Of a stretch of 64,000 nucleotides of DNA, positions 1 through 64,000 are shown piece after piece (positions within the stretch are counted from its first letter, which is position 1; each line of letters opens with the position of its first letter). Below the pieces are notes generated by a model that was given only the letters and a program-made list of their open reading frames with translations, was not told the origin of the DNA and did no database searches. Source of the DNA: a virus; IMG/VR virus record IMGVR_UViG_3300027779_000028, positions 1-64,000 of that record; one strand, written 5' to 3'. Both the position numbers and the translations under genes were made by a program.

Positions 1-3000
1 ACCTCAGCTTCGTATATACCTCCTAAATCAGATTCTTTACTCGTCATCTCCCCTTTAGAAACCGTACCTAAACGGGGGTAATAAATATTACCAACCTCTC
101 TTTGGAAGGGTTTATTTAACTCATCTAACTCTTCGGATATCTTTACCCTCTGCTCGTAAGCAGGAGCTAAGTCTACTTTCAATAATTCAAGCCGTTTAAT
201 TTCTTTACGCAACTCCTCTTCTTTAGCAAAGAACTCCTTCGAATACGCAGGCTTCCCTGCTTTATCTTTTTTATATTCAGCTTCGTTTATTTTCTTTCTC
301 TTTGCCTCAAGGTTACTTATTTCATCATCTATCTCCACTTTCTGCTGACGAATAGAGGCTTGCTGCTCTGAGGTTAGGTTAGAAGGTACCTTCTGCTGAC
401 GAGTTACTCCGACACCTCCCTCTAACTCCTCCTTCATTTTAGGGGTTATCGCTATTGAGAGTTGTTCGTTTGCCATAGACTCTAAATCATAAGGGGACTT
501 GAAGTCAACAACCTCAATCTTTGCGCTCTTATCAAATCTTTTAGCCTCAGCCTTCGCTACTTTAGGTAGGATAGAATTGTAAAAGGTTTTCATTCCTTCA
601 CCTCCTAGTTTTAGGTCTTGTCCTTCAAGTTTAGTTTCTTTCTCTACACTAATAATTTTCTCTGCCATCTCCTTGCCAACAATATCAGATAGTAGAGTTC
701 CTTCACTTATTCCTTGCGCTGACGTTGTTGCATTCGACCTGACAACAACACCTTTCCCATCAACTTTAAAAGTCATCATTGAGTTGTTTGTCATTTCGAT
801 ATACACCATAATATCACCCTCAACATCTGAACGTTCGTTTATCTCACTCCTATTTCCTTCTACAACAGGTGTGGAACGAATATGGTCAACCGTCTTACTC
901 AAATCGTACCTATCAGCACTCTGCTCTCCTGTAATCCACGCTACTCTATCGAACCCTTTATCGGCAGCCATCTTCATAACTCTCCTTATAGCTAAACCTA
1001 CCCATTGGTCAGTCTTCTTGTAGGGCATGTTGGGGGTGTTGCCTTTACGTACTTCGTATTTTATACTTTCTATTTTGTTGTCTAGTTTCTTTATCTCGTT
1101 AGTTTCTGAAAGATTATAACTTGTACCATATCCTACTTTTTCAACAAGCTCCTTACCGCTTTTGCTTATATCTTGTAAGTACAGATTATAAAGTTCTTCT
1201 TCTTGAGATTGTGTTAAATCAGGTACATTATAGTTTCTCTTCCAATAATATAAGGTTTCTGAGATTTTTTCTAAAAAGCTTTCTTTTTGTTTTTTTTCGG
1301 TAAAGTATGGATTGCTAATATTGCTTGTTGCTGTTTGTTCTACTGCATCAAAAACAGCCAAATCGAACTCACCATTATTAAGGCCTTTCAAGTATTGATA
1401 GCTTTTTATGCCATCTAAAATATCATTTTTTTCTTGTTCTAATATTTTTATTTCACTTTCTTCTTTCTCATTTAACTCACGTTTAAACCCTTTCCTCTTA
1501 CCATCTTGCGCCCAATCACTTTGAAGTTCTTCTATGAATATAACTTTCTCTCCGTTAGGCAAGGTTCTTTCGTTCAGTCTTATATGAGCTAAGATATTTT
1601 TCTCATCCCAATGTTGGGATTTGTATGACACTTCTGATTCATTGTTTAATTTAGCTTGGGTTTCTTTTTCTTGCTCAGACATATTCGCATATATCTCAAT
1701 AGGACCCTCATAATTTTTCATATACTTATTACGCATTTTCTCAGCGTACTCTTCTCCTTTATTATTAGGCAAAGTAAGCAATACCTCTTGGTAGTTCTCT
1801 CCATTTTCAAGGGTGTATTGAGAGTACTTACTAGGATTCCTTATACCGCCTTGCCCCTCCGGACTAAGCTCTAGAGTCTCCATCCTAGACATAGCCCTAT
1901 GATTATCATCCCATAGTTTTTTGGCGGCTTGGTATCCACCTTTTCGTTGCTTTAGCTGTGCAAGCTTTCTTGTCTCTTCTTCAAGCTTATACAAACTTTC
2001 AAAGTTGCTATTATCCCTTCTATTTAACAGTGTTAAAAACTCATCGTAACTACCTGACTCGATATCTTCAATCGCCCCATTAGGGTTTTCTTTGTCAATT
2101 TTTTCTAGATATTCTAATCTCTTAACTTCTTCTTCTGAAAGTTTATCTGCATCTTCTACTACTCCTTTCTGAACATCAACAATCTCAATCCGATTGTCGT
2201 TGATATACTGCTCTACAATTTCTTTAGGTATAGACTTGGTTTTGTTTTCTTTCTGCCACTTGTTTAAGTACTCTTCTAAACCTATCCATCCCAACTCTTG
2301 ATTAACACCTCCTATACCACCATTCTTTTGAGGGTCAGTTAAAGCTTTTATCCATTGAGTAGGTTGCTTAGGGTTGGTATCTTCTATATTGTCAATGGCT
2401 TTTAAAGCATTTGAGAAATAAGAACTACCCTCCCTTTGCTGACGAGACATAGGCTTCTTCTTAGAGTCAGATATCTCATCAAGAGCAGTAAGGTCAGACT
2501 CTTCTATAACCTCTCCCTTACGTGTCTTTCTTCCAAGGGTATTGAGTAAGTCGATAACACTATCATCCGTAGTACCGAAGTTCTCGCCAAGGTCAATCCC
2601 AAATTTCTTAGCAAAGTCTTTTAAGAACTGTATAACCTTATTTTTCGCAGGTTTAGTTAAGTGTCTATATTCACTAGCCAATATTGAAACAAGCTCCGCT
2701 AGTCTCTCTTCATTCTGAGTTTCTAAAGGAATAGTATTCCCGTCTTTATCTAAGATAGGATTTCCCTTAGCGTCTTCTTCAACATAGTTTTTAGCAAAAT
2801 TGTCGATACGATTAGCCAACTCAGACCCATCTCGTAGTGTCTTACGAACAGACATCATCATGGTTTCTGCAGCTTTAGCCGCAGCAGAATTATTCTTTAC
2901 TTTATCTAAAAATACCGCATGGAATATCTCATGGGGTACAGTCCTCATATTTGCTTTAGAAAGATTGATATGTATGGTGCCATCTACATACTCCCCTCTT

Positions 3001-5816
3001 CCGTCACGACCCGTAAACTTAAGATACTCATCGTTACTTTCATGAAGAATCATACGAACGTCAGGAAGGATTTTAGATATAGAACGGGCACCAAGTTTAG
3101 CTGACGTTACCACTGCGTTACGAATCTTCTTTTTAAGACCGCTAAAATTAAAGTCTCCCTTTTTATTTATCCTAAGGTTTACTTCCACTTTTTCAGTAGT
3201 ATCGTCCACTTTTTCTCCAAAGAACTCCTCGACATCTCCTTTCTCCTCTTCTGTTACATCATCTTTTTTATTTATCTCTTCTACTTCATCTAAATCAAGA
3301 ACGTCTTCCTCGTTTTCTTTTTGCTCCTGCATCTCAGTGCTCACCTCATCATTCATAGCTTCAAGCTTTTTAACGATAGCCGCTACTTTTTTCTTTTTAC
3401 TTTTTACTAACGCACCGTCTTTAGTGCCAATTTCTTTTTCTAGCTGTTGCTTTTGCAGTAGAAGACCTAAAGCCTCTCGCTGTTGTTTTGGAGTATAGTC
3501 GGCTATAGGGATTAACTCAAGCAAACCTACAAGATTTTCCATCTCCGTTTCCTTATCTTTCATCTCCTGAGCCGTAATCTCCCCCGCTGCGTTTTGTGTC
3601 TTTAGCTTAGTCTTATACATCTCCCTGTACTCAGGGTCTGTAGCTAGTCCTTTAAAGACTGACCATACATTATCATCTACTGAAGCCATGTTTCCACTAG
3701 AAGCTGCAGTAAAGACAGCTCCGGGAGTGCCCAAAACAAATCCCCCTACAGCCTCTTGTGCCCCCGCCCTAAGAATCTGTCCCACGTACTCTGTAAATGT
3801 ATCAGGCGTTTGAAACATCTGCTTTTCTTTGGCGACATTATATATATTTTTTACTGATATCTCTGCTATCTCCTGCATAAATCCTGTCTCAAACTCTGCC
3901 ATCCCCGCAGCCGTTACCATCAAGCCGCCTTTTGCCATCCCGCTTTTCACATCGTTCTTTATAAACTGCCCAAAGGTCTTGGCTGTAGTTGTTTTACTTG
4001 AACGAGTAATAGCTCTAGATACAAGGTTAAGAACCATAGGACTTGAGGAAGTTAGGTTTCTAAAACCAATCGTCTCTAAAATACCAATCGCAATACCTAT
4101 AGGAGCTGTAACTAAGAACTTTTCATTTTCAGAAATATCATCAAATAAAGATTCTTTAGCCATCTCATCATACACGTGTTCTGTTGACATAGCATACATC
4201 TGAGCGGTACGTTGTGCCATCCCCGCAGGGCCTAGTCCACCTACCATAGCGGGTAACGAAGCTGCTAGACCAAGGAAAGACCCCTCCCAAAAGTTTTGTG
4301 AATGCAACTCCTTCCACTGCTTTGTTGTATTGGCACTCTTAAATAACTTCCCCCCTTTTTTTGCATCGTCTATCATCCCAAAGTCTGTGTCGGTAGAAGC
4401 TGCTGCACTTGAATATGGGTTTCTATATTTTTCTTCTCCATACAGGATGTTTTTTTGAAACTTATCCTTAGCCTCTGCTATAATAGAGTCGTATATAGGG
4501 TGACTTGTTGAGATTATACCACTACCAACGTATTTTTCTTCCTCATCTTGGCTTTTTAACCACTCTATAGCTTCTTTATCATCGAGTCCTTCAGGGATAT
4601 CTAACCCCATTTTCTTAGCATAATACTTTGGAGTTACAGCTTTCTCATCTACTACATACTCCGCTAATCCTTTGTAAGCCATTCTCTCCATGGTAGAGGC
4701 GGCCATACCGGGATAACTTACTAGTTCATTCCATATCCCTTCCCAAAAGGTTCCTTGTTTAGCCTGCATCTCTGTATACTCCCCAACAACTTTATCTAGT
4801 TTAGCTGCTTGTGACTGAAAATACTTCTCTCTCTCTTTAAGTTGCTTAAACTGATACTGATAATTCTTTTGAAGCTGTAACGACTCCTGATACTTATCCC
4901 TTAACTCAGGATTTCTAGCTAACTCTTGCGGTGAGTATGCCTCAAATTGCTTAAAATCTGCAAGAAAATTCTTATATTCTTTATGCCAAGCTCCTGAGGC
5001 TTCCGTAAATTCTTTAGTCTCGGCATCAAAATTCTTTACAGTAGAAACAATCTCCTCTTCATTAATTACTCGTAGCTCAGACTCTCCTATATCACGAAGG
5101 ATAGAGCTTTTATTTTCTCGGAGAAAATTCTCCATATTTTTAACATTCTTCCTATCCCCCAATTCCATAAACGTATCAAGGTTAATCGTAATTTCCTCAC
5201 CGTTTGAAGCTGTAATTTTTACATTATCACCAATTCCTTTATCTTCAAAGTCAAATCCATATTGACCAAACAGATAATTCATTTTTGGAACGACATACTC
5301 CTCTCCCCAATCTGTTATAAGGTCCCCTTCGGTATCTCTTAAGCTACCTATCGCACGTTCAAAATGGTCGAAGCCTTTACCTTTATCGGCAAGTAATCCT
5401 TTTTCATCCTCATCCTCATCTAAAATTAAAGAACCTGCTTGAGTTGTAAACCCTTTTTCAACTCCGGACTCGCTATCTCTTTCTAAGACCTCTCCTTTAG
5501 TGGCCTCAAATAAAGCTTGGTTGTCATTAATTTCCTGCTGTTCAGGACTCGGAAATAGAGCTGCGGGAGAATCCACAGAACCACCCTCTCCAAGTAAAGC
5601 CATATCTTCTTGGAGAATCTCGTCTTTTTTTTTTACACCTATCAGCTCAGAAAACTCTTCTATAGATTTAGAATAACCTTTCTGTGTGACATAATTAAAG
5701 TTGTCATTTAAGACTTCGTCATCATTACTTAGCAATACACTAAACTCTTCTATAGATTTAGAATAACCCTGAGATAGGGCTCTATTGTATAAGTCGTTTA
5801 ATACTTCTTCGTCCAT
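1..5816 (-). CDS. Giant large polyvalent phage protein, N-terminal part (runs off the left edge)
   Basis: Open frame of 1938 codons starting at ATG 5816 and still open at base 1. The N-terminus has two copies of a GYSKSIEEF motif (about residues 15-25 and 45-55). Residues about 500-600 are hydrophobic and glycine/alanine-rich, suggesting a membrane-interacting stretch. A zincin-type HEIFH motif (H962, E963, H966) suggests a metallopeptidase domain. Residues about 1395-1440 carry a block with HWDEKNILAHIR and FIEELQSDWAQ, and residues about 1720-1760 a GGEGMKTFY / LPKVAKAEAKRF block. Both are typical of very large phage proteins thought to be packaged and ejected with DNA. It follows the 638-aa gene by 7 bp at the end of the tail block. 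On a circular map it would continue into the ORF entering from the right edge. The family assignment is from motif memory; the protease activity is inference. Confidence 0.8.
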   Translation of the reverse strand, partial: MDEEVLNDLYNRALSQGYSKSIEEFSVLLSNDDEVLNDNFNYVTQKGYSKSIEEFSELIGVKKKDEILQEDMALLGEGGSVDSPAALFPSPEQQEINDNQALFEATKGEVLERDSESGVEKGFTTQAGSLILDEDEDEKGLLADKGKGFDHFERAIGSLRDTEGDLITDWGEEYVVPKMNYLFGQYGFDFEDKGIGDNVKITASNGEEITINLDTFMELGDRKNVKNMENFLRENKSSILRDIGESELRVINEEEIVSTVKNFDAETKEFTEASGAWHKEYKNFLADFKQFEAYSPQELARNPELRDKYQESLQLQKNYQYQFKQLKEREKYFQSQAAKLDKVVGEYTEMQAKQGTFWEGIWNELVSYPGMAASTMERMAYKGLAEYVVDEKAVTPKYYAKKMGLDIPEGLDDKEAIEWLKSQDEEEKYVGSGIISTSHPIYDSIIAEAKDKFQKNILYGEEKYRNPYSSAAASTDTDFGMIDDAKKGGKLFKSANTTKQWKELHSQNFWEGSFLGLAASLPAMVGGLGPAGMAQRTAQMYAMSTEHVYDEMAKESLFDDISENEKFLVTAPIGIAIGILETIGFRNLTSSSPMVLNLVSRAITRSSKTTTAKTFGQFIKNDVKSGMAKGGLMVTAAGMAEFETGFMQEIAEISVKNIYNVAKEKQMFQTPDTFTEYVGQILRAGAQEAVGGFVLGTPGAVFTAASSGNMASVDDNVWSVFKGLATDPEYREMYKTKLKTQNAAGEITAQEMKDKETEMENLVGLLELIPIADYTPKQQREALGLLLQKQQLEKEIGTKDGALVKSKKKKVAAIVKKLEAMNDEVSTEMQEQKENEEDVLDLDEVEEINKKDDVTEEEKGDVEEFFGEKVDDTTEKVEVNLRINKKGDFNFSGLKKKIRNAVVTSAKLGARSISKILPDVRMILHESNDEYLKFTGRDGRGEYVDGTIHINLSKANMRTVPHEIFHAVFLDKVKNNSAAAKAAETMMMSVRKTLRDGSELANRIDNFAKNYVEEDAKGNPILDKDGNTIPLETQNEERLAELVSILASEYRHLTKPAKNKVIQFLKDFAKKFGIDLGENFGTTDDSVIDLLNTLGRKTRKGEVIEESDLTALDEISDSKKKPMSRQQREGSSYFSNALKAIDNIEDTNPKQPTQWIKALTDPQKNGGIGGVNQELGWIGLEEYLNKWQKENKTKSIPKEIVEQYINDNRIEIVDVQKGVVEDADKLSEEEVKRLEYLEKIDKENPNGAIEDIESGSYDEFLTLLNRRDNSNFESLYKLEEETRKLAQLKQRKGGYQAAKKLWDDNHRAMSRMETLELSPEGQGGIRNPSKYSQYTLENGENYQEVLLTLPNNKGEEYAEKMRNKYMKNYEGPIEIYANMSEQEKETQAKLNNESEVSYKSQHWDEKNILAHIRLNERTLPNGEKVIFIEELQSDWAQDGKRKGFKRELNEKEESEIKILEQEKNDILDGIKSYQYLKGLNNGEFDLAVFDAVEQTATSNISNPYFTEKKQKESFLEKISETLYYWKRNYNVPDLTQSQEEELYNLYLQDISKSGKELVEKVGYGTSYNLSETNEIKKLDNKIESIKYEVRKGNTPNMPYKKTDQWVGLAIRRVMKMAADKGFDRVAWITGEQSADRYDLSKTVDHIRSTPVVEGNRSEINERSDVEGDIMVYIEMTNNSMMTFKVDGKGVVVRSNATTSAQGISEGTLLSDIVGKEMAEKIISVEKETKLEGQDLKLGGEGMKTFYNSILPKVAKAEAKRFDKSAKIEVVDFKSPYDLESMANEQLSIAITPKMKEELEGGVGVTRQQKVPSNLTSEQQASIRQQKVEIDDEISNLEAKRKKINEAEYKKDKAGKPAYSKEFFAKEEELRKEIKRLELLKVDLAPAYEQRVKISEELDELNKPFQREVGNIYYPRLGTVSKGEMTSKESDLGGIYEAE
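5652..5768. repeat. Direct repeat encoding a duplicated N-terminal motif
   Basis: A 27-bp sequence occurs identically at 5652-5678 and 5742-5768. On the minus strand it encodes the duplicated GYSKSIEEF peptide of the giant protein. Identity at the nucleotide level suggests a recent duplication or conversion of this module. Confidence 0.85.
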
Positions 5817-5823
5817 ATCTATG

Positions 5824-7740
5824 TTATTTAATACTATAATCTATCCCTCCTTTTTTACTCTTAACGTATATCTCTGCAGCGTCTTTAGATACGTTTTGAA
5901 CAACCCAATTTATAAAGTCACCTTCCATAGTACCCAATTCTATTGTAAACTTACTTTCACCATCCGGTGCAGTAACATATACTTTATCGTTAGTATTATA
6001 AGGTATTGACGTTGTGAAGTTACCTAAACCTGATAGAGATTTTTTGATATTAGTTACCCATACATCTTCACCCTTACCAAATTTGAAACCCTGTAAATCA
6101 GCAATTAACACATCTCTATTATCAGGGGGGATAGGAGCATCCCCTGCTCTTTTAACTTCATACTTCTTTGACTGTGGTACCTCTTTCCCGTCTGTGCCTA
6201 TTACCATCTCTTCAAAGCCTGTATATTTACTGTCAGCTTTCCATCTACCGTCAGCTACAGTAGCCTTATTAACGTCGTATATCTGACCACCTAGTCTAAT
6301 CCAATCTTCTTTTGTTGGTTCAGCAGGCATCGTTACGCTATGGTCCATTTTTGCGTTTTTACCGGAGTATTTAAAGTGGAGTTGGTTTCCGTCTATAGTT
6401 ATACTTTGCAGGCTCCTGCCTACAGCTAACTTTGTAGTTAAAATAGCGTCAAGGGCGGTTTGTTTTTTCTCAGGTTCGAGGTACCATATTTCTGACCATA
6501 ACCCTACAGCCTCAGCTTGGGCCTCTTCAGCCGCTTCAACACCAAGTCTAGCTGCATTCCATTCATATCGGCTAGGGTCGAACTGATGCATAGGAGTTTC
6601 TTTCTTGTTTAACATCGAAACCATTGACGTTGTGACTACGTCTTTTGCAACATCGTATTGCTCGGTATTATTTGCAACAATCTGTGCTACCACCTCCGAA
6701 TGAGAGACTGTCTCACCTTTATCATCTTTGTAAGACAGGTCTTTAAAGTTTTCGTTGAGATACTTTGTAAGCGCCTCCCCACTACCTAGAAAAGCAGGCG
6801 AGGGGATACCCGACCCTTGTTGAATAGGATTAGGGATAGAAAGTATAAGGTCAGGATTCCGTGCTGCCTCCAAAGGGTCAGAGGTAAACGTAAAGGCATT
6901 ACCTGTATTAGGATTAATATTTATGCTATTAGTAAGAACAGAACTAATATTAGTTGGTAGAGCAAGTGTAGCAGACGCATGATTATCTATAGCCTCCATG
7001 ACTTTTGGACTTTTTGTAGCGTCTTCTCTTGTGCTTACATTCTTTTCCATTTCAACAGTAATGACATCTCCTAATTGCTTTACCATTTTTGAATTAGAAC
7101 TATCCATATCAAAGTAGTTATACTGTGCCTGTGTTCTATTTCTTAAAGCATTAACAGACTCGTAGCTACCTATATCGGTATTCATTTCTCTTTCACCTGT
7201 TTCAGAGTTTAAAGTTGAGCCCCCCATACTAACCATCCCATTAACGGGATTAATCCATAAACGATTATCGGAATAATTCATAAACCCTAGAGTGCCATTT
7301 AATACCCACTCTTCATATGATTGTGAGGTAGGATGACCTGTTTTAGGGTCAATCTCTCCCCGCTCACGAGCGAGTTTATAATGTGCATTATATTCTTCAG
7401 CAATAGTGAAAGCTTCACTAGTTCCTTGCTTTAGATTTGCCTTAATGGTATTATATTCTCTCTGATTCATCTGACCTGTCCTAAACAGCTTCTCTACCAC
7501 TAAAGAATATTCTTGAGCATCTGAAGAGAAATCAGAAGTAAACTCATTAAACCCTTTATTCTCTCCTATAGGGGAGTCAAAAAGAACTTGTCTAAATTCT
7601 CTAATATCCTTATCAATCGCAGATTTTTTCTCTTCACGAACCCTAGCCTCTTCGCTAATCATCGCCGACATATCAGCTCCTACATCAGCCCAATTTATCC
7701 GACTATTGGCATTCTTCTCAGCATATTTAAAATAGGTCAT
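5824..7740 (-). CDS. Predicted virion protein, 638 aa
   Basis: Not recognised at family level. Mostly hydrophilic and helical at the N-terminus (charged residues 1-130), with beta-rich C-terminal parts and no signal peptide. Its start overlaps the stop of the 300-aa gene by 4 bp (ATGA), and its stop lies 7 bp before the giant ORF, so it belongs to the tail/internal-protein operon. In podoviruses this position, after the nozzle genes and before the giant ejected proteins, usually holds internal core or ejection proteins. That role is inferred from position only. Confidence 0.75.
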   Translation of the reverse strand: MTYFKYAEKNANSRINWADVGADMSAMISEEARVREEKKSAIDKDIREFRQVLFDSPIGENKGFNEFTSDFSSDAQEYSLVVEKLFRTGQMNQREYNTIKANLKQGTSEAFTIAEEYNAHYKLARERGEIDPKTGHPTSQSYEEWVLNGTLGFMNYSDNRLWINPVNGMVSMGGSTLNSETGEREMNTDIGSYESVNALRNRTQAQYNYFDMDSSNSKMVKQLGDVITVEMEKNVSTREDATKSPKVMEAIDNHASATLALPTNISSVLTNSININPNTGNAFTFTSDPLEAARNPDLILSIPNPIQQGSGIPSPAFLGSGEALTKYLNENFKDLSYKDDKGETVSHSEVVAQIVANNTEQYDVAKDVVTTSMVSMLNKKETPMHQFDPSRYEWNAARLGVEAAEEAQAEAVGLWSEIWYLEPEKKQTALDAILTTKLAVGRSLQSITIDGNQLHFKYSGKNAKMDHSVTMPAEPTKEDWIRLGGQIYDVNKATVADGRWKADSKYTGFEEMVIGTDGKEVPQSKKYEVKRAGDAPIPPDNRDVLIADLQGFKFGKGEDVWVTNIKKSLSGLGNFTTSIPYNTNDKVYVTAPDGESKFTIELGTMEGDFINWVVQNVSKDAAEIYVKSKKGGIDYSIK

Positions 7741-8639
7741 AGTGGTTGGTCAGGATTGTAAAGATTCATGTATTGAGGGTCCATCTGAATCATGCGTAGT
7801 TGCTGTGGAGTAAGCCCTTTTTTAAACTTCCTAAACTCCCTAGGTGTCATCCCTCCTACACTAGCAAAGTCCATATTACTTAAATCCCGTTGGTCAAATT
7901 CTGAGTTTGTAATGGTATTATATTCAACACGCCCCTTGACTCCTAATTCTTGCCCCGCCATTCTTTCCGGAACTATAGAAGTTGGAGGAAGCCCCTTACC
8001 TCCGGGTTCTCCCATTCCTACAGCAGCATTGCCAAATTTTGAAAGTTGAGCAGAGTCCCAATCCATTCCGGCCATAGCCGCTTGCTGTGATTTTGTGTCT
8101 GCTGTGAATAAAGGGATTGATGAGGCAGCAGTTGAAGCCATGCTAGAATACCCTTCTATCATATCTTGTTCAGCATAAAGCCTATCCTCTCCCGCTCTTG
8201 CTGCCGCCATCTGAGCACCTTCTATCTCGCCCATATCTAATTGAACACCGATATCTCTTAGACGACTATCTTCCGCGAGAATCTTATCCTGTCTTTCCCC
8301 AAGTAAGACATCATAGTCTACCCTTTCTTGATTTAAAGTTTTATTCATCGCTGTCTGTACTCCACCTACTTGAGCCGCTCCTCTTTGGCTTTGAGTTAAA
8401 GCGTCAATGGCATTAGACCCTTGCTGTAGAGCGGCGTTTATAGCCATCTGATAAGGCTCTTTGCTTACAGATGAAGCTTCCATAAAGTTTACCTCAAGAC
8501 TTTTGCGAGCTTTTAGCATAGCGTCTGCTGCGGCTTGTTCAGCTTTCTTTTCTTTTCTCTCGGCCTTGTTTCTTTGACTTGCAGATATTCCGGTTGTTAT
8601 TGCGGCAATCGTAAGTTGCGCTGCTATTACTCCTGACAT
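7737..8639 (-). CDS. Alanine-rich, coiled-coil internal virion protein candidate, 300 aa
   Basis: The N-terminus is a hydrophobic, Ala/Ile/Thr-rich helix (residues about 4-20), followed by a Lys/Glu/Ala coiled-coil stretch (about 22-130) and a Gly/Ala/Ser-rich middle. This architecture resembles small ejected core proteins of podoviruses (T7 gp14-like) that insert in the envelope during DNA entry. No sequence homology to gp14 is claimed. Its start overlaps the upstream cupin gene by 13 bp and its end overlaps the 638-aa gene by 4 bp, so the three are probably translationally coupled. Confidence 0.7.
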   Translation of the reverse strand: MSGVIAAQLTIAAITTGISASQRNKAERKEKKAEQAAADAMLKARKSLEVNFMEASSVSKEPYQMAINAALQQGSNAIDALTQSQRGAAQVGGVQTAMNKTLNQERVDYDVLLGERQDKILAEDSRLRDIGVQLDMGEIEGAQMAAARAGEDRLYAEQDMIEGYSSMASTAASSIPLFTADTKSQQAAMAGMDWDSAQLSKFGNAAVGMGEPGGKGLPPTSIVPERMAGQELGVKGRVEYNTITNSEFDQRDLSNMDFASVGGMTPREFRKFKKGLTPQQLRMIQMDPQYMNLYNPDQPL

Positions 8640-9166
8640 AATAAATAGTTGTTTAATATTACATGTTCCGGAAGTTCCCGGAAATCTTCAGTATACACAT
8701 CCCTCTCTGCCTCCTCGATAGTGGTGGCATCAGTTCGGTATACACATGCCCAAGTACAGTCTTCATGCATATATCCTACTCTCTGAGTACCGATATCCGT
8801 CATGACTTTCATTGGGGCTTTAATTCGTTGAACCTCTCCTGTGTCTAAGAGGATGGACATATCTCCTTCCATAAAGAAAGAGGGGTGGGATTGCTTATGG
8901 ACAAAACTTACAACAAGAGCTCCCTTAGGCATAAACACTTCACGAGTATAAAGACCATTACATAAGTGGTGGGTTACCGGAAGAGATTCCTCCATTTTCT
9001 TTGTATGATGAATCAAAGTTCCTTCAACTTGTGATAATTGTTTACGAAATAACTCTATATCTTCCCAAATAACACCTCTATTTTTATGGACATGCCCAAG
9101 CAAATCCTCAGGAGAAGTCCTTAAGATTTTTTCAAATTCAGATATAGTTGTAAGAGAGGCGCTCAT
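8627..9166 (-). CDS. Cupin-fold phage protein, 179 aa
   Basis: Residues about 70-150 form a small beta-barrel pattern typical of phage cupin proteins: a strand with VFMPKGALVVSFVHK, a GD turn, IKAPMKVMTDIGTQRVGY, then HEDCTWACVYRTDATTIEEAE. Proteins of this type are common beside podovirus tail genes. Their biochemical role is not established, and the barrel may be structural or bind a small ligand. A TATCTTTG box lies only 5 bp before the ATG, so the message may be leaderless. Confidence 0.75.
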   Translation of the reverse strand: MSASLTTISEFEKILRTSPEDLLGHVHKNRGVIWEDIELFRKQLSQVEGTLIHHTKKMEESLPVTHHLCNGLYTREVFMPKGALVVSFVHKQSHPSFFMEGDMSILLDTGEVQRIKAPMKVMTDIGTQRVGYMHEDCTWACVYRTDATTIEEAERDVYTEDFRELPEHVILNNYLLCQE

Positions 9167-9171
9167 GCATT

Positions 9172-9179
9172 CAAAGATA
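9172..9179 (-). promoter_or_regulatory. Bacteroidetes-type minus-7 box TATCTTTG
   Basis: TATCTTTG on the minus strand, 5 bp upstream of the cupin gene ATG (9166). It matches the TAnnTTTG consensus. Transcription would start at or next to the start codon. Confidence 0.6.
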
Positions 9180-9186
9180 CGGTGTT

Positions 9187-10029
9187 TTAAGGAAAAGATT
9201 TCATGACTTCAGACTTAACCGCAAATAGCTCCACAGCTTCGGTATCTCCGTTAGTAAGAGTAAACACTCCATAATGTCCAAGTATACCATGTGACTCAGC
9301 TACAAGGCTCTTAGTGGACATAACATAAGTTACATTAACTAGTGGGAGAACACCTCCCCCCGCCACGTCTTGCTCTACTACTATAGTATTTGTCCCCAAA
9401 GGGATATCAACATTAATAGACGTAATTTGACCTAAGTAAATAGGAGTGTATATAGTTTCAGGCGGTGTAGGAGGAAGAGCATAGTAGATGCTGTCACCTA
9501 TGCTAGGTATACTTCCAATAGGTAGGGTTAAAGGGAAAGTAAAGGTAACAACTGTTGCAGGTGATTCTACAGCAGTTAAACTATTTCCGATACCATTCGC
9601 AGAGCGTAGAGGAAACTCTTGTGCAGCCTCAAGTGCAGTGTCAATATTTACTACCCCTTGATTTCTAAGATATGAAAACCAAGTAAATTCTTTTTCCACA
9701 AAGAAATCTGAATCAATAAATCCTGTAGTCTGCAACTCACTAACAAATGTAGCTGCCCAAGCGTGGTCTCCTTCTAAACATAGAGTCTTAAAGATTTTAT
9801 TGGACATAGGTTCTTGGTTGAAAACACTTTGTAGGGTAGCATTGTATTGAACCCCATAGTAATTATTCCTTGTCTCGTTAGTGTTATGTCTCCATAGATT
9901 GCCTCCTGAAAAAGAATAGAAGTATTGATTCATACCCTGCATCCACTCAGGGACATAGGAATAGAAAGAAGGCCACCCTTGTGCGGGAGGGCTAAAAGTT
10001 AGAGTATAGTTGGTTTTAGTTACTGACAT
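9187..10029 (-). CDS. Podovirus tail structural protein, 280 aa
   Basis: The N-terminal 100 residues contain a pattern I associate with podovirus tail proteins: GWPSFYSYVPEWMQGMN, FSGGNLWRHN and YGVQYNATLQSVFNQEP, ending in KIFKTLCLEGD. The C-terminal half is beta-rich (IGSIPSIGDSIYY and several Val/Thr strands). It sits between the 313-aa protein and the cupin gene in the tail operon. The exact position in the tail is unknown; a tube/nozzle-associated role is inferred. Confidence 0.7.
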   Translation of the reverse strand: MSVTKTNYTLTFSPPAQGWPSFYSYVPEWMQGMNQYFYSFSGGNLWRHNTNETRNNYYGVQYNATLQSVFNQEPMSNKIFKTLCLEGDHAWAATFVSELQTTGFIDSDFFVEKEFTWFSYLRNQGVVNIDTALEAAQEFPLRSANGIGNSLTAVESPATVVTFTFPLTLPIGSIPSIGDSIYYALPPTPPETIYTPIYLGQITSINVDIPLGTNTIVVEQDVAGGGVLPLVNVTYVMSTKSLVAESHGILGHYGVFTLTNGDTEAVELFAVKSEVMKSFP

Positions 10030-10038
10030 ATCTTTTTA

Positions 10039-10980
10039 TTATGGGCATGCTGTAACAGCTGTAATTACACCATCTGAACTTACCCCTACAAGCCATTTTT
10101 GAGGTGTGGGGTCTTCGACTAAATAGGTGCCTACAGTTTTTCTTGTTACCGCATATGCATCACTAAAGGCCCAATCGTTAACTACAGGAACGTTTACACT
10201 CCCTGTGACTTTACCTAAAAATATAGTTTTATTTAAAGGGGATACTGTATTAGAACACCCACCTACAGGGTTTTTTTCAGTACATGGTAAGCTTGTAAGG
10301 ACGGTAGGACATTCTACAGTTAAACGCCAACTAGGAGTAGGTTGACCCCCAAGGAGTTCTGCTATCTGCATAGAAAGTGTTGTAGGAGAGCTAAGTGTTT
10401 TAGGTATATAAGCTGTACAAGTAAGAGGGTCTGCAGATGTAGTTAAGCTAGCTGACCCTGCAGAAACCTCAACGGTAGTAGTGTTACCATTTGGTGTATA
10501 AATACTATTATAGAAATCATATTCAATTATACTACCATGAGGACTACCCGTTATTAAAGACCCTACATTAGCGCTATTCCCCATATATGTTAACCCATCC
10601 GTAACTGAGGTAGCATGGTATCCATCTACTTCGGAGCTGAACTCATTAAACACACCGTTATTATAGATACCACGTATCCCATCGGGGATATCTCCCGGAG
10701 AAAAAGATACTTTTATAGCACCTATTGCGGAGCCTAACTCTATAGAGATAAGATATAGACCTAAAGAATTAGGACTGTTTATTGATACACCTCCGCAGGC
10801 TGTTGAGCATGACGGACATTGAGCTCTAGGGAGAAGGACACAGTTTAGTAACTGACGCACAGTCCCCTCTTGGCTATACCATCCATTGGGGGCACAGGTA
10901 GTAAACGCAGAGTCCATAAAAATTCCCGTTGCCGTTACTAGGTTAGGCCCGTTTAAGTAAAAACTTCCGATAGTTCCCAT
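10039..10980 (-). CDS. Cysteine-containing tail structural protein, 313 aa
   Basis: Ser/Thr/Gly-rich beta protein. The N-terminus has an APNGWYSQEG motif and then a cysteine cluster (LPRAQCPSCSTACGG, about residues 50-67), with further cysteines near the C-terminus. The cluster could bind metal or form disulfides after release. It directly follows the 1558-aa nozzle-like gene, whose C-terminus is also cysteine-rich, so the two may interact. Assigned as structural from context and composition. Confidence 0.65.
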   Translation of the reverse strand: MGTIGSFYLNGPNLVTATGIFMDSAFTTCAPNGWYSQEGTVRQLLNCVLLPRAQCPSCSTACGGVSINSPNSLGLYLISIELGSAIGAIKVSFSPGDIPDGIRGIYNNGVFNEFSSEVDGYHATSVTDGLTYMGNSANVGSLITGSPHGSIIEYDFYNSIYTPNGNTTTVEVSAGSASLTTSADPLTCTAYIPKTLSSPTTLSMQIAELLGGQPTPSWRLTVECPTVLTSLPCTEKNPVGGCSNTVSPLNKTIFLGKVTGSVNVPVVNDWAFSDAYAVTRKTVGTYLVEDPTPQKWLVGVSSDGVITAVTACP

Positions 10981-10989
10981 TAGATATGA

Positions 10990-13900
10990 TTATGTGCAAT
11001 CGCACTCTGTTATTGTAAAATTAACTCCTGTTGTTGGTCCTGAAACAATAGTTATAGCTCCATCTGCACAAAGGGTAACACTGTTATTAGCTCCTAAAGT
11101 AATATTTGTCTTTACGCCCCCACAAGTTGTATAATTTAAAACTACTTGAGAAGATGTAGTGTTATTTATTAACCACGATATACACTCCCCAACCCCGCAT
11201 GCACAAACACAGCAGGCATCTGCTGCGCTTATAGTGCTGCTACATAAATCTGCTTCCGTAGCTGTTGAGTAGTTCCAAACAAGATAGAGGTAGTCATTAT
11301 TATTTGTTGAGGGCATAGAAAAGCTAGCCGAAAAAGTAGGCGTAGTTCCCGTAGGGTTAAGCGTCGCTGCAGCAGCAAGTAAATTTGATATACCTGCTTC
11401 AGTATTTGGATATAAAGTAGAGCTCTTTAGCCATAAAAATTTATCTGTAGCTACGTTTAAATTGTAATCATCTGTCGATTGCTTATCCGAAATCATATAT
11501 ACCGTAGCTCCCTGAGCAGGGATAACCCCCGCTCCTTGAGGCCCTGTTATCTCAGAATATTGAGATACCACACGAGCATATGTAGAGGTTAGAAATAGAA
11601 TTTGATTCGAGTGGGTAGGAGAAGAAAATGACCCGTCTATCCAACGATATTGATTATGAATTAATTTACCTTCATCGGAATTGTTAGTTAGAGTAACTAA
11701 AACAATATTAATGGTATCTGCTACAGGGCACCCTACTGAAAAGTTAACCAAAGCAGTATCATCTGCTGAAGGAACGGAGAATACAATATCCAACTGCTCG
11801 GCTGAAACAGAGTTTTTTACAATCGTTACAGTACCTGCAGCGCTAAAAGGCCCATGAGTAGTCGTGGAACCGTTATAAGTAGCGGTAAAAGAAAAAGTGT
11901 CGCTTACAAGGGGAGCAGGCCAAGATATTATTACATCCCCTACCGTGCCTCCAAGGTTATAACACACACTTACGTCTTTACCCTGTATAGAATACATTTG
12001 AGTTACTCCACATTTTATACATGAAATCTTTTCAGGTATAGTAGTAAGATTATTCCCAAGAACATACTCATTCATATACGGGTCATACCCTCCAAGTTTT
12101 TGGGTAGTAAAGTTTGAGATAAACATATCCCTAAACCAACTTCTCATACCTGCTTCTGAAACTACTGCAAGAGATTCCGCAGGTCCATTTCCTGTGAGTT
12201 GGATAACAGACCCTCTCTTGGCATCTGTAAAGTATTTAGACGGCCCCCATTGAGCAAAACTCTCAGGGTTATTGCTAATTCCAAACTCTTCTACTCTAGC
12301 TATCTGTGTTCCTAAAATTTGAGGAACTGAAGCGACAACACCCCCTCCGGTAGAATCGGATATAAGATTCTTACTCGCAAGGACATACGATATCTTATCT
12401 TCTTGAAGGACAAGGATATTGGTATCTTGAGCCACCATCTTTTCGATAGGACCAAAAGACTCTTCTAAAGGTTTAAAGTTAGCAAGACCAAGGTTAAATT
12501 CATTTAATCTATTTAAGTTAAACTCATTATTAAAAACCCCGCTATATGTCATATCCGCATATCGGTCTGCTCTTTTAAAGTCTTGAGCAGCTACTGCAGT
12601 AACTCTATTCCCAAGAGCGAGAGGTCGTCCTGCCATAGAGTCACGAATCTTATAGCTTTCTACTCCGTTTCCGAAAGCAAAACAATTAAAGAAAGCGGTG
12701 TCAACTACTCCGGGAATATCACCTGCAATATCCTGATTAGTAATATTCCCGCTATGGTTTCCAAGAGCATCAATAGAATACGATTCAGATGACTCATACC
12801 ACACATCAGGTAAAGCATCCATCGGTTCTGTCTCAAAGACGATAGTATTATTGGCTCTTATAACAGTTATCTTACTCTTTATACACGACTGCTTATCGTC
12901 ATTAGACCCACATGCTGCCGTCCCTGTAATAGCTAAACGTATCTCATTAGTCCCACTATCCATAAACCATCTATAGTAATTTGTATAAAGGCTACCATTC
13001 AATCCATAATAATCCATAAAGGAAACAGGTGCAACTGTTAAAACAGGAGTTACATATAAATTTTCAATAGGTTCGGCACCGTCCGACGCTCCTACCTCTT
13101 GCTGTCCATCATCAAGAGTTTCCGCTACATTATCTCCCTCCCACCAATCAATTATATTAGCATATGTTTCGCTAGAAGTGTACGTTTTATCAAACTTATA
13201 TATCCTTCTTTCACACGCCTCATCTCCATCTCCGGTTCCTTGTCTAGAGAACTCAAATTTTAAATTTATAGAACTTCCTGAAGGGATATTATAAATAGGA
13301 TAAATCCCACCACCATTAGGGGTAGATGTATTCACAGAAAAATAATTTGTAAATTCGGCATAACCAACCGTAACGCAATCCTTATTTTCCTTAGAAACCA
13401 AGACGGAATCATCTATTAAAGAGCTATTAAATTCAGAGTTCCTCATCTGCATATATACCCCTTGAGGAACGGGAATAGCTACGCCTGCAGAGTCTGTAGG
13501 TGTAATAAAATCCTTTTCTTGTGCTTTTTTCTCAAGTACGGTAGCGTAAGTGCAAGATTTTAAAGGTCCATTAATATCTTTTTTAACAATAAGCCTATCA
13601 CCTTCCTCTATCTTGGCAGAGTTCTCTCCTTGAAGTAAGAAGTAATCAGTTGCCGTTACTGTATCATAGAAAAATATACTTGTATATACAGTGTTGTATG
13701 ACGCTTCATCAGGTTTAATAACAAACTTATATCTCTTGGCAAAATCAGGAGCTACCTGCGTTATTGGTATAGTAACCTTAATTTGATTCTTATCAGAAGA
13801 CGTACTACATCCAACATGAATGGTGTTGTTGCGGCTTACTAAGGCTGTAGTGGCACGATTGAACTCATCCATATACACCATACCTATTTCATATCCTCGG

Positions 13901-15666
13901 TTACTATGGAGGCTCTTAGGGCTTCCAAGAGCCGAGAAAGTGGTTCTAATAGCACTAACAGTATAGTACTCAATAATAGAAGCCCATCCCCCACCTGCCG
14001 GAATATCTACAAACTTCATGGCAGGAAACTGAAAGCTAATAACATTACTTCCGTTTGCATGAGTAGCTAGTACAGGTTCTCCTGCAGCGGTTATACCGCT
14101 TGCCTGCTTGTACATAGGTGTTGGGATTCCCCCCGATAAGCTATTAGGTATAGTACAATTAAAAAGGTCAGTTAAAGTAAATCCATCACATGAAGTAGGG
14201 TCAGTAGCGTGATATACAGGAAGGATATTTGATGCAAGACCTACCTTAGTTTGGAAGTCAACACTCTGATATAACTCAGTTACAGAATTATAATCCTGAG
14301 TAAGGGTATATAAAAAATCTAACTGACTATCTGTAGTGACTTCAATAGGTGAGTTTGTGGGATTTCCATTTGCAAAGATAGAGTGATTAAAAGCAAGATT
14401 GAGATTTATAGTAGAACCTGATTTTAAAAATCCAACAGCTTCACTAAGGTCAAGGTTTAGTTGTGAATTAGTTATATTCTGAGGAGTTAGACCCCAAGTA
14501 TATTGAGAACTTTGTCGGGTATAGGAAAGCTCTTTAAACCCAATCGGCTTACTAATAAGTTCTGTGCTATAGTTAAATTGAGTGGGCGAACTCCCTCTCT
14601 TTAAATCCCATCCATCTACATAGTTTCCGTACATGAGCCTATTGCCCATAACGGTCTGTGCTTTAGCTAAAAGAGGGACGTTGTCATACAGTCGAAGTAT
14701 CTCAGAAGAAGGAAGTACAGTAAAAATTTTGCTGTTAGAAAATGAAAATGTTTCAAAAACATTACTCGGAATACCATCATTTGCTTTGTCTATCTTCTCT
14801 ATAACTTTGATAATATCAGTAGACATTTCCTTGAATAGAAGGTCTATACCAACTACTAAAGGCCCTCCGGTGCGAAAGGTTATCATACATGCGTTAGTGG
14901 AGTTTACCATCCCCTCATTTAAGTAAGACTCGTCGCTTAAATCATACTGCTCAGGGATAAAGGAAGGAGCGGAAAATTGTGATATAGCAGAGTACTCATT
15001 GTCCTCATATTTATATCTGTACGCAAAAGAGATAAGTCGGTCTTCTAAAAAGTTATCTTCTCCTTGGAGATTAAAAGGAGCGATAGTAGGCGCAGCAATA
15101 GGAGGTGCTTTTACAACAAGGATATCCTCAGCAGAAAAAACATCTATGTTCGATATAGGGTCAGCATAGTTTTTATTGACATTTATCCTCCTAGGTTGGT
15201 TTAAATCGTCAGTGAAAAATAACAGGTTATCTATTAAATTAATCCCTGTAATAAGATATGTCTTAGAGAAATTAAGAGTAGTGTTAACACCTCCTCCATC
15301 GTCAATACTAATAACGTGATAGGTAAGTGTTAAAGTTGTGGTGTTATAAGAAACAATAAGGTCCAACTTCCCTGTAGCTCCTACAGTAAAACTTTCATCA
15401 TGGACAAACCAATACATAGTCTCTTGCTCTCCATCAGCATAAGCGCCTATACATGTAGCGTCATCGCTTAAAACTGTCCCATCTATATACTCAAGAGTGG
15501 TAAGCCTGTCATTCCCCTTAGAGTTCTCTACAGACCCTATCTCAGAAGACTCAGTAGACCCAAGTCGGATATTTAAAGCATCAATATATTCTCCGTTAGG
15601 GATAAGTCTCTCATCCACGACTTTATTCATGCGACCCGCAATGAAATTTCTTACAGTACTTGCCAT
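10990..15666 (-). CDS. Large tail nozzle/muzzle (stabilisation-type) protein, 1558 aa
   Basis: The N-terminus carries the signature FIAGRMNK (8-15) followed by DERLIPNGEYIDALNI (18-33). I associate this with large podovirus and crAss-like tail proteins that seal the portal exit (stabilisation, nozzle or muzzle proteins). The remainder is a long beta-rich series compatible with propeller and Ig-like domains. The last 150 residues are cysteine-rich (DACCVCACGVGECI) and end in CDCT. It lies 1 bp downstream of the 307-aa connector-like gene. The tail role is likely; the domain fold is inferred. Confidence 0.75.
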   Translation of the reverse strand: MASTVRNFIAGRMNKVVDERLIPNGEYIDALNIRLGSTESSEIGSVENSKGNDRLTTLEYIDGTVLSDDATCIGAYADGEQETMYWFVHDESFTVGATGKLDLIVSYNTTTLTLTYHVISIDDGGGVNTTLNFSKTYLITGINLIDNLLFFTDDLNQPRRINVNKNYADPISNIDVFSAEDILVVKAPPIAAPTIAPFNLQGEDNFLEDRLISFAYRYKYEDNEYSAISQFSAPSFIPEQYDLSDESYLNEGMVNSTNACMITFRTGGPLVVGIDLLFKEMSTDIIKVIEKIDKANDGIPSNVFETFSFSNSKIFTVLPSSEILRLYDNVPLLAKAQTVMGNRLMYGNYVDGWDLKRGSSPTQFNYSTELISKPIGFKELSYTRQSSQYTWGLTPQNITNSQLNLDLSEAVGFLKSGSTINLNLAFNHSIFANGNPTNSPIEVTTDSQLDFLYTLTQDYNSVTELYQSVDFQTKVGLASNILPVYHATDPTSCDGFTLTDLFNCTIPNSLSGGIPTPMYKQASGITAAGEPVLATHANGSNVISFQFPAMKFVDIPAGGGWASIIEYYTVSAIRTTFSALGSPKSLHSNRGYEIGMVYMDEFNRATTALVSRNNTIHVGCSTSSDKNQIKVTIPITQVAPDFAKRYKFVIKPDEASYNTVYTSIFFYDTVTATDYFLLQGENSAKIEEGDRLIVKKDINGPLKSCTYATVLEKKAQEKDFITPTDSAGVAIPVPQGVYMQMRNSEFNSSLIDDSVLVSKENKDCVTVGYAEFTNYFSVNTSTPNGGGIYPIYNIPSGSSINLKFEFSRQGTGDGDEACERRIYKFDKTYTSSETYANIIDWWEGDNVAETLDDGQQEVGASDGAEPIENLYVTPVLTVAPVSFMDYYGLNGSLYTNYYRWFMDSGTNEIRLAITGTAACGSNDDKQSCIKSKITVIRANNTIVFETEPMDALPDVWYESSESYSIDALGNHSGNITNQDIAGDIPGVVDTAFFNCFAFGNGVESYKIRDSMAGRPLALGNRVTAVAAQDFKRADRYADMTYSGVFNNEFNLNRLNEFNLGLANFKPLEESFGPIEKMVAQDTNILVLQEDKISYVLASKNLISDSTGGGVVASVPQILGTQIARVEEFGISNNPESFAQWGPSKYFTDAKRGSVIQLTGNGPAESLAVVSEAGMRSWFRDMFISNFTTQKLGGYDPYMNEYVLGNNLTTIPEKISCIKCGVTQMYSIQGKDVSVCYNLGGTVGDVIISWPAPLVSDTFSFTATYNGSTTTHGPFSAAGTVTIVKNSVSAEQLDIVFSVPSADDTALVNFSVGCPVADTINIVLVTLTNNSDEGKLIHNQYRWIDGSFSSPTHSNQILFLTSTYARVVSQYSEITGPQGAGVIPAQGATVYMISDKQSTDDYNLNVATDKFLWLKSSTLYPNTEAGISNLLAAAATLNPTGTTPTFSASFSMPSTNNNDYLYLVWNYSTATEADLCSSTISAADACCVCACGVGECISWLINNTTSSQVVLNYTTCGGVKTNITLGANNSVTLCADGAITIVSGPTTGVNFTITECDCT

Positions 15667-15667
15667 A

Positions 15668-16591
15668 TTACTTTATCCATTTATTTTGTCCACGAAGATT
15701 CATTAACAAACGGCCCGGATGAATATTACTTAGACGAATTTTAGCATTGCGAAGTAATGCCCCTTTTTCTTTTCGAGCTCGCGTTACAATATACTCCTGA
15801 ACACCCAATTTTGAGTTAAGGATAGAGTAACGAATATATGAATACACAAACTCTTCAAATAGCTTATTAACAGTTACACTAGCATCATTACCATTTTCCA
15901 TACCATCAGATACATACTCAAGTACTGCTAACTTATTATTCATTACAGAACTAAAATTAATTACACCACCTTTTTTATCTATTGAGAATGTTGGATTAAC
16001 ATTAGCAGTCTCCGGATTCAAACCAAAACGAGCACCAATTTGATAATCAAAGTACCAATTTCCGTCATACTGCCATCCTTCAATTCCATTGTAAGGGTTA
16101 TTAGCATTAAGATATATGCTTTTCTTAGTTCCTATAATACGCTGATATGACATATCTGAAAACTCAGGCTTTAAGACATTTCCATCTTGGTCAAATAAAA
16201 TCTTTGCATCATTGTCTTGTATATAGGCATTACTCCAATTTGTTTGGATATTCTCACTTAAGGGAAATAGTGTGCCGTTCTCATATAAAGAAATACGAAC
16301 CCAATTAACGTAGTCCTGAGGGAGGATATATCTCAAAGAGTCTCCTACGGATAGCTCAAGGATTTTAACCTCTTTAAAGGCATCGTAATTGAGCTCCATG
16401 ATAGCTCTCTTAGCATGGAAGAGAACTTTAAATCTATCTTCGTTATTTACAAGAGAATGATTTCCGCTATAAACCAACATAAAGTTGTTTACAATATCAG
16501 ACAAGGATACAAATTGATATGACCCCCAATTTTCATTAGTAGGATTAGCACCTTCATTCTCGTAATAATTATAATCTGTGATATACGGCAT
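15668..16591 (-). CDS. Head-tail connector / tail tubular A-like protein, 307 aa
   Basis: Mixed alpha/beta protein with NEDRFKVLFHAKRAIMELNYDAF-type helices (about 45-70), then LRYILPQDYVNWVRI, then a beta-rich middle and a basic C-terminal helix (RARKEKGALLRNAKIRLSN). The LPxDYvnwvri pattern is typical of ring/adaptor proteins between portal and nozzle in podoviruses. Its start overlaps the preceding stop by 1 base. Function is inferred from pattern and position. Confidence 0.7.
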   Translation of the reverse strand: MPYITDYNYYENEGANPTNENWGSYQFVSLSDIVNNFMLVYSGNHSLVNNEDRFKVLFHAKRAIMELNYDAFKEVKILELSVGDSLRYILPQDYVNWVRISLYENGTLFPLSENIQTNWSNAYIQDNDAKILFDQDGNVLKPEFSDMSYQRIIGTKKSIYLNANNPYNGIEGWQYDGNWYFDYQIGARFGLNPETANVNPTFSIDKKGGVINFSSVMNNKLAVLEYVSDGMENGNDASVTVNKLFEEFVYSYIRYSILNSKLGVQEYIVTRARKEKGALLRNAKIRLSNIHPGRLLMNLRGQNKWIK

Positions 16592-17331
16592 TATGCTTGT
16601 TGTTGAAGGTTTTGAGTTTCTTCAGTCTGTGCATATGTATATACATCAGCCTCACGAATAGACATTCCACACATCTGTAGGATTAAATTTACTAACTGCG
16701 GCTCATCATCAATAGGAAGCTCAAAGTCTTGAAAGTCAGCTTGGTTGGGATTATACATAGGCTCTCCTCCTGTAACTACAGAGTATGTCCAATTGGGGTC
16801 AAAAGGATAGCGGATATATTGCGCTTCTACTTGATTAGCTGCATTAATAGTAGCAGGGAAAACAGTTAAAAGATTGCCTTCAATAGTATAAGCCGGGAAA
16901 GCTGTAGTAGGAGCTAGTAACATAGAGTTATTTAGCATAGTAATTTTACTATGTGTAACAGCCTCGGCTTCTCCTGTAAATACCGAAGCAGCGGTAAAGC
17001 ATAAGACTTTGTTTAAAAGATAAAAGTCATCTGAAGTAGTTGCTATAGAAGGAAGGTTATATACATTAGCTCCCGCAGTAACAATAGACAAGTCATTTGT
17101 AACAGAGAAGATGTCTATAGACTCTGAGATGCTCTTAGAGGCATCAGCATACTCAGTACCTGAGGTGCGTTTATTCTCTTTGTTTAAAGCGTTATTATAG
17201 TCTGAGAAATAGTTCTCAAAAATTGTAAGCTGTGCTTGTTTAGCAAACAAGTTAAAGTCTGCCGGAGATATATACCCATAATTATTCTTATTGAGTATGG
17301 ACAACACTGTGTTTCTAACGGAATTTATCAT
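16591..17331 (-). CDS. Connector/ring-like structural protein, 246 aa
   Basis: The start is placed at ATG 17331 (MINSVRNTVL). The frame stays open to 17406, but that extension runs through an intrinsic terminator and a TATCTTTG promoter, and encodes an atypical hydrophobic leader. The N-terminus is helical (SPADFNLFAKQAQLTIFENY) and the middle beta-rich, with NLPSIATTSDDFYLLNKV and an EAQYIRYPFDPNW strand. This resembles tail-ring proteins sitting next to the nozzle. The C-terminus is Gln-rich (NLQQQA). Confidence 0.7.
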   Translation of the reverse strand: MINSVRNTVLSILNKNNYGYISPADFNLFAKQAQLTIFENYFSDYNNALNKENKRTSGTEYADASKSISESIDIFSVTNDLSIVTAGANVYNLPSIATTSDDFYLLNKVLCFTAASVFTGEAEAVTHSKITMLNNSMLLAPTTAFPAYTIEGNLLTVFPATINAANQVEAQYIRYPFDPNWTYSVVTGGEPMYNPNQADFQDFELPIDDEPQLVNLILQMCGMSIREADVYTYAQTEETQNLQQQA

Positions 17332-17346
17332 GAGTAAACCTTTCCT

Positions 17347-17354
17347 CAAAGATA
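17347..17354 (-). promoter_or_regulatory. Bacteroidetes-type minus-7 box TATCTTTG
   Basis: TATCTTTG, 15 bp upstream of ATG 17331 and immediately after the T-run of the terminator at 17358-17385. It would restart transcription for the tail operon. Confidence 0.65.
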
Positions 17355-17357
17355 GAC

Positions 17358-17385
17358 AAAAAAAAAGAGCCACTAATAGCAGCTC
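17358..17385 (-). terminator. Intrinsic terminator after the small paralog pair
   Basis: On the minus strand an 8-bp stem (GAGCTGCT / AGTGGCTC, two G-U wobbles) with loop ATT is followed by nine T. The wobbles pair only in minus-strand RNA, which fixes the strand. It lies 31 bp downstream of the stop at 17416. Confidence 0.8.
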
Positions 17386-17415
17386 CTTTCTAATATGTAT
17401 TGTCAATAAGTACTC

Positions 17416-17703
17416 TTAAAATGTAGTAACTGCAATATCAGTAACATCTTCACCATCAGGGATAACTACATCCCATATAGGTCGTGTCCAACTTGTTTGA
17501 GCAGCTTGTACACATGCAGCTTGGATAGCTGAAACCATAGCAAAGGTTGCTCCTGTTGTATCAATAGAGAAATAATAACTAGAGTCAGCAGAGCTATAAA
17601 TCTTAACCTTACTTGCGGTTGCAAGTTCAACAAATAAACCTTGTCCTACAGGTATTAGTGCGCTTTTAGAAGCGGTGTATTTTATACGGATATATTTTAT
17701 CAT
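17416..17703 (-). CDS. Small beta-rich capsid/tail accessory protein, 95 aa (paralog B)
   Basis: It shares a scheme with the next upstream gene: M-x-K-Y-hydrophobic start, a PVGQGLFVE-like segment against PIGNGLYAE, a KIYSS/RLYNS strand, and an aromatic strand followed by a helix. The pair are tandem paralogs overlapping by 4 bp. Between the capsid block and connector genes, such small beta proteins could be decoration or adaptor subunits. No family recognised. Confidence 0.65.
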   Translation of the reverse strand: MIKYIRIKYTASKSALIPVGQGLFVELATASKVKIYSSADSSYYFSIDTTGATFAMVSAIQAACVQAAQTSWTRPIWDVVIPDGEDVTDIAVTTF

Positions 17704-17999
17704 GATGGAGATAAGGTTAATGCAATAGAAGCCACCACTGCACTTGCAGGAAGACTCACCTCTACTTCAGAGTTTTGCCAAGTAGTTGCAGAAGCGTTTT
17801 CTAAAGCTGCCATAATACTCACAGTTAATTCTGCTGTTGCAACAGTGCCACCTGACGTTACTAATTTGTAGTGATATATAAAAGAATCTGAATTATAGAG
17901 CCTTGTTTCTGTATCGCTCTTTTTTTCTGCATACAATCCATTCCCGATGGGAACGTTATGAACACCTGCAGTGGTGTTAAATTTAAGGTATTTTTGCAT
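17700..17999 (-). CDS. Small beta-rich capsid/tail accessory protein, 99 aa (paralog A)
   Basis: First gene of the paralog pair, preceded by its own TATATTTG box and terminator. It contains VPIGNGLYAEKK, ETRLYNSDSF and a C-terminal Val/Ser/Ala-rich strand. The sister gene (17416-17703) begins inside its stop codon, so equimolar expression is likely. Function unknown; structural by context. Confidence 0.65.
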   Translation of the reverse strand: MQKYLKFNTTAGVHNVPIGNGLYAEKKSDTETRLYNSDSFIYHYKLVTSGGTVATAELTVSIMAALENASATTWQNSEVEVSLPASAVVASIALTLSPS

Positions 18000-18028
18000 C
18001 TTTAAAAAATTAGATGATTAATAAAAAC

Positions 18029-18036
18029 CAAATATA
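18029..18036 (-). promoter_or_regulatory. Bacteroidetes-type minus-7 box TATATTTG
   Basis: TATATTTG, 29 bp upstream of the ATG at 17999 and just after the T-run of the preceding terminator. Confidence 0.6.
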
Positions 18037-18041
18037 CGCAT

Positions 18042-18067
18042 AAAAAAAGGGACGCAATTTGCATCCC
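18042..18067 (-). terminator. Intrinsic terminator after the 248-aa head gene
   Basis: Minus strand: stem GGGATGC / GCGTCCC (one T-G wobble), 5-nt loop, then seven T. It lies 63 bp downstream of the stop at 18131. Confidence 0.8.
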
Positions 18068-18130
18068 TCTTTAAACAGAATTGACCGAAACCATTGACTT
18101 TAAGTATTAAGCTACTATAAAGATAAGACT

Positions 18131-18877
18131 TTATAGGTAAGTTTCCAACATTTTTAAAGCTTCAACTCCATCATCGGTAATAAAATATGACTCACATGCA
18201 GCCAAAGAATCTTCTCCGAAAGGAATAGTAAGCATTTTCTTTTTACTTGATGCGGTATTAAACCACACCTCAGACTTATTACGTCTATGAGTTAAAAGAG
18301 AGGTGCTAAAGAAATTTTGGATATTAGACTGCAACTTTAGATGGGGGTCATTAACAATTTCTAAAAACCTCTGTGGGTCATTACGAGCTTTAATTAAAAG
18401 GTCTCTTCGTAACTCAGATGTAGTTAATGTAGACGGGTCTATACCATACATTACACGAGCTACATTTTCTGACTGCTCAATGCTTAATGCACGGCACTCA
18501 ATTAAAGCGTCTACTTCATAGTTTAAGTTTTCCATCTCGACAGCAGCATCACGTTCAAGATTAATTTCCACAAATCTAGCTCCATTTAAGGGATGTAGAT
18601 GAAGGAACTTCTGTAAAGCAGGGTTGTTTTTAGGTACTTGTAGCATGCCATCAATAAAAACAATAGGTTCCACTACTACGTGGCCATCTTGTTCGTCTAC
18701 ATAAATAGACTGTTGATTTGCAGCATAACGTATCTCTCGGTTTTCACCTTTGTCTTCATCAAATTGAAGCATAGGTTGTCTCTTATTCCCTCCGGGACTA
18801 ATATAAGTAGAGAGGGGTGCCGCACCATTCGCTAATTTGTATGTGCGGTCTTTTAGAACGAGTTTGTTCTTTTTCAT
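18131..18877 (-). CDS. Head-associated protein downstream of the capsid gene, 248 aa
   Basis: The start is set at ATG 18877 (MKKNKLVLKDRTYKL). An in-frame extension to 18937 falls inside the capsid-gene terminator. The N-terminal 60 residues are basic and Gly-rich. The middle has IDGMLQVPKNNPALQKFLHLHP, a pattern I have seen in phage proteins encoded next to capsid genes, followed by acidic helices. The C-terminus ends SYFITDDGVEALKMLE. Probably a minor head or completion protein; no enzymatic motif seen. Confidence 0.65.
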   Translation of the reverse strand: MKKNKLVLKDRTYKLANGAAPLSTYISPGGNKRQPMLQFDEDKGENREIRYAANQQSIYVDEQDGHVVVEPIVFIDGMLQVPKNNPALQKFLHLHPLNGARFVEINLERDAAVEMENLNYEVDALIECRALSIEQSENVARVMYGIDPSTLTTSELRRDLLIKARNDPQRFLEIVNDPHLKLQSNIQNFFSTSLLTHRRNKSEVWFNTASSKKKMLTIPFGEDSLAACESYFITDDGVEALKMLETYL

Positions 18878-18896
18878 AAGGATTAAATTTAAATTA

Positions 18897-18935
18897 AGAA
18901 AAAAAATAAAAGGACGAGGGAATATTCCCTCGTCC
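18897..18935 (-). terminator. Strong intrinsic terminator after the major capsid gene
   Basis: A perfect 24-bp palindrome (12-bp arms, GGACGAGGGAAT) at 18912-18935, followed on the minus strand by TTTTATTTTTTTT. It begins 17 bp after the capsid stop codon. It probably sets a high capsid/downstream transcript ratio. Confidence 0.9.
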
Positions 18936-18951
18936 AATTACCATATATATA

Positions 18952-20406
18952 TTATTGCTCGAAAATAAAGAAGTTATTCGCTCCTAAAGTGCATACTGCA
19001 CGCTCAGAAAGGAAGTGAACCTCCATAGCATCAAGGCCGCTTGTAGCAGCACCTCCGGCAGAACCTGTAATCCAAGTCTTGTAGCGACGGTCTTCAGTCT
19101 CAGATGCACGGTAACGTACATGTAAGAATGGACGCTTCGCGTTTCTTCCTAAGATTTGGTCATACACAGAAGTTGAACCTGCAGGGACTAAGAGACCGTC
19201 AACGGTTCCGCTTCCTGCTGCTCCATTCAATCCTCCACGCATAGTTGGGTCGTTGAGGTATTTCCAATCAGACTTGTAGAAGTCATATCCACGACGGAAT
19301 CCTGTGAATCCGAGGTTTAATGCCATCTCCTTATCGTTATCGAATAGACCATATGAAGTACCACCCGCTCCGTAAGAGTTTTGTGCAGCTAACATATCGT
19401 CAATTTGGAATCCGAAGTTACGGTTAACAAAGACAACGTTCTCTTCAATAGCTCCTTGCTTGTCAAGTCTGCTTATGATAGAATCCCATCCTGCTAAATC
19501 TACCGGAGGGCCTCCTGTCCAAACGTTTCCACGGTTGTTTACCACGTAGAATACACCATCAGAACCTTTGTTTCCATAGGTTGTTTCGGCTATAGCTCCT
19601 GAACCTACTTCTGCAGGTACAGCTTCAATCATTGCAGTCTCCAAGTAATCGTCGAAACGAAGACGAGTCTCATGCTCAGACTTTAGATACCATAGATATC
19701 CGTTAGCGCCATTCTCTGTACTTACTTCAACCCATCCAATCTGTGCCATATCAGAACCTGATACTGCATACTTATCTTTAATGATAATAGGTGAGTTATT
19801 GAAGAAGATATCATCAGCCTCTAAAGAGCCTGACATTCCTTCAGAACCTTTTCTGAACTCAGAACCGTAGATGAAGATAGTGAACTCAGCTGCTGCATTT
19901 AAATTAGTCATACCTGCAGCATTGTAGAAGGCAACATCAATTGTAGTTGCTGTAGTTCCTGTTACAATAGCTTTAAGAGAAAGAGGAGAACTGTTAAATC
20001 CACCCGCTCCTGTTGACTGAATAAATACAGTCTGACCTTTACGGATAGCCTGTTCTGTAGGTGCTGTTCCACCTACAAGAGCGGGGTCAAAGTTAGTGCC
20101 CGGAATAGTAAATGTTGCTATAGGTTGTCCGGGAGCTGCCTGAATAATTGTAGTACACTTTTCATACTTGATGTGTAAACGTCCTTGTTCTGCCCACTCG
20201 ATGCGGTCAGAGTTAGAAGGCATCTCAGCTCCTACCATACGTAGGAAAGAAGCGAGTGTTCGATTACCATAACGCTCGAACTCTTTCTCGTATGTATCAG
20301 GAAGATACTGATTTAAGAAATCGAAGTTGGTAATATAATTGGTTGACGTCGGTACCTGTTGGGCACTCGGTTGCAACGCAAATGTTGGGTCGGCTTTTAC
20401 TGCCAT
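18952..20406 (-). CDS. Major capsid protein (HK97-fold, crAss-like type), 484 aa
   Basis: Position, length and pattern fit the major capsid protein: it follows portal and scaffold-like genes and is bounded by a strong terminator. Recognisable stretches include NFDFLNQYLPDTYEKEFERYGNR near the N-terminus (about 27-50), LYL-type GYLWYLKSEHETRLRFDDY in the middle, and a C-terminal VHFLSERAVCTLGANNFF, which resembles the end of crAss-like capsid proteins. No cleavage site is evident. The HK97 fold is family knowledge, not shown here. Confidence 0.85.
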   Translation of the reverse strand: MAVKADPTFALQPSAQQVPTSTNYITNFDFLNQYLPDTYEKEFERYGNRTLASFLRMVGAEMPSNSDRIEWAEQGRLHIKYEKCTTIIQAAPGQPIATFTIPGTNFDPALVGGTAPTEQAIRKGQTVFIQSTGAGGFNSSPLSLKAIVTGTTATTIDVAFYNAAGMTNLNAAAEFTIFIYGSEFRKGSEGMSGSLEADDIFFNNSPIIIKDKYAVSGSDMAQIGWVEVSTENGANGYLWYLKSEHETRLRFDDYLETAMIEAVPAEVGSGAIAETTYGNKGSDGVFYVVNNRGNVWTGGPPVDLAGWDSIISRLDKQGAIEENVVFVNRNFGFQIDDMLAAQNSYGAGGTSYGLFDNDKEMALNLGFTGFRRGYDFYKSDWKYLNDPTMRGGLNGAAGSGTVDGLLVPAGSTSVYDQILGRNAKRPFLHVRYRASETEDRRYKTWITGSAGGAATSGLDAMEVHFLSERAVCTLGANNFFIFEQ

Positions 20407-20429
20407 AATAGTTTTATTTTAATAATTAA

Positions 20430-21542
20430 TTAAGTAGTACGTTGTGCACTTCTTATTTTTAAACCTCGTCCTGATTCAGGGTTTACAGAACGAACTTGCA
20501 TGCCCCCCTTAGAAGTTGAATTTTGTGGAGTATTGCGTTCAGACATATTAATATTCTTTGTCTTACGCATAACTCCATCAACTGCTTCCGATTGACCCTG
20601 TTCATAAAAGAACTTGGCAAACTTTTCGGGGTTCATTGCTATCGCTAGTGACCTATGGTAACCCACGGCGTCCTTAATTAAGCCTTTTTCATCTAGATAT
20701 TGGTTTATCCAATTCATAGGTGTTTCCTGTTGCTTTTTCAATTCTGTCCTGTCTCCGGGAGCAAATGTGTAGGGACGGTCATTTAATTTGAACTCAAAAC
20801 CTTTAAATTCATCACCGAAAACTTCGTTTGTCTTTTCATTAAACCAAGCTAGTCTACGTACTTGCTCTTCCTGAGCGGTCTTCGCGTTAGCGGTATATTG
20901 CTTATACTCGGCATACTCTTCTGAGTTATCTAAAGAAGGCGACCCAATAGACTCAAGGGGAACGCTGTATTTTTCTTTAGCATCTTCAAAGAATCTCTTC
21001 GCTTTTGCAATAGTTTTCTTTTTTGCTAGTCGGATTTTTCTAATGTCACCCTCATCATCGAGGTCTTCATCAAAAGTATAATCCTCCATCATAGCGTTTA
21101 TATCCTCTTCATCAAGTCCTTCTTCCGTTGCCGTTAGATACTCCTTGATAAGATTATCGGGATTCATAGTGTCGTAGTCTTTGTTTAATTGAACAAAGTC
21201 TTTTACACCACGGCCCGTTTCTTTTTTGTACTTAAAGAACGCTGACACCTCTTCGTCCATTTCTCCGGACTCTTCTCTCGCCTCTTTTAAATCGTCTAAA
21301 GAGTTGATTTCTCTTCCTAGTCTATCGCTAATAATAGATAACAGTTCAGTCTCTTCCAATGGTGGTCTTTCTACCACAGGCACAACCTCTTCAGATGCAA
21401 CCTCTTCAGGTGCGACTTCTTCAGGTGCGACTTCTTTAGGGGCATCGTTAAAACTCTCCTCATGCTTTTCAAGCAATGAAGATTCAACTTCGGCAGCAGA
21501 TTTTTGCTCACCTTCTTCTACAAGACGTACTTTCATTTCCAT
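20430..21542 (-). CDS. Acidic scaffold-like protein, 370 aa
   Basis: Between portal and capsid genes, the usual place of a scaffold. Strongly acidic N-terminus with a Pro-Glu repeat (APEEV APEEV ASEEV, about residues 36-50). Predicted helical and charged through residue 250, with a basic C-terminal tail ending RGLKIRSAQRTT that could contact the capsid shell. No protease motif seen. A TAACTTTG promoter box lies 17 bp upstream. Identity as scaffold is inferred from composition and order. Confidence 0.7.
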   Translation of the reverse strand: MEMKVRLVEEGEQKSAAEVESSLLEKHEESFNDAPKEVAPEEVAPEEVASEEVVPVVERPPLEETELLSIISDRLGREINSLDDLKEAREESGEMDEEVSAFFKYKKETGRGVKDFVQLNKDYDTMNPDNLIKEYLTATEEGLDEEDINAMMEDYTFDEDLDDEGDIRKIRLAKKKTIAKAKRFFEDAKEKYSVPLESIGSPSLDNSEEYAEYKQYTANAKTAQEEQVRRLAWFNEKTNEVFGDEFKGFEFKLNDRPYTFAPGDRTELKKQQETPMNWINQYLDEKGLIKDAVGYHRSLAIAMNPEKFAKFFYEQGQSEAVDGVMRKTKNINMSERNTPQNSTSKGGMQVRSVNPESGRGLKIRSAQRTT

Positions 21543-21558
21543 ATGATTAGATTTTTAT

Positions 21559-21566
21559 CAAAGTTA
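21559..21566 (-). promoter_or_regulatory. Bacteroidetes-type minus-7 box TAACTTTG
   Basis: TAACTTTG on the minus strand, 17 bp upstream of ATG 21542. It would drive scaffold and capsid separately from terL and portal. Confidence 0.6.
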
Positions 21567-21591
21567 CATTAAAAATGTTAGAAAATTAGAC

Positions 21592-24027
21592 TTACCTTGG
21601 ATTGAACTCAGCAAGGTCAAACCCATCCAAGCTGTCTTCATTAGATTCGAAGTTCTGTGCAGGTAAATTATTCTTCCTTTGATTGATAAGTTTAGACTGT
21701 TGAGTATTCTGCTGACTAATCCTATCAGACTTTGCATCTTCTTTTTGAGTGTCTCTAGTTTGGATATTATTTTCAACCATACCTTTCAATTGCATCTGAT
21801 AATTAAACTCAACATTCATAAGCTGTTCTTTGAGTTGAGCCTCGTTATTCATCTTCTCAATATCAAAAGCTACCTCAGCCTGCTTAAGTTGCATCTTACC
21901 TTGAATCTCCATTTGACTCTGTTGCATAAGAACCTCCTGTGCCATCTTTTGAGACTGAAGCTGCTGTTGAGCTGCCATAGCTTGCTGTTGCATCTGCATC
22001 TGCTCCTCACGGTCTTGTTTAGCTATACGCTTCATCTTAAGAAGTTGATTAGCTAATTTTAAGTTACGTATTTCACGGACGTCAATAGCATCTTCAAGAT
22101 TAATATCTCCTTTAGATAGTGCCATATTAATATTAGACTCAAGCATTGCTTTTTGCTCTTCATCAGGAGCTATTTCAATAAAAATACCAAAGTCATATAT
22201 ATATAAATCACTAATATCTTCAAGAATACTAACATTGTATTTTCCAATTTGATTAACAAACTCTTCCTTGAAGTCAGCATACTCTAAAATGTCTGAAATT
22301 CTATATGTTAAACTTTCAGCTAAAGTCCTATACATATACAGGCTTGAGTCTAAAATATGTCTTGTAGCTGTATTAGAGTTTAAAGCCGCTAACTTCTGAA
22401 CCCCTACTAAAGCATATGGGTCAGGAGTAGAGCCATCTCTAGCCTCATTAAGCCCCGTTACATCACGAATCATCTGTAAATAATGATTCATATTTTGTAT
22501 AAGCATCTGCGCTTTGCTAGCTCCTGAACTAGATGTAAGTTGCGTGATAGGTACCTTAGCTTGGTTATAATCACCTTCCTGTGTATAACTTCTTCCAATA
22601 ACAGAACCTGTTTGGAAGTATAATCTTAAAGCATCTTCAGGATTATATGCATTACCCGTGCCTAAATCTACTTCATTTAATCCGTCAGCATCTATATACA
22701 CTCCATCAGGAACTACCTTAGATATTACTTGCTGTAACTTTAAATGTGTTATCTGAATTAAATCAGCAAAAGGAATCATTCTGCGAGTTAAAGACTCTAT
22801 CACCCCTTTGTACATACGAGGAGCTGAAGCTACATAATTAGGTATAGCATATTGAGAAGCAGATTTTGGACGTACCATATTCTCTGCAGCCTCCCACTTA
22901 AGAATGATATTGGTTCCCATAACCATAACCCCATCATACCACATATCAATAGTCTTTTCAATCTTTTCAAACCCTCCTTCTTCCATCATCTCATCCGGTG
23001 GGTTGAATTGGTCATCCTTTTCAATCATCCTAGAGCCTCCTCCTTCTAAGTTCTTTTTCTTATATACAATCTTTTTTGTGCTTTTATAATTAAAATACAT
23101 TAAAGTCGCTGTATCTCGATAGAAGATATCATTGTCATAGAACTGAGCGACATTATAGTAATCATACCAACTTTGCCCACGTTTAGAAATTTCTTCTAAA
23201 TCTTCTTTAGTAAGAGTGGGGTCTATTTTTATTAATTCTGTAATTGCAACTGTTTTTATCTCTCCCCAATAGAAACAATCTTTAAACTGAGGGTCTTCTG
23301 TGTAACTATAGACCACATTCGCGGGGTCTACATAACTTAACTTAACTCCTGTGCCGGGTAAAAATTCGTGCTTGGCTACCGATATACCCAATACCATTAG
23401 GTCATAATCTAATCGGCGCCTAATATCATCATAATGATTTTCATCAAAAATAGTGTTTACAGCTTCCTCTTCTGCAATCTCAATAGCAGGCTTATAATTA
23501 AGCTGCATATATAGCTGCAATTCCTCATCATTAGTAGGTAAATCCTCCGGATTCATAGTGAATGGGTCTAAACCTGTTTTCGCTTGGATAGTTTCAAGTA
23601 TGGGCTTTGCAGCCATCTGACCCTCAATCATATTCTGATACTTACTTCTCTTAGATTGAGATATAGCATCTTGAGCATATGCTTTAACTTTAAATAAGCG
23701 TTCAGACATACCATTAACAACGATATCCACAAACTTAGGAAGGATAGGTACAGGGGTCCAATCTAAATTTAGATAAGATAAATCTCCATCAACAGCAAGT
23801 TCATTTTTATATTTTGCAACAGATTGTTCTCCACGAGCATACAAACGTAATCTATTAAAATCACTTGCTTGATTGTAAAATCTGCATTGATTACTAGTTT
23901 TTTTAAACCATTCATATTGAATAGCTTGACCAATCTGTAGTCCAAATTCATCTGTTGCCTTCTCCGCATCAGATACAAATTGGCTAGGAAATCCGGCAGA
24001 TGACAGGTTTATATTAACGTTTTTCAT
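21592..24027 (-). CDS. Portal protein, 811 aa
   Basis: Begins 4 bp inside the end of terL, as portals often do. The core contains LNLDWTPVPILPKFVDIVVNGM (about 84-106), a crown/wing region with YVDPANVVYSYTEDPQF, and a long stem/clip region. Residues about 650-800 form a very long Gln/Met-rich coiled coil (MQMQQQAMAAQQQLQSQK), ending in an acidic tail. This resembles crAss-like portals, which carry extended Gln-rich C-termini. It would form the dodecameric DNA channel at the capsid vertex. Confidence 0.85.
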   Translation of the reverse strand: MKNVNINLSSAGFPSQFVSDAEKATDEFGLQIGQAIQYEWFKKTSNQCRFYNQASDFNRLRLYARGEQSVAKYKNELAVDGDLSYLNLDWTPVPILPKFVDIVVNGMSERLFKVKAYAQDAISQSKRSKYQNMIEGQMAAKPILETIQAKTGLDPFTMNPEDLPTNDEELQLYMQLNYKPAIEIAEEEAVNTIFDENHYDDIRRRLDYDLMVLGISVAKHEFLPGTGVKLSYVDPANVVYSYTEDPQFKDCFYWGEIKTVAITELIKIDPTLTKEDLEEISKRGQSWYDYYNVAQFYDNDIFYRDTATLMYFNYKSTKKIVYKKKNLEGGGSRMIEKDDQFNPPDEMMEEGGFEKIEKTIDMWYDGVMVMGTNIILKWEAAENMVRPKSASQYAIPNYVASAPRMYKGVIESLTRRMIPFADLIQITHLKLQQVISKVVPDGVYIDADGLNEVDLGTGNAYNPEDALRLYFQTGSVIGRSYTQEGDYNQAKVPITQLTSSSGASKAQMLIQNMNHYLQMIRDVTGLNEARDGSTPDPYALVGVQKLAALNSNTATRHILDSSLYMYRTLAESLTYRISDILEYADFKEEFVNQIGKYNVSILEDISDLYIYDFGIFIEIAPDEEQKAMLESNINMALSKGDINLEDAIDVREIRNLKLANQLLKMKRIAKQDREEQMQMQQQAMAAQQQLQSQKMAQEVLMQQSQMEIQGKMQLKQAEVAFDIEKMNNEAQLKEQLMNVEFNYQMQLKGMVENNIQTRDTQKEDAKSDRISQQNTQQSKLINQRKNNLPAQNFESNEDSLDGFDLAEFNPR

Positions 24028-26270
24028 CTAATTATTTCACTTGTTATTCCATTATTTCTATACTGAGCGAAGGTAAGGCTTAATTTTTTCGTCTTTTGCA
24101 CGGGAGTGTATAGGTGTTTTTGATTTGCCATTATAGCAAGACCCGAACTAATAGTGGCATCATAAGACGTTCTATTGCTTATATCAAACTTAGCCCAATC
24201 CTCAAGCGTTCTTACAAAAGGCATAGTTCCCATTTCATCTGTATCTCGAAAAAGACCTTCTAAATCTAACCCAACATGCTTCTCTATATATGACTCAATA
24301 GCTGAAGCATGCGCCTGTTTTATATCCTCCGAAGAGTTGGGCATCCCCCCTAGCTCTCGCTCAGTTTTGGAAAGTTTATTAAAATGCTTGTCAGGTCGGT
24401 TCATACAAAACCCTCGATACCCTCTATTCTTAAAGTGATAAAGCAATCTAGGCTTGTTATTCTCTATAAGGATAGGCATACCATAAAATACACAGGCCAT
24501 AAGAACTTCTTCGAAAAATATCTCTGCCGTTTGAGGTCTAGCTACATACTCTAAGAAAAACTCATTGGTAGGAGCTTCATCCATATGAAACTTCGTCATA
24601 CCATGAAGGGCTCCATTAGACCCCCCACCCCCTACAACTCCTGATATATCGTAAGAGTCACACCCAAAAGACCCAATATGGTCGTTTCCGGGATACTTAA
24701 TACCCCCTCTTGTCTCTACTCTATTCTGTAATACAGGATTAGGAGTCCATCCTACTCTAAATCTTCCTCGAATATCAGGATAGAAAACAACTTGTGAATC
24801 TATCTTTCCATCTTTCCATCCAAAAGACCCTTGAGTAACATACTGTTCTCGGATTAAAGACTCAGCGTAGTCTAACTGCTGATAGATTTTAGTAAGGTTA
24901 AATAGAGAAGATTTACTTTCATCCCTAAAAGCGTGTGACTCAGTGCGAGGGAACTGTCTGTAAAATTCATTTAAAGCGTCAGGGTCATTCTTTAAAGACT
25001 CTACCTCAGCCTCCCAATACGTTAACGCTCCCGAATCAATCATTAAATCGTCTATGCCTCTAACAGGTTTGAGGGGTGCATCAACTACAGGTTCTCCAAA
25101 TCGGTCAATAAATCCCTCCATATTATATTCCATAGGAATAAATAAAGAATAAAGGCCACTTCGAGTTTGTCCGTTTCCATTGCGTAGACTTGCACTTGAT
25201 TCATCGTATAGCTTCTTAAAATTATCCCCTCCCTTGTTTAATGCATTAGAAGTAGACCCCATTAAGCATTTTCCTATAACTCTACTACCTAAACGTAAAC
25301 ATGTTTTTGTAACACGCCAATTGTTTAAGATGTTATTTGGCTTTATCCATTTACCGCTCTCGTCATGTACAAGGAGTAATAGCTTTTCTCCATCGTAGGA
25401 GTTATCGTCTGTATTCTTCCAATCAATAGTGGTATCCAATCCATCCAACTCATCAATAGATAGTAGATGCATATTCTTTTTTGTAATCTTAGAGGCCGGT
25501 ATCCTAAACGCTAGCTCAGTTTTAGGTTTGTCCATACCATCTTGTATAGGCTTAAAGAAAAAGGGTAACCTATTAGCTATAGGAACAACCTTATCGGTAA
25601 ACATCTTCTTGGCATCAGAACCTGTTTTAGAAAGTATACCTACCCTAGCATCGTTGGCTAAAGTTCCGGTATTTACACACTCTGAAGACCCCATAAAAGA
25701 AAATCCTGAACGCCTAATTTTTAAGTAGGACATACCGAAACATCGGGTGTCGGCTTTACAGGCTTCCCAAAACATAAAGAATACTCTATTTGCTTCACGA
25801 AAGTCAGGAAACCCTACATCTATAGTTGCCCACTGTAAATACATATAGTGAGCCCCCGTGATATAGGTGGGTATACCATTATTCATAAACCAATGCCCAT
25901 GCTCTCTTTGGTCAAATTCCCTTTCGATATAATCTATCCACCTATCCTTAAAACCTGAGGGCATATCATTCCATTGAAATATAGATGCTATTCTAGCTAA
26001 AGGTTTAGGTAATTCAATACGTTTCCAATACTGTAATTCTTTTTTCTCTTCCGCATGTATCTCTTTAGGGGCAAGAGGAAGTCCAATATTTATTCCTGAT
26101 ACATGTATTATCTTTCCAAGCTGCCCTGTTGTGGAAATAATTATAATGTCATACTTAGAGTTGTATCCATATTGCCATGCTTTTGCACGGTTTTTTTTAG
26201 ACATAACATTAGTCGGTACTAAACTGTGTACCGTCTTATATAGTTTATTTTTTTGCTCTTTGTTCTGCAA
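24024..26270 (-). CDS. terL: Terminase large subunit, 748 aa
   Basis: DNA-packaging ATPase/nuclease. The ATPase region has RRSGFSFMGSSE (about residues 184-196) where a Walker A is expected, but the canonical lysine is replaced, as I recall for crAss-like terminases. KLLLLVHDESGKW fits Walker B and its catalytic acidic residues. The C-terminal part has FGCDSYD, consistent with the first acidic motif of the RNase H-like nuclease. Overlaps the small upstream gene by 26 bp and the portal by 4 bp. Assignment is strong from position and overall pattern; the altered P-loop is visible directly. Confidence 0.85.
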   Translation of the reverse strand: MQNKEQKNKLYKTVHSLVPTNVMSKKNRAKAWQYGYNSKYDIIIISTTGQLGKIIHVSGINIGLPLAPKEIHAEEKKELQYWKRIELPKPLARIASIFQWNDMPSGFKDRWIDYIEREFDQREHGHWFMNNGIPTYITGAHYMYLQWATIDVGFPDFREANRVFFMFWEACKADTRCFGMSYLKIRRSGFSFMGSSECVNTGTLANDARVGILSKTGSDAKKMFTDKVVPIANRLPFFFKPIQDGMDKPKTELAFRIPASKITKKNMHLLSIDELDGLDTTIDWKNTDDNSYDGEKLLLLVHDESGKWIKPNNILNNWRVTKTCLRLGSRVIGKCLMGSTSNALNKGGDNFKKLYDESSASLRNGNGQTRSGLYSLFIPMEYNMEGFIDRFGEPVVDAPLKPVRGIDDLMIDSGALTYWEAEVESLKNDPDALNEFYRQFPRTESHAFRDESKSSLFNLTKIYQQLDYAESLIREQYVTQGSFGWKDGKIDSQVVFYPDIRGRFRVGWTPNPVLQNRVETRGGIKYPGNDHIGSFGCDSYDISGVVGGGGSNGALHGMTKFHMDEAPTNEFFLEYVARPQTAEIFFEEVLMACVFYGMPILIENNKPRLLYHFKNRGYRGFCMNRPDKHFNKLSKTERELGGMPNSSEDIKQAHASAIESYIEKHVGLDLEGLFRDTDEMGTMPFVRTLEDWAKFDISNRTSYDATISSGLAIMANQKHLYTPVQKTKKLSLTFAQYRNNGITSEIIR

Positions 26271-26529
26271 ATCCCTGCTTACTATCGGTCCGACTTCCGT
26301 TACTACTCGCTAAGTTAATGTTTTCTTGTTCAACTTCAATCTTAGCTAAGATATCAAATGCATCAAATATACAGAGCTTCTTTGTCGCAGCAGCATTCTT
26401 TAGCCTGTCTGCAGCTAATTCATCTTCCGGGTCAGGCTTTATGATATCCTCTAAAGCAACCTTAATCAATTGTTCTACAGCACGTTTCCCTGCTGCAATT
26501 ATTTTTATTTTAAGCTCATTAGATTCCAT
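26245..26529 (-). CDS. Small acidic/helical protein before terL (terminase small subunit candidate), 94 aa
   Basis: Helical protein with KIIAAGKRAVEQLIKVALEDII, an acidic DPEDELAADRLK segment, and KKLCIFDAFDILAKIEVEQENI. It sits immediately upstream of terL and overlaps it. The place and size fit a small terminase subunit, but no helix-turn-helix is obvious. The role is a positional inference. Confidence 0.6.
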   Translation of the reverse strand: MESNELKIKIIAAGKRAVEQLIKVALEDIIKPDPEDELAADRLKNAAATKKLCIFDAFDILAKIEVEQENINLASSNGSRTDSKQGFAEQRAKK

Positions 26530-27088
26530 TTGCCATAGTTATCTGATGGTCATATATCCTATACAACTCCTCTCCATCAATATCAAAAGTATACTCAGAA
26601 TCAGGTGTGAAAGATATTTTAGTCCCTTTACCTACTCCCTGACTAAGGAGGTATTTATTAGGATACTCCATAATCCCCATAAGAGGCTCTTTGCTACCCG
26701 GCTTAGAAAGTAATGACTCTTCCATAGAGACAGGTTTAACAAAACAAAACCTGTCATGTGAATGCCATGAGCCATTTTGCTTATATAAGAAAAATTGGTC
26801 TGCATCCACAAAGAAGAGGTCGTCACGGAAAAAACTCTTCCCGCTTTTTCTTCTACCCTTTATATCGTTATAGAACTTAAAGACATTGTGGTGTACAAGC
26901 AAAGTGTCTCCTATTTTAATAGGACCACTATACCCTATAGGCAATTCTTTTACTATAGCCTCACGATTGGATGCGGAAGCATCTTCTTCTGAGCTGCTTA
27001 TAATAAGGTCTATTCCTCCAATTTTTTTCGTATTGGAGTAGCGCCTCCCTAAAGCAGGTTGGACGATAAAATTAAAAGGTGATTTCAT
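26519..27088 (-). CDS. GroES-like beta-barrel protein, 189 aa
   Basis: The sequence fits a co-chaperonin-like barrel: GGIDLIIS, a REAIVKELPIGYSGPIKIGDTLLVHHNVF core (GDxLLVHHN), a long mobile-loop-like basic insertion (KGRRKSGKSFFRDD), then FVDADQFFLYK and DRFCFVKPV. A second similar pattern follows (GKGTKISFTPDSEYTFDIDGEELYRI). Related phage proteins lie near packaging genes. It could assist GroEL-dependent capsid folding or be a structural barrel. This differs from the canonical short groES at 40282-40539. Confidence 0.55.
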   Translation of the reverse strand: MKSPFNFIVQPALGRRYSNTKKIGGIDLIISSSEEDASASNREAIVKELPIGYSGPIKIGDTLLVHHNVFKFYNDIKGRRKSGKSFFRDDLFFVDADQFFLYKQNGSWHSHDRFCFVKPVSMEESLLSKPGSKEPLMGIMEYPNKYLLSQGVGKGTKISFTPDSEYTFDIDGEELYRIYDHQITMANGI

Positions 27089-27318
27089 TAAAAGTTTATG
27101 TTGTACTCAATAGAAACAGGCATCGTCTCACGAAACTCTTTCCATAAGACAACAGTCTTCTCTCTTTCTATCCAAATTAAAATTGAATGGCTGTCAATCT
27201 CTTGCCGTATATGATGAATCTTATACGCTCCGCTTAAAACAGCTTGCCCTACAATGTAGTGCATAGCTCCACCTTTATAGTCAGGTCCTACAGATATTTT
27301 TCTAATATCTCGATTCAT
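27088..27318 (-). CDS. Conserved phage hypothetical protein, 76 aa
   Basis: Begins RDIRKISVGPDYKGGAMHYIVGQ and ends WKEFRETMPVSIEYNINF. The pattern looks like a widespread uncharacterised marine phage protein found just before the terminase genes. Single-domain, mixed alpha/beta. Its stop shares a base with the GroES-like gene start. No function known. Confidence 0.65.
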   Translation of the reverse strand: MNRDIRKISVGPDYKGGAMHYIVGQAVLSGAYKIHHIRQEIDSHSILIWIEREKTVVLWKEFRETMPVSIEYNINF

Positions 27319-28517
27319 ACAGGGACAGCAGATATAGTTAAATAGTCTACAGAAACTATAGTAGTAGCTGTAGGAGCTTTAGCGTATACTTCAATAAAAT
27401 CTCCCGTACTCATAAATTGCATAGCCTGTAAAGTCCCTGTAGTATATAAGCTAGAGGTAGCCTCTATCTTCTGTTCAGAGCTTGGGATTTTAACAGTTCC
27501 ATTATATAGTGCAAATTCTGCTATATCCCCTACAGTCCAACCGTTTATAGTAAAAGTAACGGTAATATTAAACATTTGGTCCGGAGAGCCATCATATCGT
27601 ATCTTAGTCTGATAACCCGCTACATTTACTTGAGTGGTCCATAAACTTGCTGTTACATTCGCTAGAAGATAGTTTAACCCATACCATTCTGTTATTACAG
27701 TTAAAGAGGTAGTCTGTCCTGCCATATTCGCTCTTGCCCCTATATATGCTTTCGCTGCAGGAAGGGTATAGGTAGTAACATCAGTAGCTGTAACGTGGCC
27801 TGTAGCATTGGTAGTAGCAGATGATATAGCTGTAAATGTCCCACCATAAGCAAGTGCGGTAGGTGTAAGAGGTGTATCAGTTCGAGCTGTGTCGTCGTGT
27901 GTGATAGAGATGACCTTATTCTCAGGAGAAACAGGTACTGCTAGTACTGTAGTTATGTATGTACCCCCGTCCAAATTAACACCATCTTCATCAGAGATTG
28001 TCAGTGGACCACCTGAGTCTGCGTCTAAGTTCCAAGTTGATGTAACTTGATTCCCCCATAACGTAGCTGTTCCTGTACTTAAAAGCACCTGATTTAGCGC
28101 TCCGCTACTACCTGCAGAGTCAATGTAAAGCAAGTTGTTTGTTATACCTGCTGTAGCCGTTAGGTTCGCAGTAGATACCAATGATGAATTGACTATATTG
28201 GTAGAGTTGACCGTAGTTATATTACCCGTAGTAGAACCAAGAGTAACTATTGTTCCCGTAGTAGAACTAAAAACACCTATAGTACCATTAGTACCATTAA
28301 CCGTAGTTGCGGTCATGATACCCGTAAGGTTGATGTTATTGGTAGCTGTATTGCCAACAGCTAATACCTCCGCTAAATCAATTGATGATTCAGCAAGAGC
28401 TATTATGCTAGCAATGGTGTAGTTCTTGGTTATATTTGAATCTTCACTATCGGTTCCAATAAGTAAATCACCGGTATCTACAACTGCGTCAATTGGGTAT
28501 GTGCTAATCCGCGCCAT
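27315..28517 (-). CDS. Tail fibre / receptor-binding protein with C-terminal jelly-roll-like domain, 400 aa
   Basis: The N-terminus MARISTYPIDAVVDTGDLLIG is shared with the fibre gene at 35015-35740 and probably attaches the fibre to the virion. Residues 45-120 are Thr/Asn/Ser/Gly repeats of a beta-helical or triple-stranded shaft. Residues about 270-400 form a compact beta-rich domain (YIGARANMAGQ, VAGYQTKIRYDGSPDQ, GDIAEFALYNGT, FMSTGDFIEVYAK) like C1q/jelly-roll receptor-binding heads. It starts 14 bp inside the end of the 88-aa gene. Confidence 0.75.
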   Translation of the reverse strand: MARISTYPIDAVVDTGDLLIGTDSEDSNITKNYTIASIIALAESSIDLAEVLAVGNTATNNINLTGIMTATTVNGTNGTIGVFSSTTGTIVTLGSTTGNITTVNSTNIVNSSLVSTANLTATAGITNNLLYIDSAGSSGALNQVLLSTGTATLWGNQVTSTWNLDADSGGPLTISDEDGVNLDGGTYITTVLAVPVSPENKVISITHDDTARTDTPLTPTALAYGGTFTAISSATTNATGHVTATDVTTYTLPAAKAYIGARANMAGQTTSLTVITEWYGLNYLLANVTASLWTTQVNVAGYQTKIRYDGSPDQMFNITVTFTINGWTVGDIAEFALYNGTVKIPSSEQKIEATSSLYTTGTLQAMQFMSTGDFIEVYAKAPTATTIVSVDYLTISAVPV

Positions 28518-28770
28518 CTTCTTTTTGTGTTATTGCTCCTGTTTGAACATTAACACTAACATCCTTGCCATATTTTTCTACAAGTTTCTCTTCCATACCT
28601 GCAAATCCTGTTTTAGTAGCCATAACCGCATCTAAAGCATCTTGTTGAGCCATAGTCGCGTCAGCGAGTTGAATTTTAGCTTGGTTAAAAGCAGAGAGAA
28701 GCTGTTGTAAAGATGTAAGTTCTTCAGCCGTAAGTTCCTTTTCAGGAGATAGTTTAATTGTATCAGACAT
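28504..28770 (-). CDS. Conserved phage coiled-coil protein, 88 aa
   Basis: LTAEELTSLQQLLSAFNQAK followed by a helical segment and a C-terminal LVEKYGKDVSVNVQTGAITQKE. This matches a pattern seen in small phage proteins with a helical hairpin and a YGKd...NlqTGei ending. Function unknown. It starts 26 bp after a TATATTTG box and is followed by a fibre gene. Confidence 0.65.
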   Translation of the reverse strand: MSDTIKLSPEKELTAEELTSLQQLLSAFNQAKIQLADATMAQQDALDAVMATKTGFAGMEEKLVEKYGKDVSVNVQTGAITQKEDGAD

Positions 28771-28796
28771 TATAATAGATTTAATTTAATTTAGTT

Positions 28797-28804
28797 CAAA
28801 TATA
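28797..28804 (-). promoter_or_regulatory. Bacteroidetes-type minus-7 box TATATTTG
   Basis: TATATTTG on the minus strand, 26 bp upstream of ATG 28770, between the holin-like and coiled-coil genes. Confidence 0.55.
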
Positions 28805-28809
28805 AGGCT

Positions 28810-28971
28810 TTATCCCTTACGATTTTTGCCCATTACTACAGCTTGAAGTATACGAGAAAGAACGTTGACAATTCTGTCATCTTTCTTAGTTTCCGTTAAC
28901 GCTGTTAATGTACCCGCAGCCGTGATAATTGCCAAGGCAATTACTGACCAATTTAATGTTACAAATTCCAT
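28810..28971 (-). CDS. Single-span membrane protein next to the endolysin (holin candidate), 53 aa
   Basis: The start is set at ATG 28971 (MEFVTLNWSVIALAII); the frame extends upstream into the endolysin gene without support. There is one hydrophobic segment (about residues 7-25), followed by a charged, basic C-terminus ending MGKNRKG. Size, topology and position 5 bp after the amidase fit a small holin. Holins lack sequence signatures, so this is positional. Confidence 0.55.
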   Translation of the reverse strand: MEFVTLNWSVIALAIITAAGTLTALTETKKDDRIVNVLSRILQAVVMGKNRKG

Positions 28972-28976
28972 ATTAA

Positions 28977-29402
28977 TTAATTTAAGAAGCCGAACTTTTC
29001 CTCTACTGAGAAAGAAGGACATGCTTTGGTTGAAAATTCATTATGCCCATAAATGGACAATTCTCCAAATATAAGCCTTAAACTTTTAACTATCTCCACA
29101 AAAGCAATTTCTTGTGGAACGGTCATAGTGTCTTTGGGCTCATTAGCGGCGTCTACACCACCGATATAGCATATTCCGATGGAATCCTCATTCTCCCCGG
29201 AAACATGAGCACCTTGCACCTCTATAGGGCGTCCTATCTCTGTCTTTCCATCAAGGTGGATGACGTAGTGATATCCAATATCTGACCATCCCCTTCCTTG
29301 TGGAGGAGGGTCGGAGTGCCATCCTCGGATAGTTTCTACACTAACCTCTCTCCCTTCAGGGGTAGCAGAGCAGTGTAGGATAATTCTTTTTAAGTCTCTC
29401 AT
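28977..29402 (-). CDS. Endolysin: N-acetylmuramoyl-L-alanine amidase (T7 lysozyme type), 141 aa
   Basis: Cuts the amide between muramic acid and the stem peptide to release progeny. Amidase_2/PGRP-fold motifs are complete: IILHCSATPEG with H10, GYHYVIHLDG (Y44), and YGHNEFSTKACPSF with zinc ligands H120 and C128 and K126. T7 lysozyme has the equivalents H17, Y46, H122, K128 and C130. Length is close to T7 lysozyme (151 aa). No signal peptide, so export needs a holin. Flanked by two small membrane proteins. Confidence 0.92.
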   Translation of the reverse strand: MRDLKRIILHCSATPEGREVSVETIRGWHSDPPPQGRGWSDIGYHYVIHLDGKTEIGRPIEVQGAHVSGENEDSIGICYIGGVDAANEPKDTMTVPQEIAFVEIVKSLRLIFGELSIYGHNEFSTKACPSFSVEEKFGFLN

Positions 29403-29611
29403 TTTTTCCTGATTCCTCTTTCAGCAAGCAAAAGTTTTATCTCGTTCATCCCCTCTACTAGAATATCTAAAGTTTGTTCCACTTTAGTTTCAGATTTTTC
29501 TAAAGAGTATAAGCGAGATTTTATTTTCGTTACTTCGTTAGTCATCTTAATCCATGTTCCTAACATACCGGATACAATCCCTATCCCTAGAGCTATTACT
29601 TCATATTCCAT
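29399..29611 (-). CDS. N-terminal membrane anchor plus coiled coil (holin/spanin-like), 70 aa
   Basis: Hydrophobic segment EVIALGIGIVSGMLGTWI (about 4-21), then a charged coiled coil (KIKSRLYSLEKSETKVEQTL) with a basic end. It overlaps the amidase start by 4 bp. The topology suits an inner-membrane spanin-like or XhlA-like lysis accessory protein. Function inferred from context. Confidence 0.6.
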   Translation of the reverse strand: MEYEVIALGIGIVSGMLGTWIKMTNEVTKIKSRLYSLEKSETKVEQTLDILVEGMNEIKLLLAERGIRKK

Positions 29612-31401
29612 TATACTATATTAAGGCTAAAATTAACACCAAAAGTTCGAGTTGCTGTGACAATACCTTCATATGTCATGGTTGCAAATAAAAAATCATC
29701 TTTATTTACGTCATAACCATTTGTAGACTCAAAACTAATAGGGTAAGTAATATTTGACCCTCCAAAAGAAGAACCAAAAGTTATTTTTGATGAAGCGACT
29801 AACTCATATTGTATTTCAGCACTTTGGTCTGCTCCTGTAAGCATATTTGACACCGCTCCTGTAGGAAGTTTATAAACATATATATATGCTACTTTACCCG
29901 CCACTTCCGAAGCGTGAGCGGGGTTAATAACCCCTGAAACAACCGGGGTCCCCGAAGTGGGGGTTTTAAATATACCTGTATATACCCTTAGAGCATTTCC
30001 GGGAGAAGTATCAGTTCCCGGATTTCCTAAACCTGTAATACTAGGAACACTCGTACCCATATCTATACTCCAATCATAATCACAGAATCCAAACACTCCC
30101 CCTAATAATACAGCTCTATCCCCATTATCATTAAGCGTAGTTATAGGAAGGTATCCTCCACCTCCCATAACTAACATAGGGGCGCTATCTTGCCAAGACA
30201 TAACACCTGCGGAAGTAGAGGAAAGAACTTGTCCTGAAGTGGCAGGAAGTTGAGGAAGTATATATGGAGCGTCGGCAGTAACGCTGTCAGGAGCTTGTAA
30301 ACCAATAACATAAGTAGCGCCTGAAGAAGTGTTTCCACGAAATTCTAAAGCGTTTGCGCTTGCAGTATCAGAAATTATCTGAACAGTTGACTGAAGTAGT
30401 ATAGTACCCGATGAAAAACTAGCCACCATTGAAGCATTGTTATCATAAATTCCCCAACTTCCACTATTAATTAAAGTCAATGTTCTACCTACATTATCAG
30501 TAGTAAGGTTGGTATTGGCAATATTTGTGTCTGCTCCTCCTGCAGCCACCCAAGACATAACACCTGCGGAAGTAGACTGAAGGACTTTATTTGAAGCGGG
30601 AGGACCTGTAGGAAGGGTGTAACTTATAGAGGCAGAGTGAGAAGCCCCTACCTTTAACCCCACGTATCCACTCCCATAGGTATCTCCCTCATAAATTTGA
30701 AGTACACCTCCGAAAGAAGAGCCTGATTTAGGTAGTATCCTTAATGTGCTGTATACATCCGTTCTACCTTTTTGGAAGTTGATAAATGGATTTGTATTCG
30801 AATCAAGAATTTTAAAGTTAGAACCATTCCCCGAAGAAAGAGTTAAGGTTCTAGGGGTGCCTGTTCCGATGACAGTAAGGTTAGAAGTCCCAATGTTTAT
30901 CCCATCCTCCCAATCTAATATTTCGCTCCCGTTAGTAGAAAGAACTTGTTTACTAGTCCCATCTTTTTTAGGCAAAGTATACGCAGTGGATTCCAAAAGA
31001 GTAGGCGCTTGAAGAGAGACCGAAAATGCGGAAGAAGAAGGTCCATGGAAATGTAAAGGTACAGTAGTAGCAGAAACAGATTTTAGATGAACCTCTTTTG
31101 CCATCTCTATATCTGCATCAGTAAATTTAATAATCCTTACACTTGTATTTACATTATCTAAAAACTCAAGGGTTTTATTAGATAAACCTGCCGGCCCAAA
31201 ATAAAGAATCCTATTTGCCGTTAAGGATAAATCTGTATTTGCTATATTATCAAGTGTATTCGGGTTAATCCACGCAGTCCCTATAGTAGTAGAAGAGAGT
31301 ATAAATCCATTTGCCCCTGAACTTGAAGCAGAATCTGTTAGATAACCTGTAATCTCAATATTTGCTTCAACTTTTACATCATCAAGAAATTCAATTGCCA
31401 T
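29611..31401 (-). CDS. Tail fibre protein with GVMSW repeats, 596 aa
   Basis: The N-terminus MAIEFLDDVKVEANIEITG resembles fibre entry domains. The shaft contains repeat units of the form YTLP-x-QVLsSTsAGVMSW (three to four copies, e.g. near residues 160, 280 and 395), separated by nIaNTnLt segments. The C-terminal 150 residues are a beta-rich tip (LGGVFGFCDYDWS ... ATRTFGVNFSLNIV). It belongs to the fibre block and lies directly upstream of the lysis genes. Confidence 0.75.
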   Translation of the reverse strand: MAIEFLDDVKVEANIEITGYLTDSASSSGANGFILSSTTIGTAWINPNTLDNIANTDLSLTANRILYFGPAGLSNKTLEFLDNVNTSVRIIKFTDADIEMAKEVHLKSVSATTVPLHFHGPSSSAFSVSLQAPTLLESTAYTLPKKDGTSKQVLSTNGSEILDWEDGINIGTSNLTVIGTGTPRTLTLSSGNGSNFKILDSNTNPFINFQKGRTDVYSTLRILPKSGSSFGGVLQIYEGDTYGSGYVGLKVGASHSASISYTLPTGPPASNKVLQSTSAGVMSWVAAGGADTNIANTNLTTDNVGRTLTLINSGSWGIYDNNASMVASFSSGTILLQSTVQIISDTASANALEFRGNTSSGATYVIGLQAPDSVTADAPYILPQLPATSGQVLSSTSAGVMSWQDSAPMLVMGGGGYLPITTLNDNGDRAVLLGGVFGFCDYDWSIDMGTSVPSITGLGNPGTDTSPGNALRVYTGIFKTPTSGTPVVSGVINPAHASEVAGKVAYIYVYKLPTGAVSNMLTGADQSAEIQYELVASSKITFGSSFGGSNITYPISFESTNGYDVNKDDFLFATMTYEGIVTATRTFGVNFSLNIV

Positions 31402-31423
31402 GATTTGATTTTATTTAATTTAA

Positions 31424-33226
31424 TTACGCGAGAGACATCGCGTTACATAGAACGGTCATAGGTAGCGAAGCGGTTACATTGGAGCTAAAGAGCACCTGAA
31501 CAGTGCTAGTAGTCGGTCTTGTAACTCTACAAAATATATTGTTATCGTTGCTATCAAAAACTTGTACAAAGACATCTCTTGTGCCGTAGTTGTGTGTTAC
31601 AGTATATGTAGCTCCTCCACTTCCTACAGAAAAAGATGTAGAATAGTCATCATACACCGTCTCAGAGGCTGTATTGAAATCATTAACTTGTGATGAGGCA
31701 GGAGTTATATCTGCCGTAATAGAGATATTGGTATTAGATATACTATCAACAAGACCGAAGTTATCGGTCCCCATAGTAAGAGAAGGCATAGCTGTAGCAG
31801 TACCCCCGGAATCGGCTCCACGAGTTTTAAGGACAGGCTGTCCTTTCGTCATAGTAGTGTCCCACCCGTTTGCATCTAGATATCTTGCTATACCATAAGC
31901 AGACTCGGAAGCTTTACCTATATTGTTTTGTATCTGAGTCCAATCCGATTGAGAGCTAGGGTCAGTAACGTTAGCATATATAAAGTCTCCTTCGTCTAAA
32001 GCAGGACTCCAAGAAAAGGGAGTTCCATTTCCTGTACCACCTGAAGTAACAGCATAGGCGAAACCTTTTTCTATAGATGTTCCGGTAGGAACACTTTGAG
32101 TCCCGTCAGCGGCATAAGAACCTTGGAAGACAATACTCGTTTGAGCGGCTGTATCTACATAGATTTTATTTACCCACTGCTCGGCTGACCCGGTTCCACT
32201 TTGAGCGTAGTCAGCATAAAGTTTACTTATAACGGGGATATTAACAACACCGAAATTCGCGATACCTGTTACGTCTAAAGTATCTCTGAAAATATGGCTT
32301 CCACTAGTAGCTATTATCAAGCCATTTATTTGAACAAAACCGGAAGAACTTGTAACGGTTAAAGAATCAACGAGAGATACACTAGCCGGAAGGGAAACAT
32401 CTATAGTATTGGCACTAGCTCCACCTAGAGTAACTTCACTTGCTGTACCTATAAATGTAACAGTTTCCGTAGTAGAGTCACTACCTGTAAGGGTCATTAC
32501 AGCTCCTGAACTAGTTAAAGAGTAGGTTGTATTATTAGAAGTGGTAGAAGGAACCGTAATCGTCTGAACATCTATGGCCGAGATATGACCTAAATCTTTA
32601 GGAGGTCCGGTATCTTCACTTGTAACGGTTGAAATAGTAGGGAAGGTACCCCCTTCAGCCAATTGCGTTGGAGTAGTAGTCGTATTACTGCGAGTTATAT
32701 TCTCATGATTTACTGTAATGGTATCTCCCGATGAGGCTACTGCAGATATAAGACCTGTCTCCCCTAGGATTAGAACCGTCTCTCCATCAAGAACTGTTTG
32801 TGGGGAATTGTTATCTCCATCTAACTCCCATGAAGTCATATTCCCTGTAGGGATACTCCAATTTCCTGCTCCATCTAAAAACTTAGTGCTATCAGAAGAA
32901 GCAAGAGTAGGGACAAAACCCTCTAAAGTGTCTCCTCCATAATAGTGAGCTTTAACAGTAACTACATCGGAAGCGGTAGTAGTAGAAATAGGATTACCCG
33001 TAGAAATAGAAGTAGTAGCATCAAGAAGGACTTGGTCTACATTCCCCGTTCCATCGAGAGTTACCCACCCGGTAGTAGACCCACCATAGAATACAAGTAG
33101 GTTGCTAGTAGTATTGAAATATATCCTCCCTTGGTATGCGGTAGGGTTTGAGCTTAACCTCTCTAACCTTACATCTTGAAGCTCTTGTTTTTCAGTCCCA
33201 ACACCGTTGTAAAAATAAATAGCCAT
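31424..33226 (-). CDS. Tail fibre protein, 600 aa (paralog of the 592-aa fibre)
   Basis: Shares with the neighbouring gene the N-terminal module MAIxFY...KQExQDV.L..L.SNP...YQGRI.F, which probably anchors the fibre. Thr/Ser/Val-rich shaft with repeated LDGtGNV / DGaGNWSIPTG units. The region around 370-470 (IVFQGSYAADG, EKGFAYAVTSGG, GDFIYANV, KASESAYGIARY) is shared with the paralog. The C-terminal VTHNYGTRDVFVQVFDSNDN module is common in phage fibre tips. Confidence 0.75.
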   Translation of the reverse strand: MAIYFYNGVGTEKQELQDVRLERLSSNPTAYQGRIYFNTTSNLLVFYGGSTTGWVTLDGTGNVDQVLLDATTSISTGNPISTTTASDVVTVKAHYYGGDTLEGFVPTLASSDSTKFLDGAGNWSIPTGNMTSWELDGDNNSPQTVLDGETVLILGETGLISAVASSGDTITVNHENITRSNTTTTPTQLAEGGTFPTISTVTSEDTGPPKDLGHISAIDVQTITVPSTTSNNTTYSLTSSGAVMTLTGSDSTTETVTFIGTASEVTLGGASANTIDVSLPASVSLVDSLTVTSSSGFVQINGLIIATSGSHIFRDTLDVTGIANFGVVNIPVISKLYADYAQSGTGSAEQWVNKIYVDTAAQTSIVFQGSYAADGTQSVPTGTSIEKGFAYAVTSGGTGNGTPFSWSPALDEGDFIYANVTDPSSQSDWTQIQNNIGKASESAYGIARYLDANGWDTTMTKGQPVLKTRGADSGGTATAMPSLTMGTDNFGLVDSISNTNISITADITPASSQVNDFNTASETVYDDYSTSFSVGSGGATYTVTHNYGTRDVFVQVFDSNDNNIFCRVTRPTTSTVQVLFSSNVTASLPMTVLCNAMSLA

Positions 33227-33229
33227 GTT

Positions 33230-35008
33230 TTAAAATATTAATGCTTTAAAAGCGTTAGAAGCAGGAGCAATAGCAAAAGTCACACCTATATTATCATCAT
33301 CAATTCTATTAATCTGAGGATATACAGTGTCATATGTAGAGGCATTATATACCTGAACAGAAAGGTCAGGGTTATTTAATTGGTGATATAAAGTAACTGT
33401 AATAGGACTAGTAGGACTTGCCGGAATAGGGATAAGCATTGCTTTTCTTAAGGAGTTTACTACCGTTTTTGTAGTAGCCGTAAAGTTACTTACCTGAGAA
33501 GCAGGGATATCAATAAGAGTATCTATAATAGCCGTTACAACACCGAAAGCATTGGTAGTGATAGTAGGGACGTTGTTAGCCGACGTAGTATAACCAATTG
33601 TATGGGGAGCAAGTTTAGGCTCTCCCGCAGTAGTCATAGTAAGTTCAAAACCGTTTCCGTTTGTAAACTTTGCAATTCCGAAAATCGAGTCCGTAGCTTC
33701 GACTACGTTGTTCTGTAGAACAGACCACTTAACAAGGGTTGAAGCCCCGGATGCCATATCTTCATTAGCGATTAAAAGGTCGCCTATCTCTACATCTTCT
33801 CCAAAGAAAGTTCCGGCAGCATCTACAGTGTAGGCCCATCCTTTTTCTACAACTATACTTGATGCTGAAGTAAGGTCGGGGCTTCCCGGAACAGTACTAG
33901 CATCATATGTACCTTGGAAAACAACTCCTCCCGTAAGGACATCGTCTACATACGCTTTATTAGCGGCTTGATTAGCGGCTGTAGGGAGAGCAGAAGGGAT
34001 AACAGGTATCTCAGTAAAAGTAGCTATTCCCGTTACAGCAAGAGTGCCGCCAAGGGTTGTGCTACTTGTAACGTCTAAAGTGCTACCTAAAGTAGTAGTG
34101 CCTCCTACAGTTAAAGAGGTAGCTATAGTTACAGCGTCCTGTAAACCTAAAGTAATACTTCCGTCATTACCTGTAGATTCACTTACCACAATTCCTGTAG
34201 AAGTTCCGCTTACAGTAACTGTAGAGTTTCCTCCCGCCCCCGTACCTCCTGAGGTAAGGACAATGTCTGCATCATTACCACCTCCCGCACTTACCGGAAG
34301 GGTGTACGTAGTATTAATATCTGTATAGCTAGGTAGGGTATACGTAGCGGTATTAACTGCTGTAACGTGACCCGTAGCGCTCGAAGTTATAGAGGTAAGA
34401 GCTGTAAAAGTCCCTCCAAAAGCAGGAGAGGCAGTACTTGTAGTATCTGTTCTACTTGTATCGTCATGGTTGATAGTAATAGTCCTAGTTGCAGAAGCTA
34501 CAGTAGTCATCTTAGTTCCACCCAAAATATCTACGGTCTGACCATCAGCAACGGTTTGGATAGGGCCACTATCTCCATCAATTTTCCAATTTGTCATCCC
34601 GCCCGTAGGAGCAGTCCATCCACCCGCACCATTAAGGAAGAGAGTAGCCGTTCCTCCACTACCTGAAGGTACAAATCCTACAGAAGTACCACCCGAATAT
34701 GATAAAGCCTTAATAGTAACAGCTCCCGTAGTAGGGGTGATAACAAGAGGCTCAGAACCGCTCGAAGCTGTAGGTGAAATAGCACTAACAGAAGTTACAG
34801 CTCCCACTCCATCAAGGTTTATCCAATCCGACCCATCAAAGTATGAAAGGGTACCCGCTAAAGTAGGATTAGAAGAATCTTTAGTGAAGATAATTCTACC
34901 TTGATACGAGTCTGCTCCGGCTACGGGGTTGGAAGGAAGTTTTTGTAAACTAACGTCTTGGATTTCTTGCTTGTCAAGAGAGATGGAGTCGTAAAATAAT
35001 ATAGCCAT
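33230..35008 (-). CDS. Tail fibre protein, 592 aa (paralog of the 600-aa fibre)
   Basis: N-terminal module as in the 600-aa fibre, then a Thr/Ser/Gly-rich shaft with LFLNGAGGWTAPTGG and IDGDSGPIQTVADGQTV units. A conserved GVVFQGTYDAST ... VEKGWAYTVDAAG ... GDLLIANE ... DSIFGIAKF region follows. The tip region has VTLYHQLNNPDLSVQVYNAS. The two paralogs sit 3 bp apart and likely arose by tandem duplication with divergent shafts. They may form different fibres or a hetero-oligomer. Confidence 0.75.
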   Translation of the reverse strand: MAILFYDSISLDKQEIQDVSLQKLPSNPVAGADSYQGRIIFTKDSSNPTLAGTLSYFDGSDWINLDGVGAVTSVSAISPTASSGSEPLVITPTTGAVTIKALSYSGGTSVGFVPSGSGGTATLFLNGAGGWTAPTGGMTNWKIDGDSGPIQTVADGQTVDILGGTKMTTVASATRTITINHDDTSRTDTTSTASPAFGGTFTALTSITSSATGHVTAVNTATYTLPSYTDINTTYTLPVSAGGGNDADIVLTSGGTGAGGNSTVTVSGTSTGIVVSESTGNDGSITLGLQDAVTIATSLTVGGTTTLGSTLDVTSSTTLGGTLAVTGIATFTEIPVIPSALPTAANQAANKAYVDDVLTGGVVFQGTYDASTVPGSPDLTSASSIVVEKGWAYTVDAAGTFFGEDVEIGDLLIANEDMASGASTLVKWSVLQNNVVEATDSIFGIAKFTNGNGFELTMTTAGEPKLAPHTIGYTTSANNVPTITTNAFGVVTAIIDTLIDIPASQVSNFTATTKTVVNSLRKAMLIPIPASPTSPITVTLYHQLNNPDLSVQVYNASTYDTVYPQINRIDDDNIGVTFAIAPASNAFKALIF

Positions 35009-35014
35009 AATGTT

Positions 35015-35740
35015 TTAATTAAAGAATGCTTGCCCCTCTATAGGAGTCGAGAATGTGATTGTTACTGTGTTTAAACTTGTGTATTCGATATTCGGATATA
35101 TGATATCATCTGTATCACTTACTACATCTACTGCACAGAGCTTGTTTAATCCGTGAGTAACTTGCCACGTATTACTTGCTCCGACCTGTGTGTAGACGAA
35201 ATTTTTATCGCTCGTTAAATTAGTATCGTATGTGAGGATACTAATGAAGTAATCTTTCTTGTCCTCGAAAAATCCGGGACCCGAAACATACTGAAGAGTG
35301 ATATCATAAAAAGTGGTACTAATACCATCTTGGATAGAGTTAACCCATTTAAAAGCTCCCCAATTAGAAATCTTATCGCATTGGGAAATCATAACCATAG
35401 ACCCTATAAGAGGATTGGTATAGAAATTTGCAAGAGAGTCTAAGTCACGCTGCAATTGAGTCTGACTTATCTTAAAAGAAGTTACCGTACTAAAATTTGT
35501 ATTCCCGCCTATATAGCTAGAGAAACTAATAGTACCCGGCTCCATAGAAGGATGGACGTTATAGTCACGGTATTCATACCGCAAAGAGGTAGACTCAACT
35601 TTGTTATATCCGTTTATAAACTCCGCTACCGCATTAGCGGTGAAATTTTTTGTGGCAAAGAGCTGTTGGGAATCACTTCCTATCCACTTATCGGTACCTA
35701 CGACAGCGGTGTCTAATGGATATGTGCTTATTCTTGCCAT
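35015..35740 (-). CDS. Short fibre / receptor-binding protein sharing an anchor with the 400-aa fibre, 241 aa
   Basis: The start is set at ATG 35740 (MARISTYPLD). The shared anchor has TKNFTANAVAEFINGY. The middle is a compact beta-rich domain (YNVHPSMEPGTISFSSYIGG) unlike the other fibres. The C-terminal 45 residues carry the fibre-tip pattern TWQVTHGLNKLCAVDVV ... TVTITFSTP. A TATCTTTG box ends 4 bp before the ATG, so translation may be leaderless. Confidence 0.7.
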   Translation of the reverse strand: MARISTYPLDTAVVGTDKWIGSDSQQLFATKNFTANAVAEFINGYNKVESTSLRYEYRDYNVHPSMEPGTISFSSYIGGNTNFSTVTSFKISQTQLQRDLDSLANFYTNPLIGSMVMISQCDKISNWGAFKWVNSIQDGISTTFYDITLQYVSGPGFFEDKKDYFISILTYDTNLTSDKNFVYTQVGASNTWQVTHGLNKLCAVDVVSDTDDIIYPNIEYTSLNTVTITFSTPIEGQAFFN

Positions 35741-35744
35741 AGGC

Positions 35745-35752
35745 CAAAGATA
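35745..35752 (-). promoter_or_regulatory. Bacteroidetes-type minus-7 box TATCTTTG
   Basis: TATCTTTG, 4 bp upstream of ATG 35740, with a T-rich stretch (TTTTTTT) just upstream. It implies a leaderless fibre message. Confidence 0.6.
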
Positions 35753-35768
35753 CAAGAAAAAAACTTAT

Positions 35769-35888
35769 CTAGTTTTCTATGTATATATACTCGATAGAGA
35801 TATTAAAAGAAACGGTGGTGTTCCAATCAGGGCGTGTAATCATGATACAGAAATTCCTATAGAGATAGTTACCATAGCGCAACGACAT
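35769..35888 (-). CDS. Small phage protein, 39 aa
   Basis: ATG at 35888 inside the end of the 461-aa gene, stop TAG at 35769. The peptide runs MSLRYGNYLYRNFCIMITRP, then DWNTTVSF and a beta-strand-like ending SIEYIYIEN. It fills an otherwise unexplained 113-bp gap and reads like a small conserved phage beta protein, but I cannot name it. An alternative start is the internal ATG at residue 16. Confidence 0.5.
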   Translation of the reverse strand: MSLRYGNYLYRNFCIMITRPDWNTTVSFNISIEYIYIEN

Positions 35889-37254
35889 TAGTAGCTAGGA
35901 CATCCGTGCCTGTAGCCCATACTCGTAAACACTGTACCGGAAGGAAAGTACCTAGAGGATAGTTATTGAATGAGATATCATTACCTGCAGCTGTAGTAAC
36001 TTTAATAGTAAGGTTTGTTTCTGCAGAGGCATCGTCAGCGGCAACGTAGACTACGAAAGCCTCCGTATCAGTGTTCATCTGAGCAGCGTTGCCGTATGCT
36101 TTAAACTTAACGCCTGCACTAGGGAAAACATTTGAACCAAAGGTCAATTGAGTTTGTGAAACTGCAGTTACCGCAGTTAAAGTATTAGTGGCTTCATTAA
36201 GGACTAGCCCACCTATAGAGACTTTATCTCGGAAACCTTGACCTGTATATGTGTTGTAGGCTTGAGGCGTGCTCGTAAATATATTGTCTGCAATAACAAG
36301 AGTAGTAGAGCTGCTCACAGATAGGACAGTAGTAAGTGCGTCTGTAGTTGAATTATATACAGTATCACCCGCCATCACAGCAGGAGATGTAGTAAAGGTA
36401 GCTGCAGCGTCATATAGCGTATCGTCATCATTAATCTGATAAGCGTCAGCTATATTTTGAAAGATATTGGTTTGAAGTACAAGAGTAGTAAGATTCGTAA
36501 CAGATACAACTACAGATTCAGTAGAATCAGTAGTGTTATACACTATATCTCCTGCAGCAATTCCGTCTGTAATAAAGTCAGCTGAAGAATCATATAAAGT
36601 CTTCGATGTACGGACCTCATAGGTTTCTATATCAGAAGAAAAAATCTCAGATAATAATCTAATATTCTGAGCATCAATAACATTTAAAACTTGAGACTGA
36701 GTAGAATCAGTGGTGTTATATACTATATCTCCTATAATAACAGCGGGGGCAGAGACAAAATCAGCAGCTACGTCATATAAAGTATTCTTTTCATAGATAG
36801 TATAGTTTTGTCCTACAACAGGCATTATATCTGTATCGAGAGTAAGGACTGTTGTCGAAACGATAACAGTAACTAAAGCAGTAGCGTTAGTGGCAGAGTT
36901 ACGTACAGTATCCCCTACATTTACTGCAGGTGACGCAGAGAAATCAGCAAGACTGTCCTCTAACTTAAATGCTGCAGCTACACCATCAGTTGCACCTGTT
37001 GAACGTGTTGTTAGAACGCCAAGAGTGCCACTTGAACGAAGAAAAGTAGTTCCATTACCTGTTGTAGCCGATAAAGTAGTTCCATTACCTGATTTATTCA
37101 GGGTAGCTACACCTAGGTCCGTAAGTTTATTACTCCCGACAGGTAGAGCGCTAACTCCCGATACATTAGAAGGACGGCTAGGGTTGATAGGGTTGATGGT
37201 ATCTGAAAGGATAACATCAGCTGCCTGCGTGGGTTGTAATTTTTGATATGCCAT
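35869..37254 (-). CDS. Virion protein with about five tandem 60-residue beta repeats, 461 aa
   Basis: After an N-terminal region (MAYQKLQPTQAADVILSDT) there are about five repeats of LYDxxADF-x-PAVxxGDxVYNTTDSTxS-x-V-x-TTLxL-x-IF (about residues 95-350). The C-terminus is the common phage ending ISFNNYPLGTFLPVQCLRVW...NVVALW. Such proteins are usually head or tail surface proteins. The repeat array is a likely site of length variation by recombination. Confidence 0.7.
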   Translation of the reverse strand: MAYQKLQPTQAADVILSDTINPINPSRPSNVSGVSALPVGSNKLTDLGVATLNKSGNGTTLSATTGNGTTFLRSSGTLGVLTTRSTGATDGVAAAFKLEDSLADFSASPAVNVGDTVRNSATNATALVTVIVSTTVLTLDTDIMPVVGQNYTIYEKNTLYDVAADFVSAPAVIIGDIVYNTTDSTQSQVLNVIDAQNIRLLSEIFSSDIETYEVRTSKTLYDSSADFITDGIAAGDIVYNTTDSTESVVVSVTNLTTLVLQTNIFQNIADAYQINDDDTLYDAAATFTTSPAVMAGDTVYNSTTDALTTVLSVSSSTTLVIADNIFTSTPQAYNTYTGQGFRDKVSIGGLVLNEATNTLTAVTAVSQTQLTFGSNVFPSAGVKFKAYGNAAQMNTDTEAFVVYVAADDASAETNLTIKVTTAAGNDISFNNYPLGTFLPVQCLRVWATGTDVLATNVVALW

Positions 37255-37267
37255 TTTAATTTTTTTA

Positions 37268-37852
37268 TTACCAACCTGATGTTAAGGTTGCTCTATTCCA
37301 ATTTGCTGCTCCATCGGCACCTGTCAATGTACATATATAAACAAAAAGTTCTGTCCAACGTATCTCACCGAGAGTACCCGCAGAATCATTTGCAGCAGGA
37401 GCTGTGTTTAAAGCAGCTAAGTCCATTTGACCTGTAACCAAGACACCATTACTTTTAGTTCGAATCATTTCGCCCTCAACCTTGTGATAAAGTGCGACAT
37501 GGTTTTCGTTAACTTGAATCTGAACGTTACCGTTTGTCTGAACTTGAAAGTTTTCAGTAGAGTTAAACCCAAAGTAAGTATTCTCATCTCCCGTATGAAC
37601 AATGTAGTCAGGGATAAATAAACTAATCCCGTTAGTCGTAATGTTTGGGTTACCCTCAATATTATTAGCCGTAGCTGCACCAAATGCAATTTGACCTGCT
37701 GTGATAGACCCACCTATACTACCTATAGTAGATTGGATGTCATCTATAGTAAATATAGTACGGTCAGCGTTAGCTGAAGCCGAGCCACGGTTCATAGTGT
37801 CTACGTCAGCAGCTATGGTGTGGAACTTTTGTCCGGAAGGTATAGTAGCCAT
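37268..37852 (-). CDS. Fibre-type virion protein, 194 aa
   Basis: The N-terminus MATIPSGQKFHTIAADVDTM is followed by a Thr/Gly/Asn-rich shaft. The C-terminus carries the frequent fibre-tip module APAANDSAGTLGEIRW...YICT...NWNRATLTSGW. Its ATG overlaps the stop of the upstream 50-aa gene (TAATG). Probably a short fibre or fibre-tip subunit. Confidence 0.65.
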   Translation of the reverse strand: MATIPSGQKFHTIAADVDTMNRGSASANADRTIFTIDDIQSTIGSIGGSITAGQIAFGAATANNIEGNPNITTNGISLFIPDYIVHTGDENTYFGFNSTENFQVQTNGNVQIQVNENHVALYHKVEGEMIRTKSNGVLVTGQMDLAALNTAPAANDSAGTLGEIRWTELFVYICTLTGADGAANWNRATLTSGW

Positions 37853-38004
37853 TAGTTATATGGGAATTTAATATTTAGAGAGTCACGCTTATCAGAACAC
37901 CCACAGTCTTTTTCTAAGACTTTAGATACCTTATCCACTACAGACTTTATGCCCGTAGCAGTGGTAATCTTTTCTATGGTATCTCCTAACCCTCGTGAGC
38001 TCAT
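37852..38004 (-). CDS. Small conserved phage protein with a DCGC motif, 50 aa
   Basis: Reads MSSRGLGDTIEKITTATGIK, then VVDKVSKVLEKDCGCSDKRD and a C-terminal FPYN. I recognise this GLGDTIEKITkaTGIK ... DCGC ... FPY pattern as a small protein recurring in phage virion gene clusters. Function unknown. It starts within the stop of the upstream 53-aa gene (ATGA) and its stop overlaps the start of the fibre gene. Confidence 0.75.
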   Translation of the reverse strand: MSSRGLGDTIEKITTATGIKSVVDKVSKVLEKDCGCSDKRDSLNIKFPYN

Positions 38005-38162
38005 TTTTTCTTTGCTTTACCCTTAACCTTCTTTAGGTTGGGATTTTTTCTTTTTGCCGAAGCAGAAGCTTTCCGAGACGCAGAAGCTAAGATAGCGCCT
38101 GCAGCTTTTTTGCTATAGCCACCTTTCTTGGCGATTTTATTTGCGACGGATTTAAAGCTCAT
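38001..38162 (-). CDS. Small highly basic conserved phage protein, 53 aa
   Basis: Reads MSFKSVANKIAKKGGYSKKA, then a Lys/Ala/Ser-rich tail with RKNPNLKKVKGKAKKK. This SFKSVxxKIAKKxGxSKKAAGAILAsasRKAS pattern recurs among tiny phage proteins. Its strongly positive charge suggests nucleic-acid binding, possibly inside the virion. Overlaps both neighbours by 4 bp. Confidence 0.75.
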   Translation of the reverse strand: MSFKSVANKIAKKGGYSKKAAGAILASASRKASASAKRKNPNLKKVKGKAKKK

Positions 38163-38479
38163 TTTTTAATTTTTTTCTTTTTTTCTTTAAACTTTTGGCG
38201 TGCTTCACCTACAGCAATCCTGTCAGAAGCTTTCATGAATCTTTTCTGTGATATAGCTTTGGTTTTTACCTTCTGCGATACCGTATTTCCACCATGCTTA
38301 TTTCTTCTAATTCGAGTTACCGTTGTAGTTTTTTTGGCAGGAGACCCTCCCCCCGGTGAAGAGAAAGTTGTGGCGCGATTTCGACCCGCTTTAGATGCGG
38401 TTCCTTTATTTGCGTTAGTCGATTTCCTTACTTTAGGGTCTCCGTAAGAAGGAGCTAGTGGCTTAGATAAATCTCTCAT
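38159..38479 (-). CDS. Basic protein with the shared RDLSKPLAP N-terminus (1 of 3), 106 aa
   Basis: The start is set at ATG 38479 (MRDLSKPLAPSYGDPK), as the same peptide begins the two upstream genes. The body is low-complexity and very basic (Lys/Arg/Thr/Ser), ending FKEKKKKIKK. The basic body suggests DNA binding; the shared N-terminal tag suggests common targeting or processing, perhaps into the capsid. Both are inferences. Confidence 0.65.
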   Translation of the reverse strand: MRDLSKPLAPSYGDPKVRKSTNANKGTASKAGRNRATTFSSPGGGSPAKKTTTVTRIRRNKHGGNTVSQKVKTKAISQKRFMKASDRIAVGEARQKFKEKKKKIKK

Positions 38480-38480
38480 T

Positions 38481-38744
38481 TTAATATTGGTATGGACCCG
38501 GCTTAGGGTTGCGTTGTTTTGATTTTGCTTGGTTATTAAGAACTTTATCTCTTGCATCTGACCGTCTTTTAACCATAGGTGATGTCTTACCCACCATATT
38601 GTATATTAAAGAGTCTGTAGCCATTATTGCAGGTCGAAAAGGTTTCTGAATATCCTTCATGAATTTCTTAACCTTAGCAGGACCCGAAGTCTTCTTAACG
38701 GGGTCACCGTAAGTAGATGCAAGTGGCTTTGATAAATCTCTCAT
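38481..38744 (-). CDS. Basic protein with the shared RDLSKPLA N-terminus (2 of 3), 87 aa
   Basis: Begins MRDLSKPLASTYGDPVKK, then a basic segment with a more ordered middle (FMKDIQKPFRPAIMATDSLI) and a tail rich in Lys, Arg, Pro and Gln. Same tag as its two neighbours over unrelated bodies. Lies 1 bp upstream of the next tagged gene. Confidence 0.65.
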   Translation of the reverse strand: MRDLSKPLASTYGDPVKKTSGPAKVKKFMKDIQKPFRPAIMATDSLIYNMVGKTSPMVKRRSDARDKVLNNQAKSKQRNPKPGPYQY

Positions 38745-39055
38745 TTTTTAATTTTTGGGGAATTGAAACTATAGGATATTTTCTTTGTTTTTTTAGTCTT
38801 CATAAAAGGCTCCTTGACTGTTGTTGTTGTTGTTTTTTTCCGCACCCCATGAAGTCCATAAGTAGACTTTCTCTCCTCTTTTGTTGTCTTCCTTGAAGAA
38901 CCTTTTCTAGGAAGAGGATTAGCGATTTCTTTAACCTTCTTTCTCTCTATCGGAGAAACACTAGCTCTAACATCATACCCTGCTTTTTTATGTACTCTCC
39001 TTTCTTTCCGTTTTGGAAATGTAGGCGCTAGTGGATTTGATAAATCTCGTTTCAT
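38741..39055 (-). CDS. Basic protein with the shared RDLSNPLAP N-terminus (3 of 3), 104 aa
   Basis: Begins MKRDLSNPLAPTFPKRKE and continues with Lys/Arg/Thr-rich low complexity, including TTTTTVKEP. First gene of the tagged trio, with a TATATTTG box only 4 bp before its ATG, so it is potentially leaderless. Net charge is strongly positive. Confidence 0.65.
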   Translation of the reverse strand: MKRDLSNPLAPTFPKRKERRVHKKAGYDVRASVSPIERKKVKEIANPLPRKGSSRKTTKEERKSTYGLHGVRKKTTTTTVKEPFMKTKKTKKISYSFNSPKIKK

Positions 39056-39059
39056 GTTA

Positions 39060-39067
39060 CAAATATA
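39060..39067 (-). promoter_or_regulatory. Bacteroidetes-type minus-7 box TATATTTG
   Basis: TATATTTG directly followed by TAAC and the ATG at 39055. It implies a leaderless transcript for the tagged basic-protein trio. Confidence 0.6.
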
Positions 39068-39084
39068 GGTATATAAAGTTTAGG

Positions 39085-39357
39085 TTATTTCTTAGACTTG
39101 GCTCCCACACATTTCCACCTCTTGCGAGATAAGTTATTGGGAGTGTTAGGATTGCTTTGTTTCTTCTTAGATAATCTCCTCTTGATTCCTAAGCTACGAG
39201 CACAGTAACTGTCACCCTTAGAAGTGCCCGGTCTGACTCGTGGACCGCCACCCTTAGCTTTGCCCGCCTGTCCATAGCTTACCTTCTTTCCGCTAGCGGT
39301 AACCTTTACTTTGGCTTTACCCTTCCTAGGTCTAGACATTCTTGTTTTAAGAGCCAT
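39085..39357 (-). CDS. Conserved basic phage protein, 90 aa
   Basis: Contains SRPRKGKAKVKVTASGKKVS, YGQAGKAKGGGPRVRPGTSK, GDSYCARSLGIK and a C-terminal NTPNNLSRKRWKCVG. I recognise this as a recurring small phage protein of unknown function, usually in virion clusters. The two cysteines (YCARS, KWKC-like) are conserved features of the pattern. Probably a nucleic-acid-binding virion component. Confidence 0.7.
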   Translation of the reverse strand: MALKTRMSRPRKGKAKVKVTASGKKVSYGQAGKAKGGGPRVRPGTSKGDSYCARSLGIKRRLSKKKQSNPNTPNNLSRKRWKCVGAKSKK

Positions 39358-39359
39358 AG

Positions 39360-39608
39360 CTATTTAGAGTCAGCTACAGAGATAGTGCCGCTAGCACTGA
39401 AAGTGTATACTTGGGTAGATTCTTTGAAAGTAGTAGTGCCCGCTTCCATACATGCCGACTTGTCATCACCCTTAATGCCTTGAGAAAATAAATCTTTGCC
39501 AACAGAGATTTTAGCATCCTTGAGAGACTTAGAAGAAGATGTACATGCAACACCGACTTGGGTGAATGTCTGCGGAACTTTCTTTTTTGCTTTAGTTTTC
39601 TTAGCCAT
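39360..39608 (-). CDS. Small basic-start protein, 82 aa
   Basis: Lys-rich N-terminus (MAKKTKAKKKVPQTF), then a Ser/Thr/Asp-rich, beta-like body with two cysteines and a C-terminal VYTFSASGTISV strand. No family recognised. Part of the basic-protein cluster, 2-3 bp from each neighbour. Confidence 0.6.
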   Translation of the reverse strand: MAKKTKAKKKVPQTFTQVGVACTSSSKSLKDAKISVGKDLFSQGIKGDDKSACMEAGTTTFKESTQVYTFSASGTISVADSK

Positions 39609-39611
39609 AGT

Positions 39612-39830
39612 TTATTTCTTTTTACGGCCAAAGCCCTGTAAGCCTTGAAGCCCCACAACACTGCTGTCAGCAGCTTTACGCTTACTGCGGCGAGCAATAG
39701 CCCTGTCGCTACGCATCTTCGTGATAGCAGCTTTACGTGTTGCAGTACGAGTTTTACTCGCTAGAACGATATCTGCCAAGACCTTGTCTAAAGGGGTAGA
39801 TGGTTTTTTTTGCTTTTTTTCGTCAGCCAT
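39612..39830 (-). CDS. Small basic protein, 72 aa
   Basis: Lys/Arg/Ala-rich throughout (KTRTATRKAAITKMRSDRAI), ending in a Gly-Leu-Gln repeat (VGLQGLQGFGRKKK). First gene of the basic cluster, with a TAACTTTG box 20 bp before its ATG in a palindromic divergent promoter. Likely nucleic-acid binding; no family known. Confidence 0.6.
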   Translation of the reverse strand: MADEKKQKKPSTPLDKVLADIVLASKTRTATRKAAITKMRSDRAIARRSKRKAADSSVVGLQGLQGFGRKKK

Positions 39831-39841
39831 GGTAATGTGTT

Positions 39842-39858
39842 TAACTTTGTCAAAGTTA
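39842..39858. promoter_or_regulatory. Palindromic divergent promoter TAACTTTG-T-CAAAGTTA
   Basis: A perfect 17-bp palindrome presents a TAACTTTG minus-7 box on both strands. The leftward copy serves the basic cluster (ATG 39830) and the rightward copy the winged-helix-like gene (start 39876). The shared symmetric site means the two promoters overlap and should exclude each other. It could also be bound by a dimeric regulator. Confidence 0.65.
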
Positions 39859-39875
39859 CAATAAAAAAAATCAAA

Positions 39876-40316
39876 TTGAATTTACCACACGATTACCTCA
39901 AGTTTTGGAGAGTGATACGATACTTTATAAAAGCAAAGTACGGACTCTCACAGTCAGACCTAGACGCTCTGCTATTCTTATACACAGAATCATATTTCGA
40001 TAAAGCAAAGTTTAAAGAGTTCGATAGGCTCGTTAGTTGGGACCTAAATAGGTTTAATAGGCTCCTGAGAGATGGTTGGATAGATGTTTTCAGAAAAGGA
40101 AGTGGAAAGAGAAGGACTTTGTACGAGATATCGTACAAAGGAAAACGAGTCGTAAATTCTATATACAAAAAATTGAGTGGAGAGGAAATCCCTACCACCC
40201 AATCTTCTAATCCTTTATTCGCAAAAAATGTCTCATATACTGACCGGATGTACCGACAGATGATAGAGGAGATGAATGCCGCTACACGACAACAACGACA
40301 TCAGGCTCCCGAATAA
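39876..40316 (+). CDS. Winged-helix-like DNA-binding protein candidate, 146 aa
   Basis: The only rightward gene inside the leftward arm. The frame is open from ATG 39810, but that lies upstream of the palindromic promoter and overlaps the divergent gene. A TTG start at 39876 (NLPHDYLKFWRVIRYF) is therefore preferred. It has helices LSQSDLDALLFLY and FKEFDRLVSWDLNRFNRLLRDGW, then a wing-like IDVFRKGSGKRRTLYEIS, followed by KGKRVVNSIYKKLSGEEIP. This order resembles MarR/PadR-type winged helices. It may regulate the early/late switch; that is inference. Its end overlaps groES by 35 bp convergently. Confidence 0.65.
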   Translation: MNLPHDYLKFWRVIRYFIKAKYGLSQSDLDALLFLYTESYFDKAKFKEFDRLVSWDLNRFNRLLRDGWIDVFRKGSGKRRTLYEISYKGKRVVNSIYKKLSGEEIPTTQSSNPLFAKNVSYTDRMYRQMIEEMNAATRQQRHQAPE

Positions 40317-40539
40317 TCGTAATGACTTTTTCAGCAATCATCATAGTGTGACCCGCTCCCCTGTCGTAGAAGATAACGTCACCCGCTTTAATCTGTGTTA
40401 CCTCCGTTCCCGGAGCTATAACCGTTCCCTTCCTATATCGGAAGTCTCCAACATCTTGTGCCGAGAGAACTAACCCACCCGAAGTTTTTATCTCCTCCGC
40501 AATAGGTTCGATAGCTATATATTTTCCTATAGGTTTCAT
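40282..40539 (-). CDS. groES: GroES co-chaperonin, 85 aa
   Basis: Short co-chaperonin: KPIGKYIAIEPIAEEIKTSGGLV with a mobile-loop region (GGLVLSAQD), then RKGTVIAPGTEV, IKAGDVIFYDRGAGHTM and a C-terminal TIIREPDVVVVV. The order of strands and the GDVI/YD motif fit GroES; the length is slightly below the usual 95. Last gene of the groEL operon, ending in convergent overlap with the winged-helix-like gene. It would cap the phage GroEL or the host one. Confidence 0.85.
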   Translation of the reverse strand: MKPIGKYIAIEPIAEEIKTSGGLVLSAQDVGDFRYRKGTVIAPGTEVTQIKAGDVIFYDRGAGHTMMIAEKVITIIREPDVVVVV

Positions 40540-40691
40540 ATCTTAGTATAAGTTATTACTGTTTCAAGTTTACAATCTTCATTAGGACACGCTAGGTTAG
40601 AGACGATACCATCCTCATCATCAATCCCATAATCCTCATACGAATGGTCGCCACCCCATATCATCTCTTTATCGCAAGAAGGGCACCTCAT
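40536..40691 (-). CDS. Zinc-ribbon protein in the chaperonin operon, 51 aa
   Basis: ATG at 40691, stop at 40536. C3-x2-C6 and C35-x4-C40 form a zinc ribbon around an acidic segment (MRCPSCDKEMIWGGDHSYED ... ACPNEDC). I recognise this as a small recurring phage protein of unknown function. It overlaps groEL's stop and groES's start by 4 bp each, so the three are translationally coupled. Confidence 0.8.
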   Translation of the reverse strand: MRCPSCDKEMIWGGDHSYEDYGIDDEDGIVSNLACPNEDCKLETVITYTKI

Positions 40692-42319
40692 TCTTTTTCT
40701 AAAGAACGGGCCATAGTAATAATGGCATTAGTACTTAAGATAGTTGTAGCTACCGATACAGCATTCTGCAAAGCTACCTTGGTGACCTTTAGAGGGTCTA
40801 TAACACCCATATCTATCAGGTTGCCATACTTACTATTCTTTACGTCATAACCTTCTTTAGGTGCACCATCTTTTATCGTCCATTCGAAGTCATATACATC
40901 ATCGAAAGAGGTCCCTGCGTTAAGAAGGATTTGTTCTATAGGAGCTTTAAGAGATTTAGAAAGCACCTCTTGTGCATACCATCTATCTTCATTATCATCT
41001 GAAGCATCTATTAGACAAGAACCTATAGCATTGTATAAAGCCATCCCCCCGCCCGGAAGGATACCCTCCTCTAAAGCAGAACGTACAGCACACACCGCAT
41101 CGTCAACACGGTCAAATAACTCTTTCTGCTCTAGGTCAGTTTGACCCCCTACATGGATGACACCTATACCACCCGTAAGGGTAGCGATACGAGAACGTAT
41201 AAACTCCTTCTCAACTTTTTTCTTCTCCTCCTTAACAGCTCCACGCAATTGAGCGATACGCTTCTTTAGTTCCTCACTAGGTTTGTCAGAAGACTGAAGA
41301 AGGATAGTAGACTCCCTTCCAATAACAGCCTTAGAAACAATCCCCAAGTCAGTAGGCTCCATAAGACTTAAATCGTCACCCGTCTTCTCACTGAAATATG
41401 TCGCCCCTACAGCTGCTGCGATGTCTTGCATCAGCTCGTGCTGCTTATACCCGAAGTTTGGAGGAGAGATAATACACACCTTTAACCCGTTTTTCATAAC
41501 GTTAGCAGCTAAAGTGTTTGTAACTTGTTGAGAGACAGGAGCTATGATAAGCAACCTTTTCCCCGTAGGGATAATGTGGTTTAAAACTTTCTCTATCTGT
41601 AGTACACTGCTCACCTCAGCGTCAGAGACCATGATGTTGCAGTCTTCTAAAATACACTCGTCACGAGTATGGTCATTGATGAACAAAGGAGCTGTATACC
41701 CCTTGTCTATCTTGATACCGTGAGTGGTCTCGAAAGTGGTCTCGCTAGATTGACTATTCTCCACCGTAACAATCCCATCCTTACCAACAGATTTATATAC
41801 CTTGGCAATTATCTCACCCACCGCTGTGTCATTGTTACTTGAGATAGTAGCTACATCAAGAAGACGCTTGTCAGTTAATGGCTCGCTAATACCCTCCAAG
41901 TACTTTATGATATCTTTAGTTAGGTTAGAAATTTCACGTAAGACATTGGTTTTATTTACACTCTCAGAATCTACCATGTCATAATAATTACACACCAAAG
42001 CCTCCGTAAGGACAATAGCAGTCGTCGTACCATCGCCCGCCTCGGACGCAGTCCTGTCCGATGCTTCTTTCATCATCCTAACAGCTAGGTTCTCTACCGG
42101 GTCAATTAGGTCAACAGCCTTAGCTACAGTAACACCATCCTTGGTGACTGTAATGCCATGAGTGTGGTTGGGAGATTCAATGAGTACCGTTTGACCGCTT
42201 GGCCCTAACGTACTCTTTACAGCTTTAGACATCTTAGTGACGCCTTCGATTAATCGTAAACGACCTTCGTCGTCAAACTGTAAGTCTTTGGGAGAGTATC
42301 CCGAATTGTCTTTAAACAT
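40688..42319 (-). CDS. groEL: GroEL chaperonin (60 kDa), 543 aa
   Basis: Full-length chaperonin. It has KSTLGPSGQTVLI near the N-terminus, TKDGVTVAKAV (the conserved catalytic Asp), GDGTTTAIVL, the apical region, LTGGIGVIHVGG, RVDDAVCAVRSALEEGILPGGG, and DPLKVTKVALQNA near the C-terminus. The ATPase residues of the family appear present. It ends ITMARSLEKE and lacks the Gly-Gly-Met tail typical of bacterial GroEL. First gene of a groEL / zinc-ribbon / groES operon with a TACCTTTG promoter carrying an operator-like palindrome. It likely folds phage structural proteins. Confidence 0.95.
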   Translation of the reverse strand: MFKDNSGYSPKDLQFDDEGRLRLIEGVTKMSKAVKSTLGPSGQTVLIESPNHTHGITVTKDGVTVAKAVDLIDPVENLAVRMMKEASDRTASEAGDGTTTAIVLTEALVCNYYDMVDSESVNKTNVLREISNLTKDIIKYLEGISEPLTDKRLLDVATISSNNDTAVGEIIAKVYKSVGKDGIVTVENSQSSETTFETTHGIKIDKGYTAPLFINDHTRDECILEDCNIMVSDAEVSSVLQIEKVLNHIIPTGKRLLIIAPVSQQVTNTLAANVMKNGLKVCIISPPNFGYKQHELMQDIAAAVGATYFSEKTGDDLSLMEPTDLGIVSKAVIGRESTILLQSSDKPSEELKKRIAQLRGAVKEEKKKVEKEFIRSRIATLTGGIGVIHVGGQTDLEQKELFDRVDDAVCAVRSALEEGILPGGGMALYNAIGSCLIDASDDNEDRWYAQEVLSKSLKAPIEQILLNAGTSFDDVYDFEWTIKDGAPKEGYDVKNSKYGNLIDMGVIDPLKVTKVALQNAVSVATTILSTNAIITMARSLEKE

Positions 42320-42340
42320 AAGATTAGATTTAATTTAATT

Positions 42341-42361
42341 CAAAGGTATGACAGAAATGTC
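42341..42361 (-). promoter_or_regulatory. groEL promoter with operator-like palindrome
   Basis: Minus strand: TACCTTTG (42341-42348), 21 bp before ATG 42319. Immediately upstream is the inverted repeat GACATTTCTGTC (42350-42361; GACA-n4-TGTC), where a polymerase would contact. The same half-sites occur in the duplicated module at 42408-42518 and 54967-55070, suggesting one regulator for both. Confidence 0.6.
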
Positions 42362-42407
42362 GAAAATTTTTTTCTCTAGGGGGGGGGAGGAGAAATAAGT
42401 TACTTTA

Positions 42408-42518
42408 TTTTTTCTTACATATACGAGGAGGGAAAAATAGACATTACTGACATGGAGATTGATAATCAATTCTTTAAGAAAAATTTATCGTCATAGAATC
42501 GACATGGAACTGTCATAA
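42408..42518. repeat. Duplicated GACA/TGTC regulatory module, copy A
   Basis: About 105 bp aligning with 54967-55070 in the same orientation: T-run plus CTT, a shared TATACGAGG, an A-rich run, GACATTACTG(A/T)CA (42440-42452), TAATCAATT, a TCATA(G/A)AATC segment, and GACAT-n-GTC (42501-42514). Non-coding. It lies between the groEL promoter and the terminator of the next gene. Likely operator or origin-type DNA. Confidence 0.65.
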
Positions 42519-42546
42519 AAGGAGGAATACATGACGATTCCTCCCC
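42516..42546 (-). terminator. Intrinsic terminator for the 60-aa gene
   Basis: Minus strand: perfect 8-bp stem GGAGGAAT / ATTCCTCC (42521-42544) with an 8-nt loop, followed by TTTTATG. It lies 25 bp downstream of the stop at 42571. Confidence 0.75.
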
Positions 42547-42570
42547 TTAATCAATCAATCAATGCATGGA

Positions 42571-42753
42571 CTACATCAACTTGAACATGTCTTTTCGCAT
42601 CTCAGCTTGAACAATTCCGTCAGCAATCGTACTTACCTTGTTCTGATGACGAACTTGTTGACGTAAACGTGACGCTTCTGCAATTCCCGTTTCAGCAACA
42701 GGACGATTATTAATTAAACGTCCATTCTTTATTGTAAGTCCTTCTCCTTTCAT
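42571..42753 (-). CDS. Small protein, 60 aa
   Basis: The start is set at ATG 42753 (MKGEGLTIKNGRLINNRPVA); upstream codons add an unlikely hydrophobic leader. Helical, with many Arg, Gln and Glu (EASRLRQQVRHQNKV), ending EMRKDMFKLM. Single-gene leftward unit with its own terminator; a TATCTTAG box 22 bp upstream may be its promoter. No family recognised. Confidence 0.6.
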   Translation of the reverse strand: MKGEGLTIKNGRLINNRPVAETGIAEASRLRQQVRHQNKVSTIADGIVQAEMRKDMFKLM

Positions 42754-42933
42754 AATAATATATTTTAGTATGCCGCTAAGATACATCAAAAAATTTTATT
42801 AGACATGCAGAGTGTTTGGGTTATAGAGTGTTTTACACGCGAGTTGGAGATTCTGAAACCGTTTTTTTTTAGGCACTTCTCTCAGATTTTGTTTTGGCTC
42901 TCCTGATATTTTTGGCGTTTTTTCATGGGGGCA

Positions 42934-43127
42934 GTGTGGCCGGCCATAGGTGGTGAGTGCTATAGCCATGCGCCACACCTTCGCGCTCGTTCCCTTCGTT
43001 AGTTCCCTTGCTCGTTCCTCCTTCGCGCCCCACGTTCCACGCCTTGATACAAGTCATTAGGCACATAGAGGCCTAACGTTATCCCTTCGCGCTCTATATC
43101 ACGCCTACGATTCGCCTTGCTTGTATC
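42934..43127. other. Structured intergenic region between the divergent arms
   Basis: The non-coding gap 42790-43306 (517 bp) separates leftward and rightward transcription. Two nested structures are visible. GTGTGGC (42934-42940) pairs with GCCACAC (42972-42978) around an inner GGCCATAG/CTATAGCC stem. GATACAAG (43046-43053) pairs with CTTGTATC (43120-43127) around TTAGGC/GCCTAA (43057-43076). TTCGCGC recurs three times, and local GC is clearly above the flanks. It could be a non-coding RNA or replication origin; no ORF is convincing. Confidence 0.5.
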
Positions 43128-43198
43128 CTTGTCAATGCTTGATATCATTAGACATTCAATACATTATCATATAAGACATAATTTAGACATGCTCTAAT

Positions 43199-43221
43199 TA
43201 GGAAATAGACATAAGTTAGAC
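43199..43221 (+). promoter_or_regulatory. Early promoter-like repeat, copy 1
   Basis: TAGGAAATAGACAT followed by AAGTTAGAC. It matches copies at 44932 and 48582 with four differences, and lies 85 bp upstream of the first early gene. Repetition at three gene-group starts suggests a phage-specific promoter or activator site. Confidence 0.5.
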
Positions 43222-43271
43222 GTATATTGCAATATCTTACGTTTGTGAGGTAGGCAGTTTTGCCGCAAAAC

Positions 43272-43290
43272 GAGTTCGGTCACCGAACTC
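43272..43290 (+). repeat. Early-arm palindrome, copy 1
   Basis: GAGTTCGGTCACCGAACTC, a perfect palindrome with one central base, ending 16 bp before ATG 43307. A second hairpin, GTTTTGC-C-GCAAAAC (43257-43271), abuts it on the 5' side. Confidence 0.9.
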
Positions 43291-43306
43291 AAAAATTTAA
43301 GTTATC

Positions 43307-44044
43307 ATGAGTAAAGTTAAGGTTACACCCGAAGCAGACTTGCAGAATTTTCTTGCAGTCGATTCAGTCCAAAAAGGTCTGAAAATTGTTGAGATTAAGA
43401 ACGGCCTAAAGCAGGTCAATGTCAGCGAGAAGGAAACGTTTAAGCGTTCAATGGAAACGGCTGAGTATATCGGTCAGGCAGTTCTATGGTATGGTGGTGA
43501 GGACGGTAAGATTCAGCGCAAGTTGGACAATATCAAATTCAACATTACCATCTTAGCACGTGAAGTTTTCGACCTAGGTAAGACGCAATTTTATGAGTAC
43601 AATAATTGTTATAAGGCTCATATGAAGAACGATAAAATACTCAAGGAGTATGTGAAATTCGTTGAGATGCAAAAGAAGGCCGGAGAGAATGAGAAATATA
43701 CTTTGCTTGGATTCCTTCGATATGCTAATGAGGAGGAGACCGGAGAAGATGAGGACTTAATCGACTACCCTACGAAGTTCGTAACCGGTAAGGGCAAGGC
43801 CGCAATAAAATGCCGCATGACGTCTGATGATGTCATTGACTTGCAAGGCAATTCGATTGATGACGTGCTGAACGTAGCGGAGCACCTTGTAAAGCAACTG
43901 CTTAAGATGATGGCTAAGGGTAAGGCGAAGGCCAAAGCCCCGGTAAGCGCAAGCGGTAAGGAACTCTTTGAGGCACTCGGTATGACGTCCGAAGCCGTTA
44001 AGGGTAAGGCGAAGGCCAAAGCTAAGAGTAAGGCGAAGGCGTAA
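43307..44044 (+). CDS. First early gene: protein with a histone-like basic tail, 245 aa
   Basis: Residues 1-190 are helical and mixed-charge (SEKETFKRSMETAEYIGQAV; NITILAREVFDLGKTQFYEY), with an acidic EEETGEDEDLIDY stretch. The last 50 residues repeat KGKAKAK (two blocks around an ordered ELFEALGMTSEAV), like H1/HU-type tails that bind DNA. No enzymatic motif. As the first early gene with a large basic tail it may act on host or phage DNA organisation; inferred. Confidence 0.75.
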   Translation: MSKVKVTPEADLQNFLAVDSVQKGLKIVEIKNGLKQVNVSEKETFKRSMETAEYIGQAVLWYGGEDGKIQRKLDNIKFNITILAREVFDLGKTQFYEYNNCYKAHMKNDKILKEYVKFVEMQKKAGENEKYTLLGFLRYANEEETGEDEDLIDYPTKFVTGKGKAAIKCRMTSDDVIDLQGNSIDDVLNVAEHLVKQLLKMMAKGKAKAKAPVSASGKELFEALGMTSEAVKGKAKAKAKSKAKA

Positions 44045-44058
44045 CGCCTGAGGCCATA

Positions 44059-44112
44059 AGCGGGGGGTGTGACTGAGTCACGGCCTATTGAGATGCGAGT
44101 CTCTCCCCCGCT
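44059..44112 (+). ncRNA. tRNA-like three-way-junction leader, copy 1
   Basis: Closing stem AGCGGGGG / CCCCCGCT (8 bp, perfect), enclosing hairpin GTGACT-G-AGTCAC and hairpin GAGA-TGCGAG-TCTC. It lies in the leader of the gene at 44168. The layout, including position of the last hairpin next to the closing stem, resembles a tRNA without anticodon arm and is shared with 44415-44461. Confidence 0.4.
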
Positions 44113-44120
44113 CTATTTAC

Positions 44121-44146
44121 GAGTTCGGTCACCGAACTCGTTTTTT
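44121..44146 (+). terminator. Early-arm palindrome, copy 2, with T-run (terminator-like)
   Basis: GAGTTCGGTCACCGAACTC (44121-44139) extended by one C-G pair and followed by G and seven T. This copy alone looks like an intrinsic terminator on the plus strand. It ends about 22 bp before ATG 44168, so it may work as an attenuator. Confidence 0.65.
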
Positions 44147-44167
44147 TATTCACTTAATTCATTTACC

Positions 44168-44407
44168 ATGCTTAGTAATAATTTTCGAGTAGTTAGAGCC
44201 GGTCACGTTGACATTGATAGCGTCCGTATTGAGATACGTTACCTTCATATCGGGGGCGTTGACGAAGTAGTGGCCACAGGTCAATATAATATCCGTACGA
44301 ATTGGGCGCACGTTATACGCTTAGAGGACTACGAAGATTTTTTATCCTCTGATTGGGAGGATGAAATGGTGGAGGCCATAGAGAGCCGAAGCATTGAGAT
44401 AGATTAA
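44168..44407 (+). CDS. Early hypothetical protein, 79 aa
   Basis: The start is set at ATG 44168 (MLSNNFRVVRAGHVDIDSVR), after the palindrome; the frame continues upstream through hairpins without support. Beta strands, then an acidic C-terminal helix (YEDFLSSDWEDEMVEAIESR). No family recognised. The ATTTACCATG context is shared with the next gene. Confidence 0.6.
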   Translation: MLSNNFRVVRAGHVDIDSVRIEIRYLHIGGVDEVVATGQYNIRTNWAHVIRLEDYEDFLSSDWEDEMVEAIESRSIEID

Positions 44408-44414
44408 ACACACA

Positions 44415-44461
44415 AGCGGAGTCATTGCGTGACTAGGGGAGATTCGCACCTCTCCTTCGCT
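44415..44461 (+). ncRNA. tRNA-like three-way-junction leader, copy 2
   Basis: 7-bp closing stem AGCGGAG / CTTCGCT (one G-U), inner hairpin GTCA-TTGCG-TGAC, and a T-arm-like GGGAG / CTCTC hairpin with ATTCGCAC loop. Sequence and order match 44059-44112. Lies in the leader of the 62-aa gene. Confidence 0.4.
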
Positions 44462-44491
44462 CTAATTTTATAAACCCTTAATCCATTTACC

Positions 44492-44680
44492 ATGCATAAT
44501 TTTCAATACACACGAAACCTAGAAAAGCAAGTGACCGAACTACAAGCGGCCTTGCTGCGATGTCTTACTGAAATAAGAGAGAAGGACAAAAATATAACTT
44601 CCTCAGAGAAAAATCTTGAGATAGTAACGGACGAACGCGATTCGTGGAAGGATAAAGCGTGCGAACTTCAATTAAACTAA
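44492..44680 (+). CDS. Early coiled-coil protein, 62 aa
   Basis: Almost entirely one helix with heptad-like spacing (LEKQVTELQAALLRCLTEIR) and high charge. ATG preceded by ATTTACC as in the previous gene. Function unknown. Confidence 0.6.
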   Translation: MHNFQYTRNLEKQVTELQAALLRCLTEIREKDKNITSSEKNLEIVTDERDSWKDKACELQLN

Positions 44681-44686
44681 ACCACC

Positions 44687-44914
44687 ATGACAAAGGACGA
44701 AATTATAAACGACTTGCGTAACGAGATTAAAAACTTAAGGCAAGCTATCGACTACCTACAAGAAATAGGTGAATATGGTGAGCCGCAACATGAGGACAAT
44801 GATATGTCTTATCGTGACCAATGTAACGCAGACCGAAGTGACGATATACAAGCGAGATTAGAAAGGGGTGAAATAGACGAAGAAAATGCCGCTGAACTAC
44901 GAATGGGTGCTTAA
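44687..44914 (+). CDS. Early acidic protein, 75 aa
   Basis: N-terminal coiled coil (DEIINDLRNEIKNLRQAIDY), then an acidic, polar C-terminus rich in Asp and Glu. It follows the 62-aa coiled-coil gene by 6 bp and may partner it. No family recognised. Confidence 0.6.
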   Translation: MTKDEIINDLRNEIKNLRQAIDYLQEIGEYGEPQHEDNDMSYRDQCNADRSDDIQARLERGEIDEENAAELRMGA

Positions 44915-44931
44915 CATATACACGTGCTGAC

Positions 44932-44962
44932 TAGGAAATAGACATTAAATAGACTATCTTAG
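44932..44962 (+). promoter_or_regulatory. Early promoter-like repeat, copy 2
   Basis: TAGGAAATAGACATTAAA followed by TAGAC and TATCTTAG. Thirty bases (44931-44960) are identical to 48581-48610. TATCTTAG resembles a degenerate minus-7 box. About 65 bp upstream of the RadC-like gene. Confidence 0.55.
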
Positions 44963-44994
44963 CATAGTAAAGAGAGAGAGAAAAATTACAAAAC

Positions 44995-45012
44995 GAGTTC
45001 GGTCACCGAACT
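44995..45012 (+). repeat. Early-arm palindrome, copy 3
   Basis: GAGTTCGGTCACCGAACT, then the A-rich leader GAAATAGATATAAG and ATG 45027. Confidence 0.9.
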
Positions 45013-45026
45013 GAAATAGATATAAG

Positions 45027-45467
45027 ATGAAAAAGACAGAGATTGCAGAAGTGCAACCAAAATACAAGAGAAAGAATATGTCGGGTGTCCCTTCGATTCA
45101 TAGCAGTAAAGACTGCAACGAGATATTAAGGGTATTCTTTACGGACGTAACATATAAAGAGCAGTTCTTTATCATGTTATTAGATAGAGCAAATAACGTT
45201 CTAGGAGTTTCAAAAGTTTCTGAGGGCGGTTGTGCCGGGACTGTTGTAGATGGAAAGATAATTTTCCAAACTGCGTTAATATCGAACGCTCAAGCTATAA
45301 TCCTATGCCACAATCATCCAAGCGGCCAACTATTTCCGAGTACGTCAGACTTAAATTTAACTGACAAAATACGAATGTTTGGTGGGTACATAGATATAAA
45401 AGTTTTAGACCACCTGATAATTACGCGAGATGGGTTTTACTCATTCGCTGATAATGGAAAAATGTAA
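45027..45467 (+). CDS. RadC-like JAB/MPN metalloprotein, 146 aa
   Basis: Carries the JAMM/RadC signature ILCHNHPSG ... STSDLNLT (H95, H97, D108), preceded by GTVVDGKIIFQTALISNAQAI. The N-terminal helix-hairpin-helix of cellular RadC is missing, so this is a stand-alone JAB domain. Such proteins are frequent on mobile elements and in DNA-metabolism clusters, with unclear substrate (possible isopeptidase/peptidase). It has its own promoter-like repeat and palindrome leader. Confidence 0.85.
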   Translation: MKKTEIAEVQPKYKRKNMSGVPSIHSSKDCNEILRVFFTDVTYKEQFFIMLLDRANNVLGVSKVSEGGCAGTVVDGKIIFQTALISNAQAIILCHNHPSGQLFPSTSDLNLTDKIRMFGGYIDIKVLDHLIITRDGFYSFADNGKM

Positions 45468-45693
45468 TAACTGAGGAAAGTAAGTCGAGCTACCCTTATT
45501 AGAGTAGGGAATATAGGGCGCATTAAAATCAGTAAAATAGCAGTCATGGTGATTGTGTGTAAGCGATAAACTCCACCTATTTTCACATCGAGACATTCTC
45601 GGTGGTAGGTCACTAAGTGAGACTAGCAGATGGAATAGAAAAGGCCTGCAAGTGAAACACAATATGAGTTCGATTCTCATGCTGTTACTAACC
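45468..45693 (+). ncRNA. Structured non-coding region with a canonical T-arm at its 3' end
   Basis: 226 bp between the radC-like gene and a palindrome, without a credible ORF. The 3' end has T-stem ATGAG / CTCAT with loop TTCGATT (45664-45680), then GCTGTTA, which can pair with TAGCAGT at 45538-45544 (two G-U). Other hairpins are CGAGA-CAT-TCTCG, TCACT-A-AGTGA and ACCTA/TAGGT. No complete tRNA cloverleaf could be drawn. It may be a tRNA-derived or tRNA-mimicking RNA. Confidence 0.4.
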
Positions 45694-45712
45694 GAGTTCG
45701 GTCACCGAACTC
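45694..45712 (+). repeat. Early-arm palindrome, copy 4
   Basis: GAGTTCGGTCACCGAACTC directly after the T-arm-containing region, 14 bp before ATG 45727. Confidence 0.9.
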
Positions 45713-45726
45713 AAAATATCCATACA

Positions 45727-46122
45727 ATGGAAAATTTATCTAAGACCATAGCTGAGGTCAAATCAGCACTAGACCAAGCAACTCAAATGCTTGACGAAAA
45801 TCAAAGTCTAAGAGACGAGATTCAAAGTCTCAAGTTAAGTCCAAACGCTCACCGCAACGAGCGTGAACTAAGGATTGCTCAACTTTCTTTCGAGCAAGGA
45901 ATAGAGTCAGTCTTATCTCAGCTAAGAGACAACGAGTTTGAAACCGAACATTCGGTTGAGGAGTCATGCTATGAGAACGGCTTTGAAGTGACCTTCCAAA
46001 AAGAAGTAGATGTTTGTATACCTATTAGCGAAATCATTGACGAACATTATAGTAAGGAGTCGCAAGAGGTTATTGATGCGATGTTAATGGACGAAGTTAT
46101 TAATGGCGATAAAATCAAATAG
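45727..46122 (+). CDS. Early coiled-coil/acidic protein, 131 aa
   Basis: The start is set at ATG 45727 (MENLSKTIAEVKSALDQATQ) after the palindrome. Residues 1-40 form a coiled coil. The C-terminal 60 residues are beta/acidic (FEVTFQKEVDVCIPISEIID). No family recognised. Confidence 0.6.
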   Translation: MENLSKTIAEVKSALDQATQMLDENQSLRDEIQSLKLSPNAHRNERELRIAQLSFEQGIESVLSQLRDNEFETEHSVEESCYENGFEVTFQKEVDVCIPISEIIDEHYSKESQEVIDAMLMDEVINGDKIK

Positions 46123-46129
46123 AGAAAGA

Positions 46130-46357
46130 ATGATAAAGATTTACTTACCCTTATTAAAGGAACAGAAAGAAAGAAAGATATTATTTTCTTCTACGCTATC
46201 CGAGTGCAGATTTGAAACGTCTGAGAGTACACGACATGAATTAAGCAAAGATTTATGGACTGATGACAACAAAGAATTTGAGAGGCGCGAAGGACTACTA
46301 AAAGATGATAGTTTTTTCAATATGTCGCCTTATAACTATAATATAATCCGAAGTTAA
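46130..46357 (+). CDS. Early hypothetical protein, 75 aa
   Basis: The ATG at 46130 (MIKIYLPLLKEQKERKILFS) is chosen because it follows the previous stop by 7 bp. An ATG at 46103 would give 84 aa and overlap it by 20 bp. Charged, probably helical; C-terminus SPYNYNIIRS. No family recognised. Confidence 0.5.
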   Translation: MIKIYLPLLKEQKERKILFSSTLSECRFETSESTRHELSKDLWTDDNKEFERREGLLKDDSFFNMSPYNYNIIRS

Positions 46358-46358
46358 G

Positions 46359-46727
46359 ATGAATAAGAATCCCCAAGACCAAGAAGCAGTAATTAGCGTA
46401 CTGCTCTCCACTATTGAGAAATTACGCGAAGAACTTAGAGATAGTAATGAAGCAATTTCACACTATCAAGACGTTGAACGCACCTTGTTAAAAAATCAAG
46501 GTCTAACCGGAGAGGAAGTAGAATATGTAAACCCTAGTAATACGCCCCCATGCCATGACGAATTGCATGAGTGGGCGAAAGTTAATCTCTTACCACAAGA
46601 AGATGCCGAGACACAATTAAGATTTGGGAGAGGAGAGGAAAGTTATGACGAGGACTATATATTACATAGATGGAAACTAGCCGAGTTCGGTCACCGAACT
46701 ATAAATTGGAAAAGAAAACATGGGTAA
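46359..46727 (+). CDS. Early hypothetical protein, 122 aa
   Basis: N-terminal coiled coil (LSTIEKLREELRDSNEAISH), then a polar middle (GEEVEYVNPSNTPPCHDELH) and an acidic segment. The last codons run through palindrome copy 5, read as EFGHRT, so the palindrome is tolerated as coding sequence. The end overlaps the next gene. Confidence 0.6.
   Translation: MNKNPQDQEAVISVLLSTIEKLREELRDSNEAISHYQDVERTLLKNQGLTGEEVEYVNPSNTPPCHDELHEWAKVNLLPQEDAETQLRFGRGEESYDEDYILHRWKLAEFGHRTINWKRKHG
46683..46700 (+). repeat. Early-arm palindrome, copy 5 (inside coding sequence)
   Basis: GAGTTCGGTCACCGAACT in the 3' end of the 122-aa gene, 19 bp before ATG 46720. The position relative to the next ATG is kept although the site is coding. 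Confidence 0.9.
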
Positions 46728-46878
46728 CTACACTAACGCTCAAATAGAATCTATGTACCTAGATTGGTTCAATAATTTCCTATCAGGCCAAGCGTGGCGA
46801 GATTATTACAACCTAAGCATGGCTGAGGGGGAAAATATCTTAGACATTGGCAGTAAACTAAATAATAAGAACGCATGA
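46720..46878 (+). CDS. Early small protein, 52 aa
   Basis: ATG 46720 to TGA 46878, starting MGNYTNAQIESMYLDWFNNF, then LSGQAWRDYYNLSMAEGENI. Helical, resembling small phage proteins with a WFNNFLTVxxFAEYY theme. It follows palindrome copy 5 and overlaps the next gene by 4 bp. Confidence 0.65.
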   Translation: MGNYTNAQIESMYLDWFNNFLSGQAWRDYYNLSMAEGENILDIGSKLNNKNA

Positions 46879-47309
46879 GAACTATAACGACAAAAGTATA
46901 TAAAATATACGAACACTCTAACCGAGAAAAGTGTTATGAGTGGATAAGAGAAAATTGGTACGACTTAAACGAGCATAGCCTTCGTGATGTAGTTGAAAGT
47001 ATTAACGCCCTGACAAAAATAATTGGAGGCTCAAATGACTATTCAATAAGCCAAAACCCCGATAGAAATGAATTTATAAATTTCAGGGATTATGACGAAG
47101 AAGAATTAAGCAAACTTGATGCGCAAAAATGTCCCTTAACCGGAACTTGGTGCGATGTCGATGTGATTGAAGGATTAAGAGAGAAGAATATGAGTAAATT
47201 ATTAAATGCTATACACGAAGAAACTGAGTACATGTATTCAGATGAGGGATTATTTGAATTATGCGAATGTAACGAGTATGAATTTGATGAGGAAGGAAAT
47301 ATACACTAA
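46875..47309 (+). CDS. Early hypothetical protein, 144 aa
   Basis: Acidic protein: MRTITTKVYKIYEHSNREKC, then YEWIRENWYDLNEHSLRDVV and an acidic C-terminus (LCECNEYEFDEEGNIH). The start resembles a phage family in which a YkfeEL...K.y.wiRenw segment is followed by helices; function unknown. Confidence 0.65.
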   Translation: MRTITTKVYKIYEHSNREKCYEWIRENWYDLNEHSLRDVVESINALTKIIGGSNDYSISQNPDRNEFINFRDYDEEELSKLDAQKCPLTGTWCDVDVIEGLREKNMSKLLNAIHEETEYMYSDEGLFELCECNEYEFDEEGNIH

Positions 47310-47311
47310 CC

Positions 47312-47330
47312 GAGTTCGGTGACCGAACTC
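47312..47330 (+). repeat. Early-arm palindrome, copy 6 (centre base inverted)
   Basis: GAGTTCGGTGACCGAACTC: both arms intact, central C changed to G. 19 bp before ATG 47350. Confidence 0.9.
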
Positions 47331-47349
47331 TTAATATAAGAAAGAAATA

Positions 47350-47532
47350 ATGGAGATGAATGACTACAAAAACCCGCCTAACCCGTACCACGAAGCTAAA
47401 TTTGAAGCGTGGAAAAACTACACTGATGCGTACCATTTCGGTGCACCCATGCGCATACAAGAACGGCTATACAAAGCCTTCGAAATAGCTAGTGAACACT
47501 ACGAAAATAACCCCCAAACAATATTCAATTAA
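47350..47532 (+). CDS. Early small protein, 60 aa
   Basis: Short polar/aromatic protein (KNPPNPYHEAKFEAWKNYTD, FGAPMRIQERLYKAFEIASE). Helical in the second half. No family recognised; it precedes the first NKLIAEFMG paralog by 2 bp. Confidence 0.6.
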   Translation: MEMNDYKNPPNPYHEAKFEAWKNYTDAYHFGAPMRIQERLYKAFEIASEHYENNPQTIFN

Positions 47533-47534
47533 TC

Positions 47535-47792
47535 ATGAACAATAATAAACTTATAGCAGAATTTATGGGGGAGGAACAGTTATGCTTACCTCACGAACTA
47601 AAATACCACACCTCGTGGGATTGGTTGTGGCCGGTAATAATTAAGTGCAAGGAATCAATAGACTATTGCAGTGATGATAACGCACTTAAGTACCACAACA
47701 TAGAGGATGAGATGTTATCTCAGCTATCTATAGAGGATACATACAACGCAGTAGTAGAATTTATTAAAACATATAACAATGACACAATTTGA
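47535..47792 (+). CDS. NKLIAEFMG-family small phage protein (1 of 4), 85 aa
   Basis: Begins MNNNKLIAEFMGEEQLCLPH, with a central KYHTSWDWLWPVI and C-terminal TYNAVVEFIKTYN. This three-block pattern is a widespread uncharacterised family in Bacteroidetes and marine phages, typically multi-copy in early regions. Four copies lie within 4.2 kb here. Probably binds a host or phage protein; unknown. Confidence 0.75.
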   Translation: MNNNKLIAEFMGEEQLCLPHELKYHTSWDWLWPVIIKCKESIDYCSDDNALKYHNIEDEMLSQLSIEDTYNAVVEFIKTYNNDTI

Positions 47793-48282
47793 ACAAGACT
47801 TAAAGCAAGATTTAAGCGTAAACGGAAAAGACTCATCCAAAGGGATGTGGAATCTCATAGTATCTAAGCGCGACTTAGGACTATGGAGTAAGATAGGTAT
47901 GAAACCTAATAGACATTGGAAAGTTACTGATGTCAAGAAATACTTCGGACTCAAGGGCAACAAGCATAAGATATACGAGGACATATGTAAGATGGTGGAT
48001 GAGTACACTAAGCTACCGACCATGACACGCAACGACTTCATTGAAAAATACTTTGTACCTACGCTGAACGAGAAGGAAAAGGAAGGTGTAGCGTTAGGGT
48101 TTATAGGTTGGGAAGATAGCTTCCTAGATGAGTGGGGGAAGAAGGTAGGAGTAACCATAGACCATAACGCTGACCGAGAGCAATGCGATGGGTGTGAAGA
48201 ATACTTTGAGGGGGATGATATGTCCTACAATGATGATAACGATAATGTTGAATGTGATACGTGCTACGGCACTAAATACTAA
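47779..48282 (+). CDS. Early protein with C-terminal zinc ribbon, 167 aa
   Basis: N-terminal domain with LIVSKRDLGLWSKIGMKPNR and WKVTDVKKYFGLKG (a pattern of recurring small phage proteins), a helical middle, and a C-terminal ribbon CDGC-EEYFEGDDMSYNDD-CDTC. Overlaps the preceding gene by 14 bp. Nucleic-acid or protein binding through the ribbon is plausible. Confidence 0.65.
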   Translation: MTQFEQDLKQDLSVNGKDSSKGMWNLIVSKRDLGLWSKIGMKPNRHWKVTDVKKYFGLKGNKHKIYEDICKMVDEYTKLPTMTRNDFIEKYFVPTLNEKEKEGVALGFIGWEDSFLDEWGKKVGVTIDHNADREQCDGCEEYFEGDDMSYNDDNDNVECDTCYGTKY

Positions 48283-48288
48283 TAAATT

Positions 48289-48576
48289 ATGAAAGACACA
48301 AATCAAGTACAAGAAGCCCTTGAAAACAAGGCAAAGAAAGAACTGCAAAGAGTTGTAGACGAGTTTCAGATATCACTTAACGCACTAGATAAGACATATC
48401 TTCAACCTCGTTCGTATGTCATGCAAGAAAGTCGAAGCACTGATGCTAAGAAGTTTACTTATGTCAGACCTGAGCAAGTAGGGTATATACTTCACGACAT
48501 GCTCGTAGAAGCCTACTTAAAACCTATGGTAAATAAAAAGACACGAGAGTTATTAAGTAAACTCGAATTAGTGTAA
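48289..48576 (+). CDS. Early helical protein, 95 aa
   Basis: Mainly helical: ALENKAKKELQRVVDEFQIS, LDKTYLQPRSYV, then a C-terminal helix ending LLSKLELV. Last gene before promoter-like repeat copy 3. No family recognised. Confidence 0.6.
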   Translation: MKDTNQVQEALENKAKKELQRVVDEFQISLNALDKTYLQPRSYVMQESRSTDAKKFTYVRPEQVGYILHDMLVEAYLKPMVNKKTRELLSKLELV

Positions 48577-48581
48577 TTCAC

Positions 48582-48612
48582 TAGGAAATAGACATTAAAT
48601 AGACTATCTTTA
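48582..48612 (+). promoter_or_regulatory. Early promoter-like repeat, copy 3
   Basis: TAGGAAATAGACATTAAA plus TAGAC and TATCTTTA. Identical to copy 2 for thirty bases, and immediately followed by the long stem-loop at 48624-48690. Confidence 0.55.
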
Positions 48613-48623
48613 TATAGTAAGGA

Positions 48624-48690
48624 GGGAGGGGCAATGACCATCTAAGTAGTAATATTTTGATAACTATTAATACTGCTTAGTGCCTCTCCC
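48624..48690 (+). ncRNA. Long stem-loop after the early promoter-like repeat
   Basis: Outer stem GGGAGGGGCA (48624-48633) with TGCCTCTCCC (48681-48690), inner stem CTAAGTAGTA (48642-48651) with TACTGCTTAG (48671-48680), about 20 bp in total with two G-U pairs. It is followed by TTTATT, so it could terminate weakly or act as a small RNA or attenuator. Confidence 0.6.
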
Positions 48691-48711
48691 TTTATTAAAG
48701 CACAAAAACTC

Positions 48712-48728
48712 AGTTCGGTCACCGAACT
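48712..48728 (+). repeat. Early-arm palindrome, copy 7
   Basis: AGTTCGGTCACCGAACT flanked by ACTC and ACAAATAAATATAAG, then ATG 48744. The flanks are identical to those of the covariant hairpin at 48979. Confidence 0.9.
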
Positions 48729-48743
48729 ACAAATAAATATAAG

Positions 48744-48974
48744 ATGATACAAGTCACAATAGAGTACACCTTCAAAGGTGAGAGGCTTAAGACAAAAATG
48801 GAAGCATCGTCTGAGAGTAGAGTTAAAACTTGCGTGGAAATTTGCGAGGAGCAAATTCAACAACACATAAGAGAGTACTTCCTTGACCAATGTGTAGGTT
48901 GGGAGAAGTCAATGGAGTTAGAGCATAAGGAGTTCGCTAAGTTCGATAAGAAGAAGAAAATAACAATAAAGTAA
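48744..48974 (+). CDS. Early hypothetical protein, 76 aa
   Basis: Short protein starting with a beta hairpin (MIQVTIEYTFKGERLKTKME), then helices (CVEICEEQIQQHIREYFLDQ) and a basic tail (KFDKKKKITIK). Between two hairpin leaders of the same type. No family recognised. Confidence 0.6.
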   Translation: MIQVTIEYTFKGERLKTKMEASSESRVKTCVEICEEQIQQHIREYFLDQCVGWEKSMELEHKEFAKFDKKKKITIK

Positions 48975-48978
48975 ACTC

Positions 48979-48996
48979 AGTCTCCTCAAGGAGACT
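48979..48996 (+). repeat. Covariant hairpin at the palindrome position (copy 8, different stem)
   Basis: AGTCTCCTCAAGGAGACT: 7-8 bp perfect stem of unrelated sequence, with the same flanks as copy 7 (ACTC before; ACAAATAAATATAAGATG after) and the same distance to ATG 49012. The stem is conserved by pairing, not by sequence. Confidence 0.85.
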
Positions 48997-49011
48997 ACAA
49001 ATAAATATAAG

Positions 49012-49269
49012 ATGAAACTTAAACAAAGTTTAATAGACAAACTTGTGAGTTCAGATTGGACACGCGAGAAATTAGCAGAGGAAATCCTTATAGCTAGGTA
49101 CTACTCAAAGAAGTATCAAGCAGAGGCACATTGGCTTGACTCACTCGCATCCCATTATCGAGATAACCAAAATGATGATGACTACGCACAAGTATGTAAA
49201 GACCTTTACAAAGAGTATCAAGAGGCTATAGCTGAAAACAAGGAAACATATCAACCCAACGAATCATGA
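49012..49269 (+). CDS. Early helical protein, 85 aa
   Basis: Helical throughout: LIDKLVSSDWTREKLAEEIL, YSKKYQAEAHWLDSLASHYR, then DDDYAQVCKDLYKEYQEAI. Overlaps the next gene by 4 bp. No family recognised. Confidence 0.6.
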   Translation: MKLKQSLIDKLVSSDWTREKLAEEILIARYYSKKYQAEAHWLDSLASHYRDNQNDDDYAQVCKDLYKEYQEAIAENKETYQPNES

Positions 49270-49571
49270 GGAATATTACAATAGACTCAGTCAACGCCTT
49301 TATGAGCGCGACTAAATTCAAAAGACAAAACATGGAAGTTCGTGTACTACCAAACGTAACAGTATTACTACTACATGGGAATGAAATTGCGTATAGGTAC
49401 AACAACCCTGAGAGGACTCTCTCCATTACAAATTGTGGTTGGGAAAGTGTAACCACAAAAGAAAGATTGAACGGAATACCAAATGTAAGTATCTCACAAA
49501 AGAATTTCGAGTGGTACTTAAATGGGGTGCTATGGGATGGGAAGCTAATTGATATCAACAATAAAATATAA
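49266..49571 (+). CDS. Early beta-rich protein, 101 aa
   Basis: Contains MRNITIDSVNAFMSATKFKR, VTVLLLHGNEIAYRYN, then LSITNCGWESVTTKERLNGI. Pattern typical of a small phage protein family I have seen (strand-rich with a C-terminal WYLNGVLWDG). Function unknown. Confidence 0.65.
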   Translation: MRNITIDSVNAFMSATKFKRQNMEVRVLPNVTVLLLHGNEIAYRYNNPERTLSITNCGWESVTTKERLNGIPNVSISQKNFEWYLNGVLWDGKLIDINNKI

Positions 49572-49577
49572 GAAAGT

Positions 49578-49781
49578 ATGAAGAAATTTAATGAATTTGA
49601 AAGCTACCTCATAGAGGAAGCGTTAACCCAACTTATAAAAGATAAGGAGGAGGCAGTTCTAAAAGCCGAAAAAGAAAGTAAAGGTAGATGCATATTTGCA
49701 TCCGGTTACTTCACCATGATAGGTAAGGAGTTGATAGATAAGGTGGTCAATGATATGACACGCAAACCTAGAAAATCATGA
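49578..49781 (+). CDS. Early small protein, 67 aa
   Basis: Helical N-terminus (FNEFESYLIEEALTQLIKDK) and a C-terminal FTMIGKELIDKVVNDM. No family recognised; overlaps the next gene by 4 bp. Confidence 0.55.
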   Translation: MKKFNEFESYLIEEALTQLIKDKEEAVLKAEKESKGRCIFASGYFTMIGKELIDKVVNDMTRKPRKS

Positions 49782-49981
49782 AACACTACGAAGGAAGCGA
49801 ACTTAAATGGAGTACTGAGGACGTACATAGAAACGCCAAGCAACTAAAAGTGGAGTTAACTGAGGCTGAGGCTTTGAGTATACTCAACGCTACGTTTGAG
49901 GACAATGAAGATATTATGCAGTTCATCAACGATGAAATGTCTGACACAATAGGAACTAAAATGAAGATATATGAACAATAA
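49778..49981 (+). CDS. Early small protein, 67 aa
   Basis: Begins MKHYEGSELKWSTEDVHRNA, with LTEAEALSILNATFEDNEDI. Possibly a helix-bundle; no family recognised. Its last codons overlap the next NKLIAEFMG gene by 11 bp. Confidence 0.55.
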   Translation: MKHYEGSELKWSTEDVHRNAKQLKVELTEAEALSILNATFEDNEDIMQFINDEMSDTIGTKMKIYEQ

Positions 49982-50243
49982 CAAACTTATAGCAGAATTT
50001 ATGGGGGTTGAAACTACTGATGGACTTGTGTTTCAAGACAATAACACACATGAGTTTCACCCTATCAAGTACCACACCTCATGGGATTGGCTTATGCCTG
50101 TAGTAGAGAAGATATTAGACCTTTCCTTTCAAGACGATGGGGATGCTGAGGACTTCTATAATGTAAGAGATTGTATGCCTGACATTAATCACACCTACAA
50201 AGCAGTAGTAGAATTTATTAAAGAATATAACGATGAAAGATAA
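49971..50243 (+). CDS. NKLIAEFMG-family small phage protein (2 of 4), 90 aa
   Basis: MNNNKLIAEFMGVETTDGLV, then KYHTSWDWLMPVVEKIL and TYKAVVEFIKEYN. Same blocks as copy 1. It overlaps both neighbours by 11 bp, and the next gene is another member. Confidence 0.75.
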   Translation: MNNNKLIAEFMGVETTDGLVFQDNNTHEFHPIKYHTSWDWLMPVVEKILDLSFQDDGDAEDFYNVRDCMPDINHTYKAVVEFIKEYNDER

Positions 50244-50550
50244 CAAACTAATAGCAGAATTTATGGGGTTAGAAAATCCTTTTAATGAAATTAATGACGC
50301 CACACTATATAAATATAAGGGTGTTGATGAAAAAGGAGAATTTCAATTTAACATTGAATTACACGAAATGAGATACCACACCTCATGGGATTGGTTGAAA
50401 CCCGTGATTGATAAGCTACGTGAGGAGTGTGGCATAGTTACATTATCCTCAAGGATGCACGTTAACCTCTATAGTGATATAGGAGAGGTGTATGAAGCGG
50501 TAGTAGACTTTATTAAAACATATAACGATGAGCAACAACTACATTATTAA
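50233..50550 (+). CDS. NKLIAEFMG-family small phage protein (3 of 4), 105 aa
   Basis: MKDNKLIAEFMGLENPFNEI, an insertion with a beta hairpin (YKYKGVDEKGEFQFNIEL), RYHTSWDWLKPVIDKL, and EVYEAVVDFIKTYN. Longest member of the family here. Directly downstream of copy 2. Confidence 0.75.
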   Translation: MKDNKLIAEFMGLENPFNEINDATLYKYKGVDEKGEFQFNIELHEMRYHTSWDWLKPVIDKLREECGIVTLSSRMHVNLYSDIGEVYEAVVDFIKTYNDEQQLHY

Positions 50551-50582
50551 AACACATTTATGAATAAGGCAAAACTATTGGT

Positions 50583-50687
50583 ATGATATGTAAAGAGAGG
50601 TTGCAAACTCTTGAGGAAAACCCACCCATTTTTTGGAATAAAGAAAGTCCTCACACCTTATTTTTAAATTGCGCTCGTTATAAGTGA
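50583..50687 (+). CDS. Possible small protein, 34 aa
   Basis: ATG 50583 to TGA 50687, reading MICKERLQTLEENPPIFWNK, then ESPHTLFLNCARYK. Composition is protein-like and it sits in a gap of 450 bp with two other tiny ORFs. No independent support. Confidence 0.4.
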   Translation: MICKERLQTLEENPPIFWNKESPHTLFLNCARYK

Positions 50688-50726
50688 ATAAAATCACCTA
50701 ATAGCATAACTAAAAGTGAAAACAAA

Positions 50727-50840
50727 ATGGAAGATAAAGAATTAACAAGCGATTGTTGTGGAGCATCATGCACACTCCCTGAAATGGGGATATGTCCTGA
50801 CTGCTACGAGCATTGTGAATTTACAACATCAGAGGAATGA
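50727..50840 (+). CDS. Tiny zinc-binding protein, 37 aa
   Basis: ATG 50727 to TGA 50840. Five cysteines and a histidine in a zinc-ribbon-like arrangement: DCCGASC (C10, C11, C15) and GICPDCYEHC (C23, C26, H29, C30). I recognise the CCGA...GICPxCxEHCEf theme as a recurring tiny phage protein. Preceded by an A-rich leader. Confidence 0.7.
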   Translation: MEDKELTSDCCGASCTLPEMGICPDCYEHCEFTTSEE

Positions 50841-50855
50841 ACACATTACCCTTAT

Positions 50856-50883
50856 GTGTACACATTTGGTACACAAAGTGTAC
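50856..50883 (+). promoter_or_regulatory. Triple GTGTAC / GTACAC / GTGTAC element
   Basis: Three alternating 6-mers (50856-50861, 50869-50874, 50878-50883) in the gap between two tiny genes. The middle one can pair with either neighbour, giving two mutually exclusive hairpins, or the set may be an operator. Confidence 0.45.
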
Positions 50884-50933
50884 ATGAGCCGAATAAACAA
50901 CTCAATCGGCACAACAATTAAAATCAAATCAAA

Positions 50934-51008
50934 ATGAATGTAATAATAATAGGCACAATAGCCGTACTACTAGGGTTGTACCTAGAGCACCAAAACTTAA
51001 AACCATGA
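50934..51008 (+). CDS. Possible 24-aa membrane peptide
   Basis: ATG 50934 to TGA 51008 encodes MNVIIIGTIAVLLGLYLEHQ and four more residues, a single hydrophobic span with a polar tail. Its stop overlaps the next ATG (ATGA), as in real neighbours. Small size makes this tentative. Confidence 0.45.
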   Translation: MNVIIIGTIAVLLGLYLEHQNLKP

Positions 51009-51208
51009 CTAGAAAAGCAATTAAATACGCGATGAAGAAGTTGCTCATAATCGAAAACGATAACGACCACGTAACTTTTCACGAGAAGATAGACCAACTA
51101 GGTATATACGTGGAGTTCAGATGTGGTAAAAACGTCAGCATATCAGACGATGAGATATACTACCAAGCGGCAGAATATTTAGACAACGAAAAAAGAGAAT
51201 TAAGATGA
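51005..51208 (+). CDS. Early small protein, 67 aa
   Basis: MTRKAIKYAMKKLLIIENDN, then a beta/acidic part (YVEFRCGKNVSISDDEIYYQ). No family recognised; overlaps the next gene by 4 bp. Confidence 0.55.
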   Translation: MTRKAIKYAMKKLLIIENDNDHVTFHEKIDQLGIYVEFRCGKNVSISDDEIYYQAAEYLDNEKRELR

Positions 51209-51474
51209 CTGATATAGACCAATACAGATTAAATCGTATAGACGAATTAATAGAAAAGAACAAAGACCTACAAAAAACTATCCTTGACTATTCAGCAAGA
51301 GTAAACATGTATGAACTTAAAGTAGGCAGACTAAGACGTAACATAAGTAAACTAATAAACGATGAACCATTCATATGCGGTTCATGTAGAGAACATTGTA
51401 GTGAGTACACTTATAGTGAAGATAGAGATGTAGACGAATGTAATAATTGTAAAACAAGTAATCATGAAAGATAA
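51205..51474 (+). CDS. Coiled-coil plus zinc-ribbon early protein, 89 aa
   Basis: N-terminal coiled coil (NRIDELIEKNKDLQKTILDY; SARVNMYELKVGRL), then a C-terminal zinc ribbon FICGSCREHC ... ECNNC. The ribbon suggests nucleic-acid or protein binding. Overlaps the next NKLIAEFMG gene by 11 bp. Confidence 0.65.
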   Translation: MTDIDQYRLNRIDELIEKNKDLQKTILDYSARVNMYELKVGRLRRNISKLINDEPFICGSCREHCSEYTYSEDRDVDECNNCKTSNHER

Positions 51475-51739
51475 TAAGCTAATAGCAGAATTTATGGGTG
51501 GCTACACTCCATATGAAAGATTTGGAGATAGTACAGAATATTATTACAAAGGAGAGCATATTAATTTAAATGATATGCAATTTAATTCCTCATGGGATTG
51601 GTTGATGCCCGTAATTGAGAACATTGACCACTTACAATATGAGTCCGTGAAAGGCATTGAAGATGCATTATCTACAAGACATATAGGAGACACACACAAA
51701 GCGGTAGTAGAATTTATTAAAGCCTATACTCATGAATAA
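51464..51739 (+). CDS. NKLIAEFMG-family small phage protein (4 of 4), 91 aa
   Basis: MKDNKLIAEFMGGYTPYERF, an EYYYKGEHINLNDMQFN segment, SSWDWLMPVIENI, and THKAVVEFIKAY. The central YHTSWDWL block has become FNSSWDWL. Stop overlaps the start of the 59-aa gene. Confidence 0.75.
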   Translation: MKDNKLIAEFMGGYTPYERFGDSTEYYYKGEHINLNDMQFNSSWDWLMPVIENIDHLQYESVKGIEDALSTRHIGDTHKAVVEFIKAYTHE

Positions 51740-51911
51740 AGAATCTCTAATAAATAGAATAACCCTTCTCGATACGGCTTCTTATAGGCGCAATGCGGAA
51801 GGCAACACATACAAACATGAACCTCCTCAGTTTCGCTCTACGTTATTTGAAGTGTATGATAAACTTAGCGAGGCAGACTTAAAAACCTTACTAGACACAA
51901 GGCTACAATGA
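51732..51911 (+). CDS. Early small protein, 59 aa
   Basis: ATG 51732 to TGA 51911 fills the gap between two genes with 8- and 4-bp overlaps. Reads MNKESLINRITLLDTASYRR, with a conserved-looking FEVYDKLSEADLKTLL helix at the end. No family recognised. Confidence 0.65.
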   Translation: MNKESLINRITLLDTASYRRNAEGNTYKHEPPQFRSTLFEVYDKLSEADLKTLLDTRLQ

Positions 51912-52198
51912 TTAAAATTCACTTCATATCGGAAGATGATGAGAGGTCTTATATAGCATCCTTCAAAGATGAAGATGCATACATCTCTTGTCTTGATGTC
52001 TTTGAGGAATTAGCCTCTAAGACAAACTCAAAAATAGAGGAAACTATATATACTGAAAAGAACCCTACCCCATCTTGGGAGGGAGTAGATAAAATACTTC
52101 ACAAAGGGTATTGGTATGGAAAATATGCAGATTTAAAATGTAAACCCACGCAATTCAGTTCGGTCACCGAACTGAGTTTAAAAAATAAAATCAAATGA
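51908..52198 (+). CDS. Early hypothetical protein, 96 aa
   Basis: Alpha/beta protein starting MIKIHFISEDDERSYIASFK. The last codons run through palindrome copy 9 (read SSVTEL). No family recognised. Overlaps the DnaA-like gene by 4 bp. Confidence 0.6.
   Translation: MIKIHFISEDDERSYIASFKDEDAYISCLDVFEELASKTNSKIEETIYTEKNPTPSWEGVDKILHKGYWYGKYADLKCKPTQFSSVTELSLKNKIK
52156..52174 (+). repeat. Early-arm palindrome, copy 9 (inside coding sequence)
   Basis: CAGTTCGGTCACCGAACTG: outermost pair is C-G instead of G-C, still perfectly paired. It lies in the 3' end of the 96-aa gene, 20 bp before ATG 52195. Confidence 0.9.
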
Positions 52199-52509
52199 GA
52201 AAAGACGAAATTTTTGATATATATGTAAAATCGGTATGTGATAGATATAAAGTCTCCGCTACCGAACAAATATTTAAAAAAAATAAGTATAAAGAAGTAG
52301 TGGAAGCTCGATTTACACTATATTATATATGTTATTGGAGGCCCATGAGAGTTAGTAGTATACAAAAATTTATGGGGGATAACGGATATCATATCTCTCA
52401 TTCATGTATCTTATATGGCATTGCTAAAATGACTGACATAATAGATAAAGATGAAGATTATAAAAAATTAATCCTAGAACTAGAAAGCGATGCGGTTCAC
52501 TTTATTTAA
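52195..52509 (+). CDS. DnaA domain IV-like DNA-binding protein, 104 aa
   Basis: The C-terminal half resembles the DnaA DNA-binding domain: VEARFTLYYICYWRPMRVSS, then IQKFMGDNGYHISHSCILYG, IAKM (compare ...DHSTVxHA). ATPase domains are absent. Such stand-alone domains could bind origin or regulatory sites in the early region. The first of two DnaA-like proteins in the window (see 60321-60716). Assignment moderate. Confidence 0.55.
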   Translation: MRKDEIFDIYVKSVCDRYKVSATEQIFKKNKYKEVVEARFTLYYICYWRPMRVSSIQKFMGDNGYHISHSCILYGIAKMTDIIDKDEDYKKLILELESDAVHFI

Positions 52510-52960
52510 TATATTCGAGCAAGCGCAAGAAGATAAAAAATCTATCAATTTAAACTCACCTCCTTTTAAGGGGAGATTGCTTTATGGAATTAAAATTATT
52601 AGTTGTTATCGTGTAAAGACAAAAGTCCACGAAGTGACTATATTAAACACCCAAAGGGGAGGAAATAGATACGAAGAAATAAGCTTAAATGAGTATGAAG
52701 TGTTCCAAGCGCATGGATGGAAATACGGAGTCTATGTCTTATCTTTGTCTAATTGTAGTCTTAAGATGGATAAAATAAAGACAACATTAGAGTTTGAGGA
52801 ATCACAAGTTCCAAGAAGAGATAAATACATAGAAGGAGCGAAGAGGCAGTTTAATAAAACAAAGTCTTTACATAGCTCTATTACAAATAAATTCAATCAA
52901 TTCAAATTAATTAATCATGACAAATGTCAAATCGGTTTATCAGACGTTATCCGAAATTAA
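52490..52960 (+). CDS. Early hypothetical protein, 156 aa
   Basis: Starts MRFTLFNIFEQAQEDKKSIN within the end of the DnaA-like gene (20-bp overlap) and ends 44 bp inside the annealing-protein gene. Beta strands (LLYGIKIISCYRVKTKVHEV) then helical/basic C-terminus. No family recognised. Confidence 0.55.
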   Translation: MRFTLFNIFEQAQEDKKSINLNSPPFKGRLLYGIKIISCYRVKTKVHEVTILNTQRGGNRYEEISLNEYEVFQAHGWKYGVYVLSLSNCSLKMDKIKTTLEFEESQVPRRDKYIEGAKRQFNKTKSLHSSITNKFNQFKLINHDKCQIGLSDVIRN

Positions 52961-53516
52961 CGTCTCAAAATACATCGACCTTAGAGGTGGGTTAAAGTAT
53001 GTATCATGGGCAAATGCGTGGGCGTTACTACGTCAGCAATACCCAACTGCCAATCGTACTGTGTACGAGAACGAAATCACCGGACTAAATTATTTTAGTG
53101 ATGGAGTAACATGCTATGTTAAGGTAGGCGTAACGGTAGAAGGAGATGAAATCATCGACATGCTTCCGGTAATGGACTTCAGAAATAAGTCTATCTCAGT
53201 AGATAAGCTTACATCTATGGACGTTAATAAAGCTATCCAACGTAGTACTGTCAAATGCATAGCTATGCATGGACTAGGTATCAATGTTTATACCGGAGAA
53301 GATATTCCTGAGCCAACACCTGAGGTTAAGGAGTTACCAATCATGACACCTAAGTCCAAGTCTTGGTCTGCAGTAGAGAAATTTATGGTAACATCTCGTC
53401 ATGAGAAGTTCGACTTTCTTGTTGACCGCATCTCAGCTAAGTATAGATTCACTAGCGCTTCACTATCTAAACTCAAGTCAGTTTATGATGAGGCAAATGA
53501 AGAGAAGAACGTATGA
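52917..53516 (+). CDS. Single-strand annealing protein of DUF1071/Sak type, 199 aa
   Basis: Recombination annealing protein. Pattern: GLKYVSWANAWALLRQQYPT (27-46), NYFSDGVTCYVKVGVTVEGD, MLPVMDFRNKSIS, then DVNKAIQRSTVKCIAMHGLG and INVYTGEDIPEP. This order (YvSWanAWa ... LPVMD...NKai ... ctvKaIAmhGLG...yaGEDlPe) is the DUF1071 theme. It is the first gene of a recombination cassette followed by a RecE-like nuclease and an SSB-like protein. Confidence 0.85.
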   Translation: MTNVKSVYQTLSEINVSKYIDLRGGLKYVSWANAWALLRQQYPTANRTVYENEITGLNYFSDGVTCYVKVGVTVEGDEIIDMLPVMDFRNKSISVDKLTSMDVNKAIQRSTVKCIAMHGLGINVYTGEDIPEPTPEVKELPIMTPKSKSWSAVEKFMVTSRHEKFDFLVDRISAKYRFTSASLSKLKSVYDEANEEKNV

Positions 53517-53653
53517 GTTGTAAGAAGGAGTATACACCCGCAAGTCGCGCTATCTATGTACCTAAAAACATGGACAGACTCAAGGGCTCTCAAGGTCGAA
53601 GAAAGCGCAGAGAACTAGAGCGTTTAGAAAATAAATTAAAGGAGAAAGCATGA
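53513..53653 (+). CDS. Small basic protein in the recombination cassette, 46 aa
   Basis: ATG 53513 to TGA 53653, reading MSCKKEYTPASRAIYVPKNM, then an Arg/Lys-rich helix (QGRRKRRELERLENKLKE). It overlaps both neighbours by 4 bp (ATGA). Probably nucleic-acid binding; unknown family. Confidence 0.65.
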   Translation: MSCKKEYTPASRAIYVPKNMDRLKGSQGRRKRRELERLENKLKEKA

Positions 53654-54399
53654 AAGAAGTACAAGACCACCACGAAATAATCGAAACTCTTAGGGATGAT
53701 AATGAATATTACTCAGGTGTAGGTAGAAATTACCTCTCAAATTCGGACATAGGTAAACTACTAGGTAACCCGAAGGATTTTAGGGTGCCTCAGGACGACA
53801 ATATCAACTTCGCTAAGGGTAGGTACTTCCATCAGATGATATTAGAGCCTGAGAAGGCTAAAAACGTGCGTCACGTGGATGCGTCAACTCGCTCTACTAA
53901 GCTATATAAAAATTTCTTAGAAGAAACTGAACTTCCGTTCTGTATGTTGACTAAAGAAAAAGAAGCGTTAGAAGTAAACGTAAAGACTATGTTAAGTAAC
54001 TTTGAGTTCTATCAAGGTATTCGCGCAGAAGGAAATGTGTATGAGCAACCTGCGATTGGACAAATCAAAGGAGTAATGTGGAAGGGTAAAGCCGATATCA
54101 TTACTGACGACTTTATCATAGACCTAAAAACAACGAGCAACATCGCTGACTTTAAGTGGTCTGCTCGTAAGTACAACTACGATAGTCAATGTTACATATA
54201 CCAAAAGCTATTTGGTAAGCCTCTTATCTTCTATGTAATAGATAAGGGTTCAAATATGCTTGGTATGTTCTCTCCTTCTGAAGATTTTATAGCGAGAGGA
54301 GAAGAAAAAGTTGAGAAAGCTATAAAGGTTCATAATAAATTCTTTGGAGAGGATTCAACGGAAAAAATTAGTGACTATTATATAAACGATGTTATCTAG
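53650..54399 (+). CDS. RecE-like PD-(D/E)XK exonuclease, 249 aa
   Basis: Pattern of phage RecE/YqaJ-type exonucleases: YLSNSDIGKLLGNPKDF (27-44), FAKGRYFHQMILEPEKA, then a catalytic core KADIITDDFIIDLKTTS (about 150-168; D and DLK) and a Q in YNYDSQCYIYQKLFG. It would resect 5' ends for the annealing protein encoded 130 bp upstream. Substrate polarity inferred from family. Confidence 0.8.
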   Translation: MKEVQDHHEIIETLRDDNEYYSGVGRNYLSNSDIGKLLGNPKDFRVPQDDNINFAKGRYFHQMILEPEKAKNVRHVDASTRSTKLYKNFLEETELPFCMLTKEKEALEVNVKTMLSNFEFYQGIRAEGNVYEQPAIGQIKGVMWKGKADIITDDFIIDLKTTSNIADFKWSARKYNYDSQCYIYQKLFGKPLIFYVIDKGSNMLGMFSPSEDFIARGEEKVEKAIKVHNKFFGEDSTEKISDYYINDVI

Positions 54400-54553
54400 A
54401 ATATACAACGATTTAGAGTTATGGGTTCGGAAAGTCCGGATGCAAGATGTAATGGAGATAGAAGTTCCAACTGTCTGCGAATCACCGCACATGAAAAAAC
54501 AAATAATTGATGCGGTGATAATTTATTTGGAGCAAACAATTAAACTTAAGTAA
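54389..54553 (+). CDS. Small protein in the recombination cassette, 54 aa
   Basis: ATG 54389 to TAA 54553, starting MLSRIYNDLELWVRKVRMQD. Mostly helical with a short beta/Pro break (EVPTVCESPHMKKQ). Overlaps the nuclease by 11 bp. No family recognised. Confidence 0.6.
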   Translation: MLSRIYNDLELWVRKVRMQDVMEIEVPTVCESPHMKKQIIDAVIIYLEQTIKLK

Positions 54554-54555
54554 GT

Positions 54556-54846
54556 ATGTCACAAAATGACGACAAGGTTTTTGGAGAAGGTATCTTCTTC
54601 AAACAAAAAGAGAACGCACCATCTTTCGTGATGGGCGCAGTATCAATCAAGGTGGACGAGTTCATACTCTTCCTAAAAGAAAATGTCAAAAAGGGATGGG
54701 TAAATCTCGACTTGAAGGAATCTAAGGGAGGTAAGCATTACTTCCAATTAGACACTTGGGAGCCAAAAGCTAAGACTGAGGACAAGCCATCGCAAAAAGC
54801 TGCGGAAGTTGTGCCTGAAGTAGATACAGACGAATTAGCTTTTTAA
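54556..54846 (+). CDS. SSB-like protein with acidic DDLPF-type tail, 96 aa
   Basis: Globular N-terminus (KVFGEGIFFKQKENAPSFVM, VSIKVDEFILFLKENVKKGW, VNLDLKESKGGKHYFQLD), then a Pro/Glu linker and a C-terminal DTDELAF. The acidic, hydrophobic-ended tail mimics the SSB recruitment peptide (DDDIPF). Genomic place after the exonuclease and annealing protein supports a single-strand-binding role. The OB fold itself is not shown. Confidence 0.6.
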   Translation: MSQNDDKVFGEGIFFKQKENAPSFVMGAVSIKVDEFILFLKENVKKGWVNLDLKESKGGKHYFQLDTWEPKAKTEDKPSQKAAEVVPEVDTDELAF

Positions 54847-54867
54847 GGTAGGGTGTTATTGAGAGGG

Positions 54868-54901
54868 TATGGTATCGTGTCCAAGTGGGTACGATACCAT
54901 A
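54868..54901 (+). promoter_or_regulatory. 11-bp perfect stem-loop downstream of the recombination cassette
   Basis: TATGGTATCGT (54868-54878) and ACGATACCATA (54891-54901) with a 12-nt loop that can extend by GTCC/GGGT. No T-run follows, so a binding site or RNA-processing hairpin is as likely as a terminator. It is the only strong hairpin in the gap 54847-55070. Confidence 0.55.
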
Positions 54902-54966
54902 TCCAAACTCAATTAAATGTCGAATGTCGAATAAAAGAGACCTATACCTACTATATATTTACCATC

Positions 54967-55070
54967 TACATATATTTTTTTCTTGTATACGAGGGTAAAA
55001 AAATCGACATTACTGTCACTTCCTATAATAATCAATTAGTTAACCATCATAAAATCGACATAAAAACGTC
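54967..55070 (+). repeat. Duplicated GACA/TGTC regulatory module, copy B
   Basis: Homologous to 42408-42518: T-run plus CTT, TATACGAGG, A-rich run, GACATTACTGTC (55006-55017), TAATCAATT, CATAAAATC, and GACAT-n-CGTC (55057-55070). It ends exactly at the primase-helicase ATG (55071), so it should contain that gene's promoter/operator or an origin. Confidence 0.65.
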
Positions 55071-57500
55071 ATGGACAAGACACAACCGAATAATATAACC
55101 ATATTTAAGAATATAAGAGAGACCTCAACCCCTTTCCATAGGCATGTTGGATTTGTTTTAGACCGCATCAAAAATGGTGCGAGTAAGGTATTAGTTAAAA
55201 AAATACGTCAGGAGAAAGATAAGTCTAGGCGTAACGAATTAAAGAAAGACCTTCCCGCGATTTGTTTCAGTGGGAGGTTCGTTAAAAGAACGGATAGTTC
55301 CATTAAAGAGCATAGCGGATTTATTTGTTTAGACTTTGATGGGTATACTAAGCAGAGAGACTTAGGTTCAGACAAAGAGAAGCTATCTAAAGACCGATAT
55401 GTATATTCAGTATTCATATCTCCATCAGGAGCAGGACTGAAGGCATTAATTAAAATACCGGATGATGCCACCAACCATGTAAATTACTTCAACTCTCTTG
55501 AGAAGTACTTTAATAACCCACATTTCGATAAGACGTCAAAGAATATCAGTCGTGTCTGTTATGAGTCTTACGACCCTTTAGTATTCATTAATGAGAACTC
55601 TTCTTTATGGACGAAGCTAGATGAGACGCAATATGAAGAGGTAACACTTAAAGACCCTCCAACTATACCTATTACTGATGAGAATAAGATTGTAGACATC
55701 CTAGTTAAGTGGTGGGTAAAGAAGTACCCTATGAGCGAAGGTCAAAGAAACCAACACGCCTATGTCCTCGCTATGGCCTTCAATGACTTTGGTGTATACA
55801 AAAGTTTAGCTACGAGTATACTTCGTCAGTACTCTAGTGAAGATTTTAGTGAAGAAGAGATAGATAGAACCATCAATTCAGCATATAGTCGTACCGATAA
55901 CTTCGGAACGAAGTACTATGAAGATGAAGAGAGGATAAACTCTATCAGTAATCAGCTAAAGCGTGGAGCGTCAAAAAAAGAAATCCGTTCCCAACTAAAG
56001 GAGTCCAACTTGGAGAGCGGAGTTATAGAGGCGGTTCTTAATAGAATTGAGGCAGATAATGAAGCGCAAGTATTTTGGACTAAGAGTGACAAGGGGGTAA
56101 TAAAGATTGAACATATAGAGTTTAAGAGATTCTTAGAGGATAATGGATTCTATAAGTTCTGTCCTGAGGGAGGTAAAAACTATGTGTTTGTTAAGGTGAC
56201 GAATAATCTTATCGACCATACATCTGAGAAAGAGATTAAAGATTTTATCTTAGAGTATCTTCTTGAACTTGGTGACTCTAGCATATACAACTTCTTTGCG
56301 GAGTGCACTCGGTACTTTCGTGAAGAGTTCCTCACGCTCCTTGCTACGATTGACATATACTTTGTTGAGGACACTAAGGACACTTCGTACCTATATTACC
56401 TTAATTGCTCCATATGTATAAGCAAGAAGGGTGTTACCATCATAGACTACATTGACCTCGGAGGGTATGTTTGGAAAGACCATGTCATAGATAGGAACTT
56501 TTCTATATGTGATGTAGGAGATTGTCACTATACTAAGTTTATAGGAAACATATGTGACAATACGAATGAAAGAGTAAGGTCTATGGAGTCTACTATAGGA
56601 TACATGATGCATGGATACAAAAATCTAAGCTACTGTCCTGCTGTGATTCTTAACGATGAAGTCATTAGCGATAACCCTGAGGGAGGCACCGGTAAAGGTT
56701 TATTCATGAATGCCTTAGGACACATGAAGAAATTAGTGGTGATAGATGGAAAGGCATTTGCATTTGAGCGCTCTTTTCCATATCAATTGGTGAGTGCTGA
56801 CACTCAGATATTATGCTTCGATGATGTGAAGAAGAACTTCGATTTCGAAAGATTGTTCAGTGTAGTAACTGAGGGATTGACTCTTGAGAAGAAGAATAAA
56901 GATGCCATTAAGATTCCATTCAGTAAGTCACCAAAGATTGCTATCACCACCAACTATGCTATCAAGGGTGCGGGTAATTCTTTTGCACGAAGGAAGTGGG
57001 ATTTAGAGCTACACCAACACTATAACAAGTACAATACTCCTATCATGGAATTTAAGAAACATTTCTTTGCTGATTGGGATGACACTGATTGGTGTAAGTT
57101 TGACAACTACATGGTGTCATGCTTAAAAGGATACCTCAATACCGGACTAGTAGAGAGTCAGCTTATTAACCATAAAGTGAAGGAGTTAGGTGAGAATACA
57201 AGCCATGATTTCATAGAGTGGTGTGGATTGATTAAAGGTAACGAGGTGAGTTTGTTACTTCAGTCAGATGTTAAGACTTACAAGCATGATATATATATAG
57301 ACTTCATAACTGAGTACCCTGACTATGCTCCTAAAGGAACTGAAACTATTTCTAGAACCAAATTCTATAAGTGGGTAGTATTGTATGCTACGTTAAAATA
57401 TGATGTAATCCCTGATGAAGGAAGAGACTCCCATCGTGGGAGGTGGATTAAGATTTTAAGTGAGCCTAAAGCAGAGATTCAGGAATCATTATTTGCATAA
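55071..57500 (+). CDS. Replicative primase-helicase, 809 aa
   Basis: The N-terminal 200 residues resemble the BT4734/VirE-type primase domain: CFSGRF..., HSGFICLDFDGY (catalytic-type acidic motif), FISPSGAGLKALIKIP and SRVCYESYDP. Residues about 205-290 look like a primase C-terminal region (WWVKKYPMSEGQRNQ). The C-terminal part is an SF3/D5-like helicase with Walker A NPEGGTGKGLF (about 537-547) and Walker B ILCFDDV (about 582-588), then an ITTNYAIKG sensor. Drives phage replication. Stop overlaps the next start. Confidence 0.85.
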   Translation: MDKTQPNNITIFKNIRETSTPFHRHVGFVLDRIKNGASKVLVKKIRQEKDKSRRNELKKDLPAICFSGRFVKRTDSSIKEHSGFICLDFDGYTKQRDLGSDKEKLSKDRYVYSVFISPSGAGLKALIKIPDDATNHVNYFNSLEKYFNNPHFDKTSKNISRVCYESYDPLVFINENSSLWTKLDETQYEEVTLKDPPTIPITDENKIVDILVKWWVKKYPMSEGQRNQHAYVLAMAFNDFGVYKSLATSILRQYSSEDFSEEEIDRTINSAYSRTDNFGTKYYEDEERINSISNQLKRGASKKEIRSQLKESNLESGVIEAVLNRIEADNEAQVFWTKSDKGVIKIEHIEFKRFLEDNGFYKFCPEGGKNYVFVKVTNNLIDHTSEKEIKDFILEYLLELGDSSIYNFFAECTRYFREEFLTLLATIDIYFVEDTKDTSYLYYLNCSICISKKGVTIIDYIDLGGYVWKDHVIDRNFSICDVGDCHYTKFIGNICDNTNERVRSMESTIGYMMHGYKNLSYCPAVILNDEVISDNPEGGTGKGLFMNALGHMKKLVVIDGKAFAFERSFPYQLVSADTQILCFDDVKKNFDFERLFSVVTEGLTLEKKNKDAIKIPFSKSPKIAITTNYAIKGAGNSFARRKWDLELHQHYNKYNTPIMEFKKHFFADWDDTDWCKFDNYMVSCLKGYLNTGLVESQLINHKVKELGENTSHDFIEWCGLIKGNEVSLLLQSDVKTYKHDIYIDFITEYPDYAPKGTETISRTKFYKWVVLYATLKYDVIPDEGRDSHRGRWIKILSEPKAEIQESLFA

Positions 57501-58939
57501 TGGATATACTAGAGAGAAGGTCCGGATATAGCAACGAGATGATGCATAAGCAGTGTATCATATTGCAGAATGTTGTTACTCAAACCAAAACCATTAAGTC
57601 CGGTAGGGGTAAGAATATAGAAAGCCGAGAAGTTCCTAAGGATAATATACCTAAGGATATTTTAGATAGGATTAATAACAGTGTAGAATATTACAAGAAA
57701 CAGATGAGCAATAAGCTTCAATTTAGAGCCTACCAAGAAGAGATAATCTCCAAAGGGAAGCAGATACTTACATCCAAGAAGTTTTTATACCTAGCTATGG
57801 AGGTTAGAACAGGCAAGACCCTGACGAGTTTAGGGATAGCCGAGGAACTTGGGTATGAGAATGTTCTCTTCATAACCAAGAAGAAAGCTATAAGCAGTAT
57901 CACTGCTGACACAGACCTTCTTTGCCCAAGCTATGTCTTGTTTATTATAAACTACGAGAGCCTACATAAAGCTCCCGATGTTAAGTGGGATTTAATAATA
58001 TGTGACGAAGCTCATGGTATGGGGTCATACCCGAAGCCAAGTAATAGAGCTAAAGCCGTGAAGGAGTTAATCAAGAAATGTAATAGCCATGTCATACTAT
58101 TATCAGGCACACCTACTCCGGAGTCCTATAGCATGATTTACCATCAGGTGTATGGCATACCTAACAATCCGTTCCGTTCATTTAAGAACTTCTATGGATT
58201 TGCACGAGCGCATGTTAGGATTAAAGAGATAAAGATTAATGGCATGATGCATAAGAACTATGACGATGCTCCTGAGTCCGTCATGAATCTCATGAAGCCA
58301 TACACTATAGCTTACACCCAAGCGCAAGCGGGGTTCAAGGTGGACACCCAAGAGCATATATTGTATGTAGATATGAAAGAGTCTACCTATGCTATGTGCA
58401 AGAAGCTCACAAAGGATTTAGTCTTAGAGGGTAAGTCTGAGGATATCTTAGCGGATACTCCGGTAAAGCTTATGCAGAAACTCCATCAGATGTACTCAGG
58501 TACGGTGAAGTTTGAAAGCGGGAACTCCATGGTGTTGGATTATACCAAAGCTCACTTCATACGAGATAGTTTTGAGGGGCAAAAGGTTGGTATCTTCTAT
58601 AAGTTTAAGGAGGAGTTAAACGCCTTGAAAAAAGTTTACGGAGACGACCTAACGACTGAGCTACCTGAGTTTGAGACCACCGATAAGAGTATCGCTCTAC
58701 AGATTGTATCGGGAAGGGAAGGTATATCTTTGAGACAAGCCTCTGCCCTTGTGTACTACAACATTGACTTCTCAGCCACTAGCTATTGGCAATCAAGAGA
58801 TAGGATGACTACTAAAGATAGACTCAAGAGCGATGTGTATTGGATATTCTCCAAAGGAGGTATCGAGGATAAGATATACAAAGCTGTCGTTAAAAAGAAA
58901 TCATACACTGTAACACACTTTAAAAATCAAACCATTTAA
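57500..58939 (+). CDS. SF2 (SNF2/DEAH-type) helicase, 479 aa
   Basis: Motif I EVRTGKT (101-107), Ia region NVLFITKKKA, motif II DEAH (169-172), motif III SGTP (202-205), and in the second RecA domain IVSGREGISL and QSRDRMT (motifs V-VI). Length and motif spacing match phage SNF2-like helicases. A DNA- or RNA-remodelling role in replication or recombination is inferred; no nuclease or SNF2-specific insertions seen. Confidence 0.85.
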   Translation: MDILERRSGYSNEMMHKQCIILQNVVTQTKTIKSGRGKNIESREVPKDNIPKDILDRINNSVEYYKKQMSNKLQFRAYQEEIISKGKQILTSKKFLYLAMEVRTGKTLTSLGIAEELGYENVLFITKKKAISSITADTDLLCPSYVLFIINYESLHKAPDVKWDLIICDEAHGMGSYPKPSNRAKAVKELIKKCNSHVILLSGTPTPESYSMIYHQVYGIPNNPFRSFKNFYGFARAHVRIKEIKINGMMHKNYDDAPESVMNLMKPYTIAYTQAQAGFKVDTQEHILYVDMKESTYAMCKKLTKDLVLEGKSEDILADTPVKLMQKLHQMYSGTVKFESGNSMVLDYTKAHFIRDSFEGQKVGIFYKFKEELNALKKVYGDDLTTELPEFETTDKSIALQIVSGREGISLRQASALVYYNIDFSATSYWQSRDRMTTKDRLKSDVYWIFSKGGIEDKIYKAVVKKKSYTVTHFKNQTI

Positions 58940-58950
58940 ATAAATATATT

Positions 58951-59166
58951 ATGCTTATAAAAAAATACAAAAAAGAACTAAGAAAAGAAAGAGCTGTTAG
59001 AAAATGCGCGAAGGATTGGGCTAAATATCCGGAGAGAAGGAATGAATATATGATTGCTCATGGAAAAACAAAAATACTCAATATGATAATTAAAGACTTA
59101 TCAAACCTAGAGCAGCCTCCCAAAAGACTGAGTGTTATCACGAGATTAAAACATTGGTTTATATAA
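58951..59166 (+). CDS. Small basic protein, 71 aa
   Basis: Very basic: MLIKKYKKELRKERAVRKCA, then AHGKTKILNMIIKDLSNLEQ. Likely nucleic-acid contact in the helicase operon; no family recognised. Its last base is the A of the next ATG. Confidence 0.55.
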   Translation: MLIKKYKKELRKERAVRKCAKDWAKYPERRNEYMIAHGKTKILNMIIKDLSNLEQPPKRLSVITRLKHWFI

Positions 59167-59606
59167 TGAGCAAGTTATTTGAGAACAAGGAGCATCTAGA
59201 GAGAGAAGAGAAAGCCATTAGGCTATGGACTAGGAATATGCCTGAAGGGAGCTATAAGAAGCTAGGAGGCTTTGATATAGACTTTCGTGTTTACTCCCCT
59301 ACTACTGACACTTATGCATATGTAGAAGTTAAAGGTAGACACCAATATATAGACGATGCGTTCCCTTTGCCTATCGCAGCAAGGAAGTTGGTAAAGCTAT
59401 ACGACACTTTAAAAAAGGATTCAAAAGCCACGAAAGCATTTGTTATATGGGCGTGTAAGGATGGCATCATTGAAGGGGATGTGGACCTTCTTGTTGGCTC
59501 TGCTAGAGTAGGAGGAAGGTCTTATCGAGAAGGCTCCACTCATGACTGCGAAGTGATGGTATATTATGATATTCAATTAGCGTTTAAAAAGACAATGTAT
59601 AAATGA
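59166..59606 (+). CDS. PD-(D/E)XK-like nuclease, 146 aa
   Basis: The start is set at ATG 59166 (MSKLFENKEHLEREEKAIRL), which is more typical than an upstream ATG at 59154. Core: GGFDIDFRVY then AYVEVKGRHQ (D-x-ExK). This resembles small holliday-junction or restriction-like nucleases. DNA substrate unknown; placed between two helicases/nucleases in the replication operon. Confidence 0.65.
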   Translation: MSKLFENKEHLEREEKAIRLWTRNMPEGSYKKLGGFDIDFRVYSPTTDTYAYVEVKGRHQYIDDAFPLPIAARKLVKLYDTLKKDSKATKAFVIWACKDGIIEGDVDLLVGSARVGGRSYREGSTHDCEVMVYYDIQLAFKKTMYK

Positions 59607-59833
59607 TTAAATTTGTTACATACGTCTTACGTTGGGTGAGTCAGAATTTAGCTATCCCCTTTTGGATGGTTGGTCATATCCATTTAACGTATAATGTGTA
59701 TGCAGATATAAAAGAAATAATAATATCATTAGGACTAAACATTGTAGTAGCCATTGGATTTTTCCTTGACTACTATAAAGAATATAAAGATGAGAGAGCA
59801 GCAGATACAGTCAAAGAGAATAAAAGAACTTGA
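59603..59833 (+). CDS. Two-span membrane protein, 76 aa
   Basis: Two hydrophobic segments (LAIPFWMVGHIHLTYNVY and IIISLGLNIVVAIGFFLDYY) with a charged C-terminal tail. No lysis genes nearby. It could be an early membrane-acting protein (for example host modulation). It overlaps the VRR-NUC gene by 44 bp. Confidence 0.55.
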   Translation: MIKFVTYVLRWVSQNLAIPFWMVGHIHLTYNVYADIKEIIISLGLNIVVAIGFFLDYYKEYKDERAADTVKENKRT

Positions 59834-60032
59834 GAATGAAGGGTATTATGTTATCAAGCTTATTCAGACCAATAAGAATGGTATACCTGACCTGATAGCG
59901 ATACCCCCGGATTGCGGAGTATTGTTTAGTGAGGTAAAGCGCCCCAATGGAAGGTTATCGAAGCTGCAGGAATTTAGAATTAAAGAACTCAATAAACATG
60001 GAATCAAGACAGAGGTATACAGAGGAGGTTAG
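59790..60032 (+). CDS. VRR-NUC domain nuclease, 80 aa
   Basis: The start is set at ATG 59790 (MREQQIQSKRIKELENEGYY). Stand-alone VRR-NUC: NKNGIPDLIAIPP, FSEVKRPNGRLSKLQEFRIK with the D...E-x-K catalytic motif. The family includes phage and FAN1 nucleases acting on branched DNA. It follows the PD-(D/E)XK-like nuclease and 2-TM gene. Confidence 0.85.
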   Translation: MREQQIQSKRIKELENEGYYVIKLIQTNKNGIPDLIAIPPDCGVLFSEVKRPNGRLSKLQEFRIKELNKHGIKTEVYRGG

Positions 60033-60321
60033 ACCATACGATTTTGACGTAGACTTTTTAGAAAGCCTTAGGGCTTTTGATAAACAGACCTCCGTTAGGG
60101 TTGTAATGATACTAGAAGATAATGCGGATTCATTGCCAAAAGAAGATGGGTGGATTCAAGAGGCAGGATGTGTTTTAAAAGGACCTTATCCATTTTTCTT
60201 TATGATAAGGTTCTTGCATGAGTATGGTAGTACTCCACTTTTTTTAGAGATTGAAGAAATTTACTGTGACGAATACCTAGATTTTATATTAGAAGACAAA
60301 ATATTAATAGATTTAACATAA
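59998..60321 (+). CDS. Early hypothetical protein, 107 aa
   Basis: The start is set at ATG 59998 (MESRQRYTEEVRPYDFDVDF), overlapping the VRR-NUC gene by 35 bp; an upstream in-frame ATG at 59947 is less likely. Acidic, with PYPFFFMIRFLHEYGSTPLF. No family recognised. Confidence 0.55.
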   Translation: MESRQRYTEEVRPYDFDVDFLESLRAFDKQTSVRVVMILEDNADSLPKEDGWIQEAGCVLKGPYPFFFMIRFLHEYGSTPLFLEIEEIYCDEYLDFILEDKILIDLT

Positions 60322-60716
60322 TGGACACACATAATACAGCTGATTTAAAGCAAATTATAGACGAAGTTTTCGAGCTTGACCTATTTAAAAAGACAAGACA
60401 AAGAGAATATGTAGACGCTCGAAGGGTGTTTTCTCATATCCTTTTAAAGGAGGGAGCTACCCTTTCAGGGGTAGGTGATATACTCTCCCTAAACCACGCT
60501 ACCATTCACTTCTACACCAAAAAATTTGAGTGGATTATTAAGTCAGATATTACCCTACGTGAAAAATATGAGCTTATTTTGACTCGATATAAACCCACTC
60601 CCAAAACTCCTGACGTATATTTCTTTAGTAATAAACAACTAATAGACGAGGTGTTACGGTTGAGAGAAGATGTGAATGTCTTAATTTCGCAAAAACTATG
60701 TCAGTGTAAAAAATGA
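60321..60716 (+). CDS. Second DnaA domain IV-like protein, 131 aa
   Basis: REYVDARRVFSHILLKEGAT, LSGVGDILSLNHATIHFYTK, then KFEW. This is close to the DnaA-type helix-turn-helix (nHATI like DHSTV). A C-terminal coiled coil with CQC ends the protein. Together with the gene at 52195, two such stand-alone domains may recognise regulatory or origin boxes. Confidence 0.65.
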   Translation: MDTHNTADLKQIIDEVFELDLFKKTRQREYVDARRVFSHILLKEGATLSGVGDILSLNHATIHFYTKKFEWIIKSDITLREKYELILTRYKPTPKTPDVYFFSNKQLIDEVLRLREDVNVLISQKLCQCKK

Positions 60717-60916
60717 AAGACCCGGTATCAGTGTTTGAATTGCACAGAATTGCATACATCAACAAATTGATGAACCGCATTCATGACCGCACAAATTCAC
60801 TGTATGAAAATCTAATGGATATAGATTTCAGCTCCGTGCGCGAAGACCTAAAAGAATTAAAGAATATCTTAGAGGAGGTAGAGAACTCTCTAGAAGATAG
60901 GTCTCGCGGTCTTTAG
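60713..60916 (+). CDS. Last early gene, small helical protein, 67 aa
   Basis: Coiled-coil-like helical protein (IAYINKLMNRIHDRTNSLYE; REDLKELKNILEEVENSLED). Its stop overlaps the stop of the converging giant ORF by 3 bp, so the two arms meet without a spacer or visible bidirectional terminator. Confidence 0.6.
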   Translation: MKDPVSVFELHRIAYINKLMNRIHDRTNSLYENLMDIDFSSVREDLKELKNILEEVENSLEDRSRGL

Positions 60917-63900
60917 TCGAAGCCTCCTTCTTCAAACCCTCCTTCAAACCCTCCTTCTTCAAACCCTTCTTCAAACCCTCCGTCTCCAAGTAGGTTCTGC
61001 TGACGCTTCATCTCCGTGTCTTCTATACGTAGCTGACGGTCATACTCTTCATTTATTTCCTCTATAGTCTTGGCTTTCTTCTCGTCTCGATTTTTAGGTC
61101 CTGTGATTTGATACTCAGAGAAATTCATAAGTCTAAGAAGAGCCTCCCCTGTATTTTCATAATCTCCTGAAATCACCTTCCCATAATTAGTAATTAACTT
61201 AGAAAGAGTTGGAGCAGGGATACCGGGAGGTACAATTGTCAGCATCTCTAAGTAAGCTTGCTTCATCTTAGCATCTTTTTTCGGACCCTCTTTCATCTTA
61301 TCCGCAGCTTTTAGCTTTTGGATAATTGAGGTCGCTACATTTAAAAGACCTAAAGACTTAGTCCCCTCACCGGCCCAAGGTTTCCCTTGGTAGTAGTCGG
61401 CTCCCATTCCGAGTACCTCTCCTGCTATAAACAATCCATTCAAAGGACCCATAATAGCGGCTCTCATTAAATCTTCGTCGTCGTCCTCACGGAACCCACG
61501 AAGAAGTCCCGGCAACCCCATAGATATATATTGGAATAAGACAGGCATATATACATGATACATAAGTAGAGTTCTTAAATTCTCCTTTACACTCCCCTTA
61601 CCTGCATTTCTATCCCATGCCTTTAATTTTCTACCTAAATTTCTTACGGCCTGTATATCCTTACGGAGATATTGTCTTGGGGTAGATAAGAAGAAGTTTG
61701 CAGCACGTTGCATAGGATGTCCTGTCTGATAGAAGTCTTTATCCTGCAAATCAGAAGACTGCTGTGTACGTTTGGTATCCCTCTCGAACTTACGGATAGC
61801 AATTTGAATTGCCTCCTGTTCCGTTTCTCCTGATTGTATAGCTTGGTCTTTATAGTAAGAGTAGTTTGCGGCTCCACCTAAAAATATAGCGTTCCTATCT
61901 CCGAACTTCACCATATACATCATGAAGTTAACCATGAAGTCTTTAGTAGGGCTAGGAACGAACTCTTGCATAGCAGACTCAGAGTAGGTCTCCATAGCCC
62001 TCATAAGGCTCTGTGTGCCTCTCTCTTGCATATACACGGAGTTATCTCTCATCTCTTGGAAGACTCCATTTAACTCTATCATATTCTTAGCTGAATACTT
62101 TAGCCAATTTCTACTTCCGATATCATTAGCGTAAGTAAAGGTAGAAGTAAGTTGCTTAATCATAATCAGAGGAGAGATAGCAAGTCTAGCTATAATAAAC
62201 ATAGTGTTCATAGCATTGAAAACCTTAGACCACTTCTCTGTTTGAACTCCTTTGTTTGCTATCTTCTGTATGGAGTTATCAATTAATTTTACAGTATTAT
62301 CTCCATGTATACTTCTGATAGCACCCCTAATATATTCATTCGTGAATATTTTATTTATATCTCGGATACTCTCGGCATAAGCTGCGAAATACTCCATATC
62401 ATGTATGTATGACATGAGAGCATCTGTCCCATCCATAGGAAGAATCTTTACTGTATTCTTTATTCTCGATAGAGTTGAGGCCTCATTCACAGAGTTGTTA
62501 AATGATGCGGTTCCTCCTGATAGAAGGTCGAGGGGAGCAACCTCTACTCCATCTCTATATATCCTTCCGGAATAAAACTCATTCCACGGCATATTCGTAC
62601 GATAGATTTTTTTGTATACCTCGTTATAGTGCTCATACAATTCAGGGAAAAGCTCATTGACTTGCCAATCTGCAAAAGCTTTTACTTCAGGAGTAAGGGC
62701 CTCTTCTATCTCAGATAGTATCTCTTTATATTTTGGTCCATACATAGTCTCAAAAGCACCATCGTTAGACGGGTCTTTGTGTTGGTTGTATAGATAAGAC
62801 ATTTGATTTTGAGTATATATCTTCTCACTGTTATCAATAGCTTCGTCAAGTTTCTCTTGTGTCTCAGGGGTAGGGTTGGCATCAAATGCTTTCTGAGCTT
62901 TCGCAAGCTGCTCTTGATTGACAGAGAATGTGTGGGCAAGTTGACGATTCTTCCTTAGCTTCGGCTTCCAATTTTTTCCGTAAATCTCTACAAGTTTTTG
63001 CTCTACCCTCCCGGAGGTATACATAGTTCTTTCTTTAAAGGTTCTAGATGATTCATCTATCTTCCCTGTTACCATATCTTGAAGTGCCCCACCAAAGAGC
63101 TCTCCCGGAAGCTTACCTATTTTATCCATTAATCCATCCAACCCTTCGTGGTCAGTGAAAAAATCTCCTGCGTTTTGTAGAAAGTTTTGGAAGAAAAACT
63201 TAACCCTTCCTGCCACTAATTTTTTATTCGCAATATTTTGCAATCCTGTTTTATTTCTTTCTAACTCTGCTTCAGCATCTTCTTCTTTTAGGCTAACCAC
63301 TTTACCTGTAATCTCCTCATAAGCAATCTCAAACTGTCTTTCGTATTCAGCCTTATCCTTAGCGAGGATAGCTTGTAGGACGGTACGCCCAAAGTCTACC
63401 ATCTCTTGCAGATTAGTGTTTACTTCATCAAGAGAGGCTACTTTATTAGAGTCTGTGTTCTCCATAACTAAAGAGTTATTAAACTCCATAATTACCTGCA
63501 GGTTAGCCATCTCAGTAAGCTCCTCTATAGTTGCATCAGTCTTTATGCTTAACTCATTCCACGCTTTTTGAAGCAGTGTATTAGCCTGCACTACATCTTC
63601 TTCAGTTATAGCGGCAATTTCTTTATCTGTTTTCCCTTTTACTAGAAGACGGTTCCTTATAGAGGTGAGCCTCTCTAAAGTCGCCACATCAATCTTTATC
63701 CCTTTCTTTCTCCCTCCTTCCGTTTTGGTGTACTTATCGTTAAGTAGGCTGTCTATACTTTTTTGAAGAGTCTTTACGTTTTCAGATATTACAAACTCAG
63801 TAATCTCATTCATAAGATTCTCTATACTATCCCAATCGGCTATTTCAATTTGTTTAGCAAACTTAAGTACTTGCCCTTTTGTGTATATAGCCTTAGGCAA

Positions 63901-64000
63901 CGATACCCTCATGAAATTTCTTAACGCTCTCTTGACACGCTTTATATCTCTTTTTCCTTTCAAACGCTCTCTTACAGATATACGTGCTTTTCTAATCTTA
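60913..64000 (-). CDS. Giant large polyvalent phage protein, C-terminal part (enters from the right edge)
   Basis: 1029 codons, open upstream at base 64000; a TTG at 63963 is not a supported start. The N-terminal visible portion is basic (KIRKARISVRERLKGKRD). The middle is helical. Residues corresponding to about 61600-62100 (KFERDTKRTQQSSDLQDKDF; PMQRAANFFLSTPRQYLRK) match the LPD38-type C-terminal domain of large polyvalent phage proteins. The last 20 residues are an acidic Phe-Glu-Gly repeat (GGFEEGFEEGG). It probably is the C-terminal part of the protein at 1-5816 on a circular genome. Confidence 0.75.
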   Translation of the reverse strand, partial: KIRKARISVRERLKGKRDIKRVKRALRNFMRVSLPKAIYTKGQVLKFAKQIEIADWDSIENLMNEITEFVISENVKTLQKSIDSLLNDKYTKTEGGRKKGIKIDVATLERLTSIRNRLLVKGKTDKEIAAITEEDVVQANTLLQKAWNELSIKTDATIEELTEMANLQVIMEFNNSLVMENTDSNKVASLDEVNTNLQEMVDFGRTVLQAILAKDKAEYERQFEIAYEEITGKVVSLKEEDAEAELERNKTGLQNIANKKLVAGRVKFFFQNFLQNAGDFFTDHEGLDGLMDKIGKLPGELFGGALQDMVTGKIDESSRTFKERTMYTSGRVEQKLVEIYGKNWKPKLRKNRQLAHTFSVNQEQLAKAQKAFDANPTPETQEKLDEAIDNSEKIYTQNQMSYLYNQHKDPSNDGAFETMYGPKYKEILSEIEEALTPEVKAFADWQVNELFPELYEHYNEVYKKIYRTNMPWNEFYSGRIYRDGVEVAPLDLLSGGTASFNNSVNEASTLSRIKNTVKILPMDGTDALMSYIHDMEYFAAYAESIRDINKIFTNEYIRGAIRSIHGDNTVKLIDNSIQKIANKGVQTEKWSKVFNAMNTMFIIARLAISPLIMIKQLTSTFTYANDIGSRNWLKYSAKNMIELNGVFQEMRDNSVYMQERGTQSLMRAMETYSESAMQEFVPSPTKDFMVNFMMYMVKFGDRNAIFLGGAANYSYYKDQAIQSGETEQEAIQIAIRKFERDTKRTQQSSDLQDKDFYQTGHPMQRAANFFLSTPRQYLRKDIQAVRNLGRKLKAWDRNAGKGSVKENLRTLLMYHVYMPVLFQYISMGLPGLLRGFREDDDEDLMRAAIMGPLNGLFIAGEVLGMGADYYQGKPWAGEGTKSLGLLNVATSIIQKLKAADKMKEGPKKDAKMKQAYLEMLTIVPPGIPAPTLSKLITNYGKVISGDYENTGEALLRLMNFSEYQITGPKNRDEKKAKTIEEINEEYDRQLRIEDTEMKRQQNLLGDGGFEEGFEEGGFEGGFEEGGFD

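Follow-up and report, generated by a model that had tools for sequence, protein, structure and literature searches.

Short palindromes of a single sequence are dispersed through the genome of most phages studied here, and between related phages they change jointly at shared addresses. We give about an even chance to the reading that they are lineage-specific binding sites of a dimeric DNA-binding protein encoded by the phage, comparable to operators or stoperators. Such a protein would bind the palindromes as duplex DNA; sitting close to the starts of genes and inside long operons, it would hinder RNA polymerase and so stop or adjust transcription, and the copies in leaders would double as RNA hairpins. 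The reader may be a stand-alone protein similar to domain IV of DnaA. The roadblock or operator function is suggested by analogy with stoperators (PMC6550527, PMC9283540).

Palindromes in the early arm

The stretch of DNA analysed, called here the window, has 64,000 nt and covers most of a virus record of 65,523 bp. It contains eight copies of AGTTCGGTNACCGAACT, all within the early arm (span 43272-52174; Table 1). A search with GAGTTCGGTNACCGAACTC allowing up to three mismatches gave eight matches in the 64 kb, nowhere else, and 0 of 100 in shuffled sequence, confirming the eight near-identical palindromes reported by the first-pass annotation. The absence of copies from the leftward arm, also claimed there, extends to the full record, where that arm has no 17-mer copy and the total is the same eight. 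The arms are invariant around the constant core AGTTCGGT-N-ACCGAACT, and the centre base of the sense strand does vary, being C in seven copies and G in one. The outer pairs were said to change together, and this stands for the five copies where the pair is formed (G-C in four, C-G in one) and fails at 44995, 46683 and 48711, where it is unpaired; covariation within the window genome is therefore weak. As a duplex, the palindrome of the window phage is AGTTCGGTCACCGAACT, and its counterpart in the relative G021 is GAGGGTTCAAACCCTC. Across IMG/VR the exact 17-mer has eight matches, one each, which by our own estimate is roughly what a database this large would yield by chance when 16 bases are fixed.

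Every copy ends 13-28 nt before an ATG, counting only those that open a reading frame of at least 30 codons, and the probability that a random position in the early arm lies 12-30 nt ahead of such an ATG is 0.13. This agrees with the location shortly before start codons described earlier, apart from the copy listed at 48712, whose 19-mer starts at 48711; the reading frame positions also bear out that the copies at 46683 and 52156 lie within the preceding one. A ninth leader hairpin of unrelated sequence takes the equivalent position before another gene and has the 3' spacer ACAAATAAATATAAGATG in common with copy 7.

Table 1. Position of the palindromes and other features in the window; distances are counted between the last base of the 19-mer and the ATG that follows
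Feature	Position	Strand	Distance (nt)	Remark
Palindrome copy 1	43272..43290	+	16	leader of first early gene, ATG 43307
Palindrome copy 2	44121..44139	+	28	11-bp arms followed by T7, terminator-like
Palindrome copy 3	44995..45013	+	13	leader of RadC-domain gene, ATG 45027
Palindrome copy 4	45694..45712	+	14	leader of gene with ATG 45727
Palindrome copy 5	46683..46701	+	18	within 3' end of upstream reading frame
Palindrome copy 6	47312..47330	+	19	centre G; ATG 47350
Palindrome copy 7	48711..48729	+	14	ATG 48744
Palindrome copy 8	52156..52174	+	20	within 3' end of upstream reading frame; precedes DnaA domain-IV-like gene
Ninth leader hairpin, AGTCTCCTCAAGGAGACT	48979..48996	+		arms AGTCTCC and GGAGACT around TCAA; ATG 49012
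Bacteroidota-type -7 box, TACGTTTG	43238..43245	+		26 nt before copy 1
Late-gene leader hairpin, GGACGAGGGAATATTCCCTCGTCC	18912..18935	-		leader of late 248-aa gene
DnaA domain-IV-like protein	52195..52509	+		104 aa; best candidate binder
Second DnaA domain-IV-like protein	60321-60716
Small early protein family, four paralogues	47535-47792, 49971-50243, 50233-50550, 51464-51739
Giant late protein	3-5816, and 60913-65523 of the record	-		split by record ends; 741-12320 in locus L131
Three-way-junction-like RNA folds	44058-44110, 44415-44461			consecutive early leaders
tRNA-like T-arm elements	45470-45690			5409-5455 in locus L017

This spacing is tighter than an operator needs and counts against the operator reading. 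It suits the main alternative, in which the palindromes are RNA hairpins only, either a stem-loop of the 5' leader for a phage RNA-binding protein or an insulator, processing or 3'-end element setting translation or stability; on the evidence given below, we consider this alternative unlikely. As Bacteroidota mRNAs lack a Shine-Dalgarno sequence and secondary structure near the start tunes their initiation (PMC6847099), a hairpin placed immediately beyond the region of initiation could plausibly be neutral, or of help, in a leader. A T7 tract follows the hairpin in one of the eight copies (44121) and a late-gene leader of the relatives fits an intrinsic terminator, but most copies do not.

Other structured elements were observed in these leaders. 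The three-way-junction-like folds have z values of -3.7 (palindrome included) and -2.5, with no Rfam match. Elements similar to the T-arm of tRNA (TTCGANT) adjoin palindrome copies in the window and at loci L017, L025, L030, L037 and L056, some of them resembling minihelices of acceptor and T-arm; tRNA calling in the window returned none.

Palindrome families of related phages

By its replication, terminase, portal and groEL genes, the window phage is a relative of Podoviridae sp. ctfjg026 (MW202828) and a more distant one of the Flavobacterium phages in Elemovirus; no named phage matched its early region in megablast. Its primase is encoded by 397 IMG/VR stretches, of which the best 80 were examined, and the set of relatives comprises 31 largely complete Bacteroidota-type genomes, window phage included. 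Most of these have their own palindrome family, such as GTGTCTTCAAAGACAC, GAGGGTTCAAACCCTC, AGTGTGTTCGAACACACT and GTGTCGTTAACGACAC, usually with 5-18 copies each; others have no recognisable family, a few of them bearing sparse degenerate sites. Eight site families occur among the genomes, and as many as four of them share a single homologous address.

The copies of the relatives are found in leaders, in other intergenic places and in coding sequence, on both arms. After deduplication (n=224), 93 lie in coding sequence, 53 in leaders and 34 ahead of hammerhead cores, and several are in the late arm. Thus, the proposed specificity for one arm and for leaders is valid for the window genome and does not extend to its relatives; the spread over both arms that was expected to speak against the proposal is partly seen there, with a distribution that is not random. 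A hairpin is present at these leaders in related phages, often with a different sequence, in line with the first proposal. A pure leader-hairpin device does not account for the copies in coding sequence and in the late arm.

Concerted switching at homologous addresses

Four palindrome families share the address in the terminase gene (codon ~69), three that in the helicase gene (codon ~400), at least three the leader of a late gene of 248-249 aa and four the leader of a GGCT-domain gene, and the family found at each address agrees with the remaining copies of its genome. The terminase address holds GTGTCTTCAAAGACAC in ten phages, GTCTCTTCAAAGAGAC in G033, AGTGTGTTCGAGCACACT in G034 and CTCCCATCAGTGGGAG in G035, and the terminase residues follow (ECLQRH, ESLQRD, ECVRAH and SHQWE), so that the palindrome dictates the amino acids. 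In both terminase and helicase, the palindrome takes the place of existing codons and keeps the frame, insertions being absent in most cases. The helicase copy of G016 and of G017 is shifted a few codons from the address used by the others.

The closest relatives of the window phage, G020 and G021, use GAGGGTTCAAACCCTC where the window phage uses AGTTCGGTNACCGAACT, and the primase tree requires several changes between palindrome types. At the leader of the late 248-aa gene, these relatives carry their palindrome as GGACGAGGGTTCAAACCCTCGTCC; the window counterpart (Table 1) still has the old family's stem, GGACGAGGG...CCCTCGTCC, around a centre that has changed. A concerted switch of sequence at shared addresses requires a trans-acting, sequence-specific reader, and structure alone leaves the identity of the copies within a phage unexplained, which argues against RNA hairpins only. 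These phages offer a natural experiment, where a putative regulator co-evolves with the site set of a whole genome, even overriding terminase codons.

Early gene content is highly variable among the relatives and palindrome copies flank small genes, as could be expected if gene-boundary palindromes were mobile or recombination modules shuffling small early genes. That explanation has very little probability, given the in-frame replacement of codons in terminase and helicase and the joint switching of all copies of a genome. Regarding the early genes themselves, the window has four paralogues of one small protein family, and the first early protein, for which tblastn and locus searches gave no relative, falls by clustering in a family present in 21 genomes.

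Double-stranded DNA site or RNA hairpin

A reader of double-stranded DNA is well supported by the sequences of the copies. Those in coding sequence (n=93) have no preferred loop orientation, with UCAA:UUGA at 45:44, a ratio that does not represent 89 independent draws, as few homologous addresses supply them; their flanks do not pair above expectation at most positions (position 2, 22 of 93 against 21.9). At the innermost variable pair of all copies, C-A mismatches (21) are as common as T-G, that is G-U, mismatches (20). These three properties point to a double-stranded DNA target and speak against hairpins acting only as RNA. Six near-copies in G022-G024 have half-site mismatches (GTATCTTTAAAGAGAC), and would form poor RNA hairpins yet acceptable DNA with two half-sites. 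The suggestion of the first-pass annotation that the palindrome binds a phage regulator is retained here as putative, on the basis of the concerted switching and this behaviour as duplex DNA.

The leader copies (n=53) favour UCAA over UUGA by 36:9 on the sense strand, a bias that a symmetric DNA site by itself would not produce and that weighs against the operator reading, and they have excess pairing at flank positions 2-5; both observations favour an RNA function. The leader of the GGCT-domain gene is an RNA structure, as judged from 19 sequences of the relatives, where 98.8% of cells are paired, both sides have changed in 8 of 9 pairs (compensatory) and covariation reaches 0.643 compared to 0.245 in shuffled sequences, 0 of 500 shuffles being as high. 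Some phages have their palindrome as the inner hairpin of this leader and other phages have a hairpin unrelated to it; this stem, kept despite different sequences, also speaks for an RNA device. An RNA role in other leaders is likely, and the RNA-level role proposed earlier thus survives, backed by covariation and loop orientation. Comparison of these leaders shows that a site can coincide with an RNA hairpin kept for its own structure, one stretch carrying two layers. Both layers are separable, as a terminator-like hairpin and the palindrome stand side by side in G035.

Self-cleaving RNAs are a further feature of the relatives' leaders. Hammerhead cores gave 45 matches over about 80 loci, with arrays in the early-gene leaders of L014, L017, L034, L054, L059, L063, L081, L084 and others; type III hammerheads directly follow a hairpin and type I-like ones lie ~20 nt before the ATG. 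Their Rfam scores of 35-45 bits (E down to 1e-6) are under the gathering score, so Rfam at gathering thresholds missed them, and none was found in the window. The 34 palindromes just upstream of hammerhead cores are another point for the RNA-only explanation. With these arrays, the processing of phage mRNA in Bacteroidota becomes open to direct tests.

Promoter boxes upstream of the palindromes

A TANNTT[TC]G box precedes 17 of the 53 leader copies, mostly 26-29 nt away, and 37 of 629 control starts (6%). The spacing of many copies in relatives recurs at copy 1 in the window (Table 1), and a palindrome downstream of such a -7 box would lie inside the transcript. Palindromes with a small loop 13-28 nt before genes, together with a giant protein among the late ones, with about 3.5-3.9 thousand residues, recall the hairpin promoters that a giant virion RNA polymerase uses in phage N4. 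This possibility was considered because of that protein and dropped, being very improbable: Pfam and PDB sequence searches returned no family or PDB match for the protein, hence no RNA polymerase (a very divergent one could escape them), host-type -7 boxes stand upstream of many copies, and copies lie within the terminase and helicase genes.

A DnaA domain-IV-like protein as candidate reader

The gene after copy 8 belongs to a ~100-aa family present in 31 of 31 genomes, which is, according to profile searches and modelling, a stand-alone DnaA domain IV with a predicted helix-turn-helix fold. Pfam Bac_DnaA_C (PF08299) is matched by 29 of 29 members scanned (the window member at E 2e-4, below the curated cut-off), and the family profile matches DnaA in the PDB at E 8.5e-8. 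The AF2 model has a mean pLDDT of 94, and the top three structures by fold similarity are DNA complexes of the DnaA DNA-binding domain.

This protein is a candidate trans-acting binder of the palindrome, based on correlation across phages. A palindrome lies shortly before its gene in six genomes, window phage included, as expected for a regulator that controls its own gene. Of 31 families, this one has the divergence that agrees best with palindrome type (0.745; next 0.708 and 0.699), with a label permutation p of 0.0015 that is confounded with phylogeny, and the two runner-up families are each absent from some palindrome-bearing genomes. Between the window phage and G021, which differ in palindrome, the protein has 45% identity, compared to a median of 89%, and Elemovirus NC_055853, with a similar genome plan, has neither palindrome nor DnaA-like protein. 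Counting against this reader are the phylogenetic confounding, the closeness of the rival families (0.71 and 0.70) and the genomes that encode it with no recognisable palindrome family (G026, G027, G029, G040 and others). No gene confined to palindrome-bearing phages was found by clustering. The window also encodes a second DnaA domain-IV-like protein, whose divergence does not follow palindrome type (0.042).

The same protein might bind the sites for replication, DNA organisation or partition, as KorB/ParB-like or titration sites, rather than for transcription. Its kinship with the DnaA DNA-binding domain and the sites over both arms in relatives agree with this, but the strong enrichment in leaders and the boxes ahead of them point to transcripts, making such a role quite improbable. 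More tentative than the operator-like reading itself, though a possibility to be reckoned with, is that the stand-alone DnaA domain is the master regulator of the lineage, in which case the 5-18 sites and their reader would have changed sequence jointly, several times and throughout the genome, and the sites would have been co-selected as leader hairpins beside self-cleaving ribozymes. Should the DnaA-like protein prove to be the reader, phage regulators acting at dispersed sites would gain a new class, one whose DNA-binding domain can be re-targeted.

Comparison with known systems

No literature on these palindromic sites was found, mainly among freely readable papers. Streptomyces phage phiC31 has conserved inverted repeats, about 18 dispersed palindromic repressor sites, which are similar in being palindromic and dispersed and differ in phage group and regulator; we know of no report that they switch jointly within coding sequence or have ribozymes next to them.

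In the stoperators of Cluster A mycobacteriophages (L5, Bxb1, Trixie), the consensus varies among relatives in step with the regulator (PMC6550527). Like the palindromes described here, they are many near-identical short sites spread over the genome, mostly outside promoters (PMC6550527). However, stoperators are asymmetric, of 13 bp, mostly in one orientation and bound by a monomeric repressor (PMC9283540, PMC6550527), whereas the present sites are palindromes of 16-18 bp, unoriented in coding sequence, where they also occur, and combined with RNA hairpins and ribozymes, with a DnaA-like candidate. Neither a lysogeny gene nor an immunity repressor homologue was identified, so an immunity role is unsupported.

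Regarding the ribozymes, the HHphage hammerhead of haloviruses HF1/HF2 lies 13 nt before the helicase start (PMC3088659); here too, as in the relatives of the window phage, a dsDNA virus has a self-cleaving RNA closely preceding a start codon. Unlike HF1/HF2, and unlike the window, where none was found, these relatives bear several hammerheads per early arm, the type III ones after a hairpin.
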